Shown: positions 1-64,000 of the stretch, in pieces | Layout: every line of letters begins with the position of its first letter | Numbering within the stretch: position 1 is the first letter of the stretch | Assembly: GCA_003167255.1 (NCBI GenBank) | Contig: PMTR01000124.1 | Coordinates: 1-64,000, forward strand | Origin: Bryobacterales bacterium | GTDB taxonomy: Bacteria > Acidobacteriota > Terriglobia > Bryobacterales > Bryobacteraceae | Direction: 5' to 3' | Length of the DNA: 64,000 nt | Translations under genes and position numbers: made by a program | The notes under the pieces: generated by a model | The model's input: only the letters and a program-made list of their open reading frames with translations | Told to the model about the DNA's origin: nothing | The model's database searches: none

Positions 1-201
1 GCCGCAGCAGGCGCGGCTCGCCGTCTTACCATCCGATACGGCGACCGGCAGGGCTTGCGAACCTTGGACGCGCTCCAGCTTGCCGTGGCATTAGAGGTGC
101 AGGATCGTGTTGGGTTAGAGGCCTTCGTGGCCGCAGACAAGGTTCTCTGTGAGGTTGCGACGCTGGAAGGCTTCGCCGTCCTCAACCCGGAACAACCCTA
201 A
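1..201 (+). CDS. PIN-domain (VapC-like) protein, C-terminal part, truncated by window edge
   Basis: Open frame from base 1 to TAA at 199-201: ..LRTLDALQLAVALEVQDRVGLEAFVAADKVLCEVATLEGFAVLNPEQP*, typical PIN C-terminal LDALxLAxAL / FVxADxxL pattern. Confidence 0.6.
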   Translation, partial: AAAGAARRLTIRYGDRQGLRTLDALQLAVALEVQDRVGLEAFVAADKVLCEVATLEGFAVLNPEQP

Positions 202-358
202 CGACTGGTGTAGTTGTATGAAAAGCGGCTCAAAGGATATCGGGCCATCGGGTACGAACTGGACAGTGAGCCCGCGAACGGCGCGGGCGTGCAGAGGCTC
301 ATCTGTGGGACCGCAGTCCTGGGGCTGACCTGAGGGACACCAAGCGGCGGAAAGTCAA

Positions 359-687
359 CTGTAGATAATTTTGTAGCTGACCAAAGCCTCCGACTCCAAC
401 AGGGCTCAACAGGCTTCAACAAGCGGCCCGCATCTCGTTGAAACATAAGTACTTGAAAACAAGACATTTTCGAAGAAGGCCGGACACCGCCTTGGGCACA
501 TGTGCGTTAACTACGGTTAATGGCCTGCAGTTTCAATAACTTACAGCACAAGAGAACCTGCTCAAAGTGCAGGTGCGCTTATCCTGGTCCTTTGGTCCCA
601 CCTGCTCACCTGCTAGCGACAGCTGGCCGGCCCGGTATGGCAGCTTGTGGAACCGTGAGGATGCTTTAGCTACATTTTTGACTACAG
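359..687. repeat. MITE-like dispersed repeat, copy 1
   Basis: Starts CTGTAGATAATTTTGTAGCT and ends AGCTACATTTTTGACTACAG (inverted termini); similar to copies at 14846-15102 and 29635-29892. Flanks (about 243-358 and 688-770) also match the flanks of other copies. Confidence 0.7.
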
Positions 688-840
688 TCGCCTGCCAGAC
701 CGCTGGAAGGCCCGTCAATAGGCGGTTTCACCATGGGCGACCTCCTGCAATTGCGGCAGGTGGTCGCCGGGTAGAATCCGATGCGGACCCGCTGGAGCCG
801 GATGGTCCTGCATGGAACTTCTGCACCCTCTTCGATGAGA

Positions 841-885
841 CGGCCCTCTGTCATCCCGCCACTATGGCGGAATGACAGAGGGCCG
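841..885. repeat. REP-like hairpin, copy 1
   Basis: CGGCCCTCTGTCATcCCGCC-ACTAT-GGCGGAATGACAGAGGGCCG, 20-bp arms with one mismatch; recurs at about 15203-15244 and 34133-34175. Confidence 0.75.
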
Positions 886-912
886 CTTTAGTGGCCGGAG
901 ATGGAGCCCAGA

Positions 913-1363
913 TCGCGCGACCGCCAGTTTGCCGGCCACGCTGTTCAACAACAATGACACTTTGCTGTTGGGTGCCATTCCGAACGGCATCAACAATAGT
1001 GGCGTCGACACACCGGACTTTAGCTCCGGTAACCTCATGCTGAACACCAACCCCCGAAACGGCAAGCCGGCCTTCAACACGGCCTTGTTCAGTCTTCCCT
1101 CGTTGGGCAGTGTCGGCACCGCCTCGCGGCGGTTCTTCTATGGACTGGGCATGGCCAATGTCGATCTGGCCCTCCACAAGAACTGCAGCCTCCGCGAACG
1201 GCCAGCCCTGGATCTGCGCGTCGAGGCCTTCAACGTTTTCAACCACGTCCAGTTCTATGGCGCAGCGGCGGTCAACGGCAACATCACCAGCTCCAGCTTC
1301 GGTCAGGTGGTGGCCGCCGCCGCGCCACGCCCGGTGCAAGTGGCCCTACGCTTCACCTTTTAG
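913..1363 (+). pseudogene. TonB-dependent receptor (Oar-like) C-terminal fragment
   Basis: Protein ..LFNNNDTLLLGAIPNGINNSGVDTPD..FNVFNHVQFYGAAAVNGNITSSSFGQVVAAAAPRPVQVALRFTF* nearly matches the C-terminus of the 4465-7899 receptor; no N-terminal part present. Confidence 0.85.
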
Positions 1364-1429
1364 AGCCAGTAGTAATTTGCGTTCCCGCGGTTGCCTCGGC
1401 CCGCTGCCACCAATTACAATCCAGTCATT

Positions 1430-1906
1430 ATGCAAGGAAAGCCAAAAGTAATCGCCGAACTCAACGCCGCCTTGAAAGAAGAATTGACCGCCATCAACCA
1501 GTACTTCCTCCACGCCGAGATGTGCGAGAACTGGAAGTACGACAAGCTCGGCAGCTTCATCAAGAAGCAGTCCATCGACGAGATGAAACACGCCGAAGCC
1601 CTCATCGAACGCATCCTCTTTCTCGATGGTGCGCCGAATTTGACCGAGCTGTTGCACGTCACTGTCGGCAGCAATGTGAAGGAGCAGCTTGAGAGCGATC
1701 TGAAACTGGAAATCGGCGCTGTCGCCACGTACAACAAATCGATCCAGATCGCGCGGGACGAGGGTGACAACGCGTCGCGCGAGCTCTTCGAGCGCCTGCT
1801 GAAAGATGAAGAGAGCCACGTCGATTGGTTGGAGGCCCAGCTCCACCAGATCAAGGAAATCGGTTACGAGCGGTATTTGAGCCAGCAGATTCGCGAAGAA
1901 AAGTAA
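1430..1906 (+). CDS. bfr: Bacterioferritin
   Basis: MQGKPKVIAELNAALKEELTAINQYFLHAEMCENWKYDKLGSFIKKQSIDEMKHAEALIERILFLDGAPNL..; ferritin-like di-iron helices typical of Bfr. Confidence 0.9.
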   Translation: MQGKPKVIAELNAALKEELTAINQYFLHAEMCENWKYDKLGSFIKKQSIDEMKHAEALIERILFLDGAPNLTELLHVTVGSNVKEQLESDLKLEIGAVATYNKSIQIARDEGDNASRELFERLLKDEESHVDWLEAQLHQIKEIGYERYLSQQIREEK

Positions 1907-1929
1907 GGGGCATCCCAGACGCACCGCCG

Positions 1930-2023
1930 CCCTGGCACGCTGCTCGCGCCGGAGGCCGGGAAGAAGTCATCCAGCCACTCGCCTGTTGTCATTCAGGAGG
2001 ACTTCGCCACTGTCATGTCTCGT
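1930..2023 (+). pseudogene. Duplicated fragment of the 5' region of the cytochrome gene at 3028
   Basis: Near-identical to 3086-3180 (..GCAGGAGGCCGGGAAGAA.TCATCCAGC.ACTCGCC.GTTGTCATTCAGGAGGACTTCGCCAC.GTCATGTCTCG..). Confidence 0.8.
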
Positions 2024-2137
2024 AGCCGCTATAAAATCACGGAATCGATCTGTATGTGGTCAAAACTTCGTGGTGTATTGAAATCAGCGCCTTGCCGTTC
2101 GGGCGCCGAGCTCCCGACCGCCTGCCGCGATTGCAGA

Positions 2138-2192
2138 GGTTCCAGGCGGATGGCGCGACCCTGTGGCAACTTCTGGAGCCTTGTGGAACCAT
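2138..2192 (-). repeat. Fragment of the dispersed repeat, reverse orientation
   Basis: CAGGCGGATGGCGCGACCCTGTGGCAACTTCTGGAGCCTTGTGGAACC is the near reverse complement of 14880-14930. Confidence 0.6.
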
Positions 2193-2214
2193 GATCCCCT
2201 GCGAACATTGATGT

Positions 2215-2247
2215 TTGACATTTTATATCGGCTGCAATATTGTTGCA
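2215..2247 (+). promoter_or_regulatory. Sigma70-like promoter with 7-1-7 Fur/PerR-type operator
   Basis: TTGACA (2215-2220), 17-nt spacer, TATTGT (2238-2243); overlapping TGCAATA-T-TGTTGCA (2233-2247) palindrome. Confidence 0.5.
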
Positions 2248-2250
2248 ATT

Positions 2251-2805
2251 ATGGCCCCGGGAGATCGTTCCCATCTCAAGCTGGAGGATCTCGCACAGAT
2301 CTGTCGCGAACACGCTCTGCCACTCACCGTTCAACGGCGAGTGGTTCTGGAGGCCCTGTCCCTTCGTACGGATCATCCGACCGCCGATCAGATCTTTGAC
2401 GACGTCCGGACACGAATGCCAGAAATTTCCCGGACTACGGTGTATCGCGTCCTCGAAACGTTCGTTCGGATCGCGGTTGCCCGAAAAGTGTGTCACCCGG
2501 GCGCGGCAACCCGCTATGAGGTAAAGACGCATCGTCATCACCATCTCGTCTGCCTCAACTGCGAAAAAATGCTGGACTTGGAAGACCCATCCCTGGATGG
2601 TTTACCACTTCCCAGTGAGAGTTCCGGTTTTCAGATTGGCGACTATTCCATCCAGTTTCGAGGCTTTTGCTCAGACTGTGCTCGAAAACTGTCCACCCGG
2701 CGGACACGGCCAGCCTCGTCTGGTACGCCTGCGCCGAGAGCGAAGGCAAAAGCGGATTCATCCAGAGGAAGGAGAAGATCACGACGAGGTGGTCCGCAAG
2801 AGTGA
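2251..2805 (+). CDS. Fur/PerR family ferric/peroxide regulator
   Basis: LTVQRRVVLEAL..HPTADQIFDDVRTRMPEISRTTVYRVLETF..THRHHHLVCLNCEKMLDLED..FCSDCA; classic Fur-family winged helix and metal-binding region. Confidence 0.9.
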   Translation: MAPGDRSHLKLEDLAQICREHALPLTVQRRVVLEALSLRTDHPTADQIFDDVRTRMPEISRTTVYRVLETFVRIAVARKVCHPGAATRYEVKTHRHHHLVCLNCEKMLDLEDPSLDGLPLPSESSGFQIGDYSIQFRGFCSDCARKLSTRRTRPASSGTPAPRAKAKADSSRGRRRSRRGGPQE

Positions 2806-3027
2806 GATGCCCGCTGCGGGATTTCACGCAGGAGATTGAGTGTATTCCCGTGGCAGGCGCTGGCCCTCGATTGGTCATATCGCGCTTTTCTCTGTCTCTG
2901 CAACAGATTGCAGCGCGGTACGTGGGTAACAGATTGCGGCGCCGCATGAACGTGGGCACGCCATAGGGGTGCATACGCTACGATGACGTCGTAGAAGTGT
3001 CTGCTGTAGGCAAAAGGAAGGAGAACT

Positions 3028-4428
3028 ATGAGATTTCGAGCGAATTGGGGCAGGGCTGCGGTGCTTGTGGCGGGCCTCGTTTTGGCCCTTGGCACACTTC
3101 TCGCGCAGGAGGCCGGGAAGAAATCATCCAGCTACTCGCCGGTTGTCATTCAGGAGGACTTCGCCACCGTCATGTCTCGCATGAGAGCGGCGAAACCCGC
3201 CATCATGCAGCGTCAGAAGGCGCTGCTGGAGGAGCGCTACGACCTAAGCGACCGCCCCGCCAGAGGCGTAACCATGTCTCGCGGCAAAGCGGTCCAAGAG
3301 GGCGTGCGCGTAAAGCTTCGAGGGGGCATGACCTGGGAGAGACTCGCGCAGATGCGCCCTGAAGAGATCCGCGACCGAGACGCGTTTCCCCTCGGCTTCA
3401 TGCCGTTGCCGCATCCGAATCATCCGGAAGGCGGAATGCTGTTCCCGAAGTACCAGATTGATGAGATCAAGAAGCAGGAAGGCCGCGACCTGACCCGCTT
3501 CGATCTCGATTTCAATCTGCCCGACCACATCATGCCGGAGTATCCGCCGGCCATCTATCTGACCACGCGACCCGATCTGGGCGATGTCTCCCAGGGCAAA
3601 GTGGTGACGATTGACAACTACTACGAGTTGTTCAACGGGATTTTGAATCCTAAGCAACTCGAGGGGTTGCGCTTGCTGGTAACGCCGTTCCCGCAGCAGC
3701 AATTCAATCAGACCGAGGATCGCCGTAGCGAACGCCCGCACCGCGGCGTCACCTGCTTCGATTGCCACGTAAATGGGCACACCAACGGCGCCACGCATCT
3801 GGTCGGGGACATTCGCCCGCAGGAGTTCCGGCATCGGATCGAAACCCCCTCGCTGCGCGGCGTTAACATTCAGCGCCTGTTCGGTTCTCAACGAGCGTTG
3901 AAGACCGTCGAAGACTTCACGGAGTTTGAGCAGCGTGCGGCGTACTTCGATGGGGACCCGGTCATTGCCATGAAGAAAGGAGTAAATATCTTGGATCGGG
4001 GAAGCCAGGTCCACTTTATGGCCGAGGTCGAAGAACTGCTGGATTTTCCGCCGGCGCCCAAGCTTGGCATTGACGGCATGTTGAATCCGAGAAGCGCTTC
4101 TCAAGCAGAGCTGCGCGGGCAAACGCTGTTTTTTGGCAAAGCAAAGTGCGGGTCGTGTCATCCAGCGCCGTACTATACCGACAACACGATGCACAATTTG
4201 CAAACGGAGCGTTTTTACAAGCCACGGATGATCAATGGCATGATGGCCACCGCCGAGGGCCCAATCAAGACGTTCCCGTTGCGGGGAATCAAGGAGTCGC
4301 CTCCCTACATGCACGACGGGCGGTTGTTGACGCTCGAAGACACGGTTGAATTCTTTAACTTGATCTCCGAGGTTGGATTGACAGCGCAGGAGAAAGCAGA
4401 TCTTGTCGCGTTCCTGCGAACCTTGTAG
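3028..4428 (+). CDS. Di-haem cytochrome c peroxidase-like (MauG/CcpA-like) secreted protein
   Basis: Signal peptide, two CXXCH motifs (CFDCH, CGSCH), C-terminal FPLRGIKESPPYMHDGRLLTLEDTVEFFN typical of the family. Confidence 0.8.
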   Translation: MRFRANWGRAAVLVAGLVLALGTLLAQEAGKKSSSYSPVVIQEDFATVMSRMRAAKPAIMQRQKALLEERYDLSDRPARGVTMSRGKAVQEGVRVKLRGGMTWERLAQMRPEEIRDRDAFPLGFMPLPHPNHPEGGMLFPKYQIDEIKKQEGRDLTRFDLDFNLPDHIMPEYPPAIYLTTRPDLGDVSQGKVVTIDNYYELFNGILNPKQLEGLRLLVTPFPQQQFNQTEDRRSERPHRGVTCFDCHVNGHTNGATHLVGDIRPQEFRHRIETPSLRGVNIQRLFGSQRALKTVEDFTEFEQRAAYFDGDPVIAMKKGVNILDRGSQVHFMAEVEELLDFPPAPKLGIDGMLNPRSASQAELRGQTLFFGKAKCGSCHPAPYYTDNTMHNLQTERFYKPRMINGMMATAEGPIKTFPLRGIKESPPYMHDGRLLTLEDTVEFFNLISEVGLTAQEKADLVAFLRTL

Positions 4429-4464
4429 GAGAGCAGCGAGAATGACCGCGAATTACTACTGGCT

Positions 4465-7400
4465 CTAAAAGGCGAAGCGCAGGGCCACTTGCACCAGGCG
4501 GGGCGCGGCGGCGGCCACCACCTGACCGAAGCTGGAGCTGGTGATGTTACCGTTGACCGCCGCCGCACCATAGAACTGGGCGTGGTTAAAGACGTTGAAG
4601 GCCTCGACGCGCAACTCCAGCCAGCGGCGTTCGCGGAATTTCCAATCCTTGTGGAGGGCCAGATCGAAATTGGCCATGCCTGGTCCGTAGAAGAACCGCC
4701 GAGCGGCGGTCCCGACACTGCCTAGCGAAGGGAGACTGAACAGGGCCGTGTTGAAGGCCAGCTTGCCGTTGCGGGGGTTGGTGTTCAGCATGAGGGGACC
4801 GGGGCTGACGTCCGGCGTGTCGACGCCATTGTTATTGATGCCGTTCGGAATGGTGCCCAAGAGCGATGTGTCGTTGTTGTTGAATAGCGTGACGGGCAGG
4901 CCGGTGCTGTAGCGCGCGATGCCTGACAGGCTCAACCCTAACGGCATTCTCCAGTTCCAGCTCGCCACGAAGTTGTGCCTCATGTCGAAGGCTGAGAGCG
5001 CCTTACTCAGTGTAGAATTGATGGGGTTGACGGGATCGGACAGGCTGGAGGACTGGTCCAGGGACTTGCCATAGGTGTAACCGGCGAGCAACTCCAGGGA
5101 GCCGGTGGTGTGGCGCAGGGTGGCCTCGAGCGAGTTGTAGTTCGAGTTGCCGATGGTTTTTTGGTACGTGACGGCCGCAAATTGGGGAGAAAAGGCGGTC
5201 CTCGTTCCATCGACGATGGATCCGGAGGCGGTAACATAGGTTCCGCTTTCGCCGAAGGGGCCACACGTGGCGGTGCCTGGCGCTACGTCCTGGGGCTGGC
5301 TCAAACTGAGGCACAGCGCGGGATTACCGGGGTTGGCGGAGATGAGCACCAGGAGGTGATGAGCCTGCGAGCCGGAGTAGCGGATGGCGGCCACGGTTCC
5401 GCGGGCCACTTCGCGCTCCACCGACAGCATATAGCTTTCGCTGTAAGGGGTGAGGTTTTGATGGAAGAAGGAAGGGACGCCGGTGATGGGCAGGTATTGC
5501 GACCAATCGACGGAAGTATTGGGATTTTGAACGGAGGCGCCATCGGCAGGGATGGGCTCCGGGAAGCGCTGGCCGATGTTTGAGCCATCGGAGGCGGTGA
5601 TGAAGGGATTCGGGAACAGCGGGGGCGCGACGCTGGTGTAATCGTAGCCATAGGGCGGATTGGCGCTCATGATGCCCGCCGAAAGGCCTTCAAACGCGGT
5701 GTAGAAGAGGCCATAGCCGGCGCGCACAACGGTGTTGCCGAGGGAGTAAGCGAGGCCGACTCTAGGAGCGAAGTTGGTGTAGCGGGCGGGCGCGAGGGTG
5801 GCGGGGATTCCTGGGTCGCCGGGAAAGACCAGGCCGGCCGGCGCACCGGGATAGACGAGCGACTGCTGGCCGGGCACGAGCGTCTGCAACTGGTTGTATT
5901 TTTCGCGCCAAGGCGGCAGGAGGTCCCAGCGCAATCCGTAGTCGAGGGTGAGGTTGGGCCGCACGTGCCAACTGTCCTGCGCGAACAGGCCCACGTAGCG
6001 GTTGCGGAGATAAAACGGGCGCGAGTCGCCTTGCGAGTAGCTGCTGGGGACGCCGAGCAGGAAATCGGCAAAATCGGAACCGGTGTCGGTGCCCTGGAAG
6101 AGAAATGACCCGTTGTAAATGGCATCGGGATTGATATTGACCTGGTCCAGGTGCACACTGGCTCCGAACTTGAACAGATGGCGGCCCGCGACTTTGGAGA
6201 ACTGGTCGGACCATTGATAGGTGTTGTTGGCCTGAGTGACACCGGTGGTATCGACGCCGATGGTGAAGTCGTTGAACGACACGTTTTCTATTCCCTCGAT
6301 TTGCGGCGCTAGCGGAACGATGCCGGTGAAGCCCTGGGAGGCCAGAGTGGGACCGACGCCGCCGGCGGGCTGCCCGATATGGTTGGCGTCGCGAAGATAT
6401 CCCAGGCGAAATTCGTTGACGGCGGTCGAGTTGAAGGTGCTGGTCAAGGCGACGGTGGCCATCTGCGCGCGGCCGGCCGAAGTGGCGTTAAAGCCCGGCC
6501 CGTTGGCGCCACCTTGTCCGGTGGGATAGGGATCGTTGAGCCAATAATCGTCGGCGAAATAGTAAGCGGAGAATGCGCCCCAGCGGGTATTCGCATCCAT
6601 GCGTAGAGCGGCCTTGTCGTCGCGCAAGATTTGATCGTCAGCGGAAGTTTCGAAGCTGCCGGGGCCAGCGTTGGGCTGCGGAATGTATGAGAGCAGGGCC
6701 TTGGCGGGGGCAGACCAGGCGCGTTGCGGAATGACGGCCTGGGGGAAAACGCAGTCGCTCGCATTGGAGCAGCCGTTGAAATAATAGCGTTCACCCGGAT
6801 TCACGCCGTATCCAAGTTTCTGAGACAGCAAGTTGGCCCAGTAAGAGCCGCCGACAGTTCCGGTGAGCGTGCCGGCGATATCGGAGAAGTCACCAGCGCG
6901 GTTGGCTGCGGAAGGCACCGAGATGAGGCCAGTATCGATGCCTTGGCGGGTGCGGGTACCCTGGTAATCGGCGAAGAAGAAGACCTTATCTTTGCGAACG
7001 GGGCCACCGATGGTGGCGCCAAATTGATTGCGCTGGAACGCTGCGCGCTGCGAGGCGAGGAAGTTGCGGGCGTCGAGCGAGGTGTTGCGGAGGAACTCGA
7101 AGAGGCTACCGGTAAAATCGTTGGCACCGGACTTGGTGGAAACCAGCACCTGGCCGCCGCTGAAGTTGCCATACTGCGCGTCAAAGCTGGCGGTGAGCAC
7201 GCGCATCTCGGAGATGGCATCCAAGTTCGGCACGATGGCCGCGCCCATATTGAAATCCTCCTGCCCGGCGCTGCCGTTGATGTAGAAGCCGTTGCTGGTC
7301 TCGCGCTGTCCGTTGACGGACAGGTTGCCGGGATTGAGGTCGCCTGAAGGACGAGTGTTGGTACATCCCGACATGACGACGGCATTCGGCTGCCTTGAGC

Positions 7401-7899
7401 TGAGCGGCGCGACACCCGGAGCCAGCGCCAGCAGATCCGTATAGCTGCGGCTGTTGAGCGGCACTGCAGAGGCTTTGGCGTTGGTGAGGGGTTCGCCTAC
7501 CTGCATATCACTTGTATCGATCTGGGAAGCCGACGCGTTCACTTCGACGGCCTCGCTGTGGGCGGCGAGGGCGAACACGACGTCGAGACGGGTTGAGGCG
7601 CCAGCGGTAACGGAGACCGCGCCACGATGGTAGGGCTGGAAGCCAGCGGCGGCGGCTTCGATTTCGTAATCCCCGGCGGGCAGGCCGGCGATCGTATAGC
7701 GGCCCTGGTCATCCGTCACTGTGCGCCACAGGGTCGCGACACCCGCGCGGCGTGCTACAATTTCGACGCCCGACACCGCCGCGCCGGCGGGATCGACCAC
7801 GGCGCCCTCGACATTTCCATCCGTTCCAGCCGCCCACGCCAGCCCAACCGCCAGCGCGAGGAGCGGCACACACTGAGAATTGCGGGTCAGTTTCATCAT
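4465..7899 (-). CDS. TonB-dependent receptor, Oar-like with N-terminal carboxypeptidase-regulatory-like domain
   Basis: MKLTRNSQCVPLLALAVGLAWAAGTDGNVEGAVVDPAGAAVSGVEIVARR..; plug and barrel, C-terminal aromatic ..VALRFAF*. Confidence 0.88.
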   Translation of the reverse strand: MMKLTRNSQCVPLLALAVGLAWAAGTDGNVEGAVVDPAGAAVSGVEIVARRAGVATLWRTVTDDQGRYTIAGLPAGDYEIEAAAAGFQPYHRGAVSVTAGASTRLDVVFALAAHSEAVEVNASASQIDTSDMQVGEPLTNAKASAVPLNSRSYTDLLALAPGVAPLSSRQPNAVVMSGCTNTRPSGDLNPGNLSVNGQRETSNGFYINGSAGQEDFNMGAAIVPNLDAISEMRVLTASFDAQYGNFSGGQVLVSTKSGANDFTGSLFEFLRNTSLDARNFLASQRAAFQRNQFGATIGGPVRKDKVFFFADYQGTRTRQGIDTGLISVPSAANRAGDFSDIAGTLTGTVGGSYWANLLSQKLGYGVNPGERYYFNGCSNASDCVFPQAVIPQRAWSAPAKALLSYIPQPNAGPGSFETSADDQILRDDKAALRMDANTRWGAFSAYYFADDYWLNDPYPTGQGGANGPGFNATSAGRAQMATVALTSTFNSTAVNEFRLGYLRDANHIGQPAGGVGPTLASQGFTGIVPLAPQIEGIENVSFNDFTIGVDTTGVTQANNTYQWSDQFSKVAGRHLFKFGASVHLDQVNINPDAIYNGSFLFQGTDTGSDFADFLLGVPSSYSQGDSRPFYLRNRYVGLFAQDSWHVRPNLTLDYGLRWDLLPPWREKYNQLQTLVPGQQSLVYPGAPAGLVFPGDPGIPATLAPARYTNFAPRVGLAYSLGNTVVRAGYGLFYTAFEGLSAGIMSANPPYGYDYTSVAPPLFPNPFITASDGSNIGQRFPEPIPADGASVQNPNTSVDWSQYLPITGVPSFFHQNLTPYSESYMLSVEREVARGTVAAIRYSGSQAHHLLVLISANPGNPALCLSLSQPQDVAPGTATCGPFGESGTYVTASGSIVDGTRTAFSPQFAAVTYQKTIGNSNYNSLEATLRHTTGSLELLAGYTYGKSLDQSSSLSDPVNPINSTLSKALSAFDMRHNFVASWNWRMPLGLSLSGIARYSTGLPVTLFNNNDTSLLGTIPNGINNNGVDTPDVSPGPLMLNTNPRNGKLAFNTALFSLPSLGSVGTAARRFFYGPGMANFDLALHKDWKFRERRWLELRVEAFNVFNHAQFYGAAAVNGNITSSSFGQVVAAAAPRLVQVALRFAF

Positions 7900-7950
7900 T
7901 GGTCTCGCTTTAGCTATATTAAGAACTGCTTTACTTGAACTTGAGTATAC

Positions 7951-7965
7951 TGCAACTGAATTGCA
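7951..7965 (-). promoter_or_regulatory. 7-1-7 palindrome upstream of the TonB receptor gene
   Basis: Minus strand TGCAATT-C-AGTTGCA, followed directly by GTATACT (-10-like). Same arrangement as the fur-like and FTR1 promoters. Confidence 0.45.
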
Positions 7966-8232
7966 AGAAGCAAGAAGTGACCCACGTGCCGATGGCGTGG
8001 CGGTGCCCCAAGCCACCACGGCGGGTGGGGCAGGACTACCCCAACACCGGGGCTTCGACGTCCAACACGAGGTGATAAGGAGGCACTGAGGGGCAGTTGG
8101 TGCATCCTGGGGCGTTGTGGCGATCAGTTGCGGCACCGCTTCCGCTCTGTTGGGAATACCGATTTACCATGGTCGCATCTTGGCTCGTCGAGAGCCTGCC
8201 AAACCCTTCTGAGAGGTCATAGCCGCGCCTTG

Positions 8233-8261
8233 TTGACAGTCAGTTGCATCTGAGATGTAAT
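8233..8261 (+). promoter_or_regulatory. Sigma70-like promoter with overlapping 7-1-7 palindrome
   Basis: TTGACA (8233-8238), 17-nt spacer, TGTAAT (8256-8261); TGCATCT-G-AGATGTA (8245-8259). Confidence 0.5.
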
Positions 8262-8269
8262 GGTTTGGC

Positions 8270-9289
8270 GTGAGCAGAGCGGAATCACATCGGCATCCCG
8301 GTCGAATCGCCGCGTCGAATTCTCCCTCGCGGTTGGCTTTGCTCGCCTCTCTGGCGGTTGGCGGTCTGTTGGTCGCCGCCGTCATGATCTGGCAGGCACT
8401 GAGCCAGGCCGGCAACCCCGATCCTCTCGCGCCGCACTTGGGTCTCAGCGCAGCAACGATTGACATTGGCGTGCTCGTGTTTCGCGAAGGCTTGGAATGT
8501 ATTCTGGTGCTCGCAGCCATCACAGCGACCATGGGCGCCTCCAACCATGACTATCGGCGCCCAGTGGCCGTTGGTGCCGGGGCAGCGTTCGTAGCTACCC
8601 TAGTCACATGGTGGGTTGCCATTGGCCTGATCGATGATCTGACGCAGAAGGTTTCCGCCCTGCATCTCCAGGCGGCCACGGGTCTCCTTGCAATTCTGGT
8701 GCTATTGCTGGTGATGAACTGGTTCTTCCACAAAGTTTACTGGACCGGATGGATCTCGGCACATACCAAAAAGAAACAAGGCCTTCTTGACCGCGCTAAG
8801 TCCACTGAGGTCTCCAAAGCGGATTTGTGGTGGGGCTTTGTCTTGCTCGGCTTTACGTCACTGTACCGCGAGGGCTTTGAAGTCGTCCTGTTCTTGCAGA
8901 GCTACCGCCTGAAGCGTGGCGGCCTGATCGTGCTTTATGGGGTGTTACTGGGCCTGCTGCTTTCGGGTATCGTTGCTGTCCTGACGTTCCTTGCTCATCG
9001 CCGCTTGCCGTATCGGCGAATGTTGGTCCTGACGGGTGTCATGCTTGGCGCAGTCTTGCTGGTGATGGTGGGCGAGCAGGCCCAAGAGATGCAATTGGCC
9101 CACTGGCTCCCGACGACCCCCATGCCGCGACTGGCAGCGGTGATTCCGCCGTGGATGGGGCTGTGGTTTTCGGTCTTTCCTACAGTCGAAACGCTGGTCG
9201 CCCAGGCAGTTGCCGGCGTGTTGGTCGTCGGTTCATATTTTGCTGCGAGTTTGGGTTTGCGCCGGGCCGGCCATCCTCACCGAAGCTGA
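8270..9289 (+). CDS. FTR1 family iron permease
   Basis: Multi-TM with duplicated REGLE (FREGLECILVLAA) and REGFE (YREGFEVVLFLQ) motifs; GTG start at 8270. Confidence 0.9.
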   Translation: MSRAESHRHPGRIAASNSPSRLALLASLAVGGLLVAAVMIWQALSQAGNPDPLAPHLGLSAATIDIGVLVFREGLECILVLAAITATMGASNHDYRRPVAVGAGAAFVATLVTWWVAIGLIDDLTQKVSALHLQAATGLLAILVLLLVMNWFFHKVYWTGWISAHTKKKQGLLDRAKSTEVSKADLWWGFVLLGFTSLYREGFEVVLFLQSYRLKRGGLIVLYGVLLGLLLSGIVAVLTFLAHRRLPYRRMLVLTGVMLGAVLLVMVGEQAQEMQLAHWLPTTPMPRLAAVIPPWMGLWFSVFPTVETLVAQAVAGVLVVGSYFAASLGLRRAGHPHRS

Positions 9290-9417
9290 AGTTGGCAAAA
9301 GACAGAAATGTGATCCAAGTGGATGCCCAGAAGGATAATAAGCCGTCGGGATCGAAAGCCTGATGAGAGGTTTTATCACATTCGACGCCACGAGGCTGAA
9401 GCATCCACTGTAGATGA

Positions 9418-9556
9418 TTTTGTAGCTGTCCAAAGCCTCCGCCTTCAACAGGGCTCAACAGGCTTCAACACGAGGACCGTATCTGCTTGAAACGTAAGTA
9501 GTTGAGAATAAGGCACTTTCCGGGAGTACCGGAAACTGCCTTGGGCACAGGAGGTC
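9418..9556. repeat. Dispersed repeat, left half only
   Basis: CTGTAGATGATTTTGTAGCT..GGAAACTGCCTTGGGCACAGGAGGTCGC, same as left part of the other copies. Confidence 0.65.
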
Positions 9557-9774
9557 GCATCTTTAGAATCAACAGCTTAGCGGCAACATTTTGCCGATTG
9601 TAGAGAAAACTGTAGACAAAATCTGCCCGAGGATCTCCCCGATAACTCTCGCTGAGGGGCCCGAAGGGCCCTCCATAAGTTAAAGCAACGACGTTACTTA
9701 GTTAATTGTCTCGACGCCAGTCGTTCGTTGCTCTCTGGCCCGACCCCCTGTCCAAACAGCAGGCGCGCTCCGCT

Positions 9775-10300
9775 TTAGATCGTCATTAACCCGTCTGGCG
9801 GGCATCGGCGCCGGGCCGGTGTCCTCGGGATGTTTGCGATAGCGCACCCGTCGGTATTGCCTTCCGCCATGCGGAACAACGTCTGCACGCCGTTCGCGAT
9901 TATTTCGCAGCTCAATGCCCTGCCTGCATGTGCCCTGTCAACGCTTTCGAGGGCAGCCTCTCGGCGGTCCTTGCATGACTCGGGGTCAGGATGGTTCGCT
10001 AAACTTTTCCTGCATGATCCTTTCATTCACTACTCCACGCCGGTTGTCGGGTAAGGCAATGGCGCGGACCGAGCTTCGAATGATGCCGACGTTTCCATTG
10101 CCTCCCCTAAAATTCCGTACGGTGGGTTTTCCCCGGTACGGCTTCAAGGCCGGAATCTCAGGCGCGGCCTCCACCTTCACCTCGTTCCCCGGCGCCTCGC
10201 CGACGCAGCCACGATGTACTCCTTCAGCGCGGCCGCCGGTATACTCCGTGCCTGGTACCCCAGTAGTACCCTCTACCCAGCCGTAAACGTTTCAAATCTG
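9775..10300 (-). other. Possible degenerate group II intron 5' segment
   Basis: Minus-strand reading PDPESCKDRREAALESVDRAHAGRALSCEI.. resembles the translated upstream region often seen before intron-encoded RTs; no RT ORF present. Weak, from memory. Confidence 0.25.
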
Positions 10301-10384
10301 CTTGCATCGACCTAGCCTCTAGCCAGGACTGTTTATTTATCGAGCCGGCAAGCTTCACTCCAAGGGAGGCGGGGAGAACCTATC

Positions 10385-10837
10385 ATGCGCATCCTGGTGG
10401 CAGAAGACAATTTGGTTTTTCAGTGGGGGCTGCGGTCCATGCTCACACAATGGGGCTACGACGTAGTCGTGGCGAGCGATGGCGAGGAAGCCTGGCGCCT
10501 CCTGCAAGACGAAGAGGGCCCTCGCCTGGCGATCCTTGATTGGCTGATGCCGGGGTTGGATGGCATTGAAGTGTGCCGCCGCGTGCGCGCCAGCAACCAG
10601 ATCAGCTATACCTACATCCTGATTCTCACTGCGAAGACGGAAAGCGAAGATCTCGTCACCGCCATGGAGGCTGGCGCCGACGATTATGTCACCAAACCGT
10701 TCAAGTCTGGTGAACTGAGGGCCCGTTTGCGAGCAGGCTGCCGAATTCTCGAACTGCAGGAGAGACTCCAGTTCGCCCGTCAGCCTCTGGTCGTCCCCCC
10801 TGCGTTCGACGCCGCGAATGTGTATTCGCCTGAGTGA
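10385..10837 (+). CDS. Stand-alone response regulator receiver protein
   Basis: MRILVAEDNLVFQWGL..LAILDWLMPGLDGIEV..ILTAKTESEDLVTAMEAGADDYVTKPFKSGEL; REC domain with Asp, Thr and Lys signatures. Confidence 0.9.
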   Translation: MRILVAEDNLVFQWGLRSMLTQWGYDVVVASDGEEAWRLLQDEEGPRLAILDWLMPGLDGIEVCRRVRASNQISYTYILILTAKTESEDLVTAMEAGADDYVTKPFKSGELRARLRAGCRILELQERLQFARQPLVVPPAFDAANVYSPE

Positions 10838-11140
10838 CTCACATGCTGTCCGTTCGCGCCACGATCTCGGCCTAGCCACGTACAGGCTCGGTTGGGCAGT
10901 CTGCTGCTCACACGGGCCCATAATGCCTAAGGTTAATGGTGGTGGCGATATCGGACGTCGGCATTGACTTGGAATTGCGTCCGGGGCGTACCCTAGCTAA
11001 GCTAGGGCGGTTGCCTTTGGGGGCATTCTGCGTTGTCAGAATTGCCGCGTCCGGTCCCGCCGGTCGATCGAATCCGCCCCAGACTGGAGCAGAGGTTAGC
11101 TTTTGTGCACATCGGTCCGCTTCGGCTCATACTCGCCCGG

Positions 11141-14100
11141 ATGAAACGAACCTTCGGGAGTGCCGCTGTGCGTAGGTCCACGCTCGTCGTCACAGCGGTA
11201 ATCCTCGTCGGTTCAGCCTGGATCTGGCACCACGACAGAGCCCGCCCATCACCGGCACGACCCTACCGGATGGGCTTTCAGCAGTCTCCACCGCGGCAGT
11301 TTGTTGATTCCCAAGGCCGGCCCTACGGGTCGGTCATAGACCTCCTTCGCGAGGCTGCGCGCCGCGCCGGTGTCCGACTCGACTGGATACAGGTTCCCGC
11401 TGGTCCGGATCGCGCCCTCTCCGATGGCATCGTCGACCTTTGGCCGATCGTCAACCAGTTACCAGAGCGCAAGCGTTTTCACTTCAGCGAGCCATACGCG
11501 CAAGCGACCTACTGGCTGGTAACAGAGCGCCAAAACGATGTTCGGGACACAAATGCCGTCGCGGGACGCGTTGTGGGTATCACGGAAGGACTGGCCAGGA
11601 CCATGGCCCAGAAGCACCTGCCACAGCCAAGGCTGCAGGCTTTCGAATCGGTACCAGCTTTGATCGCTAGCGTGTGCGATGGAACAGTATTTGCGGCCGT
11701 GATCCCAGAGAGCCCGACGCATGCGTCTGTATTCCGAAAGCCCGAGGACTGCGAGTTAAGGATGTCCCCAATTCCTGGAGCCAGGTTGTGGGCCGGCATC
11801 GCTTCCTCGCCGAAGCATCCGGACGCCGCAAGAGTGGCCGACTTGCTGCGCCACGAAATCGGCCTAATGGTCCAGGACGGAACGTTTTCAACCATTTCGG
11901 TGAAGTGGTTCGGCTATCCGACGAACGAAGCAGCGATGGTTGAGGCCATAACGTCGGCTCACAGGGAGGCCGATAGGCGCACAGCCTGGCTCGCGGTGGC
12001 CTCCTGCGCGGCCATCCTATTGCTCGGGATGGCAGCTCGGCTGTGGAGGGATAAGCAACTGTTGGCGCACCAAGACCTTTTGGAACAGAAGGTGGCCGAG
12101 CGTACGACCGAACTGGCACTGGCAAAGGACAAAGCAGAAACCGCTTGTGTGCTGCTCGAGCAAAGCCGTGCGCGGTTCACTCTTGCGCTGGACGGCGCCA
12201 GTGAGGCTCTCTGGGACTGCGATATCGCCAAAAGGCAGACGTACTACAGCGAACGCTGGTCCGAAATGTTAGGCTTCTCGCCCGAGGAGATTGGCGACTC
12301 CCCAGAGATCTGGGACCGCCTGGTACACCCGGATGATTACTCGATGGTGTGCCAAGCATTGCAGAACCACTTGGCTGGCCTAACCGAAAGTTATCAGGCC
12401 GAGTATCGCATGCGGACGAAGGACGGCGGCTGGCGTTGGATACAGGCACGAGGCAAGGTAGTTGAGCGCGCCGGTGACGGTTCTCCCATTCGCGTTGCCG
12501 GCACGCATTTGGACGTCACAGAACGCAAACAGGCAGAACAAGCGCTAGCGCGCCAGCATTACATCCTGGACAATCTCATCGAAAGTGTGCCCGATCATAT
12601 CTACTTCAAGGATCGTGCCAGCCAGTTCATCCAAGTGAATCGGGCGATGGTCAAGTTGTTCGGGGCGAATGACCCGGCCGAACTGATAGGTAAGAGCGAT
12701 TTCGATTTCTTTACGGCAGAGCATGCCAAGCAAGCCTACGACGATGAGCAGGGTCTGTTGGAAGGCCGCCAATTGATAGTGTCCAAAGAGGAGAAGGAAA
12801 CCTGGCCCGATGGACACCAGTCATGGGTCCAGACTACGAAGCTGCCTCTGCACGACGATTCGGGCGCCGCTATCGGAACTTTTGGCATCTCGCGTGACAT
12901 TACCGAGCGTAAGCGGATGGAGCAGGCTCTGCGCACGGCCAAGGAGGCTGCGGAGGCCGCCAGCCGGGCCAAGAGCGAGTTCCTGGCCAACATGAGCCAT
13001 GAGATCCGGACACCCCTGAACGGCGTGATCGGGATGACGGGGCTGCTGCTGGATACAGAGCTGTCGACGGACCAGCGCGATTACGCGGAGACGGTGCGGA
13101 GGTCGGGCGAGGCTTTGCTCGTGGTGCTCAACGATGTGCTCGATTTCTCCAAAATCGAGGCGGGCGAGTTGGCCCTCGAACCGTTTCCTTTCGATCTTCG
13201 TCTGGTGCTGGAAGAAGTCAACGAGATGTTGGCCTGCGCGGCCGAAGAAAAGAAGCTGGAGCTGATCCTGCGATACCCGCCGAACGTGCCGCGGTGGTTT
13301 ATCGGGGATGCCGGTCGGCTTCGCCAGGTGGTCACGAACCTCGTCGGCAATGCGGTCAAATTCACGGCCACCGGTCACGTTCTTATTGGTGTTGAGCGCG
13401 AGGAACCGGACGGGCAAAAGGCCGGCGTTCGCGTGTCGGTCAGCGATACCGGCCCTGGCATTCTTTCCGACAAACTGAATCTGCTCTTTAAGAAGTTCAG
13501 CCAAGTGGATGGGTCCATCACTCGAAAGCACGGTGGCGCCGGGCTGGGGCTGGCGATTTCGAAGCAACTTGTGGAACTGATGGGCGGGACCATCAGCGTG
13601 CAGAGCAGGCCGGGTGAAGGCACGACGTTCTGGTTCAGCTTGCCTTTGCCGCTCAGCGCCGAACCGCCTGCGGCACCGGCGCCGGTGGCGGACCTGCGGG
13701 GTTTACGAGTGCTGATCGTGGACGACAACGAAGTAAACCGGCGGGTGCTGCACGAACAGATCAGCAGTTGGGAAATGCGCAACGGCAGCTATGCGGGGGC
13801 GGTGCAGGCGCTCCAGGCGCTGCGCGAGGCGAGGGCGGCGGGCGATCCGTACCAGGTGGCGCTGCTGGATTACCAGATGCCCGAGATGGACGGAGCGACG
13901 CTGGCGGCGGTTATAAAGGCGGACCCGTTATTGAGCGACACGGTGGTGATCATGCTCGCGTCGGTGGGCGCGAAGTGCGGCACATGCAAGGAAGCCAGCA
14001 TGGATGCCTGCCTGGTGAAGCCGGTGCGGCAATCGCAGTTGCTGAACACGCTGGGGACGGTGTGGTCGAAGAGACTGCAGAGCGGGTTTGCGACACGGAC

Positions 14101-14554
14101 GGAAGCGCCGCGCGAGATCGCGGCGGTGAAATCGAAGCTGGCGGACAGGTTTGCGGGGACACCGGCGCGAGTGCTGGTGGCGGAAGACAACGTGGTGAAC
14201 CAGAAGGTGGCGGTGCGCATGCTGGAGCGGCTGGGGCTGCGTCCGGACGTGGCGGCCGACGGACGCGAGGCGGTGGAGCTGTGCACGATGCTGCCGTACG
14301 ACCTGATCTTCATGGATTGCCAGATGCCGGAGATGGACGGCTACACGGCGACGGCGGAGATTCGGAAGCGGCAAGGGTCGAACGGGCGGGTGGCGATTAT
14401 CGCGATGACGGCGGAGGCGATGGAAGGCTCCCGCGAGCAATGCATCGCGGCGGGGATGGACGACTACATCGCGAAGCCGGTGCGGCTGGACGACATGATC
14501 GAAGCTCTGGAGAAGTGGGTGCCGCAGGCGATCCCGGCGGCGCAGGGGTTGTAG
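11141..14554 (+). CDS. Hybrid sensor histidine kinase: periplasmic SBP_bac_3-like domain, TM, PAS/PAC domains, HisKA, HATPase, two receiver domains
   Basis: [26 protein letters not shown] (SBP3-like), [28 protein letters not shown] (H-box), [18 protein letters not shown] (G-box), [13 protein letters not shown] and [13 protein letters not shown] receivers. Confidence 0.92.
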
Positions 14555-14845
14555 GCGGGATCAGCCGATCGGTATATGCTCAGCTCCTCCTGGTCAGCTC
14601 CTGCACGCAGGAGTGAAGTACCGGGAACCCTTCTCCTCCTTATCTACCTTTCTCGACCACCCGGCCCTTCCGCTATCGGGTGAGATAAGCCGCTTGTGAG
14701 ATCCCGCCGCCATCGCGCCTCGCCAAAAGTCTGCCAGGGGCGTTTTTCAAGGCGAGACGCATGGCCGCAGGCGTACGCATCAGCAGCGCAAAGGTCGGAA
14801 GAATTGGCGAAGAAACGGGCCCAGCGGCCTGGAGGAGAAATCCGA

Positions 14846-15102
14846 GTGTAGATAAAAATGTAGCTGGCGAGAGCCTCCGGGCTCCACAAGGCTCCACAAG
14901 TTGCAACAGAGTCGCGCCATCCGCTTGAAACGAAAACGCTTGAAAACAGGCCATTTCTGCCGGATACTGGAAACTGCCTTGGGCTCAGTGGATCTCCGGT
15001 TAATACCCCATGTACTTTTATATTTGTTTTCAATACTTTACAAAAATTGGTTGTTGCGGCTTGTTGAACCGCGAGGCTGCTACAGCTATGGTTTTGACTA
15101 CA
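14846..15102. repeat. MITE-like dispersed repeat, copy 2
   Basis: GTGTAGATAAAAATGTAGCT..GGTTTTGACTACAG with matching interior. Confidence 0.7.
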
Positions 15103-15202
15103 GACGGGCGGTCAGGGTCGCTGGCGGGCCTGTCAATAGCCGGTTTCGGCATGGGCGACCCCCTGCTTTTGCGGCAGGAGTACTCCCCTCGAAAACGGGA
15201 CG

Positions 15203-15244
15203 ACCCTCTGTCATCCCGCCACTGTGGCGGAATGTCAGAGGGCC
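15203..15244. repeat. REP-like hairpin, copy 2
   Basis: ACCCTCTGTCATCCCGCC-ACTGT-GGCGGAATGTCAGAGGGCC. Confidence 0.7.
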
Positions 15245-15380
15245 TATATTCGAAATTGGCGCGTCCCATATTGAAGGAGAACGACCACGTCGAGGTACCG
15301 GGGATCTTCTTTGATTTCGGAAAGTCGGACATCAAGCCCGAATCGGAGCCGGCCTTGAAGGAGCTTGCCGCGATGTCTTG
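15245..15380 (+). pseudogene. OmpA C-terminal-like domain remnant
   Basis: Reads ..ILKENDHVEVPGIFFDFGKSDIKPESEPALKELAAM then loses similarity; typical FDFGKSDIKPES start of an OmpA_C domain. Confidence 0.5.
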
Positions 15381-15543
15381 CTCCGGTTGCTGTTTCCCAG
15401 CAGGCCGCCCGCATCGGTATAATCACGGAGAAACCTGCCGGAACAGTGGCACTCGAAAGCTGAATCGGTGGCAACCGCGTTCTTGACATGCGTAGTGGGG
15501 AGCAGCCTCCCAGGATCTGCTGAGTTCATCGCGGGATAATGGA

Positions 15544-16707
15544 GTGGGCGGAGTGGCTGAAAAAACACAGGCCATAGTGGAAGCCGGCCAGATCGAACGG
15601 CTGATCGAAGTGCTCCACAGCCGCGGCTATGAAGTGGTGGGGCCTACGGTGCGCGACAAAGCGATCGTCTACGACCGTTTGGAGAGGTTGGCCGATCTGC
15701 CCGTCGGCTGGACCGACGAGCAGGAGGCGGGCTCTTACCGGCTGAAGAGGCGCGAGGATGGCGCGCTATTCTGCTACGTGGTGGGGCCTCAGAGCTGGAA
15801 AAAGTATCTGCACCCGGCGGACGTGCGGCTGTTTTCCGCGCAACGACAGGGGGAGACCTTCCGGATCCTGAGCAATCCCGACCCTCCGCCCCCAGGGCGC
15901 CATGCCTTCTTGGGCGTCCGCGCCTGCGAGCTGGCCGCCATCGCCGTCCAGGACCGAGTGCTGCTTCACGACCGCTACCGCGATCCGATCTACCAGGGCC
16001 GCCGCGAGGGGATCTTCATCGTGGCCGTTAACTGTACCCAGTCGGCGGCCACCTGCTTTTGCACCTCGATGGGAACCGGGCCGCAGGCGCACGCAGGCTT
16101 TGACCTCGCCTTGACCGAGCTCCTTGGCCCCGATCACCATCGGATTCTGATCGAAGTGGGCAGCGAGGTGGGAGCGGAGGTGCTGGCCGAACTGGAGCAC
16201 TTCCAAGCCTCCGATGACGTGGAAAGGGAAGCCGAAACGGCGGTCGGCCGCGCTCGATCTCAGATTCAGCGGCGGATGGACACTACCGGCATCCGCGACC
16301 TGCTGTACAGCAACGTCGACCACCCCAGATGGGACGATGTAGCGCAGCGTTGCCTCACGTGCGCCAACTGCACGATGGTGTGTCCCACTTGCTTTTGCAC
16401 CACTGTAGAAGACGTGAGCGACGTGACTGGCGACCATGCCGAGCGATGGCGCAGATGGGATTCCTGTTTCACACAGAGTTTTTCTTATATCCACGGCGGC
16501 AGCGTGCGGTCATCCGCCAAATCACGCTACCGGCAGTGGATGACCCACAAGCTGGCATCCTGGATCGACCAGTTCGGCAGTTCCGGCTGCGTGGGCTGCG
16601 GGCGTTGCATTACCTGGTGCCCGGTGGGCATCGACATTACCGCGGAAGTTGGCGCCATCCGGGGCGCCACTGCTTCCGCTGGGGAGAACGACCATGGAAA
16701 CACTTGA
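15544..16707 (+). CDS. [NiFe]-hydrogenase-associated Fe-S subunit (sulfhydrogenase beta-like)
   Basis: C-terminal [16 protein letters not shown] and [17 protein letters not shown] ferredoxin-type motifs; first gene of the hydrogenase operon. Confidence 0.8.
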
Positions 16708-17155
16708 GCGAATCGTAGCGGAACATCCCTTTTTCGCAGGCCTCGAGGAGCAATACATACAACTGCTGGCCGGTTGCGCTTCCAATGTGCGCTTCGAGGG
16801 AGGAAAGTATATCCTTCGCGAGGGCGAAGAAGCCTCGCAGTTTTTCCTCATCCGCCACGGCAGAGTGGCGTTGGAGATCTCGGCGCCCCATCGCGGCCGG
16901 TTGACTGTGGAGACGCTGGGCGAAGGCGACATCCTGGGGTGGTCGTGGCTGATCCCGCCGTATCACTGGCGCCTTGACGCCCGGGCAGTGGACCTCACGC
17001 GGGCCATCGCTTTGGATGGCACATGCCTTCGCACCAAGTGTGAACAGAACCACGATTTGGGCTACGAGCTGTTGAAGCGATTCGCCCACATCATGGAGCG
17101 CCGGTTGGAAGCCACCCGGTTCCAGCTTCTGGACGTGTACGCGGCCCACAAATAG
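16694..17155 (+). CDS. Cyclic nucleotide-binding-domain protein (Crp sensor domain without HTH)
   Basis: [50 protein letters not shown]; ends at ..[10 protein letters not shown] with no DNA-binding domain. Confidence 0.75.
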
Positions 17156-17163
17156 AGGAGTCG

Positions 17164-18003
17164 ATGGCGACGCTGCCTGCAGATCCGATGGTCCCCGATC
17201 CCTACCGCGTTGGGCAGGTGTGGAAGGAGACGTTCGACACTTTCACCGTGGCCCTGGAGCCTGCCCACAATGCGGCATCGAGCGCGTTCTCGCCGGGCCA
17301 GTTCAGCATGCTGTACGTATTCGGGGTTGGCGAGCTTCCCATCTCGATCAGCGGCGATCCGGAGGAGCCGGGCCGTCTGATCTACACGGTCCGCTCGGTG
17401 GGGCAGGCCACTCATGCGTTGGTGAGCCGCAAACCAGGCGAGATGGTTGGAGTGCGGGGACCCTTCGGCGGGTGCTGGCCCCTGGCGGAGGCGCGAGGCA
17501 AAGACGTGGTGCTGGTGGCCGGCGGCCTCGGCTTGGCGCCGCTGCGGCCGGCCATCTATCAAGTGCTGCGGCACCGCGAAGACTACGGCCGCCTGATCGT
17601 GCTCTACGGCGGGCGCAGCCCGCGGGACCTGCTCTATCGCAAAGAGCTGGCGGCGTGGGCCCGACAGCCCGATACCCAGGTCCTGTCTACGGTGGACTAC
17701 GGCGGACTGAGCTGGCGCGGCCACGTAGGCGTGGTGACCACCCTGTTCCGCTACGTCCGCCTGCAGCCGGCCCGCACGGTAGCGATGCTATGCGGTCCGG
17801 AGATCATGATGCGCTTCGTCACGCGGGAGTTGGAGTCGCATGGCCTGCAGGAGTCGGACATTTATCTGTCCATGGAGCGCAACATGAAGTGCGCCGTGGG
17901 CTTCTGCGGCCATTGCCAATACGGGCCCTACTTCATTTGCAAGGACGGTCCGGTCTTCCCCTACTCCAGGGTTCGGTCCTTACTCGAAAAGCATGAGATC
18001 TAA
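17164..18003 (+). CDS. Hydrogenase gamma subunit, FAD/NAD(P)-binding reductase
   Basis: [77 protein letters not shown]. Confidence 0.88.
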
Positions 18004-18005
18004 GC

Positions 18006-18782
18006 ATGAAAGATAAACCCAGAATCGCTGTTTTCAAGTTTGCTTCCTGCGACGGGTGCCAGTTGAGCCTGCTGGACGCGGAGGACGAACTGCTCGGGGT
18101 GGCCGAGGCAGTGGACATCGTTTACTTTCCCGAGGCCAGCCGGACGATGCTAAAAGGACCATACGACATCGGGCTAGTTGAAGGCTCGATCACCACCCAC
18201 CATGACGCCGGGCGCATCCAACAGGTGCGCCGCCAATGCCGTACTCTGATCACAATCGGCGCTTGCGCAACCGCCGGGGGCATTCAAGCGCTGCGGAATT
18301 GGAAGGACGTGGATGAGTTCGTCCGCGTGGTCTACGCGACGCCCCAATACATCAGCACGCTGAAGATGTCCACTCCCATCGCCGAACATGTGCCGGTGGA
18401 TTTCGAGTTGCGCGGCTGCCCTATCAACAAGCACCAGCTCATCGAGTTGATCACCGCCATGTTGGCCGGCCGCAAGCCGAATATCCCGGCTTACAGCGTC
18501 TGCATAGAGTGCAAGCGGCGAGGGACGGTATGCATCGTGGTGGCGCGCGGTGTTGCCTGTCTGGGGCCGGTGACCCAGGCCGGCTGCGGCGCGCTATGTC
18601 CCAGCTTCGATCGCGGCTGCTACGGTTGCTACGGGCCGATGGAGAGCCCCAATACGGGCTCTCTAACCAACCAGTTTCGAATCCTAGGCCAAAGCGACCA
18701 GCAGATCTCGCAGTCATTTCGCAGCTACAACGCCTGGGCGTGGCAATTCCGGAAGGCCAGCGAGGAGTGTGAGCGCGCATGA
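18006..18782 (+). CDS. Hydrogenase small (delta) subunit
   Basis: [64 protein letters not shown]:ubiquinone oxidoreductase 20 kDa family. Confidence 0.9.
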
Positions 18783-20074
18783 GCGGGGGCGGCAAGACCA
18801 TCAGGGTGGATTACCTGGCGCGGGTGGAAGGCGAGGGAGGGATCTACATCAAGCTGAAAGGCGACCAGGTCCAGGACGTCCAGCTCAAGATCTTCGAGCC
18901 GCCGCGCCTGTTCGAGGCGTTTCTGCGCGGCCGGCACTGCTCGGAGGTCCCCGATATTACCGCGCGCATTTGCGGGATCTGTCCTATCGCCTACCAGATG
19001 AGCGCGGTCCATGCCATCGAGCGCGCTCTGGGCATTGAGATCGATCCGGCCGTGCGGCTGTTGCGGCGGCTGTTCTACTGCGGCGAGTGGATCGAGAGCC
19101 ACGCTCTACACATCTTTATGCTCCACGCCCCCGATTTCCTCGGTTACCCCGACGCCATTCAGATGGCTCGGGACCACCGCGGCACCGTCGAGCAAGGTCT
19201 GCGGCTGAAGAAGACGGGGAACCGGATCGTTACGCTGATGGGAGGCCGGGAAATCCACCCCATTTCCGCGGCGGTGGGCGGATTTCATAAGGTTCCTTCC
19301 AAAACCGGACTGCGCTCGCTGGTGGAGGATTTGAAGTGGGCCCTGGACGCCTCGCTCTCGACGGCCCGGCTGGTGGCCGGATTCGAGTTTCCCGATTTCG
19401 AGCAAGACTACGAGTTCGTGGCCCTCTCGCACCCCGACGAGTACCCATTCAACGAGGGCCGGCTGGTGTCGAACCGGGGCCTGGATATCGATGCCGCCCA
19501 GTACGAAGAGCACTTCACGGAGCAGCACGTGAAGTACTCGAACGCCCTGCATTCCTATTTGCGGGGGCGGGGTTCGTACCTGGTCGGGCCGTTGGCGCGG
19601 TTCAACCTGAACTTCTCGCGACTGCCGGAAATCGCCCAACAAGCGGCGCGGGACTGCGGCCTGGCGCTACCCTGCCGGAACCCGTTCCGGAGCATCGTGG
19701 TGCGGGCGGTCGAGATGGTGTTCGCCTGCCACGAGGCGCTGCGGGCGATCGCCGAATACGAGCCGCCCGCTGCGCCTCGCGTCGAGATACCCGGCCGTGC
19801 CGGGGTGGGCTCGGCCGCCACCGAGGCGCCTCGCGGTCTTCTCTATCACCGCTACGAAATCGACGAGCGCGGGATCATCCTGTTGGCAAAGATCGTGCCC
19901 CCGACCTCGCAAAACCAGAAGCGCATCGAAGACGACCTCCGGCATTTCGTGCCCGGACTGATGACGCGTCCGGCCGAGGAGATCACGTTGCGATGTGAGC
20001 AGGCGGTGCGCAACTACGACCCCTGCATCTCCTGCGCCACCCACTTCCTGCGGCTGAAGATCGACCGGGAGTAG
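18779..20074 (+). CDS. [NiFe]-hydrogenase large (alpha) subunit, group 3b-like
   Basis: L1 motif [11 protein letters not shown] and L2 motif [11 protein letters not shown] near the C-terminus, with a short tail (FLRLKIDRE) as expected for protease processing. Confidence 0.92.
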
Positions 20075-20550
20075 TGATGTCGGTGCGGATCATTGGTTGC
20101 GGCAACATTGACCGCGGTGACGACGGCGCTGGTTTGTTGGTCGCCCGGCGGTTGCGGGAGTTGGGGACCGGCACCCAAGAGCAGAGCGGCGAAGCGCTGT
20201 CGTTAATCGAGAGCTGGGCTGGCGCCGAAACCGTCATTGTGGTCGACGCGGTAGTCAGCGGAAAGGCGCCGGGAGAGATTACGGTCTGGGACGCCCGCGC
20301 CCACCGGGTTTCCAGCGGCTTTTGGCCCGGTTCGACGCATCATTTCGGCCTCGCCGAGGCGGTGGAACTTGCGCGAGTTCTCGACCGGCTTCCGCCCCGC
20401 CTCTGGATCTACGGAATCGAAGGAAGGCGGTTTGAGCAAGGTAGCTGCCCCTCGCCCGAGGTGATGCGCGCCATCGGGGAGGTAGCGGAACGGATCAGAA
20501 GGTCGGTTCATATAAGAGAATTGAGCTTCCCCGAGCACCGAGCCCGGTAG
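20074..20550 (+). CDS. Hydrogenase maturation protease (HycI/HoxW-like)
   Basis: IIGCGNIDRGDDGAGLLVARRL..VIVVDAVVSGKAPGEI; immediately downstream of the large subunit. Confidence 0.88.
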   Translation: MMSVRIIGCGNIDRGDDGAGLLVARRLRELGTGTQEQSGEALSLIESWAGAETVIVVDAVVSGKAPGEITVWDARAHRVSSGFWPGSTHHFGLAEAVELARVLDRLPPRLWIYGIEGRRFEQGSCPSPEVMRAIGEVAERIRRSVHIRELSFPEHRAR

Positions 20551-20705
20551 CGCCTCCGCCACGCGGGAACTACGAGCACCCCGCCGCCAAGAACAAGCAG
20601 GAGCAATGATGGATCTGGGACATTGGAGCCGGTCACGGCGAAAACTTCCATGGCGCCGTGAACGTCTTGGTGGAAGTAGAAGTTTGGCGCAACGCCGATG
20701 TCCCA
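20545..20705 (-). pseudogene. Possible remnant of a PEP-CTERM exported protein
   Basis: Minus-strand frame reads DIGVAPNFYFHQDVHGAMEVFAVTGSNVPDPSLLLLVLGGGVLVVPAWRRRYR; PEP-CTERM-like motif, TM and Arg cluster. Confidence 0.4.
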
Positions 20706-20720
20706 ATAGAGCCTCCTATA

Positions 20721-22949
20721 ATGAACTGGATGGTGCGCGAGGGACTTCGGGGTCGTCTGCCCGCCCTGCTGGTGTTGGCGGCTGCAATTGCGGTGGGCGG
20801 GTACTTCGGGCTCTGCCCTCGTCCCCACGTGGCGGAAAACGCGTACGTCGATTCCAAACTCTGCGCGGGCTGCCATTCGCAGATCGCGCAGAGCTACGCG
20901 GCCACCGGCATGGCCCGGTCGTTCTACCGGCCCCGTCCGGAGCACACGGTGACCGATTTCTATCACCAGACGGCCGGAATCCACTACGCGATGCTGGAGC
21001 GCGGCGGCAAATACTACCAGCGCCGCTGGCAGGCCGGATTCAACGGCGGGGAGACCAACGCCGAAGAACTGGCAGTCGACTACGCGATTGGATCGGGCCA
21101 TCACGCGGTTGCCTACCTGCACCGCACGAAGCGCGGAACCCTGATCGAACTGCCGCTGGGCTGGTACTCCGAAAAGGGCGGTACATGGGGCATGAACCCG
21201 GGCTACGACACCAACCATTTCATTCGCGGCCGCGAGATCACCTATGAGTGCATGTTCTGCCACAACGGGTATCCGGCCGTTCCCGCCGGTGGCGAGGAGC
21301 CCGTCTTTCCCGCCGAAATGCCGGAGGGCATCGACTGCCAGCGCTGCCACGGGCCGGGTGCGCGGCACGTAGCCGCGGCCATAACCTCCGGCGCGACGCC
21401 CGGGCAAGTGCGCGCGGCCATCTTGAATCCGGCGCGACTGACTCCGCAGCAGAAGATGGAGGTCTGCATGCAATGCCACCTCCAGACCACCAGCTCGCTA
21501 CTGCCCAGTTCCATCGTGCGGATGGACCGCGGGCCGTTTTCCTACCGCACCGGCGAGCCGCTGGGCGATTTCCGATTGTATTTCGACAAGGCCAACACCG
21601 CGGGTGAAGATCGCTTCGAGATCGACAACTCCGTCTACCGGCTGCGGCGGTCGCAGTGTTTCTTGCGGAGTAATGGCGCGCTCACATGCCTGACGTGTCA
21701 CGATCCGCATAACGTTCCGCGCGGCGAAGAAGCGCAGCGGCACTACAACGGCGCTTGCCGCCAATGCCACGCCGCCGTCTCCGCCCCGGGCCACACCGCC
21801 GAAGCGGACTGCGTGAGCTGCCACATGCCCAAACGGCGGACCAGCGACGTTGTGCACGTCGTCATGACCGACCACTTCATCCGGCGGCGGAAGCCCTCCG
21901 GCGACTTGTTGGCGGCAATCCTGGAACGCAACGACGAGGTCTACCGCGGCCCGGTGGTGCCTTACTATCCGGCGGCCGTGCCTCCGCTGTACACTGCCGT
22001 GGCGCAGGTCCGGGACGGCAGTAATCTGGGCCAGGGTATCGTGGAACTGTCGGCGGAAATTGCAAAGGAGAAGCCCCGCCAAGCCGGGTTCTACCTGGAG
22101 TCAGGCGACGCCTGGCTCAAGGCCGGGGACAAGGCGAAGGCCGTAGCGCCCTACGAGGAGGCCGCGCGGCTGGCGACGGAAAGCGACGCAGCGCTGCGGA
22201 GCTGGGGAGTTGCGCTGCGCGGCAGTGGACAAGCCGTGCGCGCGGTGGAGGTCCTCACCCGGGCAGTGGCGGTGGCGCCCGGCGATGCGAAGGCCTGGTA
22301 CGAACTGGCGATGGCGCACTCGCAGCAGGGACAGAAGGCGGAAGCCATCACGGAATTCCGGAAGTCGCTGGAACAGGATCCGGATTTTGCGTGGGCTTAC
22401 AACGGGATGGGCGTGGTCCTGGCGGACACCGGCCAGCCGGGACCGGCCGAGGACGCCTACCGTCACGCGCTGCGCCTCCAGCCGGATCTGGAAGAGTCGC
22501 TGGCCAACCTTGCTCTCCTCTTGGGTCCCAAAGGGCAACTCGCGGAGGCCGACTGGCTCTTTCGCGCGGCCTTGCGCATCAAGCCGGACGATGCCGTTGC
22601 GCGCAGCAACTACGCCGTGGCGCTGTCCTTCATGAACCGCTTCACGGAGGCGCAGCGCGAGGCCGAACTGGCGCTGCGGGGCGACCCCAACCAGGCGGAG
22701 GCGCACGATCTGCTAGGTGGGTTGCTGGAGAGCAAAGGGCAGTGGGACGCCGCCATGCGGGAGTTCGCGGATGCAGTTCGCCTGCGGCCCGATCTCAGCC
22801 GGGCGCAACTGAATCTGGGTCTGGCGCTCGAGCGGAAGGGCGACCATGCCGCGGCCGCCGAACACCTGCGCGCCGCGGCCGCCGGAACGGATACTGAAGT
22901 GAGCCGGCACGCTGCCGAAGCCCTGGCCCGAATCGGCGGGCGCCGCTAA
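20721..22949 (+). CDS. Multihaem cytochrome c (seven CXXCH) with C-terminal TPR repeats
   Basis: CAGCH, CMFCH, CQRCH, CMQCH, CLTCH, CRQCH, CVSCH followed by TPR units (WAYNGMGVVLADTGQPGPAEDAYRHALRLQPD..). Confidence 0.85.
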   Translation: MNWMVREGLRGRLPALLVLAAAIAVGGYFGLCPRPHVAENAYVDSKLCAGCHSQIAQSYAATGMARSFYRPRPEHTVTDFYHQTAGIHYAMLERGGKYYQRRWQAGFNGGETNAEELAVDYAIGSGHHAVAYLHRTKRGTLIELPLGWYSEKGGTWGMNPGYDTNHFIRGREITYECMFCHNGYPAVPAGGEEPVFPAEMPEGIDCQRCHGPGARHVAAAITSGATPGQVRAAILNPARLTPQQKMEVCMQCHLQTTSSLLPSSIVRMDRGPFSYRTGEPLGDFRLYFDKANTAGEDRFEIDNSVYRLRRSQCFLRSNGALTCLTCHDPHNVPRGEEAQRHYNGACRQCHAAVSAPGHTAEADCVSCHMPKRRTSDVVHVVMTDHFIRRRKPSGDLLAAILERNDEVYRGPVVPYYPAAVPPLYTAVAQVRDGSNLGQGIVELSAEIAKEKPRQAGFYLESGDAWLKAGDKAKAVAPYEEAARLATESDAALRSWGVALRGSGQAVRAVEVLTRAVAVAPGDAKAWYELAMAHSQQGQKAEAITEFRKSLEQDPDFAWAYNGMGVVLADTGQPGPAEDAYRHALRLQPDLEESLANLALLLGPKGQLAEADWLFRAALRIKPDDAVARSNYAVALSFMNRFTEAQREAELALRGDPNQAEAHDLLGGLLESKGQWDAAMREFADAVRLRPDLSRAQLNLGLALERKGDHAAAAEHLRAAAAGTDTEVSRHAAEALARIGGRR

Positions 22950-22952
22950 AAA

Positions 22953-22982
22953 AAGCGCCCCGAGGCTGTCCCCGGAGCGCTT
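22953..22982. terminator. Bidirectional terminator between convergent genes
   Basis: AAGCGCcCCGAGGCTGTCCCCGGaGCGCTT stem-loop preceded by an A-run, between stops of 22949(+) and 23009(-). Confidence 0.6.
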
Positions 22983-23008
22983 CCATAATTGAGACGAAAA
23001 TCCCGGAT

Positions 23009-26000
23009 TTAGAAATCCAGGGCGCCGCGCATAAGTATGGTGCGGTTGCCGCTGGCGCCGGTGATTTGGCCGAATGTGGTGCCGGTGATGGTGAGACTCC
23101 CCTGGCTGAAGAACGGATGGTTCAGCCAGTTGGACGCCTCCCCGTAGAACGACAACGCCACTCGCTCGTTGATCCGGAACCGTTTCGTCAAAGCCATGTT
23201 CAGACTGATTGACGTTTTGCCGGGGTAAAAGATCCGCCCGCCGATCTGACCCGCCACTTGCGCTGGAGCGTAGTAAGCGGGGTTGACCGCGCCATTGGCC
23301 TGGACGATACCGGAAACGTTGGTCCGGATGCATTGACAAGTCGTGTCGTAGTTCCCGGTGGCCTGGGAAGCGGTGCTCTGCAGGAGTTGGTTGACGTTCA
23401 TGCCGTTCCCGAAAGCCACACCGCCGTCGGCCCCCAGATCGTTGAACACTGATCGCCCATTGCCGCCTCCCACGCTAGAGCCGCCGCCGAGTAGCAGGGT
23501 CGGCGCGCCGGAGATGACCTGGTTGGTACTGGCCACCGTCCAGTTGCCCAAAATCCCGTTCAGGATCTTGTTGTCCATGTTGACCCATTTCCCTCGCCCG
23601 AAGGGCAGATCATACGTCAAGTAGGATATGAACGTGTGCCGGTGGTCGAAAGGCGTCGGGCCGTAGTTCATATGGCCGTTGCGCAGCGTCCAAAAGGTGT
23701 AAGTGCCGGTCTGGTCGCTGGAATTGGAGACGCTACCCAGGGTCTTGCTCCAGGTGTAATGCGTGTCGAGCATCAGGCCATGGCTGAAAGCCCGGCGGAG
23801 CTCGATCTGCAGGCCGTTGTAGTTGTTGTTGCCATTGTCGTCCTGGTAGTTCACGGTGTTGGAATACGGGTTCCCGCGCCAGAAATTCTGCGCGTATCCG
23901 TTGTTCGCCGTGTATCCGAACCCCGCGGCGGCGCAGGGCGCGAAGTTGGAGCCCACCAGCCGACAGTAGTATGTGGCGCTGCTGGTGGTGGCCAGCGAAC
24001 TGGCCAGAGTACCCGCGGCGCCCTGTTCCAGGTTGGTGATGAAGGTGGAGTTTCCGAATCCCGAACTGGCGGCCAGGGCAGCGTTACTGCCATTGGCGCC
24101 GAAAGCAGCCGTAAAGATTGGCAGGGGCACCTGGCCCGCCAACCCGGTACTGGCAAAGTTGGAGACCTTCAGGGCCGGCGCGGGAAGCGCGGTGAGTTGC
24201 GCCACCGTCAGGCCGTTGGCAATCGCCAGGTTGCTCTGGGCGTTTTGGAACTCCTTCAGGAAGCCATTCTCGATGATATTGACTTCGTTCACGTTCTGGT
24301 AGTGCCAGACGTGGGTTGCCTTGGTGCCGACGTAGCGGATGTCGAGCACCAGACCCTTGGCGAGTTCCCGCTGGATGCGGAAGTTCCAGCTCTGGACATA
24401 CGGCGTCTTCAGGTTCGGGTTGATATAGGAGAAAGTCGTGCCGCCGTTCAGCGGGTAGGGACTCATCGGCAACTGCGAACTGAAGGCTGCGGGGCTGACG
24501 GAGAACGCCGGTGTCGGCGTGGTGAGGTTCAATGATCCCGGATTGGCGGAGATTGCCGCCGCCGCACTCTGCGATTGCGTCGACCCCGGGTTGCCGGTCA
24601 TGGTGTTCGAGATGGAGTTGATACCCTCGTTGTAGTAGGTCAGGCCATAGCTGGACGAGATGACGGTCTTGCCGTGCCCGATGAGCTTGCCCAGGAGGCC
24701 ATCGTTGGCCTCGGGACTCCAGGAAACGCCCAAGTTGGGCGCAGGGTTGATCATATCCCTCGAATACCCATAGCTCGGGTTGCCGAGCACCGGGTTGAAA
24801 CTCGAGTTCAACACCCCGGGCTGGAATGGGGCATTGGACGGGCCATACAGGTTCGACGGTTCGTTGTCGATGCCATTGAGACTGTGCAGAGCCCCGGTGA
24901 ATTCCCACCGCATGCCGTAGTTCATCGTCAAATTGGAACGTAGCCGGAAGGAGTCCTGCACGTACAGGCCGCCGGTAATATAACCGAAGCGGTCCATTAC
25001 AGGAGAGTACTTCTGATATTGGTGGGACACCTCGTCTACGTTGAGCGAAGTGCTCATGCTGCTGATCCGGCCCGTCAGCAGCGCGTACAGAGTCTTGGCG
25101 TTGCCGATGTCGGTCGCACTGCTGGTATTGATGAACGGCAGGTTGCCGGTTGCCGCCGCGGATGCGTTCGAAAAAACGTTATTGAACGGATCCGTCGTGG
25201 AAACACCGAAACTAATGTTCAGGATACCCCCGCTATTGTAGTGTTGTTCGTAAAAACTGGTCCGCAGGATGGAACCGCCCATGGTGATGGTGTGCTTGCC
25301 TTTTACCCACGTGAGGTTGTCGGTCCACTGCCACACCGGGTTGTTGCGCTTCCACGGCGTGATGTTGGGGATCAGAGGGGAAATAAGGGTTGTGTTGCTC
25401 GGGGTCGTGCCCAAGGTGAGGTTCCGGTCGCCATACGGCGCCCACTGGTGGATGTCGGATGGATTGTAGAAGTACTCCATGTTGCTCTGCGTGCCGAATA
25501 TGAAGTTGTTCAGCAGGTGCGGCGTGATCACGATATCCAGGGCATTCGTAGTCACCGGCGCGTCGATCTTGTAAGCGCCGTTGGAGGACATGCCGCCGGG
25601 ATAATTGGGCGTGCCCAGGATGTTCTGGTGCCGCTGGTTCCAGGTCCCGTGGTAACCGATTTTGGACGTGATCTGATAATCCAGCCGGGCCGTCGGGAAC
25701 AGGTTGGTGGTGTTGGTGCCGTAACCCCACAACATGGTCTGCTCAAAAGGCGTGCTGGGAGTCGCCAGGTAGCCGATGGCGCTCTTCTGCGTTGCGGTGA
25801 TCCCGTCCAAAATGCCTTTGATGGTCGCGTCGATGGTGCTCGAAAAACCGGCGGCTGCGGCGGCTGCAAGAACGTTGGCGGTGTGGTTCTGGCCGTCGGT
25901 TCCAACATAGGTGAAGTTGCCAGTCAGCGCTTGCGACTGCAGAACGGTGGTTGAAAAGGTACTCGCCCCGGGTTGAGGCTGATCTTCGAAGTTCAGAAAG

Positions 26001-26917
26001 AAGAACAGCCGGTGCTTGAAGTAAGGCGAAAATGGGACGAGAGGACCGCCCATATTGCCGTCATAATTCGCGGTGCGAGTCTTCGACCGATGGATGCCCT
26101 TGAGGATGTTGAAGTAGGTGTTGGCGTTAAAGTCCTCGTTGTTGGCCTGGTACAAAACGTGGAAATGATACTTATCGGTGCCGCGCTTGGTGGTGAAGCG
26201 GATCTGCATGGCGCCGTCGGCCCCCGCATCGGCGCCCAGTCCGCTGGTGGATACGGTGACTTCCTCGACAGCATCGAGCCGCTCCGGAGCGAAGGCGTAG
26301 AAGCTGGTGCCGCCGCTCTTGAATCGCTGCGAGTTATTGTTCATCCCGTCGAGGGTTATGTTCATGGAGGCGTTCGGCAGGCCGTTGAAGGTGCTGCCGC
26401 CCGACCCGGATTGCGCGCCCGGCATCAGCAGGGCAAAGCTCAGAGCGTCGCGGCTGGTATAGGGCAGTGTGGCGATGTTGCGGGAGTTGACGGTGGTCCC
26501 GACTTCATTGGAAGTGGTTTCCAGTTGCACCGCCGAAGCGGCCACCTCGACCGTTTCGGCCATGGAGCCCACTTTCAGGACTACGCCAATGTCAGTGGTG
26601 CGGCCGGAGTCGACCTGGATCTCACCGACGATGGCGACCTGGAAGCCTTGCGCGGTGGCGGTCAACTTGTAGGTGGCTGCCTGCAAATTCACGAAGACGA
26701 AGGACCCGTCATCGCCCGATGCGGTTTGCCGCTCGATGCCTTGCTCCGTATCGACCAATCTCAGCGCGACTTTGGGGATCACGGCGCCGGAAGTATCCTT
26801 CACTATACCGTGGATACCGGTTGTGGTTACCTGTGCAAACGCCAGCGGTGACAACGCGGCGATCGCCAGGACAAAAATGATTGTGACAATCCTTCGGTGC
26901 AGACCCTGCTGAAGCAT
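23009..26917 (-). CDS. TonB-dependent receptor, Oar-like
   Basis: MLQQGLHRRIVTIIFVLAIAALSPLAFAQVTTTGIHGIVKDTSGAVIPKVALRLVDTEQG..; plug NSRNIATLPYTSRDALSFALLMPGAQSG. Confidence 0.88.
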   Translation of the reverse strand: MLQQGLHRRIVTIIFVLAIAALSPLAFAQVTTTGIHGIVKDTSGAVIPKVALRLVDTEQGIERQTASGDDGSFVFVNLQAATYKLTATAQGFQVAIVGEIQVDSGRTTDIGVVLKVGSMAETVEVAASAVQLETTSNEVGTTVNSRNIATLPYTSRDALSFALLMPGAQSGSGGSTFNGLPNASMNITLDGMNNNSQRFKSGGTSFYAFAPERLDAVEEVTVSTSGLGADAGADGAMQIRFTTKRGTDKYHFHVLYQANNEDFNANTYFNILKGIHRSKTRTANYDGNMGGPLVPFSPYFKHRLFFFLNFEDQPQPGASTFSTTVLQSQALTGNFTYVGTDGQNHTANVLAAAAAAGFSSTIDATIKGILDGITATQKSAIGYLATPSTPFEQTMLWGYGTNTTNLFPTARLDYQITSKIGYHGTWNQRHQNILGTPNYPGGMSSNGAYKIDAPVTTNALDIVITPHLLNNFIFGTQSNMEYFYNPSDIHQWAPYGDRNLTLGTTPSNTTLISPLIPNITPWKRNNPVWQWTDNLTWVKGKHTITMGGSILRTSFYEQHYNSGGILNISFGVSTTDPFNNVFSNASAAATGNLPFINTSSATDIGNAKTLYALLTGRISSMSTSLNVDEVSHQYQKYSPVMDRFGYITGGLYVQDSFRLRSNLTMNYGMRWEFTGALHSLNGIDNEPSNLYGPSNAPFQPGVLNSSFNPVLGNPSYGYSRDMINPAPNLGVSWSPEANDGLLGKLIGHGKTVISSSYGLTYYNEGINSISNTMTGNPGSTQSQSAAAAISANPGSLNLTTPTPAFSVSPAAFSSQLPMSPYPLNGGTTFSYINPNLKTPYVQSWNFRIQRELAKGLVLDIRYVGTKATHVWHYQNVNEVNIIENGFLKEFQNAQSNLAIANGLTVAQLTALPAPALKVSNFASTGLAGQVPLPIFTAAFGANGSNAALAASSGFGNSTFITNLEQGAAGTLASSLATTSSATYYCRLVGSNFAPCAAAGFGYTANNGYAQNFWRGNPYSNTVNYQDDNGNNNYNGLQIELRRAFSHGLMLDTHYTWSKTLGSVSNSSDQTGTYTFWTLRNGHMNYGPTPFDHRHTFISYLTYDLPFGRGKWVNMDNKILNGILGNWTVASTNQVISGAPTLLLGGGSSVGGGNGRSVFNDLGADGGVAFGNGMNVNQLLQSTASQATGNYDTTCQCIRTNVSGIVQANGAVNPAYYAPAQVAGQIGGRIFYPGKTSISLNMALTKRFRINERVALSFYGEASNWLNHPFFSQGSLTITGTTFGQITGASGNRTILMRGALDF

Positions 26918-27192
26918 ATAGCTCCTCCCTGAGTGACTTTGATACAGTGGACCCAAACAACCCAATTTCAGTTAAATTGAGGGAAGTATAAACGTTTCTG
27001 TAAGCGTTGTCAATGCTCGGCATCCAGCGCATGTAATTGTTAAAAAAGGACTTAATCCTCCGGAACGGGAGTGGGTCAAAATGATTTAATCGCTTCAGAT
27101 GAGGATTGACAGGCTATCCGGATGGCTACCGCGCCTGCCTACCCGGAAGAACCTGCGGCCAACGGTGGGTTCTTCCGCCGCTCATTCGAGAC

Positions 27193-29508
27193 TTACTTCG
27201 GATTCGTCGTCATTGACGAACGATGGCCTGTCGTGGTCTCCCAGTAGTCCATCCACCGCAAGCGAATCCCGTTGGTCCTCTCGATCAACTCTTTGCTCGG
27301 CGCGTTCCCGTGCTCTACTACAACCACCATCCCGGTATTGAATTTCTTTTGAGAATGATCCACGTCGGGCAAGCGCGGCCCGGCTACCGCAATGACATCC
27401 TGGACGGTCACCTTGGTTCGATCGGCCTTGAAAATCGGGTGGCCGTTGGCATCCCTTCCCACTGCCGCCAGGTTTCGGAGGATGAAGAAATCCGGCACCT
27501 CATTGGGCGCAATCAGCCCCATGAGATAGAGGTCCAGGTACGACCATCCGGTCGCCGGAACGTAGTAGTCGTCATCCAGTTGGGCGTAGGTGCCATCAAA
27601 ATTGTCCTGCCACACTCCGCCACCCATGGCCGATGCTTCCGTCGGCCGCTGGTACGGGAACGCCACCGGCGCCTGCAGGCCTCGCGCCCAATGCGTCGGG
27701 CCCAGTGGGATGGTTTCATCGCCCACTTTGGCGGACACAAAGGCCGCCCAGCGATGGCCCATTTCATGGCCGATCTGCGACATCGCATAGTCATACGGAG
27801 GAATCTTTCCATTGGAGGTCCGCTCCGCGAGCTGGTGAGAATAGCCTGTCACGTTGTGCGTGTTGGTGTCCGTAGTTCCTTCCGGCGGGTACTCCTGCAT
27901 CTGGTTGGCGCCCACGTACACCGGTTGGATGAACTGCCATTGGAACCTTCCTTGGCTGCAGTAACTCTCCAGATTTCTTTGGTTGGCGCCGATCCCGGTG
28001 ACTGCGCCGCCCGCTGGACCGCCGCCCAGCGGCCCGGAGCTGGAAGTGCCGGCCTCCGGGTTGTCTATGCGGAAGTCGGAGTAGTAGGCCAGCATATCGA
28101 ACTTGTCGCCCAGGGCCTTGATTACCGTGCAGGTCAGGTCCACCGCCCTGGGCGGCTTCATGTAATGGAACGCCTCGTAGACCACCGCGAACGGACCGTC
28201 CTGCTTCTTCACCGAAGACAGATCCACCGCGGGACTGATTAGTCCGGCGAGCTTCACCGCCTGCGGGCGTATCTGGTCTACGGTTACGGGAGGAGTCCCG
28301 GGTGTCTGAACAGCGGCGTACACAAAGATCTGGTCGCCCGTCTTGTATCCGGCGGGAAGAGTCCCTTGCACCGAGAGGCTGTTTCCGTCGATCTTCACTC
28401 CCGGTGACACACCCGTTCCAGACGCGTTGTAGCGGGAACCTGAGGCGCCGCCTCGGCCGCCGCGCCCTCCTGCTCCCAAACCCTGAATCGTCCAGATGGC
28501 GTCGGCACGCGCGCTCTGCGTACAGTCCCCCACCGGCTTCTTCCCATCCAGGCAAAGCAGGTAGGTGATACCCGCCATTCCCGGATCGCCTTCCGGCAGC
28601 ACCGGTCCGCGGGTTTCGATGGTCGCTTTCAAGAATAGGCCATCCACGGCCGCCAGCTTCACACTCTTTATATCGAGGTGGGGGGCCACGGCGGCATTCT
28701 CCGCGCCGGCGATGGTGGCAATCTCCTTTTCTGTGCCCTCCGTGACCATCGGGTAGATGCCGACGATCGCATCCTTTGCGGCCACCTCATCGTAAGACAT
28801 CTCAATCGTCCCGTCTTTCCGCAGCACCGCCTGGAAGCGGTTCACTGTCGGCGCCCACGTCATGTCCTGGACGCCGCCCACCGGCTCGGTCAGGCTCCAG
28901 GTGATCACCGCGCGGTCATCGAGCTCTTTCAGATAGCGGGTACCGGACATCCGCGGCTTAAAGAACACACTGATCGCGGCTACGGTGTTGATCAGCGTGC
29001 GCCCGGCCTGCTGCAACTCGGCGAAGCGGTCGACGGAGATACCACCGCCCCGGCCGCCGCCGCCACCTCCAGCGCCGCCCCTGCCGGCGCGCCCGCCGCC
29101 CGCCGGTTCGCCGAAAGTCATCGACCCGGTCATTCCCACGGAAAACGAGTTCCAACTCTTGCCGGAAAAGGGAAACGCGAAGTTCTTCAACGTCGCTTGG
29201 CTCCCGGTCATTTCGGGGCCGAACTCCGAGTCCCACTGCCATGCAAGGTTCTCGGCGCGGTATTGGGACCCATCCGGCGTAAACCGCAAGGTGTGGTGGA
29301 CCAGATCGAACAGGTAGGCCTTTCCGAGCACACCCTCGTCCAGCGTCATAACGATCAGGTCTCCCCGAGTGGAGATAGTGCCGATGGATTTCCCGGGCTC
29401 CTGACGCCCCTGCGCGTAGGCCAAGTTGTATAGCGCGAGAATTCCAAAAGCGCTCCACAAGGCGCTGTCCCTGAAAAAACGGCTGTTTCTCGTCATGGCT
29501 GCCCTCAC
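27193..29508 (-). CDS. Exported protein with metalloprotease-type HEMGH motif and Gly/Arg-rich insert
   Basis: Signal peptide; MSQIGHEMGHRWAAFV; low-complexity AGGGRAGRGGAGGGGGGRGGG. Confidence 0.6.
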   Translation of the reverse strand: MRAAMTRNSRFFRDSALWSAFGILALYNLAYAQGRQEPGKSIGTISTRGDLIVMTLDEGVLGKAYLFDLVHHTLRFTPDGSQYRAENLAWQWDSEFGPEMTGSQATLKNFAFPFSGKSWNSFSVGMTGSMTFGEPAGGGRAGRGGAGGGGGGRGGGISVDRFAELQQAGRTLINTVAAISVFFKPRMSGTRYLKELDDRAVITWSLTEPVGGVQDMTWAPTVNRFQAVLRKDGTIEMSYDEVAAKDAIVGIYPMVTEGTEKEIATIAGAENAAVAPHLDIKSVKLAAVDGLFLKATIETRGPVLPEGDPGMAGITYLLCLDGKKPVGDCTQSARADAIWTIQGLGAGGRGGRGGASGSRYNASGTGVSPGVKIDGNSLSVQGTLPAGYKTGDQIFVYAAVQTPGTPPVTVDQIRPQAVKLAGLISPAVDLSSVKKQDGPFAVVYEAFHYMKPPRAVDLTCTVIKALGDKFDMLAYYSDFRIDNPEAGTSSSGPLGGGPAGGAVTGIGANQRNLESYCSQGRFQWQFIQPVYVGANQMQEYPPEGTTDTNTHNVTGYSHQLAERTSNGKIPPYDYAMSQIGHEMGHRWAAFVSAKVGDETIPLGPTHWARGLQAPVAFPYQRPTEASAMGGGVWQDNFDGTYAQLDDDYYVPATGWSYLDLYLMGLIAPNEVPDFFILRNLAAVGRDANGHPIFKADRTKVTVQDVIAVAGPRLPDVDHSQKKFNTGMVVVVEHGNAPSKELIERTNGIRLRWMDYWETTTGHRSSMTTNPK

Positions 29509-29634
29509 GGTCCTGTCAAAACAGATTATAGATTATGTTTCCTCCCGGTACGAACTGGAAGGCGATCCCGAGAACGACGCGGGTGTGTAGACTGCGGCAG
29601 GGTTGACCTGACGGACATCAAGCGGCGGAAAGCC

Positions 29635-29892
29635 ATGTAGATGATTTTGTAGCTGCCCGGTTCCTCCGGGCTCAACAGGATTCAACAAGCTTCAATAGGT
29701 TGCCCGTATCTTATTGAAACGTAAATACTTGAAAACATGGCATTTTCGGAAAAGGCCGGAAACTGCCTTGGGCTCAGTGGATCTCCGGTCAATACCTTAT
29801 GCGCTTTTATCTTTGTTTTCAATAAGTTGCAAAAACGGGCTGTTGCAGCTTGTGGAACCGGGAGGATGCTTTAGCTACATTTTTGACTACAG
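29635..29892. repeat. MITE-like dispersed repeat, copy 3
   Basis: ATGTAGATGATTTTGTAGCT..AGCTACATTTTTGACTACAG; both flanks also match copy 1. Confidence 0.75.
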
Positions 29893-30446
29893 TCGCCTGC
29901 CAGACCGCTGGAAGGCCCGTCAATAGGCGGTTTCAGCATGGGCGACCCCCTGCAAGTACGGCAGGTGCGCACGGGGTAAATCTCGAGCTGAAAACCGAAG
30001 CCGGCGACTCTTTCCGGGGCAGCTGGGTGCTCCTTCGGGCGATCGTGCCCGATATGTGGGCATCTCGTCCATTGACTGGTGGCGGTGCGTCACGCCGGTC
30101 CACTGTACGAGAAGGGAGTAGTCTCCGCGCCGGCCGGCGCTCGGCGGAAATCTTGATGTCCACTCGCGCCCCAGCCTTGGATCGTGGCGCGGTGACACTT
30201 CCGCCCAATGCCGCCGGCGCCAAGGGGCGCGAAGATTTCACAGGGACCGAGTCTGCCACCGGTAGAGAGCGGCATGTGCAAGGATCAGTTCAGTTTAGCC
30301 GATCAGGAAGCGGGTTGTGCTCTGGATAAAGGATCCGGAAGCGCCGGCAGGTGGGGTTTCTTTCCATCTGACAGCCGAAGGCGGACCAGCCTCGACGCGC
30401 CGGCGGCGGCCACCGGCGCCGGCATGATTGCTTGCGCGACCGGCGG

Positions 30447-31466
30447 TTACTGCCGGCGCACGTCTACGGATCGTACATCTCCATCTTGGAGATTGACGGA
30501 GCAGGAGAACCCAAAGGAGTCGGAACGCATGCGCACGTCTGCGCGCACAGTCCCTACGATCCAGTCGTTCCGTCCAGGGCGATCATCCACATGGATGGAC
30601 AGAAAATCGACGTGCTGGTAGCCGTCGCGACGGACGCGGTCCTCTACGGCTCGCTGACAGGAATCCATCGCCACCCTGCTCGCAGACCGATCGGCATCGC
30701 CGGTACCCGGCCTGGAACGGTCACGATCGATGGGATCGATCTGCGCGGAACGTACCTGCCCGGTGTCAAAGTTGACCGAGCAAGAGAAACGGTAAGTCTC
30801 ATCCCGATCATAGCCGCGGCGGATGTCCAACATGCCTGTCACCCAGTCCTGGCGGCCAGGGCTATTATCCAGAGTCGTCGTTCGAAATGCCATGCTTGCG
30901 GAGTGGAAACGATCGAACGCCTGCTGCTTAACAGCATCCTGGCAGACTCGAACGGCCTGGTCGGTAGTAAACCTCTGGTCTCCCCGCTGGTCCCGGCCAT
31001 CGTACGCTCCACCACGACCCTGAGAATAGGGATTACCGCGATCGTCGCCGCCCCAGGTGAGATCGAAGGTATAGCCTTCAGCCCCGTTATCGGGATCTTG
31101 AATTCGAACAACTGCGACTCCGCCGTTTTGCGGTCCACGGACCAACTCCTGGCTGCCGCGCCCGTCCACGCCTGTAAACCGGAAGTTCGAAGGATTGGCC
31201 GGCATACCACTGGTGCATTCGAACCGACGCCACTGTGGAGGCTGTCCGGAGAGATTCCGGAGTGTCGCATTACCTCCGCGGACCTCCACCTCTGCGGCCC
31301 CGTCAACCAAAACTTCGATCGTGCACTTGCCCCGTTCAGGACTGCCACCTCCAGTGATACTGGCCCTACGTTGAATTGTTTGGCCGCTTGCGGTTCCGGC
31401 AAACGCGGCAAAGGCAACCACCCCGATTGCGAATAAACGCTTATCCCTATGTGCTTGTCTGTTCAA
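30447..31466 (-). CDS. Secreted protein with a duplicated C-terminal domain, function unknown
   Basis: Signal peptide MNRQAHRDKRLFAIGVVAFAAFAGTASGQ; repeats AVRVCQDAV..PGRQDWVTGMLDIRR..RFSCSVNFDTGQVRSAQI and AMDSCQRAV..PGRNDWIVGTVRADV..GFSCSVNLQDGDVRSVDV. Confidence 0.7.
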   Translation of the reverse strand: MNRQAHRDKRLFAIGVVAFAAFAGTASGQTIQRRASITGGGSPERGKCTIEVLVDGAAEVEVRGGNATLRNLSGQPPQWRRFECTSGMPANPSNFRFTGVDGRGSQELVRGPQNGGVAVVRIQDPDNGAEGYTFDLTWGGDDRGNPYSQGRGGAYDGRDQRGDQRFTTDQAVRVCQDAVKQQAFDRFHSASMAFRTTTLDNSPGRQDWVTGMLDIRRGYDRDETYRFSCSVNFDTGQVRSAQIDPIDRDRSRPGTGDADRSASRVAMDSCQRAVEDRVRRDGYQHVDFLSIHVDDRPGRNDWIVGTVRADVRMRSDSFGFSCSVNLQDGDVRSVDVRRQ

Positions 31467-32490
31467 TTGACCACCCCCGTGTTCAGTTGAGCACTCCTAT
31501 CGCCAAACTCCTCACTCCCCAGGTTTCAGCTATTTCGATTGTCGAGGGGCCGTTGAATCGGAAAGATCTGCACGTCCCGCGCAAAGACTCAAGGTGCAGT
31601 CCCGGCGATGAAAGGCAAACGCGAGCAGCGCGGATGTCCCACTTCCAGGGAAGGTTTGGACACTGAAGAAGAGGAACTCTGCGAGCAAAAAGAGGCAGTC
31701 GCAAGGCGTTTTCGCATCCGGACTCACCAGCCTGGCGAGGGATTCCGTAATCCGTCGCCATATGACCACTTGCAAAACGCCCGAACCGCCGGTGGCGGGT
31801 CAGCCGGTCCAGTCTACAATAAGCTCGTTTCACGGCCCCGATGTTGTAGGCACGCTCCCCGCACCCCTGTAGGTAAGCGTTGGGCGACCCCACGCGGGGA
31901 ATCCGGCGGCGGCCCGATTGCGGCGGTACTTCTACGAGTCGGCGACTACTCGCTCATGTGATTTCCGTGGACGGCGTATCACGGGATCTATCACCTGGCG
32001 TTTTAAGCGACACGTTCGGCTCGATCCTACAAACCTTCGATTAACAGCCGAATGGCTTTTAGCCGCCTCGCATTGCAAACACGAGGCTTAGACGCGCAAA
32101 AAGCGAATTGTGCCGGAAATTGGGGGAACTCTGGGAGGACTCTGCGCTTCTCCTTCCGGTCCCACCATCCGAGTGGAAATGTCACCGCATTCTGCACCAG
32201 ACGTTCGCTGCGGGTTCTCGTCTCATCCGGCCGGGTGGATCATCCCGGATGGGGTATTCTCGTTGCAGGGCTCCTGGCGGGATGGATGCAAGCCTGCGCG
32301 CCTGACGGCAAATTCTGCATGTCGGGTAGCTGCAGACTTGGCGACGACAGCCGGTGAAAGACTCGGGACGCCTTCTGTGTTAGGGCGTTTCCTTGCCATT
32401 ACGACTGGCCAGGGCAGACCCGGCCCTTGCTGTTTACATCATTCAGCCGTGGCCCCAAATGTGCTTAGGCCGTCCATGATGGAGGAATAA

Positions 32491-33048
32491 ATGTTCCACT
32501 TGAAGACTCTCAGTCTATGCGCCGCGGTGCTTGCGCCGCTTGTCGCCGGAATGTTTGTGGGATGCTCACAGCCGTCCCCGAAATCACCCGACGTTTCTGG
32601 CAACATTCGCCACTCACTTGATCAGGCCGGCTTCAAAGATGTTTCCGTAACTCAGGATCGCGACAAGGGCGTAGTGACCCTGGGCGGACACGTCGCGGCT
32701 GACAGGGACAAGGCACGAGCGGAATCTATTGCAACGTCCTTCGCCGGCGGACAAGTTGTGTCAAACCAGATTGCAGTGACTCCGCTGGGCAGCGAAAAGG
32801 CTGCCAAAGCCGTGAATTCGGATGTGGACGGAGGCATTGAGAAGAACCTGGATGCTGCTCTCATCCAGAACAAGCTTCATGAGAGCGTAAAGTACGCTGT
32901 CAAGAACTCGGTCGTCACGCTGACGGGCGAGGTCGACTCTCAATCCAAGCGCCGGCAGGCCGAGGGTATCGCCTCTTCAGTTCCAAACGTTGGGCAGGTC
33001 GTAAACGAGTTGCAGGTCAAGAATCAAAAGGCCACTACGTCGAAGTGA
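32491..33048 (+). CDS. BON-domain lipoprotein
   Basis: Lipobox-like GMFVGCSQ; two BON-like units (IRHSLDQAGFKDVSVTQDRDKGVVTLGGHV; LHESVKYAVKNSVVTLTGEVDSQSKRRQAEGIASSVPNVGQVVNEL). Confidence 0.85.
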   Translation: MFHLKTLSLCAAVLAPLVAGMFVGCSQPSPKSPDVSGNIRHSLDQAGFKDVSVTQDRDKGVVTLGGHVAADRDKARAESIATSFAGGQVVSNQIAVTPLGSEKAAKAVNSDVDGGIEKNLDAALIQNKLHESVKYAVKNSVVTLTGEVDSQSKRRQAEGIASSVPNVGQVVNELQVKNQKATTSK

Positions 33049-33161
33049 GAGATCTGCTCGCGTGTGTGCCCGTATGGTTTGCTGGAGGACACGCCGAGCT
33101 CTCGATTTCGGCGAGGATCAACAACCGCTCAAGAGTCAACGATAACGATAAGGAGAAAGAG

Positions 33162-33341
33162 ATGAAACAGAGCACGAAAGACCAGATCGCAGGCGGGCTT
33201 CATAAAGTGAAAGGCAACGTCAAAGAGAAGGCCGGCCAGGTCACCAATAATCCTGACTTAGAGGCCGAAGGCAAAGCCGAGAATCTCGCGGGCAAAATTC
33301 AAAAAACAGTGGGACGGGTTGAAAAGGTGTTCGAGAAGTAA
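33162..33341 (+). CDS. CsbD family stress protein
   Basis: MKQSTKDQIAGGLHKVKGNVKEKAGQVTNNPDLEAEGKAENLAGKIQKTVGRVEKVFEK. Confidence 0.88.
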   Translation: MKQSTKDQIAGGLHKVKGNVKEKAGQVTNNPDLEAEGKAENLAGKIQKTVGRVEKVFEK

Positions 33342-33386
33342 ATCAGCCAGGCGTGAGTTAACGTTCAACAGAAAGGGAGATTAACG

Positions 33387-33542
33387 ATGTTGATCTTGAT
33401 CATCATCATTCTGTTGGTTTTCGGCCTTGGCGGTGGATACTACGGCCACAGCCGCTGGGGTTCCGGTGGAGGTGCGGGCATCGGGTTAGGCACCGTATTG
33501 GTCGTTCTCCTCATTGCCTACCTGATTGGGGCTTTCCGTTAA
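33387..33542 (+). CDS. DUF3309-like small membrane protein
   Basis: Small ORF not in the supplied list: MLILIIIILLVFGLGGGYYGHSRWGSGGGAGIGLGTVLVVLLIAYLIGAFR*, preceded by AGAAAGGGAG. Confidence 0.75.
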   Translation: MLILIIIILLVFGLGGGYYGHSRWGSGGGAGIGLGTVLVVLLIAYLIGAFR

Positions 33543-33717
33543 GAGTGAAGCGGCCGTGCGCCACGGGTGCGGACCTTTGAGAACGAGTAACGACGAATTG
33601 AACCGCGAGCGGGCAGAAAGCCCCTTGCGTTGCGGATTGGGTGATTGCAGGAACAGAGGAACTGGCTGAGGAGGCGCTCGACGCCGGCATCCAGCTGTCG
33701 CCACCGAAGGAGGCTTC

Positions 33718-33927
33718 GTGAATAGGACGCTTGGGGTGATCTTGATTGTACTTGGACTGGTTGGTCTTGCGTGGGGAGGTTTTACGTACACGACCAGGGA
33801 GAAGGTCGTTGACATCGGACCGATTCACGCTACTCGCGACCAGACACATAATGTACCGCTGCCTCCCATCATAGGCGCCGTGGCGCTCATTGGCGGCATT
33901 GTGCTGTTGGTGGCAGGCAGGAAGTAG
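33718..33927 (+). CDS. Small two-TM membrane protein (DUF3185-like)
   Basis: GTG start: MNRTLGVILIVLGLVGLAWGGFTYTTREKVVDIGPIHATRDQTHNVPLPPIIGAVALIGGIVLLVAGRK. Confidence 0.65.
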   Translation: MNRTLGVILIVLGLVGLAWGGFTYTTREKVVDIGPIHATRDQTHNVPLPPIIGAVALIGGIVLLVAGRK

Positions 33928-33956
33928 GGACCTCCGCTCGGCTGGTAAATAGATCC

Positions 33957-34094
33957 GTGAAAACCGCCGCAATCGTGAGCCCGACCGAACGCGAAATTGC
34001 CACAGTTGCGTATCAATTATGGCTAGATAACGGCTGCCCCGTTGGATCGCATCAAGAAGACTGGTTCCGGGCAGACCCCCTGCAAGTACGGTAA
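33957..34094 (+). CDS. DUF2934-like small protein with a repeat-derived C-terminus
   Basis: GTG..TAA: VKTAAIVSPTEREIATVAYQLWLDNGCPVGSHQEDWFRADPLQVR*; AYQLWxxxGxPxGSxxEDWFRA is DUF2934-like. Not in the supplied ORF list. Confidence 0.6.
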   Translation: MKTAAIVSPTEREIATVAYQLWLDNGCPVGSHQEDWFRADPLQVR

Positions 34095-34132
34095 GCGGTC
34101 GGGCCCCAAGAACGAAGCGTATTCGCTGAGGC

Positions 34133-34175
34133 GGCCCTCTGTCATCCCGCCACAGTGGCGGAAGGTCAGAGGGCC
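34133..34175. repeat. REP-like hairpin, copy 3
   Basis: GGCCCTCTGTCATCCCGCC-ACAGT-GGCGGAAGGTCAGAGGGCC. Confidence 0.7.
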
Positions 34176-34364
34176 TACCCCGGCGATGTTCGTGACAACA
34201 TCGCCCGGTACCTGGGCTCTGCCGGGCGACCATTGAACGCGCCGAGGCGATCGTCGAGGCCGCTGAAGAGGAGCCGGAAGAGTACGGCTATCTGGTGGAG
34301 CAGATGGACCGGAGCGGAAAAGTCGCCGGTGCTCTCCGGTTTCCACACACGACAAGCAGACTTT

Positions 34365-34650
34365 ACTCGTGCAGAACTATGCCATGCGGGAGTTTGCCGC
34401 CCGGCGGGGCTGGGCGAATTGTGACGCAGTTCCGTGAGATTGGCTCCGGGTGGGCAGCGAGAAACCCGTGAGAAGCTACTGGAGGCAGCACGCGGCCGGG
34501 GTCGACGTGGTGCTCGCGTAATCGCGTTTGCGCCTGGGGCGACGGGGCCGACCGGAGCGGTTCAAAAACACGGCCGAGTGCTACATGCGCCATGCCAACG
34601 GGTCGGAAGCGTGTGCGGCCCGCGGATAGTCTTAGCATTTACCGCCCAGC
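34365..34650 (+). pseudogene. Serine recombinase/resolvase remnant, multiply frameshifted
   Basis: Frame pieces MREFAARRGWA / IVTQFREIGSG / EKLLEAARGRG-VDVVLA / HA.(N/P)G.. match the N-terminal resolvase pattern across three frames. Confidence 0.5.
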
Positions 34651-34755
34651 CATCTTGAGTAACCCTTCCAACGTCGTCTCCTTCGATAGCAGAAACTTCA
34701 AAACGTTTATGTTATTAAACTCGCACGTCTCGAACACAGTCGCCAGCACGAGGTA
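34639..34755 (-). pseudogene. Transposase C-terminal tail, IS66-like
   Basis: Minus strand ..VLATVFETCEFNNINVLKFLLSKETTLEGLLKMAGR*; resembles IS66-type transposase C-termini. Confidence 0.35.
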
Positions 34756-34761
34756 TCCCGG

Positions 34762-35061
34762 TCAACTCGCCTTTGGAGCGTACCGCTGACGCAACTCCCG
34801 AATCTGCCGGAAGTCTTCTTCGTCGAGTTCGACCCGGAATCCGACGCCGCGCTCACGCAAGAGGTCCAAGAACTGAAGCCGCGAAAGTCCCAACAACTTC
34901 GCAGCCTCGGCCGGCGCCAGTTTATCCTCGCTGTAGAGACGCAGTACGATCTCCGTTCCGCAGAGTTTTCCTAGCTCATCAGGCGGAATCTGATCGAGGA
35001 TTCTTGGGGGCAGATCGATATCAATTTCCAGTTTCACGTTCACCGGTCCTAGCAGGATCAT
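34762..35061 (-). CDS. UPF0175 family antitoxin-like protein
   Basis: EIVLRLYSEDKLAPAEAAKLLGLSRLQFLDLLRERGVGFRVELDEEDF. Confidence 0.75.
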   Translation of the reverse strand: MILLGPVNVKLEIDIDLPPRILDQIPPDELGKLCGTEIVLRLYSEDKLAPAEAAKLLGLSRLQFLDLLRERGVGFRVELDEEDFRQIRELRQRYAPKAS

Positions 35062-35068
35062 TATACCG

Positions 35069-35210
35069 CTGTAGATAAAATTGTAGCTGGCGAGAGCCTC
35101 CGGGTTCCATAAGGCTCCACAAGTTACAACAGAGTCGCGCCATCTGCTTGAAATGTAAGTAGTTGAAAATAGGACATTTTCGGCTGAGGCCGGAAACTGC
35201 CTTGGGCGCA
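35069..35210. repeat. Dispersed repeat, left half fused to a tRNA 3' half
   Basis: CTGTAGATAAAATTGTAGCT..GGAAACTGCCTTGGGCGCAG. Confidence 0.7.
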
Positions 35211-35245
35211 GGGGGTCGGGCGTTCAAATCGCCCCGCCCCGACCA
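35194..35245 (+). pseudogene. tRNA-Pro(TGG)-like 3' half (anticodon loop to CCA)
   Basis: CTGC-CTTGGGC-GCAG anticodon arm with TGG anticodon, then GGGGTC, GGGCG-TTCAAAT-CGCCC T-arm, CGCCCCG-A-CCA acceptor end; no 5' half adjacent. Confidence 0.6.
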
Positions 35246-35744
35246 TTCGAATCAGCGGGTTTACGGATATTTCGGCATCAATGAAAAGCCACTGTAGATA
35301 GAATTGTAGCTGTGGCTTCCTCCAAGATTCGCCCGCTTAATACTGGAGGTAGCGCACCTGTCGTCCTGGCGGAATGACTGGGGAAGCGACCCAGCCAACT
35401 CCAAAACGGCGAACGAGACGGCCGAGCGCAAACACAACCCCGTCGTCGCCCCCACAAACGGCACGCGACTCCGGCTATTTCCTCGCCTGATCTTGGGCTA
35501 AACCCTCAACGTGAGCCTCTTCATCAGTTGGTCAGGAACACGAAGTAATCAAGTCGCAAAAGCACTCCGTGGTTGGATCCACCTTACCGGCGGACGGATT
35601 GAGACACATTTTCACATTTTTGGCTCGCTTGCCGTTCTGGCTTGAGCACTGCATCATCCACATCGCAGATGAATAGATCGCCCGCGCATAGTGTGCCTCT
35701 GGTCACCCGAGCTTCCAGTTTCCCTCACCGGTCGCGCCTCCTTC

Positions 35745-37604
35745 TCAGCGCGGATCCAGCCGCCGAATCTCGAGATTGCTGGCACGCTGCCCACCGGCTA
35801 ACCCGCGACCCAGATCCCGCGTTCCGAACGCCAGGCCTGCCGTGCCCTGGTTGACACCGACGGCGGGGGGGCCCAGCCAAACCGGGGGAATCTTCACGCT
35901 CGTCACCCGATTGTCGCCCTGGTCAAACGAAAGCGTTTTGCCATCCAACCGGACTTTTAGGCTATCGCCGCGGGCTTCCATTTCCAGATGATGATACACA
36001 CTCGCGTCAAAACCGGTGTCCGGCTCCGAAAAGGCCACCAGGCTCCAGGGATTGAGCCGTTTGATCCGCACCATGCCCGTCGATTCGAGCTGTACCCAAT
36101 AGCCGGCTGATGTGCCGCCAATCAACCCGTCGCCGGCGGACGCCTGGCGACTGCGAAAGTACGGTCCGCCCAGCGTGGGCTTTCCCTCGTCACTAAGCGG
36201 CACCATCAGGTCCACTGCGATGCGCAGATCCTGCCCGGCATCCGCTCCTTCAATGTTGGCCAGGCCGCAATCGTTTTGCGCGCGCGCCAACTGAATGCCG
36301 GCGAGGTCTTTTCCGCGATTCCAAAACGGGGTGGAAAGATCTTGCGGGCCGCGGCTCCCGATCGATGTATCGCCATTGAAAACGGGCAGGTAATAATATT
36401 GGTCCAGGTCATGGAGACCGGCCGAGCAGCGATAGATTCCTGTGAGCCCGGCCGGGCTGAGCGCGCTGGGAAAGACGCGGACGTCGTCGATAGTGCCCCG
36501 AAAACTGGCGCCTGAAAGGATGAAACCGCCGATCTTCCACGTACCGGTTCGCTCAGTTGCCGGCTCGATGGCCAGCCGTTGTTCCGCGTCCACCTCGCCG
36601 TCCACGAAAATGCGCGCGGTCTTGGCTGAACCGCCGCCGTACGAAGCCGCCACAAAATGCCACGCGCCGTCGGCCCAATGGCCGGCGCCTGTCACAGATC
36701 CGCCAAGCCCGAAAAGCAGGCGCCCATCGGATTGCAGATAGAGTGTCAGGCGTTCCCGCGTTGGGCCGCGAAATGCCGATCCGTAATCGAACAGCGCGCC
36801 CTGATCCACGAAAGGCAGCGCTACTTTGAACCAGGCGGTGATGGTGCGCGCGGAATTGGCCGCCGGCAGCGCGTCGCTTGGTCCGGAAACGGCCGTTTGG
36901 AGCCCGTCAAACCACAGGCCGTTGCCTAGCTTGCCCGGCATCACGCGGACGTTCGCGGTCACCGTCCCCTGGATTCCGTGGCCGCTCGCATCGAGTACCT
37001 TCCCGCCGCGCACATCGTCCAGCTTCCACCACGCCGCCTCGCGATTGAACCGGGCCGGCGGCGAGCCTTTCCGGGAGCGCAATGTTACCGCCACGGCTGC
37101 CATGAGCAGGACTGCCGCGGTGATCGCGATGGCGGCGCGCGCCAATCGCCGCCGGGCCGGAAGCGTTGGCGCGGACGGTTCCAACCGCGTTTCGGCTTCG
37201 GCATTCGCATCGCCGCCAATACATTCCACCTGCGCCATCAATCCATAGCCCATCTTGGGGAAGGTCTTGATGATCCCGGCGCCCTTGGGATCACCTCCGA
37301 ACGCCCTCCTCAGTTCCATTACGCTCTGCACCAGCACGCCATCGGAGACGTTGGCGCCTCCCCAGACTTTTTCGATTAGCTCTTCCTTGGACACCAAGCG
37401 ATTGTGGTGTTCTGCCAGGTAGAGGAGAAAACGGTAAGTCTTGGGCCGGAGAGCGAGGATCTCGCCGCCGCGGCGGACGGATGCCTGAATGGGATCGATC
37501 TCGACTCCAGCAACCCGGTAGATCAGTGCTTTAGTCGAAATTTCGCCGTTTTTTCGCCCGGCTTTCGAGACGGTGGAAGACTGCTGCGCCATACTGTGGC
37601 CCAA
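35745..37604 (-). CDS. Transmembrane winged-helix (CadC/ToxR-type) regulator with two LamG/concanavalin-like outer domains
   Basis: N-terminal EILALRPKTYRFLLYLAEHHNRLVSKEELIEKVWGGANVSDGVLVQSVMELRRAFGG (Trans_reg_C), TM segment AAIAITAAVLLMAAVAVTL, then AAWWKLDDVRGGKVLDASGHGIQGTV.. LamG-like. Confidence 0.85.
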   Translation of the reverse strand: MGHSMAQQSSTVSKAGRKNGEISTKALIYRVAGVEIDPIQASVRRGGEILALRPKTYRFLLYLAEHHNRLVSKEELIEKVWGGANVSDGVLVQSVMELRRAFGGDPKGAGIIKTFPKMGYGLMAQVECIGGDANAEAETRLEPSAPTLPARRRLARAAIAITAAVLLMAAVAVTLRSRKGSPPARFNREAAWWKLDDVRGGKVLDASGHGIQGTVTANVRVMPGKLGNGLWFDGLQTAVSGPSDALPAANSARTITAWFKVALPFVDQGALFDYGSAFRGPTRERLTLYLQSDGRLLFGLGGSVTGAGHWADGAWHFVAASYGGGSAKTARIFVDGEVDAEQRLAIEPATERTGTWKIGGFILSGASFRGTIDDVRVFPSALSPAGLTGIYRCSAGLHDLDQYYYLPVFNGDTSIGSRGPQDLSTPFWNRGKDLAGIQLARAQNDCGLANIEGADAGQDLRIAVDLMVPLSDEGKPTLGGPYFRSRQASAGDGLIGGTSAGYWVQLESTGMVRIKRLNPWSLVAFSEPDTGFDASVYHHLEMEARGDSLKVRLDGKTLSFDQGDNRVTSVKIPPVWLGPPAVGVNQGTAGLAFGTRDLGRGLAGGQRASNLEIRRLDPR

Positions 37605-37670
37605 GTAATTATATCCGGCCTCGCTTGGACTATACCAGGACCGCGCCGGAAACAGGAGGGAATACTACAA

Positions 37671-40600
37671 ATGTTCCGGAAGCGGGCGAGTGGGATTTGG
37701 AAAGGGGGGCTGGGTTTACTCCTGGCGGTGGCGCTGCGGGCTCAGTCGCCAACGCCCGTTGTCTATCAATACGACACTATTTCGATCAGTCCGCAAGTGC
37801 AATTCGGTTGTCCCCTATGGGGCGTCGGGAACGGCGTACCGAGCGGCGGGACGGTTAGGGTCACTCTGGACGCCAGTTGCAACGACCCGGCCTTTCCGAC
37901 GTTGCCGAATGGTGGGGAAACCGTAGCAAGCGCGTCGATCTTGATCACCTTCGCGCCCGGTCCCTTCACCGGGACATACAATGCAGCGGGGAACATTTTC
38001 ACCCTAACGTCCCCCTCCTCCGCAACCATCACCGCTACCCTCAACAGCACCGCCGCCAATGTGACTTGGGGAATCGAGGCGGGGGGGGAATTTCCGGACT
38101 TCAGCAATTCGTGCATCAACTTCCCAACGAAAGCTGGAGCCGCCACGCAATTGACCGCGACGTGCACCAGCTCAAGATTCGATGTCGGCTTCGATAGCCA
38201 GGGCCCAAGCATTTCCGAGGCAGTGGACGTTCACTTTAAAACCCCGACCCAGAATTATCTGCTCTCGGTCGATTTGATATTTCGGCCGAGTGCGCAGGGA
38301 GATTTGACAGTGACCCGCATTATCCCCGTCCAGGTGATTCACAGTTCCGACGAAACCATACCGATGATCGCCAACAAGCCCACCGTAGTGCGGGTCTACG
38401 TCAAGAGCGTTGGACAGAACCCCCAGCCAGTGAATGGCGTTAGCGCGCAGTTGCACGTCGCGACCTCCAAATTCACCCGCACGCTGGAGCCCTTTAACGG
38501 CCCGATCACGGCGCTTCCGTATACGAGTACGCTTCCGCCTACCGATCCGCCGGATTTCAATGAAGCGACCTTGGATTTCCGCTTGCCGGGCGACCTGATC
38601 GGTCCCGGCGCATTCAGCCTGCAAGCCCAGGTAGTTCCGCCGCCCGGCTTCCAGGACGCGAATCCCGCCAACGATTCGCTGCAGACCACGATTACGATGC
38701 AGCCACAGCCGCAAGGACCGAGCCCCGCCGTCAAAGGTACCTGGACCATAGGCTATATCTCCATCTGTACGCAACAGAATAACCAGCCACCGGTTTGCCC
38801 GCCGAACGATGTGGGCGCTCTATCCTATTTCGTGACGGCTCTTTTTCCGGTCGCCTTAAGGGGTGTGAACTTCATCGAAGCCGCGCACATCACGAGGCCA
38901 TACACCGCCTCCGACATCAGTACGAAAGATGGATATTACGCGTTGATAGCTCCGCTGCGCAAGTATTACCACCGTCTGCTGGCAAACCACATAGTGGTAG
39001 ATAACCTCATCGGATTCGTCCCGCCACCGGGGCCTTATGGCGGCATCGCGGACTTGAAGTCACCCCCGGATGTCCCTAACGTTGTGAGCACCGAAGAGGC
39101 CAGAGTCGCAGCGGTCACCGCGTACGCGAACGCAAGGGATTTCACGGCGAAAAACGTTGCTCATGAATTAGGTCATCTCGTGGGGTTGCGGCACACGAAT
39201 TTGAACCAACCTCCGGCTTGCCTCAAGAAAGCCGAAGACTCTTGCACCACATGGCCGTATCAAGACCCAACCATTCAATACCCCGGCTACAATGTCGGAC
39301 TCGAGACTTTGGTCCCCAAGAGTTTTTTCGACATCATGTCTTATTGCTCGGACCCTGCCGCGGACAATATCTGGATCTCGCCTTTCGATTACGTGACTCT
39401 CTTTCAGAACAACCTGGCGCCTTCGGTAGCCCCGGAGAACTCGACCGAGGCTTGCAACCCCATTCTGGATCTACTCCCGGCATCCATATCGAGAACGTTT
39501 TCGCGGCAAAGTGCAGGCTTCTCGACCGTCTTCCCGCAAGCCAACGGCCCCGCCCCGTCAAGCCGGGCGCAGGTACAGGCAGCCGCGCAAACTCTGGTGC
39601 TGGTAAGCGGAACGGCTAATCGCGATGGCAGTCCTGGAACACTGGATGCCGCGTTTCCGCTCACCACTACCGAGTCTCCCTCCACCAATATTCCTTCCGG
39701 CAACTACTGTCTGCGCTATTCCGGCGCCGCCGGAACCTTGGGAAGCACATGTTTCAACCTGGCATTTTTCGCAATGGAGAGTGCCACACAACTGAACCAG
39801 GAGTCATTTTCCTTGCTGGTGGCGCAGCCGTCGGGCACTACCCGGATCGATCTGGTAACCGGCGGGCAGGTGGTGGCATCGCTGGTTGGCGGCGCGGCGC
39901 CTCCTTCGGTGAGAATCTCCGCGCCCACCGCGGGCTCCACCTGGGACGCTTCGGTTCCGCAATCCATGACTTGGACCGGCAACGGATCGGGACCGAACAG
40001 TCTTATGTACATGGTGGACGCCAGCTCCGATGGCGGCAATACCTGGATTCCGTTGACTGACACCATCTCGGATGTCTCGCTTCAGGTGGATGCCTCCCAT
40101 TTACAGGGTCCGCAGGTATACTTCCGCGTCACCGCCAGCGATGGCCTTAACAGTTCCGCGGCGCAAGTGGGTCCGGTCACGCTCACGCAGACCGCGAAGC
40201 TGGCGGTGTCGCCCACTTCAGTGGATTTCCGAAATGGATTGATCTCGCAGCCGGTAAGCCGGCAGGTGACGCTGACGAATTCGGGCAGCGCCCCCGTCCA
40301 GATCGCTTCCGTCAACTTCAGCGATCCTTCCTTCACGCTAGACTCTCCGTCTTTGCCGGTGACCGTTTATCCGGGGGCGAGCGTGCCGCTCAATCTGGCT
40401 TTCCAGCCTTCCGCGGCGGGGGCGAAGAGCGCCACCATGACGATCGCCAGCAACGCCACAGCGACTCCTTCCATCACCGTGCCGCTGAAAGGCAACGGAC
40501 TCACCGTGACCGCGCCCGACGCATCGGCCAGTCCTTCGACGCTCGATTTCGGTACGGTTACCGTGGGCGCAAGTGGGTTGCAAACGGCCACACTGCAGAG

Positions 40601-43511
40601 CTTCGGACCGGCGCCGCTGCAGGTGAACTCGGTGAATGTATCGGGCGCCGGCTTCGCTCTAGTAACGCCCCAACCGGCTTTTACGCTCGCCCCCAATGGC
40701 ACGCTGGCGATTGCCGTTCAGTTCGTGCCGCAGAGTACGGGGGTTGCTACAGGCTCTCTTTCGATTTCGACCAGCGACCCGGCGCATTCCAACATCGCTA
40801 TCTCGCTCAAAGGGTCGGCGGTGACTCAACTGGGTGGCACGTCGCCGCTCATTACTCCCGCCGGCGTGGTGAATGCCGGCAGCTTCGCGGGGGGAGGAGT
40901 TTCGCCGGGCGAGATCGTGACCGTGTTCGGAAGCAATATCGGTCCACTGTCGCTCGCCCGCGTGCAAGTAGCCGATGGCCAGTTAGCCACCTCCGCCGGA
41001 GGCACACAGGTTTTATTCGACGGCACTCCGGCGCCGATGATCTATGCCGTTTCGGGACAGGTGAGCGCCATCGTTCCGTATGAGGTTTCAGGCGAAGCCG
41101 TCACCCAGGTACAGGTTGTTTACAACGGAACTGCTTCCAATACGGTGGAAGTCCCGGTGGCGCTCACCGCGCCGGCACTGTTCACTGCCTACGCTTCCGG
41201 CAAAGGACCGGGAGCGATTCTCAATCAGGATTCCACGATCAACTCCGCGGCCAATCCGGCCGCGCAAGGGTCGATCGTAATTCTCTACGGGACGGGCGAG
41301 GGCCAAACTTCTCCGTTAGGCGCCGACGGTCTGCTGGCGAATTCCTCAACCTTGCCGGCGCCGTTTGCGCCGGTGACGGCGACCATCGGCGGACAGAGTG
41401 CAAAAGTGCTTTACGCGGGAGCCGCGCCCAGCCTGGTCGCGGGTGTCCTCCAGGTCAACGCCGTACTTCCGGCCAACATCGGCGGCGGCGCCCAGCCGGT
41501 GGTGCTGACTGTGGGCGGCGTGGCGAGCCAGACCGGAGTGACCGTAGCCATCGCTGGCACGGCAACTAGCGCTATTGGCGTCTCGCCGTCGGCCGTCAAT
41601 TTCGGTTCGGTTCAGGTGGGACAGAAGAGCGCTCCGGTGACCGTTACGATTCAGAACACCGGTTCGGGCGCCTTAACCGTCAGCGGCGTCAGTATCAACG
41701 GCGCCCAGTTCGCCGCGACAGGAGTGCCGGCGCTGCCATTCACCATTGCGGCCGGTGGACAAAGCTCGTTCCAGATCGCCATGACGCCAACTTCGGCGGG
41801 GACGCAGACCGGTACGTTGACGATTGCAAGCAACGATTCCAAGAACCCCTCGCTTCTCGTTTCGCTTACCGGAACCGGGACCGCCGTCGCGCCGCAGATT
41901 CCAAACCCGGCGAGTCTCAACTTCGGAACAGTGCAGGTAGGCACGTCCAAGACGCTCGCCTTGTCATTCAGCAATACGGGTACGGGCGCGGCCACCATCA
42001 CCGCATTTACTCCGTCCGGCGCCGGTTACACTGCGAGTCTTGCCTCCGGAGAGTCTCTGCCGTTCACGCTCAACCCCAACGCCGCATTTACCCTGAACGT
42101 GACGTTCACTCCGGCCACAGCCGGTACGCTTACGGGCTCCGTGACCATTGCAGTGAAAGAGATCGCGGCGGTGACCGCCAATCTGACCGGTGTCGGATCG
42201 GCGGCATCGATTACCGTCAGCCCCACTTCGCTCGCATTCGGCAACGTCAACGTCGGCCAGACCAGCGCTGCCAAAACGGTGACGCTCACTAACAGCGGGT
42301 CGGCCAACGGCAGTGTCACGCTCAGCACCAGCGGGCCTTTTGCCGTCTCACCGGCCAGCCTGAGCGTGCCAGCCAATGGTACGGCGACGGCCTCCGTCAC
42401 GTTCGCGCCCACCGCGGCCCTGTCCTCAACCGGTTCGCTCACTGTCAGTGGAGTGGCGACGCCGGTCGCGTTGACGGGCACCGGCGTCGCCGTACAGAAA
42501 GGAGGCGGAACGGGCAACATCGTCTATCTCAAAGTGGAGGGCGGCCAGTACGATGCCGCCTCGCACACGCTAAAAACCATCGCCTCCACCTGGGATACCG
42601 ATAACACAACGCAGAACTGGATGATCGGGATTTCCGCCGTCGGCCTGTCGAACCCGCTGCTGAATAATCCGGGGAAAGCGATCAACATTCCAGCCGGCAG
42701 TTACTATGCATATTTCACTCCGAATACGTGGGGTAGCGATATCCGAATCACGGTGGGCTGGGCCGATAAGACCACCGACATCTCTTATTTCCACGTGGCC
42801 GGATACGGAGTGGCCCTTCCGTGGCCGAACGAAGATGGTACGAACAATATCACGGTGACCTATGACAGCACCGCCGTGACGCCTAACTACCCGTGCCGGG
42901 TATTTCAGGCCGCGGCCGCGCCCGGCTGCTCGGCCGCGGGCGATGTCCTACTGCTGAAGATTCTCGGTGGGACCGGCGGCGGTGCCACGACAACCAGTGA
43001 CGTCACGCTCAAAGCCGATGGTGGCACGTTCAACGCCGAAGCTGGATTACCAGGCGGCGCGGCCCTCGCCTATTTCGTCACGCGGCTGACGCCGCCGTCC
43101 TATCCAGCCACGCTCAAGTCAGTGCAGATCTATTTCTCTACGCGCGCCGATGGTCTGCCAGTGAACACACCCATCTCCGTAATCGCGGCATCCAACCCCG
43201 GCGGCTCGTCGACGCTTAGTTTATCCGGGAATCCGGACATCGTGGCGTCCTCGGTGACCGGCCACGACGCGTTTCTTACGTTCAATGTTCCGGCCCGTAC
43301 GATCACTTCGGGCGATTTCGCGGTCGGTTTCGCCGTGGCGAACCCGGCCAACATCTATCCCGCCGATCTCGACCAGGCCAGCCCGTCGCAGCAGCGATCA
43401 TACGTCTCACTCGATGGCAAGACCTTTTATCTGATGGACTCCATTGGTTCCAGCGGCAATCTGGCCATTCGGGCCGTGGCGACGGTAAACAGCACCTCGG
43501 GGGTTCAATAG
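37671..43511 (+). CDS. Giant exported protein: metzincin-like HELGHLVGLRH, internal TIGR03437-like segment, ASH/Ig-like repeats
   Basis: RBS CAGGAGGGA; NVAHELGHLVGLRHT..DIMSYC; repeats ..SPTSVDFRNGLISQPVSRQVTLTNSGSAPVQI.., VNFGSVQVGQKSAPVTVTIQNTGSGAL.., LAFGNVNVGQTSAAKTVTLTNSGSA. Confidence 0.85.
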   Translation: MFRKRASGIWKGGLGLLLAVALRAQSPTPVVYQYDTISISPQVQFGCPLWGVGNGVPSGGTVRVTLDASCNDPAFPTLPNGGETVASASILITFAPGPFTGTYNAAGNIFTLTSPSSATITATLNSTAANVTWGIEAGGEFPDFSNSCINFPTKAGAATQLTATCTSSRFDVGFDSQGPSISEAVDVHFKTPTQNYLLSVDLIFRPSAQGDLTVTRIIPVQVIHSSDETIPMIANKPTVVRVYVKSVGQNPQPVNGVSAQLHVATSKFTRTLEPFNGPITALPYTSTLPPTDPPDFNEATLDFRLPGDLIGPGAFSLQAQVVPPPGFQDANPANDSLQTTITMQPQPQGPSPAVKGTWTIGYISICTQQNNQPPVCPPNDVGALSYFVTALFPVALRGVNFIEAAHITRPYTASDISTKDGYYALIAPLRKYYHRLLANHIVVDNLIGFVPPPGPYGGIADLKSPPDVPNVVSTEEARVAAVTAYANARDFTAKNVAHELGHLVGLRHTNLNQPPACLKKAEDSCTTWPYQDPTIQYPGYNVGLETLVPKSFFDIMSYCSDPAADNIWISPFDYVTLFQNNLAPSVAPENSTEACNPILDLLPASISRTFSRQSAGFSTVFPQANGPAPSSRAQVQAAAQTLVLVSGTANRDGSPGTLDAAFPLTTTESPSTNIPSGNYCLRYSGAAGTLGSTCFNLAFFAMESATQLNQESFSLLVAQPSGTTRIDLVTGGQVVASLVGGAAPPSVRISAPTAGSTWDASVPQSMTWTGNGSGPNSLMYMVDASSDGGNTWIPLTDTISDVSLQVDASHLQGPQVYFRVTASDGLNSSAAQVGPVTLTQTAKLAVSPTSVDFRNGLISQPVSRQVTLTNSGSAPVQIASVNFSDPSFTLDSPSLPVTVYPGASVPLNLAFQPSAAGAKSATMTIASNATATPSITVPLKGNGLTVTAPDASASPSTLDFGTVTVGASGLQTATLQSFGPAPLQVNSVNVSGAGFALVTPQPAFTLAPNGTLAIAVQFVPQSTGVATGSLSISTSDPAHSNIAISLKGSAVTQLGGTSPLITPAGVVNAGSFAGGGVSPGEIVTVFGSNIGPLSLARVQVADGQLATSAGGTQVLFDGTPAPMIYAVSGQVSAIVPYEVSGEAVTQVQVVYNGTASNTVEVPVALTAPALFTAYASGKGPGAILNQDSTINSAANPAAQGSIVILYGTGEGQTSPLGADGLLANSSTLPAPFAPVTATIGGQSAKVLYAGAAPSLVAGVLQVNAVLPANIGGGAQPVVLTVGGVASQTGVTVAIAGTATSAIGVSPSAVNFGSVQVGQKSAPVTVTIQNTGSGALTVSGVSINGAQFAATGVPALPFTIAAGGQSSFQIAMTPTSAGTQTGTLTIASNDSKNPSLLVSLTGTGTAVAPQIPNPASLNFGTVQVGTSKTLALSFSNTGTGAATITAFTPSGAGYTASLASGESLPFTLNPNAAFTLNVTFTPATAGTLTGSVTIAVKEIAAVTANLTGVGSAASITVSPTSLAFGNVNVGQTSAAKTVTLTNSGSANGSVTLSTSGPFAVSPASLSVPANGTATASVTFAPTAALSSTGSLTVSGVATPVALTGTGVAVQKGGGTGNIVYLKVEGGQYDAASHTLKTIASTWDTDNTTQNWMIGISAVGLSNPLLNNPGKAINIPAGSYYAYFTPNTWGSDIRITVGWADKTTDISYFHVAGYGVALPWPNEDGTNNITVTYDSTAVTPNYPCRVFQAAAAPGCSAAGDVLLLKILGGTGGGATTTSDVTLKADGGTFNAEAGLPGGAALAYFVTRLTPPSYPATLKSVQIYFSTRADGLPVNTPISVIAASNPGGSSTLSLSGNPDIVASSVTGHDAFLTFNVPARTITSGDFAVGFAVANPANIYPADLDQASPSQQRSYVSLDGKTFYLMDSIGSSGNLAIRAVATVNSTSGVQ

Positions 43512-43814
43512 GAGCCGAGCGATTGAGGGGGAAAACCGGGGACTTCCTCGTGGTCGGAGATCTTCAGCGTTTGGTTGGGCGTCACCTGGATGGCTACGTC
43601 GGCCAGGGAGCCTAAAACCTTGAGGGCGCGCTGTCTGTGCGGACGGAGGGCGGGTCGCTCCAGCAGGACTTCCCGGTATTCAGCCAATACTGCCGGTGAG
43701 ACGCAAGGAATAACAAGTCCGTCAACCACCAGGTCAAACACCGCGGCCGGACAGGCCGGTCTGCTTGAAGACGGCTGAATAGAGGACGCTCGTGTCGAAA
43801 ACGACCCGGATCAT
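43505..43814 (-). pseudogene. PIN-domain toxin, frameshifted and C-terminally altered
   Basis: MIRVVFDTSVLYSAVFKQTGLSGR then frame change to VFDLVVDGLVIPCVSPAVLAEYREVLLERPALRPHR..LKISDHEEVPGFPPQSLGSY*. Confidence 0.6.
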
Positions 43815-44137
43815 CGTAGGGGTTGTTTGATTTTTCTCTTCTGCTTCTGCTGACGGTAGGCTTCGATTTCGGCGTTAATCTGGCGGGTGGTCAGCCTGCT
43901 GGCCCCGGTCTGGCTGGCTTCGTTGCGAAGCTCAGACACTACCTGTTTAAGCTGAAGCAGCCGCTGGGCGCGTACAGGGTCGACAGTAAACTGGCGGTCT
44001 TCTTCCTCACGCTGGTAACGCCGGTAGGTTTCCCGCACCAGCTCGCTGAGCGTCCGGTTTTCTTTCCTGGCCGTCCTTTCCATATCCCGCAGTAGGGCTG
44101 GAGGGAGAGAAATTGTCAAACTCCTGGTGGTTCTCAT
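43811..44137 (-). CDS. Ribbon-helix-helix antitoxin
   Basis: MRTTRSLTISLPPALLRDMERTARKENRTLSELVRETYRRY; stop overlaps ATG of the PIN gene. Confidence 0.75.
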   Translation of the reverse strand: MRTTRSLTISLPPALLRDMERTARKENRTLSELVRETYRRYQREEEDRQFTVDPVRAQRLLQLKQVVSELRNEASQTGASRLTTRQINAEIEAYRQQKQKRKIKQPLR

Positions 44138-44578
44138 GGGTCTTGCTTGTTAATGCTTGATCTTGCTGCTTGTAGCATAGCAAATGCGCAGAATCTGTCA
44201 ACCAGTCTGATTCGCCGACTCGCCAATTCCGAAGCCTGTATGAGACTACCGCCCCGGTCGCCGTGCGTGCCCACAGTGAAGGACAAGACGAGTCTGGCGC
44301 CGTTAGCATACGTCGCGGTGACCGGATGACAGAGAGGCTTGCGGTCAAAACCGACGCGCTTGGGCCACCCCCCCGCCGAAAGAGTTCTACTACACAGCCG
44401 CAATTTCGACAGCAAAACCACCGACAAGCCACAGCATAGATTTACCGCTTAATCACCGTAACCTGGAGCGCCGCGGCCGCGCTGTCCGAGCTCTTGTCAA
44501 TCTCCCCTCACGGCAACGGTGTGCATCGGGCTTTGGCCCGAACACCGGGCCGCCGCGATATGGCACACTGTATACTTC

Positions 44579-46989
44579 ATGATTCCACCGCGCGAGCCGT
44601 CGGGCGCCGGTCCGTCTCCCGAAGCTGCAGAGATTGTCCGCCTGATCGCCAAAGGCAACTCCAAGTCCGCGGTCGAGGCGGCCAAGCTGCTATTCAAGCG
44701 TTCCGGCACGCCAGCCAGCGAAGAACTCCTGGTCGACGCCTATGTCGCCAGGGTCCGCGCGATGCTCGAACACCGCATGAGCGTGGAGGCCGAAGCCTTG
44801 GTTCGGCTGGTGCGGGAGCGGCACCCGGCCTTGGCGTCGCGGCTCACCGTCTGCGTGGCGAGCGCACTGGCGCCGGGGCTGGGCTGGACGAACTGGTGCG
44901 GCCCTTGTCCGACCCGGCCGTATCGGCGGAAGTGCGAGACTCCGTCGAACGGATTCTCCGTTGCGGCCTGACCGATCCGGCAGCCTTGGCGGCATGCGCC
45001 GCGCTGGCCGCGGACCATCCTCTGCGGCTCGCGGCCCAGGCGGTCGCGCGGGCATTCAACGCGGTCACCAGCGGTCCAGTGGACGATGCCGCGCTTGTGT
45101 TGCCCGAGGTTTCGCGGCGCAGCCCGCTGGCGCCATGGAAGTTCCTCGTGCGCGCCGTTGCCAGTTACTACCGCCAGGAAGACGCCGCCTGCGCGGAGCA
45201 ACTTCGCGCCATCGATCCCGAATCGGCGCCGGCGCGCCTGGTCCCCGCCCTGGAAGTCCTGCTGGGAAGCGGAGACGCGGAAAAGCTCAAGCCCGCCGCA
45301 GCCGCTCTGGTCGCACAGGCTGGCGGCACCTTCGAGGCGTTGCGTGACGCCCTGCAAGAGATCGATGCGGCGTTCGAAGAGGACGTGCCCAAGCTCATCA
45401 TGGGAGCTGTCCGTATCGCAGCGCCGCTGGTTCAGCAGCAATGCCCCGCAATCCTCACCGACTTCCGCCGCCAGATCTGTGTGATGGGGATGCTGCAGGA
45501 CCTGGCGCCCGGGCAACTCAACGCCGCTTTGGGAGGGCCGCCCAAAGGTGACGCCCGTTTCCTGCTGTTGCAGGCGCGAGCGCTGGAGGTGGCCGGTGCT
45601 CCCCCGCTGTTCGCCGGCAACGTGTGGGAGATGTTCTGTCACGCGGCCATTAAAGAGGGATGGTTCCCGGCACGCGGACCGGAAGCGGCCGTCCTGTGCC
45701 TTCATATGGCTGAACTGGCTGCAAAGATCGATCCCGAGGATCTTTCGCGCGAGCGTCAGGATGTCTTCCAGGCGATGCGCCGGGAGATGGCCGAGGGTGT
45801 GGAAGCCGGCGAGCCGCCGCTGGACCACCTGCACGCGCAGCCGCTGTTCGAGCGGGCCGCCGCCATGGATCCATGCGCGCAAGTTTTCGAGCGCTGGACC
45901 GATTGGGCGATTCAAAGCGGCCAGCCGGGCTCCGCCCAAGCCGCCGCCGAAGCGTGGCACACGGCTATTCCCACCGACCCACGTCCGCTGCTGCACCTGA
46001 TGCGGCTGTCGGAGGAACGCGACGCATTTAAGAAAGCCCTCGGATATCTGCGGCGGGCGGAGGCACTCGACGGCGTCAATGCGGAAGTGCGGCGCGCGCG
46101 CCTGCGCCTGCTGATTCTGGGCGCGATTCGTCATCTGAAGCAGCGCAAGCCACGTTTGGCCGAGCCGGAGCTGGCCGAACTGGAGACCTTGCCCCAGGCC
46201 CGTGAAAACGATCGGCCGGCTTTCGTGGCCGCTTTGCGGTGTGTCGCCGCGTTCCTGACGGGTGATGAGAAGTCCTCCCTGGCGGCATTTGAGAAGGTGC
46301 GTCAAGTGCTGGGACAGCCGCTAGGGGCCAGGCTGGCCTTGGCCGCGGTTGGATCCCTGTGCGAGGTCCCGCTCGGTATTCCACCCGAGGAAGCCCGGGA
46401 AGGCTGGATACAAGCCGTCCCGCGTGTCTGCGAGATGGGGTGGGATCTCGGCTTCACCATCCGCCCACCGGAGGACTCGAAGCGGGCCATCTTGCAGGAA
46501 TTGGGCACCGCCGATACGGCGGCGCTCGAGCGTTTCGGCCGCACCGTCATCCGCCTGGGGTGGAAGGATGTGGCCTTTTCGGTTTCCTCCGCCGGTCTGG
46601 CGGCGGGCAAGGGCGCCGAAGGCCGCTTCCTGCTCCTGCGCGCCATGTCGTACTCCGGCGGGGCCGACGAGCGCCAGGAAGAGTGCCTGTGCGCGACCCT
46701 CGCGTTCGCGCGGCTCAGCGGAGACACGAGGTTGGCCGCGGAAGCCGCCGGGCAGTGGCGGGATATGAGCATGGACGCTTGCTGGGGCGGGGATCCACCC
46801 GTGATGAGCCAAAGGCAGGTGCAAGCCGTGTTGAAGCGCGAACGTTCGGCGCGCAGACTGCCCTCGGATCCCTACAATCCATTTGCGGTCGCGGTCGATC
46901 CGCCGCTCGGTTTCGGTCTGCCTTTTCCCCGGCGCCGCCGCGGCCGGCCGGTCCGCCTCGCCGATGACGATGAGGAGTTGTTGTTCTAG
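44579..46989 (+). CDS. Large helical-repeat (TPR-like) protein at the head of the Hsp70 operon; apparent frameshift near 44875
   Basis: Frame starting MIPPREPSGAGPSPEAAEIVRLIAKGNSKSAVEAAKLLF..LTVCVASALAPG continues in the -1 frame as LDELVRPLSDPAVSAEVRDSVERILR... Confidence 0.65.
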
Positions 46990-46997
46990 AAAATCCT

Positions 46998-47291
46998 ATG
47001 GCCCCAATCGATCCGTACCAAGTGCTCGGAATCGCGCCGGAAGCCTCCGGCGAAGAGATTCGTGCCGCCTATTTGCGGAAGATCCGCGAGCACCCGCCGG
47101 AGCGCGACGCGGAAACCTTCGAACGAGTACGCGACGCCTACGCGGAGTTGCGCGATCCGCGTGAGCGCACCCGAAGGCGACTGTTTGGAGAGGATCCCCT
47201 GCAGCCCCTCACCAACCTGCTGGATGGGCGCACGCCGCTACGCCGGTTCGCCGGCCCCAAGGCTTGGCTGGCGGCGCTTCACGAAAAATGA
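46998..47291 (+). CDS. J-domain protein lacking canonical HPD
   Basis: DPYQVLGIAPEASGEEIRAAYLRKIREHPPERDAETFERVRDAYAELRDPRERTRR. Confidence 0.8.
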   Translation: MAPIDPYQVLGIAPEASGEEIRAAYLRKIREHPPERDAETFERVRDAYAELRDPRERTRRRLFGEDPLQPLTNLLDGRTPLRRFAGPKAWLAALHEK

Positions 47292-47978
47292 GTCAACCCG
47301 ATCGCGAATCGATTTTGCGCCGCTTCGCCGCCTGGCTGGACGAAGCGCTGGCGCGCGAAGACGCGCCGCAAGGCATCCCGGTCGAGCTCCTGGATGCGCC
47401 AGCGGTTCCGCCGGACGGAGACCTATATGCGGTGCAAGCCGCGGTAACCGTTCTGGCGCAGGAGGTGAAACTGCAAGGGCGCAGCTTCAAGCAGCTCAGC
47501 GAAACAGTCGCGCCCATCGCGGAGATGGCGCCGGCGCTGTCCGCGGCCATCGAGCAGGCTCGCTTGCAGGCGCGCCGCGAAGTGCTGAACGTGCTGCTGG
47601 ATCTGCGCGACCGTTTGCTCCGCGGCGAAGAGACGGCGTGCGCAACCGCTGCCGCCATCGCCGCACCCAAGCGTTGGTGGCAGCGCCGCAAAAGTCCGCG
47701 GGCCGGAGAGGTGGTGGGGGCGCTCCGTGAAGGTTACGCACTGACCCTCGCTCGCCTGGACGAGGCGCTTGCCACATACGGCGTGAGTGAAATCGACTGC
47801 GCGGACCGCCCCTTCGACCCGGGCGAAATGCACGCCACCGGAATTGAGGAGACCGATACGGCCGCCGAAGGAACGGTGGTGGCGGTCTTACGGCGCGGTT
47901 ACGAATGGAATGGAGAAGTCTACCGGCCGGCCGAGGTGCGCGTGGCGCGGCTTCCGGAAAAATTGAAGGAGCAATCCG

Positions 47979-47986
<8 letters not shown>
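47288..47986 (+). CDS. GrpE-like nucleotide exchange factor
   Basis: Coiled coil then ARREVLNVLLDLRDRLLRGEE..GALREGYALTLARLDEALATYGVSEIDCADRPFDPGEMHATGIEETDTAAEGTVVAVLRRGYEWNGEVYRPAEVRVAR. Confidence 0.85.
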
Positions 47987-49786
<1,800 letters not shown>

Positions 49787-49790
<4 letters not shown>

Positions 49791-50035
49791 GCGGTTGTCC
49801 CGTCTGCCGGGCGGGATTCCGCGGGACTGCCGTGTGTCCCCGCTGCGGCGCCGATCTCACGGACCTGATGTCCATGGCGGTGCGTGCCTGGCGCTCACGC
49901 GAGTCCGCGCGCGAGGCTCTGGCGGCGGAGGATTGGGTGGCCGCGCGCGAGCTGGCAAGCCAGGCCCAGCGTCTGCACGACACCCCTGCGGGGCGAGCTC
50001 TGCTGGCCGTCACTTTGTGTGTGAATTGTGTTTGA
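49787..50035 (+). CDS. Zinc-ribbon small protein
   Basis: MSGCPVCRAGFRGTAVCPRCGADLTDLMSMAVRAW..; GTGA overlap with the Hsp70 stop. Confidence 0.65.
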
Positions 50036-50135
50036 AGCGGCCGACCGTCTTGGCGAGCTTCGCACGGTCCAGCGTGGTGGAGCCCGGCCACCCAATTTTT
50101 TCAGATGCTAGACTCTGATTGAAGGAGACCGTCCC

Positions 50136-53078
50136 GTGTTGCTCCGAATGCTCTTCGCCGCCTTGTTAGCTGCGGCCTCATCCCGGGGGGCATCCTACTA
50201 CACCCTCCGCCTGGACGACCCCAAGGCCGTCTACCTCACCCCTGACACCTTCCCCGTCCGCGGCGACGGTCTCGCCGACGATACCGCGGCCCTGCAGCAG
50301 GCCATTGATAAGGTTCAGGAAACCACCAGCCAGGGAATCGTCTTCGTTCCCCAAGGCCGCTACCGCCTGACGAAGACCGTCAACATCTGGCCCGGCATCC
50401 GCGTGATCGGCTATGGAGCTGCCCGCCCCGTCTTCCTCTTGGGCGAAAGCACTCCCGGCTACCAGGACAAGGACAATGAGCGCTACATGATCTTCTTTGC
50501 CGGTAGCCGGCCCGGCGCGGGACGCGGGGGTGGCGGTGGCCGGGGAGCCGCCGCCGGGAGAGGCGCCGCCGGCGGTCAACCCCCCGATGCCAGCCCCGGC
50601 ACCTTCTACTCCGCCATCAGCAACATCGATCTCGAGATCCGGGACGGCAATCCCGGCGCCGTCGGCGTCCGTGCCCGCTACGCCCAACACTGCTTCATGG
50701 CGCACATGGACTTCCGCATTGGCTCCGGCCTCGCCGGCATTCACGAAGCCGGCAACGTGGGCGAGGACCTTCATTTCTATGGCGGCCAGTACGCCATCTG
50801 GACCCGCAGACCCTCACCGGGCTGGCAGTACACGGTGGTCGACTCCACCTTCGAGGGCCAACGGGAAGCGGCCATCCGCGAACGCGAAGCCGGCCTCACG
50901 CTCATCCGCCCGCACTTCCGCAACGTCCCCACTGCCATCTCCATCGACGCCGGCGCCCCCGACGAGCTCTGGGTGAAGAACGGCCGTATGGAAGACATCA
51001 CTGGCCCAGCCGTCATCGTCAGCCTGGAAAACAACGCGCGGACCGAGATCAACCTCGAGAACGTGGTCTGCCGGGGTGTTCCCGTATTTGCCGCCTTCCG
51101 CGAGAGCGGAAAGAAGGTCGCCGCCCCAGCCGGCATCTACGAGGTGAAGGTCTTCTCGCACGGCCTGAACTACACCGATATCGGCGGCGTCCCCGCCACG
51201 CGCGACGTCTTCGAAGCCAGCCCGCTCCCCGTCATGCCGGCCCCGGTTCAGTCCGACCTCCCCGACCTGCCGCCGCGCGACTCCTGGGTCAACATCCGCA
51301 CGCTGGGCGCCATGGGCGATGGCGCGACTGACGACACCGCCGTCTTCAAGAAGGCTATCGCGGGAAATCGCGCCATCTACCTGCCCAGCGGCAAGTACGT
51401 GGTCAGCGATACCATCGCGCTCAAGCCCGACACCGTCCTCATCGGACTCCACCCGAGCACCACCCAGATCGACCTGCTCGACTCGACCCCCGCATTTCAG
51501 GGCACGGGCTCTCCGAAGCCGCTGGTCGAGGCGCCTAAAGGCGGCGCCAACATCCTGATCGGCATCGGACTCTACACCAACGGAATCAATCCGCGTGCCG
51601 TGGCGGCCAAATGGATGGCCGGCACGGATTCCATGATGAACGACGTGCGCTTCCTCGGCGGCCACGGAACCAACAGACTCGACGGCACTCGCGAGAACCC
51701 CTACAACAACACCCACACCGCCGATCCCGACCTCAATCGACGCTGGGACAGCCAGTACCCCAGCCTGTGGGTGACCGCCGGCGGCGGCGGGACCTTCTTC
51801 GACATCTGGACACCCAGCACCTTCGCGCAGGCCGGCATGCAGGTCTCCGACACGTCCACCGAGGGACGCGTCTACCAGATGTCCAGCGAACATCACGTGC
51901 GCTATGAGGTGCAACTCCATAACGTCTCCAACTGGCAGATCTACGCGCTGCAGACCGAGGAGGAGCGCGGTGAAGGTGGTTTCGCGCTGCCGCTCGAAAT
52001 CGATGGATCGAGCAATATCACCCTGGCAAACTTCCACATTTATCGCGTGATCAGCACCTTTCAGCCGTTTCCGTGGGCCATCAAAGTTTCCAACTCCCGC
52101 AACATACGGCTGCGCAACATCCACTGCTACAGCAACAGCAAGGTGTCGTTCGACGCGGCGGTTTACGACCAGACCCACAGCGTGGAAATCCGCCAGCGCG
52201 AGTTCGCCTGGCTGACCATTTCCGGCGACGCGCCGCGGGCCCACCCGAAACCGGCTTCCCCGATCCTCGCCGCCGGCGCCAGGGTGGAGAAGCTGGCAGG
52301 TGGCTTCTACAACATTTCGGGAGGCGCCGCCGATCCCGCGGGCGATTTCTATTTCGTCGATGCGAGGTGGCAGAGGATCTATCGCTGGTCGGCCGCGACC
52401 CGCCAGATCTCCACCGTCCTCGATTCTCCGCTCGACCCCGTCAACCTCGCCTTTGACAAAGCGGGCAACCTGATGGTGGTCGGCTACTCCGGAAACGGAA
52501 CCGTCTACACCTTCAAGCCCGGCGCGCCCGAAAGCGAAATCCGCCTTCTGAAAGCCGAGCCCTTCACTCCCCGGCCCGGTATGACCCCGGTGCTGCCGGC
52601 CGGCGACTACCACCTGCAACCAGCCCAGCGGTCCTATCAATATGTTTCGCCCGACGGCTCAACCTTCATCTCAGCCGGCCAGGACTTTGTCAACGGCACG
52701 CTCAGTTGGGGCGTCAAGAGCAGCGACCTGCTGCGCGCCTTCGGATTGGCTCGCGCGGCGCCAGGCAAACCCTATTACCTCACTGACGAATCCGAGCTGA
52801 CCACCTGGTCCGTCAAGGTCGGGCCGGACGGCAACCTGACCGGCCAAGAGCTCTTCGCCGATCAGGGCGGCGAAAGCGTGGCGGTTGACGAGCGCGGCAA
52901 CGTCTACATCGCCGCCGGCCAGATCTACGTCTACGACCCGGCCGGCAAACTGATCGACACCATCGAGGTTCCCGAGCGTCCACTGCAATTGGTCTTCGGC
53001 GGAAAAGATGGACAGACCCTGTTCATTCCCGCGCGCACCTCACTCTACGCCGTCCGCATGCGCATCCGCGGCCGTTGA
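50136..53078 (+). CDS. Exported pectate-lyase-3/GH55-like beta-helix protein
   Basis: Signal peptide; RGDGLADDTAALQQAIDKVQ and MGDGATDDTAVFKKAIAGNRAIYLPSGKYVVSDTI; Gly/Arg-rich insert RPGAGRGGGGGRGAAAGRGAAGG. Confidence 0.8.
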   Translation: MLLRMLFAALLAAASSRGASYYTLRLDDPKAVYLTPDTFPVRGDGLADDTAALQQAIDKVQETTSQGIVFVPQGRYRLTKTVNIWPGIRVIGYGAARPVFLLGESTPGYQDKDNERYMIFFAGSRPGAGRGGGGGRGAAAGRGAAGGQPPDASPGTFYSAISNIDLEIRDGNPGAVGVRARYAQHCFMAHMDFRIGSGLAGIHEAGNVGEDLHFYGGQYAIWTRRPSPGWQYTVVDSTFEGQREAAIREREAGLTLIRPHFRNVPTAISIDAGAPDELWVKNGRMEDITGPAVIVSLENNARTEINLENVVCRGVPVFAAFRESGKKVAAPAGIYEVKVFSHGLNYTDIGGVPATRDVFEASPLPVMPAPVQSDLPDLPPRDSWVNIRTLGAMGDGATDDTAVFKKAIAGNRAIYLPSGKYVVSDTIALKPDTVLIGLHPSTTQIDLLDSTPAFQGTGSPKPLVEAPKGGANILIGIGLYTNGINPRAVAAKWMAGTDSMMNDVRFLGGHGTNRLDGTRENPYNNTHTADPDLNRRWDSQYPSLWVTAGGGGTFFDIWTPSTFAQAGMQVSDTSTEGRVYQMSSEHHVRYEVQLHNVSNWQIYALQTEEERGEGGFALPLEIDGSSNITLANFHIYRVISTFQPFPWAIKVSNSRNIRLRNIHCYSNSKVSFDAAVYDQTHSVEIRQREFAWLTISGDAPRAHPKPASPILAAGARVEKLAGGFYNISGGAADPAGDFYFVDARWQRIYRWSAATRQISTVLDSPLDPVNLAFDKAGNLMVVGYSGNGTVYTFKPGAPESEIRLLKAEPFTPRPGMTPVLPAGDYHLQPAQRSYQYVSPDGSTFISAGQDFVNGTLSWGVKSSDLLRAFGLARAAPGKPYYLTDESELTTWSVKVGPDGNLTGQELFADQGGESVAVDERGNVYIAAGQIYVYDPAGKLIDTIEVPERPLQLVFGGKDGQTLFIPARTSLYAVRMRIRGR

Positions 53079-53088
53079 GCCAATTTGG

Positions 53089-53166
53089 TGGGACAGGCGA
53101 TCGGTTTTTGTCGCCTGTCTTCCGCTGGCAGCGGCAGGCCACAAAAGGCGATGGCCTGCCCCACCT
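53089..53166. repeat. Nested hairpin intergenic element
   Basis: GGTGGGACAGGCGATcggtttttgtCGCCTGTC..GGCAGGCCacaaaaggcgatGGCCTGCCCCACC. Confidence 0.5.
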
Positions 53167-53344
53167 TCTTGCGCCCGAGACTTTCCGCTCAAAGGGGGCA
53201 ACCGTAATCGGTCACAATGCAGGCGATGACAAAGTCGAACGACATCTGCGTGGTCTCTGGCCAACGCTGATTACCTCGACAGCAAAACCGGCGGAGAAAG
53301 AAGACCGAGCCCGCATTGCCCACCCCGCAAGCCAAGCATGCGAT

Positions 53345-56300
53345 TCATTTGATGGGCAGGCGGGCATCGAGTGAATTCATCTCCGCCACTGTCAGAATCC
53401 GTCCTTTATACACCGCCAGGTATGCCATCTTCCCGTTCAGCGCGGTCATGCCGTCGAAGCTCGCATCTCCGATTCGGAAGGGCTGATTCGTCGCACTGGC
53501 GTAGGTCAGCGTTCCGACTCCATCGATGGCGGTAGGTTTCGCTAACTCGGTCCCGTTGACGTACACGTGAGCCACCGCAGCCGTTGCGACACTCCCATCC
53601 CAGGTCACCGCGAGTTGAGCCCACTGTCCCGCCGCAACCGCTCCGCCCGTCGAGATGACGCGCATGTCCTGGCCGGATTTCTCCACCGTGAGATGCAGCG
53701 CTCCGTTTTGGTCGAATCCAAACAGAAATCCATCGGCGGCATTCTGGTCATTCTTCTCGGCGATTCCAGCCGCGGTCAGGGCGTTGACGAAAACTTTGGC
53801 GACAATGGTGAACTGGCTCGTGGGCAGCTTGTCGAATATCAAATCGGTTCCGGCATTCAGATAGCTGTTCAGATAGCCGCCGCCGTTGAACGTGATCGAG
53901 GGATCGCTGGTGTTCCACGTCGGAATAGCGGCGCCGGCGAAGCTCGCCTGTTGGCCGTCCACAAGGTTCTGGTCCGTGGAGCCTTTCCCCTCGTTCATCA
54001 GGAACAGACCCGCCAGGTTGGTGGAAAGCGGGTTGCTCGAATCGAGTACCGATCCAACCGGGCGGGACGGCACACCAGCCACGCCGCCTCCCGTGCCGGA
54101 TTTGCACTTTCCGGCGCTGCCGGCGTTGAAGATGGAAAGGATCTCCGCCGCGCTCAACGCGCGATTGTAAATCGCTGCCTCATCGATCAGACCGTTGAAG
54201 GGCCGAGGGAGGAAAGAATCTTCGCGTCCGATGAAGACGTTGTGGTTGGTCGCCTGAATCGCACCGGTGGAAGTTGCCGAAGACACCGCTTGGCCGTTGA
54301 CATACAACACGTATTGGCCGCTGGCCGCGTCAAACGTCATAGCCACGTGCGTCCACGCGTTGAGGGGGATGATGCCCCCTTGCGGGTGCGGTTCCCGTCC
54401 TCCCGATTGGTGGATCGCACTGAAGAGATTGAGGCCGCCGGAGCCCGGAACCAGCCACAAGCCATACGCGTCGGAGTCCGCGACGTCGGCGAAGCTCTGC
54501 GCCCACTTGGTGACAATCGCCGCCAGATTCGTTCCCGTAGGCGCAGTGCGCGGATTGATCCACGTCTCGATGGTAATGGCGGAGGTGATCTGGAGATTAG
54601 CGGGATTGCCGGCGGAAACATAGCCGGTGCTGCCGTCAAACTGAAACGCCTGGCCAACCTCGCCGGCAGCGAACGTGGTGCCGCCTTGGATCGTCCCGTT
54701 GTTCGCGCCAGCCGAGTCGTTGGCATTTCCGTCGCCCCTCCACCAACTCACCTGGTTAGCCGGCGGCGTAAAACAGACGGCTACCGGCGTAACGCCGGTT
54801 CCCGTCAGCGCGACGTTCAACTTGCCGCGGGTGGGGTCGGGATCGTTGCTGGTGATGGTCAGCGTGCCTGTTTGCGCCACCGCCGCCACAGGCGCAAAAC
54901 GCACGCTCAGGGGCAGCCCCGCTGCGGGAACAGTGACCGGCAAAGTTGGCGGGGAGACGAGAGAGAATAACGAATTGGTGATATTGAAAGCGGTCAGCGA
55001 TAAGGTTCCTCCGCCTGTGTTGCTGACCGTGAGCGTGATCGCCTTGTTCGCGTTCGTGTTCACGCTGCCAAAATCCAGAGTGGTGGGGGAAACCGAGATG
55101 ACCGGCGTCGCCGCGCCCGTACCTGTGCCGCTGAGGTTGACGGTCAGCGACGGCGTGGCGGGATCGGTGCTGGCAAACGTGAGCGTGCCGCTTTGCGCTC
55201 CGGCCGCCGTGGGAGAAAAGCGGATGGTGACGTACTGGTACGAGCCGAAGCCCACGTCGAACGCGGGCAAGGTAGTCACCAGGAACGGCGGCGAGGTAAT
55301 CACCATGGCGAAGCGCGGATTCGAACCGGTGACGCTATTCACCGTGAGCACCTTGTTGCCACTGTTGTTGACGGTCAATACGATATCCTTCGTCTGTCCG
55401 GCGGGCACGCTGAGGAAATCGGCACTCGGGGGCGAAACCGAAATGATGGGCGCAACGGCGGCAACTCCGGCGCCACTCAGTACAATCGAAGCCGGCGAGT
55501 TGGCATCGTTACTCACCAGCGTAAGCGTCCCGTTGGATGCCGTCGCGGAGGCGGGTGTATAGCGCACGGTAACGGTCTGCGGCGGTCCTCCGGGCGGCAC
55601 GCTGAACGACGCCGCGGTGGTCCGGCTGAAACCGGCGCCGGTCACCGTTACGGAACTCACTGACAGCGCGGCGCTGCCGGTATTCGAGACAGTCACCGAT
55701 AGCTCCTTGAACTGCCCTACGGTCACGTTTCCAAAAGGTAACGAGCTAGCGGATAGACCAAGCTTCGGAAGGGCGGTTGTGTTGCCTTGAACCGCAAGAT
55801 TCACCACTGGAGTGGAATCGCCCGGGAACTGGATCACCAGCGGCAAACTGCCCGAAGGCAGGGTCGCCGGAAGCTGAATGTTTAACTGCACCAGTCCGAC
55901 ATATGTGGGGGTTAAGCCCGCGAAGAGAACTCCGGCCGGCGCTCCGGCAACCGTGACGGTGGGCGTATCCACAGCCATTGCGTACTGCGGCGCGGGCGCG
56001 CCCACGTCGGTGCCAGGAGCGTTGGTCAACTTGCCAATCCCGGTGGCGTACACTACCAAAACCTCATTGGGCGTTGCCGGATTGGAGGGCGTCACGAGTT
56101 GGTTGGAGGCGCCATGGACAATGATGGGATCGATCGCCGTGGCGGTCCGCGCGTAGGTGAATACGCCCACACCGTAGTCCGCTATCGGAACCACTACCGC
56201 GGGAGACGCCACCCCGTTGACGGTCACCACCACTGAGGCGAAGGAGCCGGGCGGAACGTCGGCCGGCGTCTGGAAGTCCATCTGAGTTGCGTTTACGAAA

Positions 56301-59300
56301 AAGATCGGTGCTGGAATACCGTTCACCGCAACGCTCACACCGGCAACCGAAAACGGGAACGGCGCGGAAGGCGCCTGAGCCGCAGTAGAGCCGGGCAGGA
56401 GATTTGAGCCAAAGAGCACCGCCAGCCCTCCGCGCGCCAGCTTCGGAGTATAGCTGGCCGCATTTCCTACGCTACCCGAGGTGATTTGGGGCGAAGTGGC
56501 GCTGGCGCTCGCGCCGGTGCCGCGAATGGCAACGGGGAAGGACGCATGGGTTGGGTCGTTACTGGAAATCGTGATGGTGGCGGTCCGCAAGCCCGTCGAG
56601 CTGGGCGAGAATCGAAGAATCACATCCTGGCCCGCTTGCGAAGAGACGGTTAACGGCGTGGATGGGCCCGCCACTGTGAACTGGGGATCGGAGCTGCGGA
56701 ACGACGTCACATTCAAGTCAGCGGAACCGCCGTTGGTGAGGGAAAGAACCGCCTCTCCTGTCTGCCCCATGGGAACGGTGCCGAAATCGAGCGGCGCCTG
56801 CCCGGCAAAGATGCTGGTCTGGGGAGTGGTGGACACTTGCGCAGACAACGGCACGGTGAACACCGGGGTCACCGGATCGTTGCTCCTGATGGTCAGCGTG
56901 CCGCTTTGATTGCCGGAAGCAGGCGCCAGGAGGTTGACCGTCACGGTGAACTGCCTCCCCACCAATATGGGATACGGGGGCGTCTGCGAAGTTACGGTGA
57001 ACGCGGGATTATCGACGCTGATGCCACTGATGGTCAAGGGGCCGCTTCCGGAGCTGGTGATTCCGATGCTCCCGGTCGCACTCTGGCCAAGAAGGATGTT
57101 GCCGAAATCCAGGGTGGGCGCGGCCGCACCGATCTTGGGCGTCTGCGTGACCGTAAGCGGGCCGACGGTGGCTGTGCCGGAGTTGAGGCCGGTCGCGGCG
57201 ATCACCCGGAAAAACACCTGCGCGCCGCCCATGATCTGGGAAGTGTCGAATGCATACTGTTTGTCGGTGATGTCCGTTGCCATGGGCAGCCAGGTATTGC
57301 CGCCGTCGGCGGAATACAGCACGGCAAACACCACGTCCGGCGCCGCTCCACTAACCGACCAGGTGATGGTGTTGCTGCCTTGCCACCGGTCGCCGCTCTT
57401 CGGCGAAAGGATGGTGACCACCGGATCCTGCGCCGCCGTGGCCGAGGTCAAAAGAGCGCCGCCACGGACCAAGGAGAGTTTCGTGGTTCCCGCCGGCCAG
57501 GGCGCGACGACTGTGAAGAACTGCTGATCGAGACCGGCAATCCCGGTGGCCGACACATCCAGATTGAAACAATACTGGCCCAGCAGGCCGCCCGCATTGC
57601 TGAATTGCAGGCAGTGATTACCCCCCGGTTGAGACGGGGGTTGCGAATGCGCCGTGGTGACGTGGTAGACCGGATCGAACTGGGCTCCCGAGCTATCCCT
57701 CTGAACCGTGCCGCTGACCACCACGTATTCGCTGGTACCGGCAGCCTGAGGCACAGCATGTTCGATCCTGGCTGGCTGCGCGACAGGGGCCTTTTGAAAA
57801 AGGGTTTGGTAATCCGCTGGCGTTATCCAACGGCCGGGAGCGGGATCCATGAGATTGGGTGTATCGGTTGGTACGATGCCGTTGTCAAAGTACCGTGAAA
57901 CGCCAGGAATACCGCTGCTGGAATCCCAACCAACTTCACCCACGTCGCCTACGTGGTCGGTGAGGCCGAACTGATGGCCCAGGCGATGGGCGAGACGAAA
58001 AATGTCGTCGGCTATGCCGAAACGTGGTTGCCAGGAGATCTGGGATGGCGTTCCATGGAAAGCCAGTTTCTCGTACCATGCAATGTCTCCGCCAGCTCGA
58101 TAAATAGGGCCAGTCCAGGCTGCGAGATGATCCATACGGGGTATGAGGGACAGATCATATATGTTGAATACGACAAAGATTTTGTAGAGAAGCCTCGACA
58201 ACTTGAAATCGAAGTAAGGATAGTCGAAAGGGATCTGATTCGGGCCGACAACTGCGGAAAAAACCGGTGGCGCCGGGACCGGGATCTCGTAGAATCGCAT
58301 GACACCGTCCGGAAACGGAAAGGCCGCCCCCGCTATATCGTCGAATATCAGAGCGCTCTTGGGGCAGCTCTGTCCGAGATCCACACATAGAGGCAGAAGA
58401 CCGACATAAAACTCCGCAGGAGCGCTTGCGTTTGTGTAAAACTGTACGTCCTTCTCCGTGTGGGCAGTGTATGGACTGGGTCCGGTGCCAATCGGCACGT
58501 AGTCATGCGCATCGATCGATAGGTGAAATGAGCCGGCTGGTGGGTTTCGCAACTCAAAGTTCAGCGAACTGTACCAGCCATCACGGGGGAATACTGTGGG
58601 CCCGGCATGGGTAGTTTCAAAATCGTCATACCCATTAAGAGTGCCGCTTATCGCGCCAGCGCTTTCGCCATCGGTAGTCACGAAGAATACGCGGACGAGA
58701 ACGGACTTTCCCGCGATTAGGGGCACTGCTGTGTTGTCGGCGTCAGTCTGAATGGACTGCACAACCTCAACGTGATCGATTTTGAGTGGTGACAGTGTTG
58801 ACGGGGTAAAGCTCCATTCGAAGTTCGCGACGACCCCAAAGGTATCGCCGAAGCTGGCCGGGAGTTGACCCTGAATCGCCACCGCCAGGGAGACGGTGGA
58901 CGGACCCCCGTCGATCATATTCGTGACGCCGCCGCACGTAGTACTGGGAGGAGCGTTATTGGCGTTTATGCTGCAACCGACGAACCCATGCCCAGGAGTA
59001 TTGGTGTCATAATACACGCTGATAAGACCGTTGGTGATTCCGGTAAATTTCTGGTTCACGGTGAACTGCGCGGGGGGAGAAACGACGTCATTCCCATTCG
59101 CCGGCGCGCCGATAGTGGTAATGGTGGATGGAGCGGTAATCGAAACCGTGGCGGAGCCGGGCCTGTTTACGTCGGTGGACGTAACTGTGATGGAGCCGGC
59201 CGCCGTGGTTACAGCGATATGGTAGAGCGCGAGCGTGGCCGCATCAGTACCAACCACGGGGTTGAGCGGCGTAAGCGGAATCGTGCTTTGCGCCCACGCG

Positions 59301-59437
59301 AACGGCGCAAGAAGCCGCGCGATAAGGACGAGCCCAGCAACGTTCCGACTCCCAAGGGCTTTCCCGATTGTGATCAATCCCCGTCCAGCGGTCTCCATCC
59401 GACGCAACAAATTCATCGATGGCCATCGGCTCATCAT
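53345..59437 (-). CDS. Giant exported protein: ASH/Ig-like repeats, internal TIGR03437-like segment, two LamG-like domains, degenerate metzincin motif
   Basis: MMSRWPSM.. signal; RLAHRLGHQFGLTDH; VSWWRGDGNANDSAGANNGTIQGGTTFAAGEVGQAFQFDGSTGYVSAG (LamG). Confidence 0.85.
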   Translation of the reverse strand: MMSRWPSMNLLRRMETAGRGLITIGKALGSRNVAGLVLIARLLAPFAWAQSTIPLTPLNPVVGTDAATLALYHIAVTTAAGSITVTSTDVNRPGSATVSITAPSTITTIGAPANGNDVVSPPAQFTVNQKFTGITNGLISVYYDTNTPGHGFVGCSINANNAPPSTTCGGVTNMIDGGPSTVSLAVAIQGQLPASFGDTFGVVANFEWSFTPSTLSPLKIDHVEVVQSIQTDADNTAVPLIAGKSVLVRVFFVTTDGESAGAISGTLNGYDDFETTHAGPTVFPRDGWYSSLNFELRNPPAGSFHLSIDAHDYVPIGTGPSPYTAHTEKDVQFYTNASAPAEFYVGLLPLCVDLGQSCPKSALIFDDIAGAAFPFPDGVMRFYEIPVPAPPVFSAVVGPNQIPFDYPYFDFKLSRLLYKIFVVFNIYDLSLIPRMDHLAAWTGPIYRAGGDIAWYEKLAFHGTPSQISWQPRFGIADDIFRLAHRLGHQFGLTDHVGDVGEVGWDSSSGIPGVSRYFDNGIVPTDTPNLMDPAPGRWITPADYQTLFQKAPVAQPARIEHAVPQAAGTSEYVVVSGTVQRDSSGAQFDPVYHVTTAHSQPPSQPGGNHCLQFSNAGGLLGQYCFNLDVSATGIAGLDQQFFTVVAPWPAGTTKLSLVRGGALLTSATAAQDPVVTILSPKSGDRWQGSNTITWSVSGAAPDVVFAVLYSADGGNTWLPMATDITDKQYAFDTSQIMGGAQVFFRVIAATGLNSGTATVGPLTVTQTPKIGAAAPTLDFGNILLGQSATGSIGITSSGSGPLTISGISVDNPAFTVTSQTPPYPILVGRQFTVTVNLLAPASGNQSGTLTIRSNDPVTPVFTVPLSAQVSTTPQTSIFAGQAPLDFGTVPMGQTGEAVLSLTNGGSADLNVTSFRSSDPQFTVAGPSTPLTVSSQAGQDVILRFSPSSTGLRTATITISSNDPTHASFPVAIRGTGASASATSPQITSGSVGNAASYTPKLARGGLAVLFGSNLLPGSTAAQAPSAPFPFSVAGVSVAVNGIPAPIFFVNATQMDFQTPADVPPGSFASVVVTVNGVASPAVVVPIADYGVGVFTYARTATAIDPIIVHGASNQLVTPSNPATPNEVLVVYATGIGKLTNAPGTDVGAPAPQYAMAVDTPTVTVAGAPAGVLFAGLTPTYVGLVQLNIQLPATLPSGSLPLVIQFPGDSTPVVNLAVQGNTTALPKLGLSASSLPFGNVTVGQFKELSVTVSNTGSAALSVSSVTVTGAGFSRTTAASFSVPPGGPPQTVTVRYTPASATASNGTLTLVSNDANSPASIVLSGAGVAAVAPIISVSPPSADFLSVPAGQTKDIVLTVNNSGNKVLTVNSVTGSNPRFAMVITSPPFLVTTLPAFDVGFGSYQYVTIRFSPTAAGAQSGTLTFASTDPATPSLTVNLSGTGTGAATPVISVSPTTLDFGSVNTNANKAITLTVSNTGGGTLSLTAFNITNSLFSLVSPPTLPVTVPAAGLPLSVRFAPVAAVAQTGTLTITSNDPDPTRGKLNVALTGTGVTPVAVCFTPPANQVSWWRGDGNANDSAGANNGTIQGGTTFAAGEVGQAFQFDGSTGYVSAGNPANLQITSAITIETWINPRTAPTGTNLAAIVTKWAQSFADVADSDAYGLWLVPGSGGLNLFSAIHQSGGREPHPQGGIIPLNAWTHVAMTFDAASGQYVLYVNGQAVSSATSTGAIQATNHNVFIGREDSFLPRPFNGLIDEAAIYNRALSAAEILSIFNAGSAGKCKSGTGGGVAGVPSRPVGSVLDSSNPLSTNLAGLFLMNEGKGSTDQNLVDGQQASFAGAAIPTWNTSDPSITFNGGGYLNSYLNAGTDLIFDKLPTSQFTIVAKVFVNALTAAGIAEKNDQNAADGFLFGFDQNGALHLTVEKSGQDMRVISTGGAVAAGQWAQLAVTWDGSVATAAVAHVYVNGTELAKPTAIDGVGTLTYASATNQPFRIGDASFDGMTALNGKMAYLAVYKGRILTVAEMNSLDARLPIK

Positions 59438-59566
59438 TAGGTTTCCCTCCGTCCCAGCCTTCACGCACCCAGGCGCAGCAGAGTCAGTCTGAACGGGTTG
59501 TAGGAAGAAGTCCTGACTGGGACCTGAGATTTTTCTGAAACCATTGAAAATGGAGGATATTTAGCT

Positions 59567-61348
59567 TTAGCGGACCGTCGGAGGACGATAGGAATTTACA
59601 ACCAGGTTCCGCACCTGCTGGCCTCCGCCGCTGTAACGGGGGGTAGCCATGAAGCCGATGCCGGCGCAACCGGAATTCTTTCCCGGCGGCTTCTGCTCTT
59701 CCCACCTGGCGGGAATCGGCACGGTCGAGACGGTCCGGCCACCCTGGTCGAATACGACTCGCTCGCCGTCCAACGATACTTCCAGGGTTTGCCCCAAGCT
59801 GGCGGCCTCGAGGCGGTGAAACGCATCGGCGGCGAATTCGGGACGGGGCGCGGAATAAGCCACCACCTCGGACGGGTTGAGCCGCCGAACGCGGACTACG
59901 CCGCTGGAATCCAGCAGCACCCAATACCCGGCCGAGGTCCCGCCGATGATCCCGTCGCCGGGCCTTGCGGAACGGCTGCGGAAGTAAGGGCCGGCCGCGG
60001 TCAGGCCGTCGCCGTTCTTTGGCACCCGCACGTCCATGCTGAAGGCCAGGTCCTGCCCGATGTCTGTACCCTGGATGCCGGCGATGGGACATTCGCCGGC
60101 GGCCAGGGAAAACTGGACGCCGCCAAAATCGTTTCCCGTTTGAACAATGGAATGAGAACCGATGTCCGTGAGCGGGGCGCCGGCTTCCGGTCCAAGCACG
60201 GGAAAGAAATAACCGGCCTTGCCTCCGGGCAGGGTGACGTCGGCGGACCGGCTGGAACAGCGGTAGAGAGCCTGCAGTTCGGCCGTGCGCACGGCCCGGG
60301 AATAGACCCGGACATCGTCCAGGTCGCCGCGGAATGCGGTCTGGCTGCCGAACGGTCCACCCAGAAGCCACTTCGGATAGTTCCCCGTGTGCGGCGGCAG
60401 CGGCAGCTTGCCGGAGGCGTCAAGCACGCCATCCACAAATATGTGGGCCAGGTTGGTTGGGGGACCTTCATACACGCCGGAGACGAAGTGCCACGCGCCA
60501 TCCAGCAACGATGTACGGCCGCGGACCGCGCCGGCGGCGGCGTCATATCCGAACCCGATCCTGCCGTTTTGCATCAGCATCAAATGGAAGTTTTGCGTTT
60601 CGATAATGCGCGGCGCGCCGTATCGCAAAATATTGGTATCGTCGCCATTGGAAGAGGAAGTTCTGATCCAGGCCGTGATCGTCCGCGGCGCGGAACCCCG
60701 AGGCAGTTGGTTGAGGCGATCCTCACCTTCCAGGTATCCCCCTGTGCCCGCCGGGAAGTGAAGCGCCTTGCCTCGGATTCCCTCTGCCCACTCGGCCTCG
60801 CCCACCAGCCAACCCGCGTTGGCGCCGTTCCGGGAAGAATCCTGCACGCGGCGTCCAGCGCCCTCATCGAAGCGCCACCAGGCGACCTCGTCATAGCGCG
60901 GTTCGGGTTTCGCGCGCGCCGCTAACCAGAAAGCACCGGCGGCGCAAGCGCACAGCGCCGCTACCACCATCACCGCTCCCGTGGGAAACCCGCGCACCGG
61001 AGCGGCCGCCGGCTCTTTGGGCGCTTCCCGGGTGCCCTCCTCGACGTGGCCAATGAATTGGTAACCCGCCTTCGGCGCGGTTCTGATCCAACGGGGGCTG
61101 CCGCGGTCCTCCGCCAGCGCGATGCGGATATCGCTAATGGACCGGAAGAGCGAGTCGTCGGTGGCTGGCGCTCCGTTCCAGATCCGCTCAATCAATTCAT
61201 CCTTCGAGACCACCTGGTCGCGATGCGTCACCAGGTACAGCAGAATATCGAAGACCTTGTGCCGCAGGTAGACCTCGGCGCCCGCACGGTGCAGCGACCG
61301 CTGCGCAGGATCGAGTTCAAAATCTTCGAAGCGGTATACCGTTCTCAT
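59567..61348 (-). CDS. Transmembrane winged-helix regulator with LamG-like outer domains; paralog of 35745-37604
   Basis: MRTVYRFEDFELDPAQRSLHRAGAEVYLRHKVFDILLYLVTHRDQVVSKDELIERIWNGAPATDDSLFRSISDIRIAL; TM; VAWWRFDEGAGRRVQDSSRNGANAGW; GPYFRSRSARPGDGIIGGTSAGYWVLLDSSGVVRVRRLNP shared with the paralog. Confidence 0.87.
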   Translation of the reverse strand: MRTVYRFEDFELDPAQRSLHRAGAEVYLRHKVFDILLYLVTHRDQVVSKDELIERIWNGAPATDDSLFRSISDIRIALAEDRGSPRWIRTAPKAGYQFIGHVEEGTREAPKEPAAAPVRGFPTGAVMVVAALCACAAGAFWLAARAKPEPRYDEVAWWRFDEGAGRRVQDSSRNGANAGWLVGEAEWAEGIRGKALHFPAGTGGYLEGEDRLNQLPRGSAPRTITAWIRTSSSNGDDTNILRYGAPRIIETQNFHLMLMQNGRIGFGYDAAAGAVRGRTSLLDGAWHFVSGVYEGPPTNLAHIFVDGVLDASGKLPLPPHTGNYPKWLLGGPFGSQTAFRGDLDDVRVYSRAVRTAELQALYRCSSRSADVTLPGGKAGYFFPVLGPEAGAPLTDIGSHSIVQTGNDFGGVQFSLAAGECPIAGIQGTDIGQDLAFSMDVRVPKNGDGLTAAGPYFRSRSARPGDGIIGGTSAGYWVLLDSSGVVRVRRLNPSEVVAYSAPRPEFAADAFHRLEAASLGQTLEVSLDGERVVFDQGGRTVSTVPIPARWEEQKPPGKNSGCAGIGFMATPRYSGGGQQVRNLVVNSYRPPTVR

Positions 61349-61449
61349 CCAGGCCCACGTTGAGCGTCTGCCGCCGAACCCTGAGTACGATTGAGCCGGG
61401 ATTTCCGTTTGGGACCCAACTCCTGTTCAGTATACCCTCGGCCGGCGTT

Positions 61450-61605
61450 CTTGACCCGCGAGTTGCGTTTTCTGCACGCCGGCTGAGAGCCGGCGGCAGC
61501 CAGGATTGGCTGCCCCACCGAGCGGCGGAGCCGCAGCCAAAATGGGTGCACGGCCCGAAGCGCCGACAAGAATGTCGGCGTTGCGGGCTTGGAAGCCCGC
61601 TCCAC
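61450..61605. repeat. Cluster of small intergenic hairpins
   Basis: GCCGGCTgagAGCCGGC, GGCAGCCAggaTTGGCTGCC, GCGCCGACAagaaTGTCGGCGT, GGGCTTggAAGCCC in succession. Confidence 0.45.
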
Positions 61606-61647
61606 GAGGGCTGTGAAATCTTCTCGTGCTGCGAAGACTTTAAAGAG

Positions 61648-61842
61648 TTAGCAGAATGCAGAGTATGCCGCAGACCCCTTGATGAAGAGATCGACCGTGA
61701 ACACTGACGCGAGTTTCTCTGCCTGCTCCTTACTAATGGAACGCTTCCCGCCCAGGACTTCTGAAGCCCGGCCGCGGGTGCCGGGCACAGGCAGCAGGTC
61801 CTTGCCTGTTCGTCCGCTCGTCTCCATCAGGTACCGCTCGTG
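61648..61842 (-). pseudogene. HigA-like antitoxin C-terminal remnant
   Basis: Minus strand ERYLMETSGRTGKDLLPVPGTRGRASEVLGGKRSISKEQAEKLASVFTVDLFIKG..*; no N-terminal part. Confidence 0.6.
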
Positions 61843-61858
61843 GCAGCGTCGAGCGCCC

Positions 61859-62287
61859 TCAGATTCCGCTGAGAGTTATTGCAGCACCCACGATGAAAAA
61901 CACCGTTCCCACAATGGGGAACAGGACTAAATTGCCGGGGAGTTTGCGTTCCAGAACCGCGGATGCCGGCTTTTGTGGATCGTAGAAGACGTCCACCTCG
62001 GTGCCCGGCTGATAGCGGGCGAGTTTCGCCTTGGTGGTTCCGGAGCCGGAGCCGCTCAGGCTGACGCGGTTGCCGCGCAGCGTAGCGCCGGCAACCTCAT
62101 AGTCATAGGCTACGCGGACGTCCTCCGAGCCAGGCCCGTTCTCTGTGTCAGGGTGGCGATAGACATCGGATGCGACCACGCGGCCGCGCGTGGACGGCCA
62201 TTGACCGGTGGCCTTGGCCTTCTTTCGCAGAAAGAGCCAGATAGCGAACATCGCCGCGCCAACGAGAATGAATATGGGTCCTAACAT
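61859..62287 (-). CDS. DUF3592 family membrane protein
   Basis: MLGPIFILVGAAMFAIWLFLRKKAKATGQWPSTRGRVVASDVYRH..YQPGTEVDVFYDPQKPASAVLE. Confidence 0.8.
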   Translation of the reverse strand: MLGPIFILVGAAMFAIWLFLRKKAKATGQWPSTRGRVVASDVYRHPDTENGPGSEDVRVAYDYEVAGATLRGNRVSLSGSGSGTTKAKLARYQPGTEVDVFYDPQKPASAVLERKLPGNLVLFPIVGTVFFIVGAAITLSGI

Positions 62288-62547
62288 AGTGATCTCCAGT
62301 TTGAGAAAGCGCGCCGGCTCCCTGCCGGACCGCATTGTGGGCTTTTACGCCGTGCATCAGCGAGGGCGTTTGCGGGCCTTTGCAACTGGCCCAGCGGCCA
62401 CCGCTGTAGTTGGCCGCCGCACCAGGCTTGGGTCACAAGTCCGGAAGCTGTCGTGGATGTGGTTAGCAGCGTCATAAGCAGGGACATTCGTCGAGAACCG
62501 CTATGCCCTCGGCCTCAGCGTTCGGCAATGTCAAAGAGTCCGAATGA

Positions 62548-63237
62548 CTATTTCTCCTTGGTATAGACGCGGCCGTCGATGTTCAGGTTGTCGCCGGGCG
62601 CCGGGAAGATCATGTGCCGCTCGCTCTTGCCGTTCTTGACCAGCATCAGAATGTTGTCCTTGATGTTGTAGGTCCCGGTGGCTTGAGAAGTCTGCGAGCT
62701 GGTAACGCTTGCTCCTTTTACTGCCGATACGGTGTCGAGACCGGTGATGTTTTTCTCCCCATACGTTCCGTCGGATTTGAAGGTGAGGAACGTGGGTGAG
62801 GTGACGGTCACGGCCGACGATGAGGAAGCGGCGAACTTCGAAGAGAAGGGCCGGCTCCAGGAGCCGTTCAGATGCGTACCGGCCGCGTACTTCTGCACGG
62901 GCGTCAGTATGATGTAGTTGAGCTGGATTCCGCCGTTCAGCGTCTGGAACGCCCATTCTTCCGCTTTGCCGTTCCTGTACTTGATGGCCAGTTTGGCGCC
63001 GGATAACGTGTAAGTCCCGCAGACCGCCGGATTCGCCTTGCAGGCGTTCTCGAAATCCTCGGGCGCGATTCCGGTAGTGGGCAATCCCTGCAGCACTCGA
63101 CCGTCGCCGAGGAACCACCAGTACACCTCGGCAAAGCCGCGCATGTTGTCGAGGCCAAAGTAAAGGTTGTTCAAGGTAGCCGCAGCGGCCGGGAGGGATC
63201 CGAGCAGCAGAAAAATCAAGGCTAGGTTCTTTCGCAT
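62548..63237 (-). CDS. Secreted hypothetical protein
   Basis: Signal peptide MRKNLALIFLLLGSLPAAAA; start follows AATGCGAAA. Confidence 0.65.
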   Translation of the reverse strand: MRKNLALIFLLLGSLPAAAATLNNLYFGLDNMRGFAEVYWWFLGDGRVLQGLPTTGIAPEDFENACKANPAVCGTYTLSGAKLAIKYRNGKAEEWAFQTLNGGIQLNYIILTPVQKYAAGTHLNGSWSRPFSSKFAASSSSAVTVTSPTFLTFKSDGTYGEKNITGLDTVSAVKGASVTSSQTSQATGTYNIKDNILMLVKNGKSERHMIFPAPGDNLNIDGRVYTKEK

Positions 63238-63433
63238 TGTATTGTCCTCGTTATGTGGTTCCGCGGAAAACGCGAATCCCGGATGCGCCGATGGTGCGTG
63301 ATAGATAGTCGGCGGAAATGAGAACTTTGTGACAGGCCTCGTGAAAGATCTACGGAATTGGGGTTTGCCCCACTCAGGGTGGCCAGCCGGGTGTATAATC
63401 GCGTATCCCGCAGGTCGAGAGGGGAAAACTGTC

Positions 63434-64000
63434 ATGAATTCCCGCCGCGAGTTTTTGAGCTTCCTGGCGGCCAGTCCCTTGGCGCTGGCGCAGTCCGACG
63501 GGATTACCGATCCGAAGGCCGCGCTGAGCGTGATGGATTTCGAGGAAGCCGCGCGGCGTCGAGTGCCCATCGCGCACTTCGCGTACATCGCCACGGGGGT
63601 GGACGATGACGCGACGCTCAAGGCCAATCGCGAGGGCTTCAAAAAGATCCAGTTGCGGCCGCGGCGGCTGGTGGATGTGAGCAAGGTGGATTCTTCCGTC
63701 GACTTGTTCGGAACCAGGTGGCCATCGCCCATCTACATCTGTCCGTGCGGAAGCCAAAGAGCGTTTCACGCCGACGGCGAACTGGCGACAGCGCGGGCGG
63801 CGCGGGCGCAGAACGCGCTGCAAATGCTCTCCACCGTCTCGTCCACCCCGGTGGAGGCGGTGGCCGAAGCTTTGGGACGGCCGCCCTGGTATCAGCTTTA
63901 CGCACCGAACCAATGGGATGGAGTCCAGAAGCTGGTGCGCCGGGTGGAGGCCGCCGGCTGCCCGGTACTGGTGCTCACCGTGGATCAGAACGCCGGCCGG
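63434..64000 (+). CDS. FMN-dependent alpha-hydroxy-acid dehydrogenase (LldD-like), truncated by window edge
   Basis: MNSRREFLSFLAASPLALAQSDGITDPKAALSVMDFEEAARRRVPIAHFAYIATGVDDDATLKANREGFKKIQLRPRRLVDVSKVDSSVDLFGTRWPSPIYICPCGSQRAFHADGELATARAA..; RR leader suggests export. Confidence 0.85.
   Translation, partial: MNSRREFLSFLAASPLALAQSDGITDPKAALSVMDFEEAARRRVPIAHFAYIATGVDDDATLKANREGFKKIQLRPRRLVDVSKVDSSVDLFGTRWPSPIYICPCGSQRAFHADGELATARAARAQNALQMLSTVSSTPVEAVAEALGRPPWYQLYAPNQWDGVQKLVRRVEAAGCPVLVLTVDQNAGR

Follow-up and report, generated by a model that had tools for sequence, protein, structure and literature searches.

Regulators and giant proteins of the window

The window analysed here, a stretch of 64,000 nucleotides from a Bryobacterales bacterium (contig PMTR01000124.1), carries two regulator genes, each beside a gene for an exported giant protein. 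Regulator R2 (59567..61348, minus strand) is encoded by an uninterrupted 593-aa frame containing the block GPYFRSRSARPGDGIIGGTSAGYWVLLDSSGVVRVRRLNP and has the build of a one-component membrane regulator, with a winged helix, one transmembrane (TM) helix and two outer domains, D1 (LamG) and D2 (ConA-like). Its counterpart R1 (35745..37592, minus strand), for which the ATG at 37592 is the better start, aligned with R2 end to end at 39% identity (residues 3-587, E 3e-106), so the two are distant paralogs; the original prediction had called R2 a full-length paralog from the same block.

The N-terminal DNA-binding domain is an OmpR-type winged helix (PF00486; 61055..61279, minus strand, in R2), which scored 51.7 bits in R2 and 50.9 bits in R1 against a Pfam cut-off of 26.2, and its best NCBIfam resemblance was to CadC, with a score far under the CadC equivalog cut-off. 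In R2 a TM helix, AVMVVAALCACAAGAFWLA (60920..60976, minus strand), was predicted from hydropathy. One such helix was placed by hydropathy between the winged helix and D1 in 25 of 25 proteins that have both, and the succession of winged helix, TM helix, D1 and D2 was constant across all full members of the family. No receiver domain was found by Pfam in R1 or R2. D1 (60257..60892, minus strand, in R2) belongs to the Laminin_G_3 superfamily, the PF13385 scores of R1 and R2 being 77.4 and 64.7 bits (gathering cut-off 27.6).

The regulators also possess a second ConA-like domain that had earlier been overlooked. This domain, D2 (59570..60256, minus strand, in R2), spans about 225 residues, matched no Pfam family and gave no useful match in a PDB sequence search. 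AlphaFold models (eight sequences each) reached a mean pLDDT of 75 for D1-D2 and 73 for D2 alone; by Foldseek the D1-D2 model grouped with LamG/ConA-like folds, and the jelly roll of D2 lay nearest to CBM66 and L-type lectin domains (E 1e-6 for CBM66, TM-score 0.47-0.66), which is a match of fold only. Clostridial neurotoxin binding domains headed the D1-D2 fold list, at 9-13% identity and an rmsd of about 15 A; these matches are fold similarity within the ConA/LamG superfamily with no bearing on toxin function. Two cysteines are invariant wherever D2 is complete, the first where D1 ends and the second roughly 50 residues into D2, and since both are also kept by D2 domains borne on giants, they probably form a disulfide within the D2 unit.

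The giant beside R2, Gi2 (53345..59437, minus strand; 2030 aa), contains what had been predicted for it, as five choice-of-anchor D/ASH repeats, one full TIGR03437 (Soli_cterm) domain (55787..56470, minus strand; residues 990-1217, E 4e-50) and two LamG stretches (54140..54637 and 53375..53827, both minus strand, hereafter LamG1 and LamG2) were recovered with Pfam and NCBIfam. The giant beside R1, Gi1 (37671..43511, plus strand; 1946 aa), combines a metzincin-like domain with ASH repeats and TIGR03437, and no LamG domain was found in it by Pfam; its start is most likely the ATG at 37671, preceded by GGAGG, and not 37404. Together with Gi3, located elsewhere in the genome (C23), these are the three metzincin-type giants of this genome, all of which exceed the curated cut-offs for TIGR03437/choice-of-anchor D domains (for TIGR03437, 170.6 bits in Gi2 and 229.7 bits in Gi1 against 29.05). 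Export was called from hydropathy and domain content.

The metzincin-like domain at the N terminus of the giants was likewise missed at first. It is common to 28 giants, its best Pfam resemblance is Reprolysin, with the matches of Gi1 under the cut-off, and a PDB sequence search with it gave nothing useful. Most of these proteins, Gi1 included, carry the metzincin signature HExxHxxGLxH followed further on by a conserved Met; in Gi1 the zinc motif is intact (HELGHLVGLRH, 39162..39194, plus strand), and the protease is probably active. In Gi2 the catalytic Glu is replaced by Arg (HRLGHQFGLTD, 57956..57988, minus strand), and as both Gi2 and Gi3 have HRxxHxxGxxD in place of HExxHxxGxxH, they probably lack protease activity, which would leave Gi2 catalytically dead. 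The site is lost in a few further giants as well. The degenerate motif was considered as a marker of regulator-linked giants and proved unconvincing, being found in 4 or 5 of 9 of them against a similar share in the others.

Gene order, promoters and history of the two copies

The original prediction described an operon-like order, which holds for the second copy and fails for the first. R2 lies directly upstream of Gi2, in parallel on the minus strand, and the gap of 129 bp (59438..59566, minus strand) has a GGAGGG ribosome-binding site before the ATG. Neither a terminator-like nor a sigma-70-like site was found in this gap, and in a scan of 59300-62000 there were no sigma-70 promoter matches and terminator matches occurred at the shuffled rate. 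As the gap pairs a good ribosome-binding site with the lack of a terminator-like site, read-through from R2 into Gi2 is plausible; Gi2 may also have a promoter of its own. With the start of Gi1 at about 37671, R1 and Gi1 are instead divergent around a promoter region of 78 bp (37593..37670) with a TATAAT directed towards R1.

A -10-like element, TATACT, is also present upstream of R2 (61429..61434, minus strand), and in 7 of 19 regulators, among them R1 and R2, either form of the hexamer (TATAMT) lies no more than 100 nt upstream, against an expectation of 0.7. No operator motif was shared among the 19 promoter regions and their dyads were no better than shuffles, which counts against control of the giant by the regulator.

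A recent copying of the module was considered as well. In the tree of D1-D2, R2 pairs with a regulator of another genus (L107; support 98/93) and R1 falls into a clade of 11 members that also holds R3 and R4, two further regulators of this genome (100/99); among the giants, Gi2 and Gi3 are 47-53% identical and Gi1 is about 30-33% identical to either. A recent tandem duplication of the regulator/giant module was therefore rejected, as the regulators belong to different supported clades and Gi2 is closer to Gi3, whose regulator is of another type with TPRs in place of LamG. In the winged-helix tree this TPR-type regulator clusters with the regulator of L030, which is of the LamG type (99/96), as does a second TPR-type regulator with that of L115 (96/85). 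Such groupings suggest that the outer domain may have been exchanged within a single winged-helix lineage with the link to the giant retained, though a tree of about 119 columns makes this suggestive only.

Recurrence in this genome and across Bryobacteraceae

Four full-length regulators are encoded in this genome, namely R1, R2, R3 (C138) and R4 (C41). Divergent pairs are formed by R4 and a TIGR03437-containing protein of 1202 aa, by R3 and a PEP-CTERM protein, and by Gi3 and its TPR-bearing winged-helix protein. By counts taken from the search tables, 5 of the 10 large membrane-type winged-helix genes adjoin a TIGR03437 gene, the expectation being about 0.3 for a genome with approximately 80 TIGR03437-carrying genes (at an assumed 6,000 genes in all).

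With the D1-D2 profile, relatives were detected in 26 of 200 sampled Bryobacteraceae genomes, some of them present solely as parts of giants, and 395 further genomes sampled across the phylum had none (E 1e-60); the full-length relatives in the wider collection were all from Acidobacteriota. Neighbourhoods were assessed by eye at 23 informative loci, four further loci being cut off or broken. At 19 of the 23 a protein whose N terminus is of export type is encoded divergently from the regulator; most of these proteins are giants or large repeat proteins, four are of the PEP-CTERM type (L022, L106, L110 and L131) and one is a beta-propeller protein (L109). At two, R2 and L119, the regulator is co-directional with a TIGR03437 protein, and the remaining two (L125 and L128) were assigned to neither arrangement. 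The neighbour on the promoter side has at least 850 aa at 12 of 20 loci, compared with 18 of 137 other genes at the same loci (Fisher p=1.3e-5), and the downstream neighbour reaches this size in 3 of 17, Gi2 being one of the three. Metzincin-type giants adjoin R1 and R2 and also the regulators at L031, L115, L116 and L117, and the PEP-CTERM protein next to R3 shares 61% identity with one that adjoins a regulator of another genus. Genes downstream of the regulators are heterogeneous, and no small partner gene of the co-component type was found among them.

The recurring two-gene system foreseen by the original prediction is thus real; its usual form is divergent, as in R1/Gi1, and copy 2 is the exception. 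Random neighbours of both families in other genomes had been named as evidence against it, and since the neighbours of the regulators are clearly non-random in other genera, this does not apply to the regulators. For the giants the support is partial: about one third of the metzincin-type giants have an adjacent regulator and about two thirds do not, which weakens the case for control of the giant by the regulator. The departure of R2/Gi2 from the usual layout, for which a rearrangement is possible, also counts against it.

Proposed function and relation to known systems

We consider it moderately probable that a transmembrane one-component regulator with a putative glycan-type sensor controls the adjoining exported giant, and the same degree of confidence covers this explanation jointly with the placing of R1 and R2 among CadC/ToxR-like transmembrane transcription regulators, in a family of Bryobacteraceae type. 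What was established here, and forms its basis, is the domain architecture, the TM helix, the recurrent neighbourhood and the export-type targets (from hydropathy and domains). The likeness of the D2 model to CBM66 and L-type lectin folds and the excess of TATAMT upstream of the regulators also speak for it. The cytoplasmic winged helix would bind the regulator's own promoter region, the single helix would span the membrane, and outside the cell D1 and D2 would bind a ligand, most likely a glycan, whose binding may switch transcription of the adjoining gene; ConA-like folds also bind proteins or lipids, so a glycan is a candidate ligand. The target would be an exported, usually giant, multidomain protein with Ig-like ASH repeats, TIGR03437 and LamG, often with a metzincin-type protease or an inactive relative thereof, and it may act at the surface. 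In the usual layout both genes would be served by a short common promoter region between them, as in R1/Gi1, and in copy 2 either the R2 promoter or one within the gap probably drives the downstream Gi2. Such an arrangement suggests that the cell may sense something outside and then produce its own matching surface protein.

The original prediction added that regulator and giant may recognise the same ligand, which would be extracellular and bound through homologous LamG/D2 domains. ConA-superfamily domains do occur in both, as does D2, and the likeness of the Gi2 LamG stretches to the outer domain of the regulator stands at the level of the superfamily. A closer likeness does not, as the regulator D1 profile scored only 22 bits on LamG1 and 14 bits on LamG2, and LamG1 is near the LamG domains of other giants (63-67% identical to those of Gi3 and L030) and distant from that of R2. 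As the LamG domain of R2 is related to those of Gi2 by superfamily only, the common ligand is unsupported; Gi1 has no LamG at all and the regulator of the closely related Gi3 has TPRs instead, so that we regard this reading as very unlikely. The comparison of regulator and giant LamG domains that had been suggested revealed no cognate pairing, and such pairing was rejected on bit scores, identities and clade separation. Further giants contain true D1/D2 domains as well, in one case (L100) the very protein encoded divergently from the regulator, and giant-borne and regulator-borne copies fall mostly into separate clades; they appear as homologous binding modules common to both protein classes with no sign of matched specificity. 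The same distribution bears on the idea that D1/D2 let the regulator sense not an environmental glycan but the exported giant or the state of its secretion, as a feedback checkpoint on surface assembly. The pairing of each regulator with one exported protein and thinkable homotypic contacts speak for it; it is nevertheless quite improbable given the separate clades, the lack of cognate pairs and the small PEP-CTERM targets that have no LamG.

The neighbourhood may instead stem from giant exported genes having multiplied throughout the genome, with no regulation between neighbours and with copy 2 as a chance tandem, in keeping with the abundance of TIGR03437 genes and the broken divergent pattern of copy 2. 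The excess of large promoter-side neighbours, the share of large winged-helix genes adjoining TIGR03437 genes and the conservation of orthologous pairs across genera leave this explanation little room, and it seems to us no more probable than a common ligand. Control of the giant by its neighbouring regulator is the reading that we prefer. A broader form of it, which we hold tentatively and consider rather unlikely, is a winged-helix lineage with exchangeable outer domains (either TPR or a pair of ConA-like domains) in which every copy would serve a single divergent exported giant, and by which a genomic bank of sensor/surface-protein pairs would pick the displayed giant according to the glycan or surface met; this would be an undescribed sensory strategy at the level of the family.

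Acidobacteriota are abundant in soil and encode dozens of giant exported proteins that have no known role, and the name of TIGR03437 is still that of an uncharacterised Solibacter domain. Where a giant has a dedicated membrane regulator next to it, this offers a direct route to the giant's function, as the ligand of the sensor would tell when the giant is made. Gi1, Gi2 and Gi3 share the domains of the TIGR03437/choice-of-anchor D giants and add the N-terminal metzincin-like domain and the paired regulator. The peptidase motif HExxHxxGxxH/D of the metzincins is kept in Gi1 and most homologous giants and altered in Gi2 and Gi3.

The sensor modules of RsgI are of the kind found on RsgI targets. 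In Clostridium thermocellum, these anti-sigma factors span the membrane, sense extracellular polysaccharide and control exported proteins, acting on a sigma factor by proteolysis (PMC4711584, PMC12203970), whereas R1 and R2 have the DNA-binding domain in the same chain; by Pfam their N-terminal domain is PF00486, with no RsgI N-terminal anti-sigma domain. Co-component systems of the VtrA/VtrC or ToxR/ToxS type have a small partner gene, overlapping or directly downstream, unlike the loci described here. MarT, a member of the CadC superfamily (MarT/FidL, Salmonella SPI-3), activates the neighbouring autotransporter gene misL (PMC9214523). The R1 and R2 loci likewise place a CadC-superfamily membrane regulator beside the gene of a putative surface protein, and by analogy activation may be expected; MarT, however, works with the small co-component partner FidL, no counterpart of which was seen in the R1/R2 family, and its sensor and target are unrelated to those described here.

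In the literature covered, which left out most subscription journals, neither LamG-type sensors on CadC-like regulators nor the regulator/giant pairing was found described. CadC/ToxR-like transmembrane regulators (TTRs) are reported to occur in above-average number in Acidobacteriae (PMC10269533), and R1 and R2 share with them the N-terminal PF00486 winged helix, the single TM helix, the C-terminal extracytoplasmic sensor and, often, the position beside the target. The sensors of TTRs are of the CadC alpha/beta plus TPR type, whereas R1 and R2 bear a tandem ConA-like sensor of LamG and D2 and have exported giants as putative targets. The kind of regulator is hence known, and the LamG-D2 sensor and the pairing with giants are apparently undescribed features of it.

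Metzincin-like and ConA-like domains of the giants

The exported giant Gi2 (motif at window 57956-57988) and the related giant Gi3 of the same genome (L021:8108-13648) carry the motif HRLGHQFGLxD, and most homologous giants carry HExxHxxGLRH; Gi2 and Gi3 are apparent pseudo-metzincins with Arg in place of Glu. The second ConA-like domain, D2, looks like a domain family absent from Pfam and, preceded by a DSFNRA motif, was found within the ASH/TIGR03437 arrays of giants at L120, L121, L122, L126 and L127. A stand-alone secreted protein comprising the LamG domain D1 and D2, without winged helix or membrane helix, was present in two MAGs (L033 and L034:9944-11248, also L105:9315-10619).

Surroundings of the regulator and giant

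Upstream of the membrane regulator R2, a short frame (window 61645-61810(-)) reads RGRASEVLGGKRSISKEQAEKLASVFTVDLFI, which resembles the end of a HigA-type antitoxin. The frame is likely a gene remnant and hints at a rearrangement. Convergent with Gi2, window 50136-53078(+) encodes a protein of 980 aa that contains domains of the pectate-lyase-like (PF12708) and SMP-30-like kinds.

Neighbours at other loci

At L030, a gene for a secreted lipase-like protein (7211-9400(-); alpha/beta hydrolase, AHSKGA) lies between a regulator and, 6 bp away, a TIGR03437-LamG giant, with which it possibly forms a two-gene divergent operon. PEP-CTERM proteins from different genera (L022:7224-7946 and L106:6960-7727; 61% identical) each lie at the promoter side of one LamG-type regulator, a compact pair handy for experiments.
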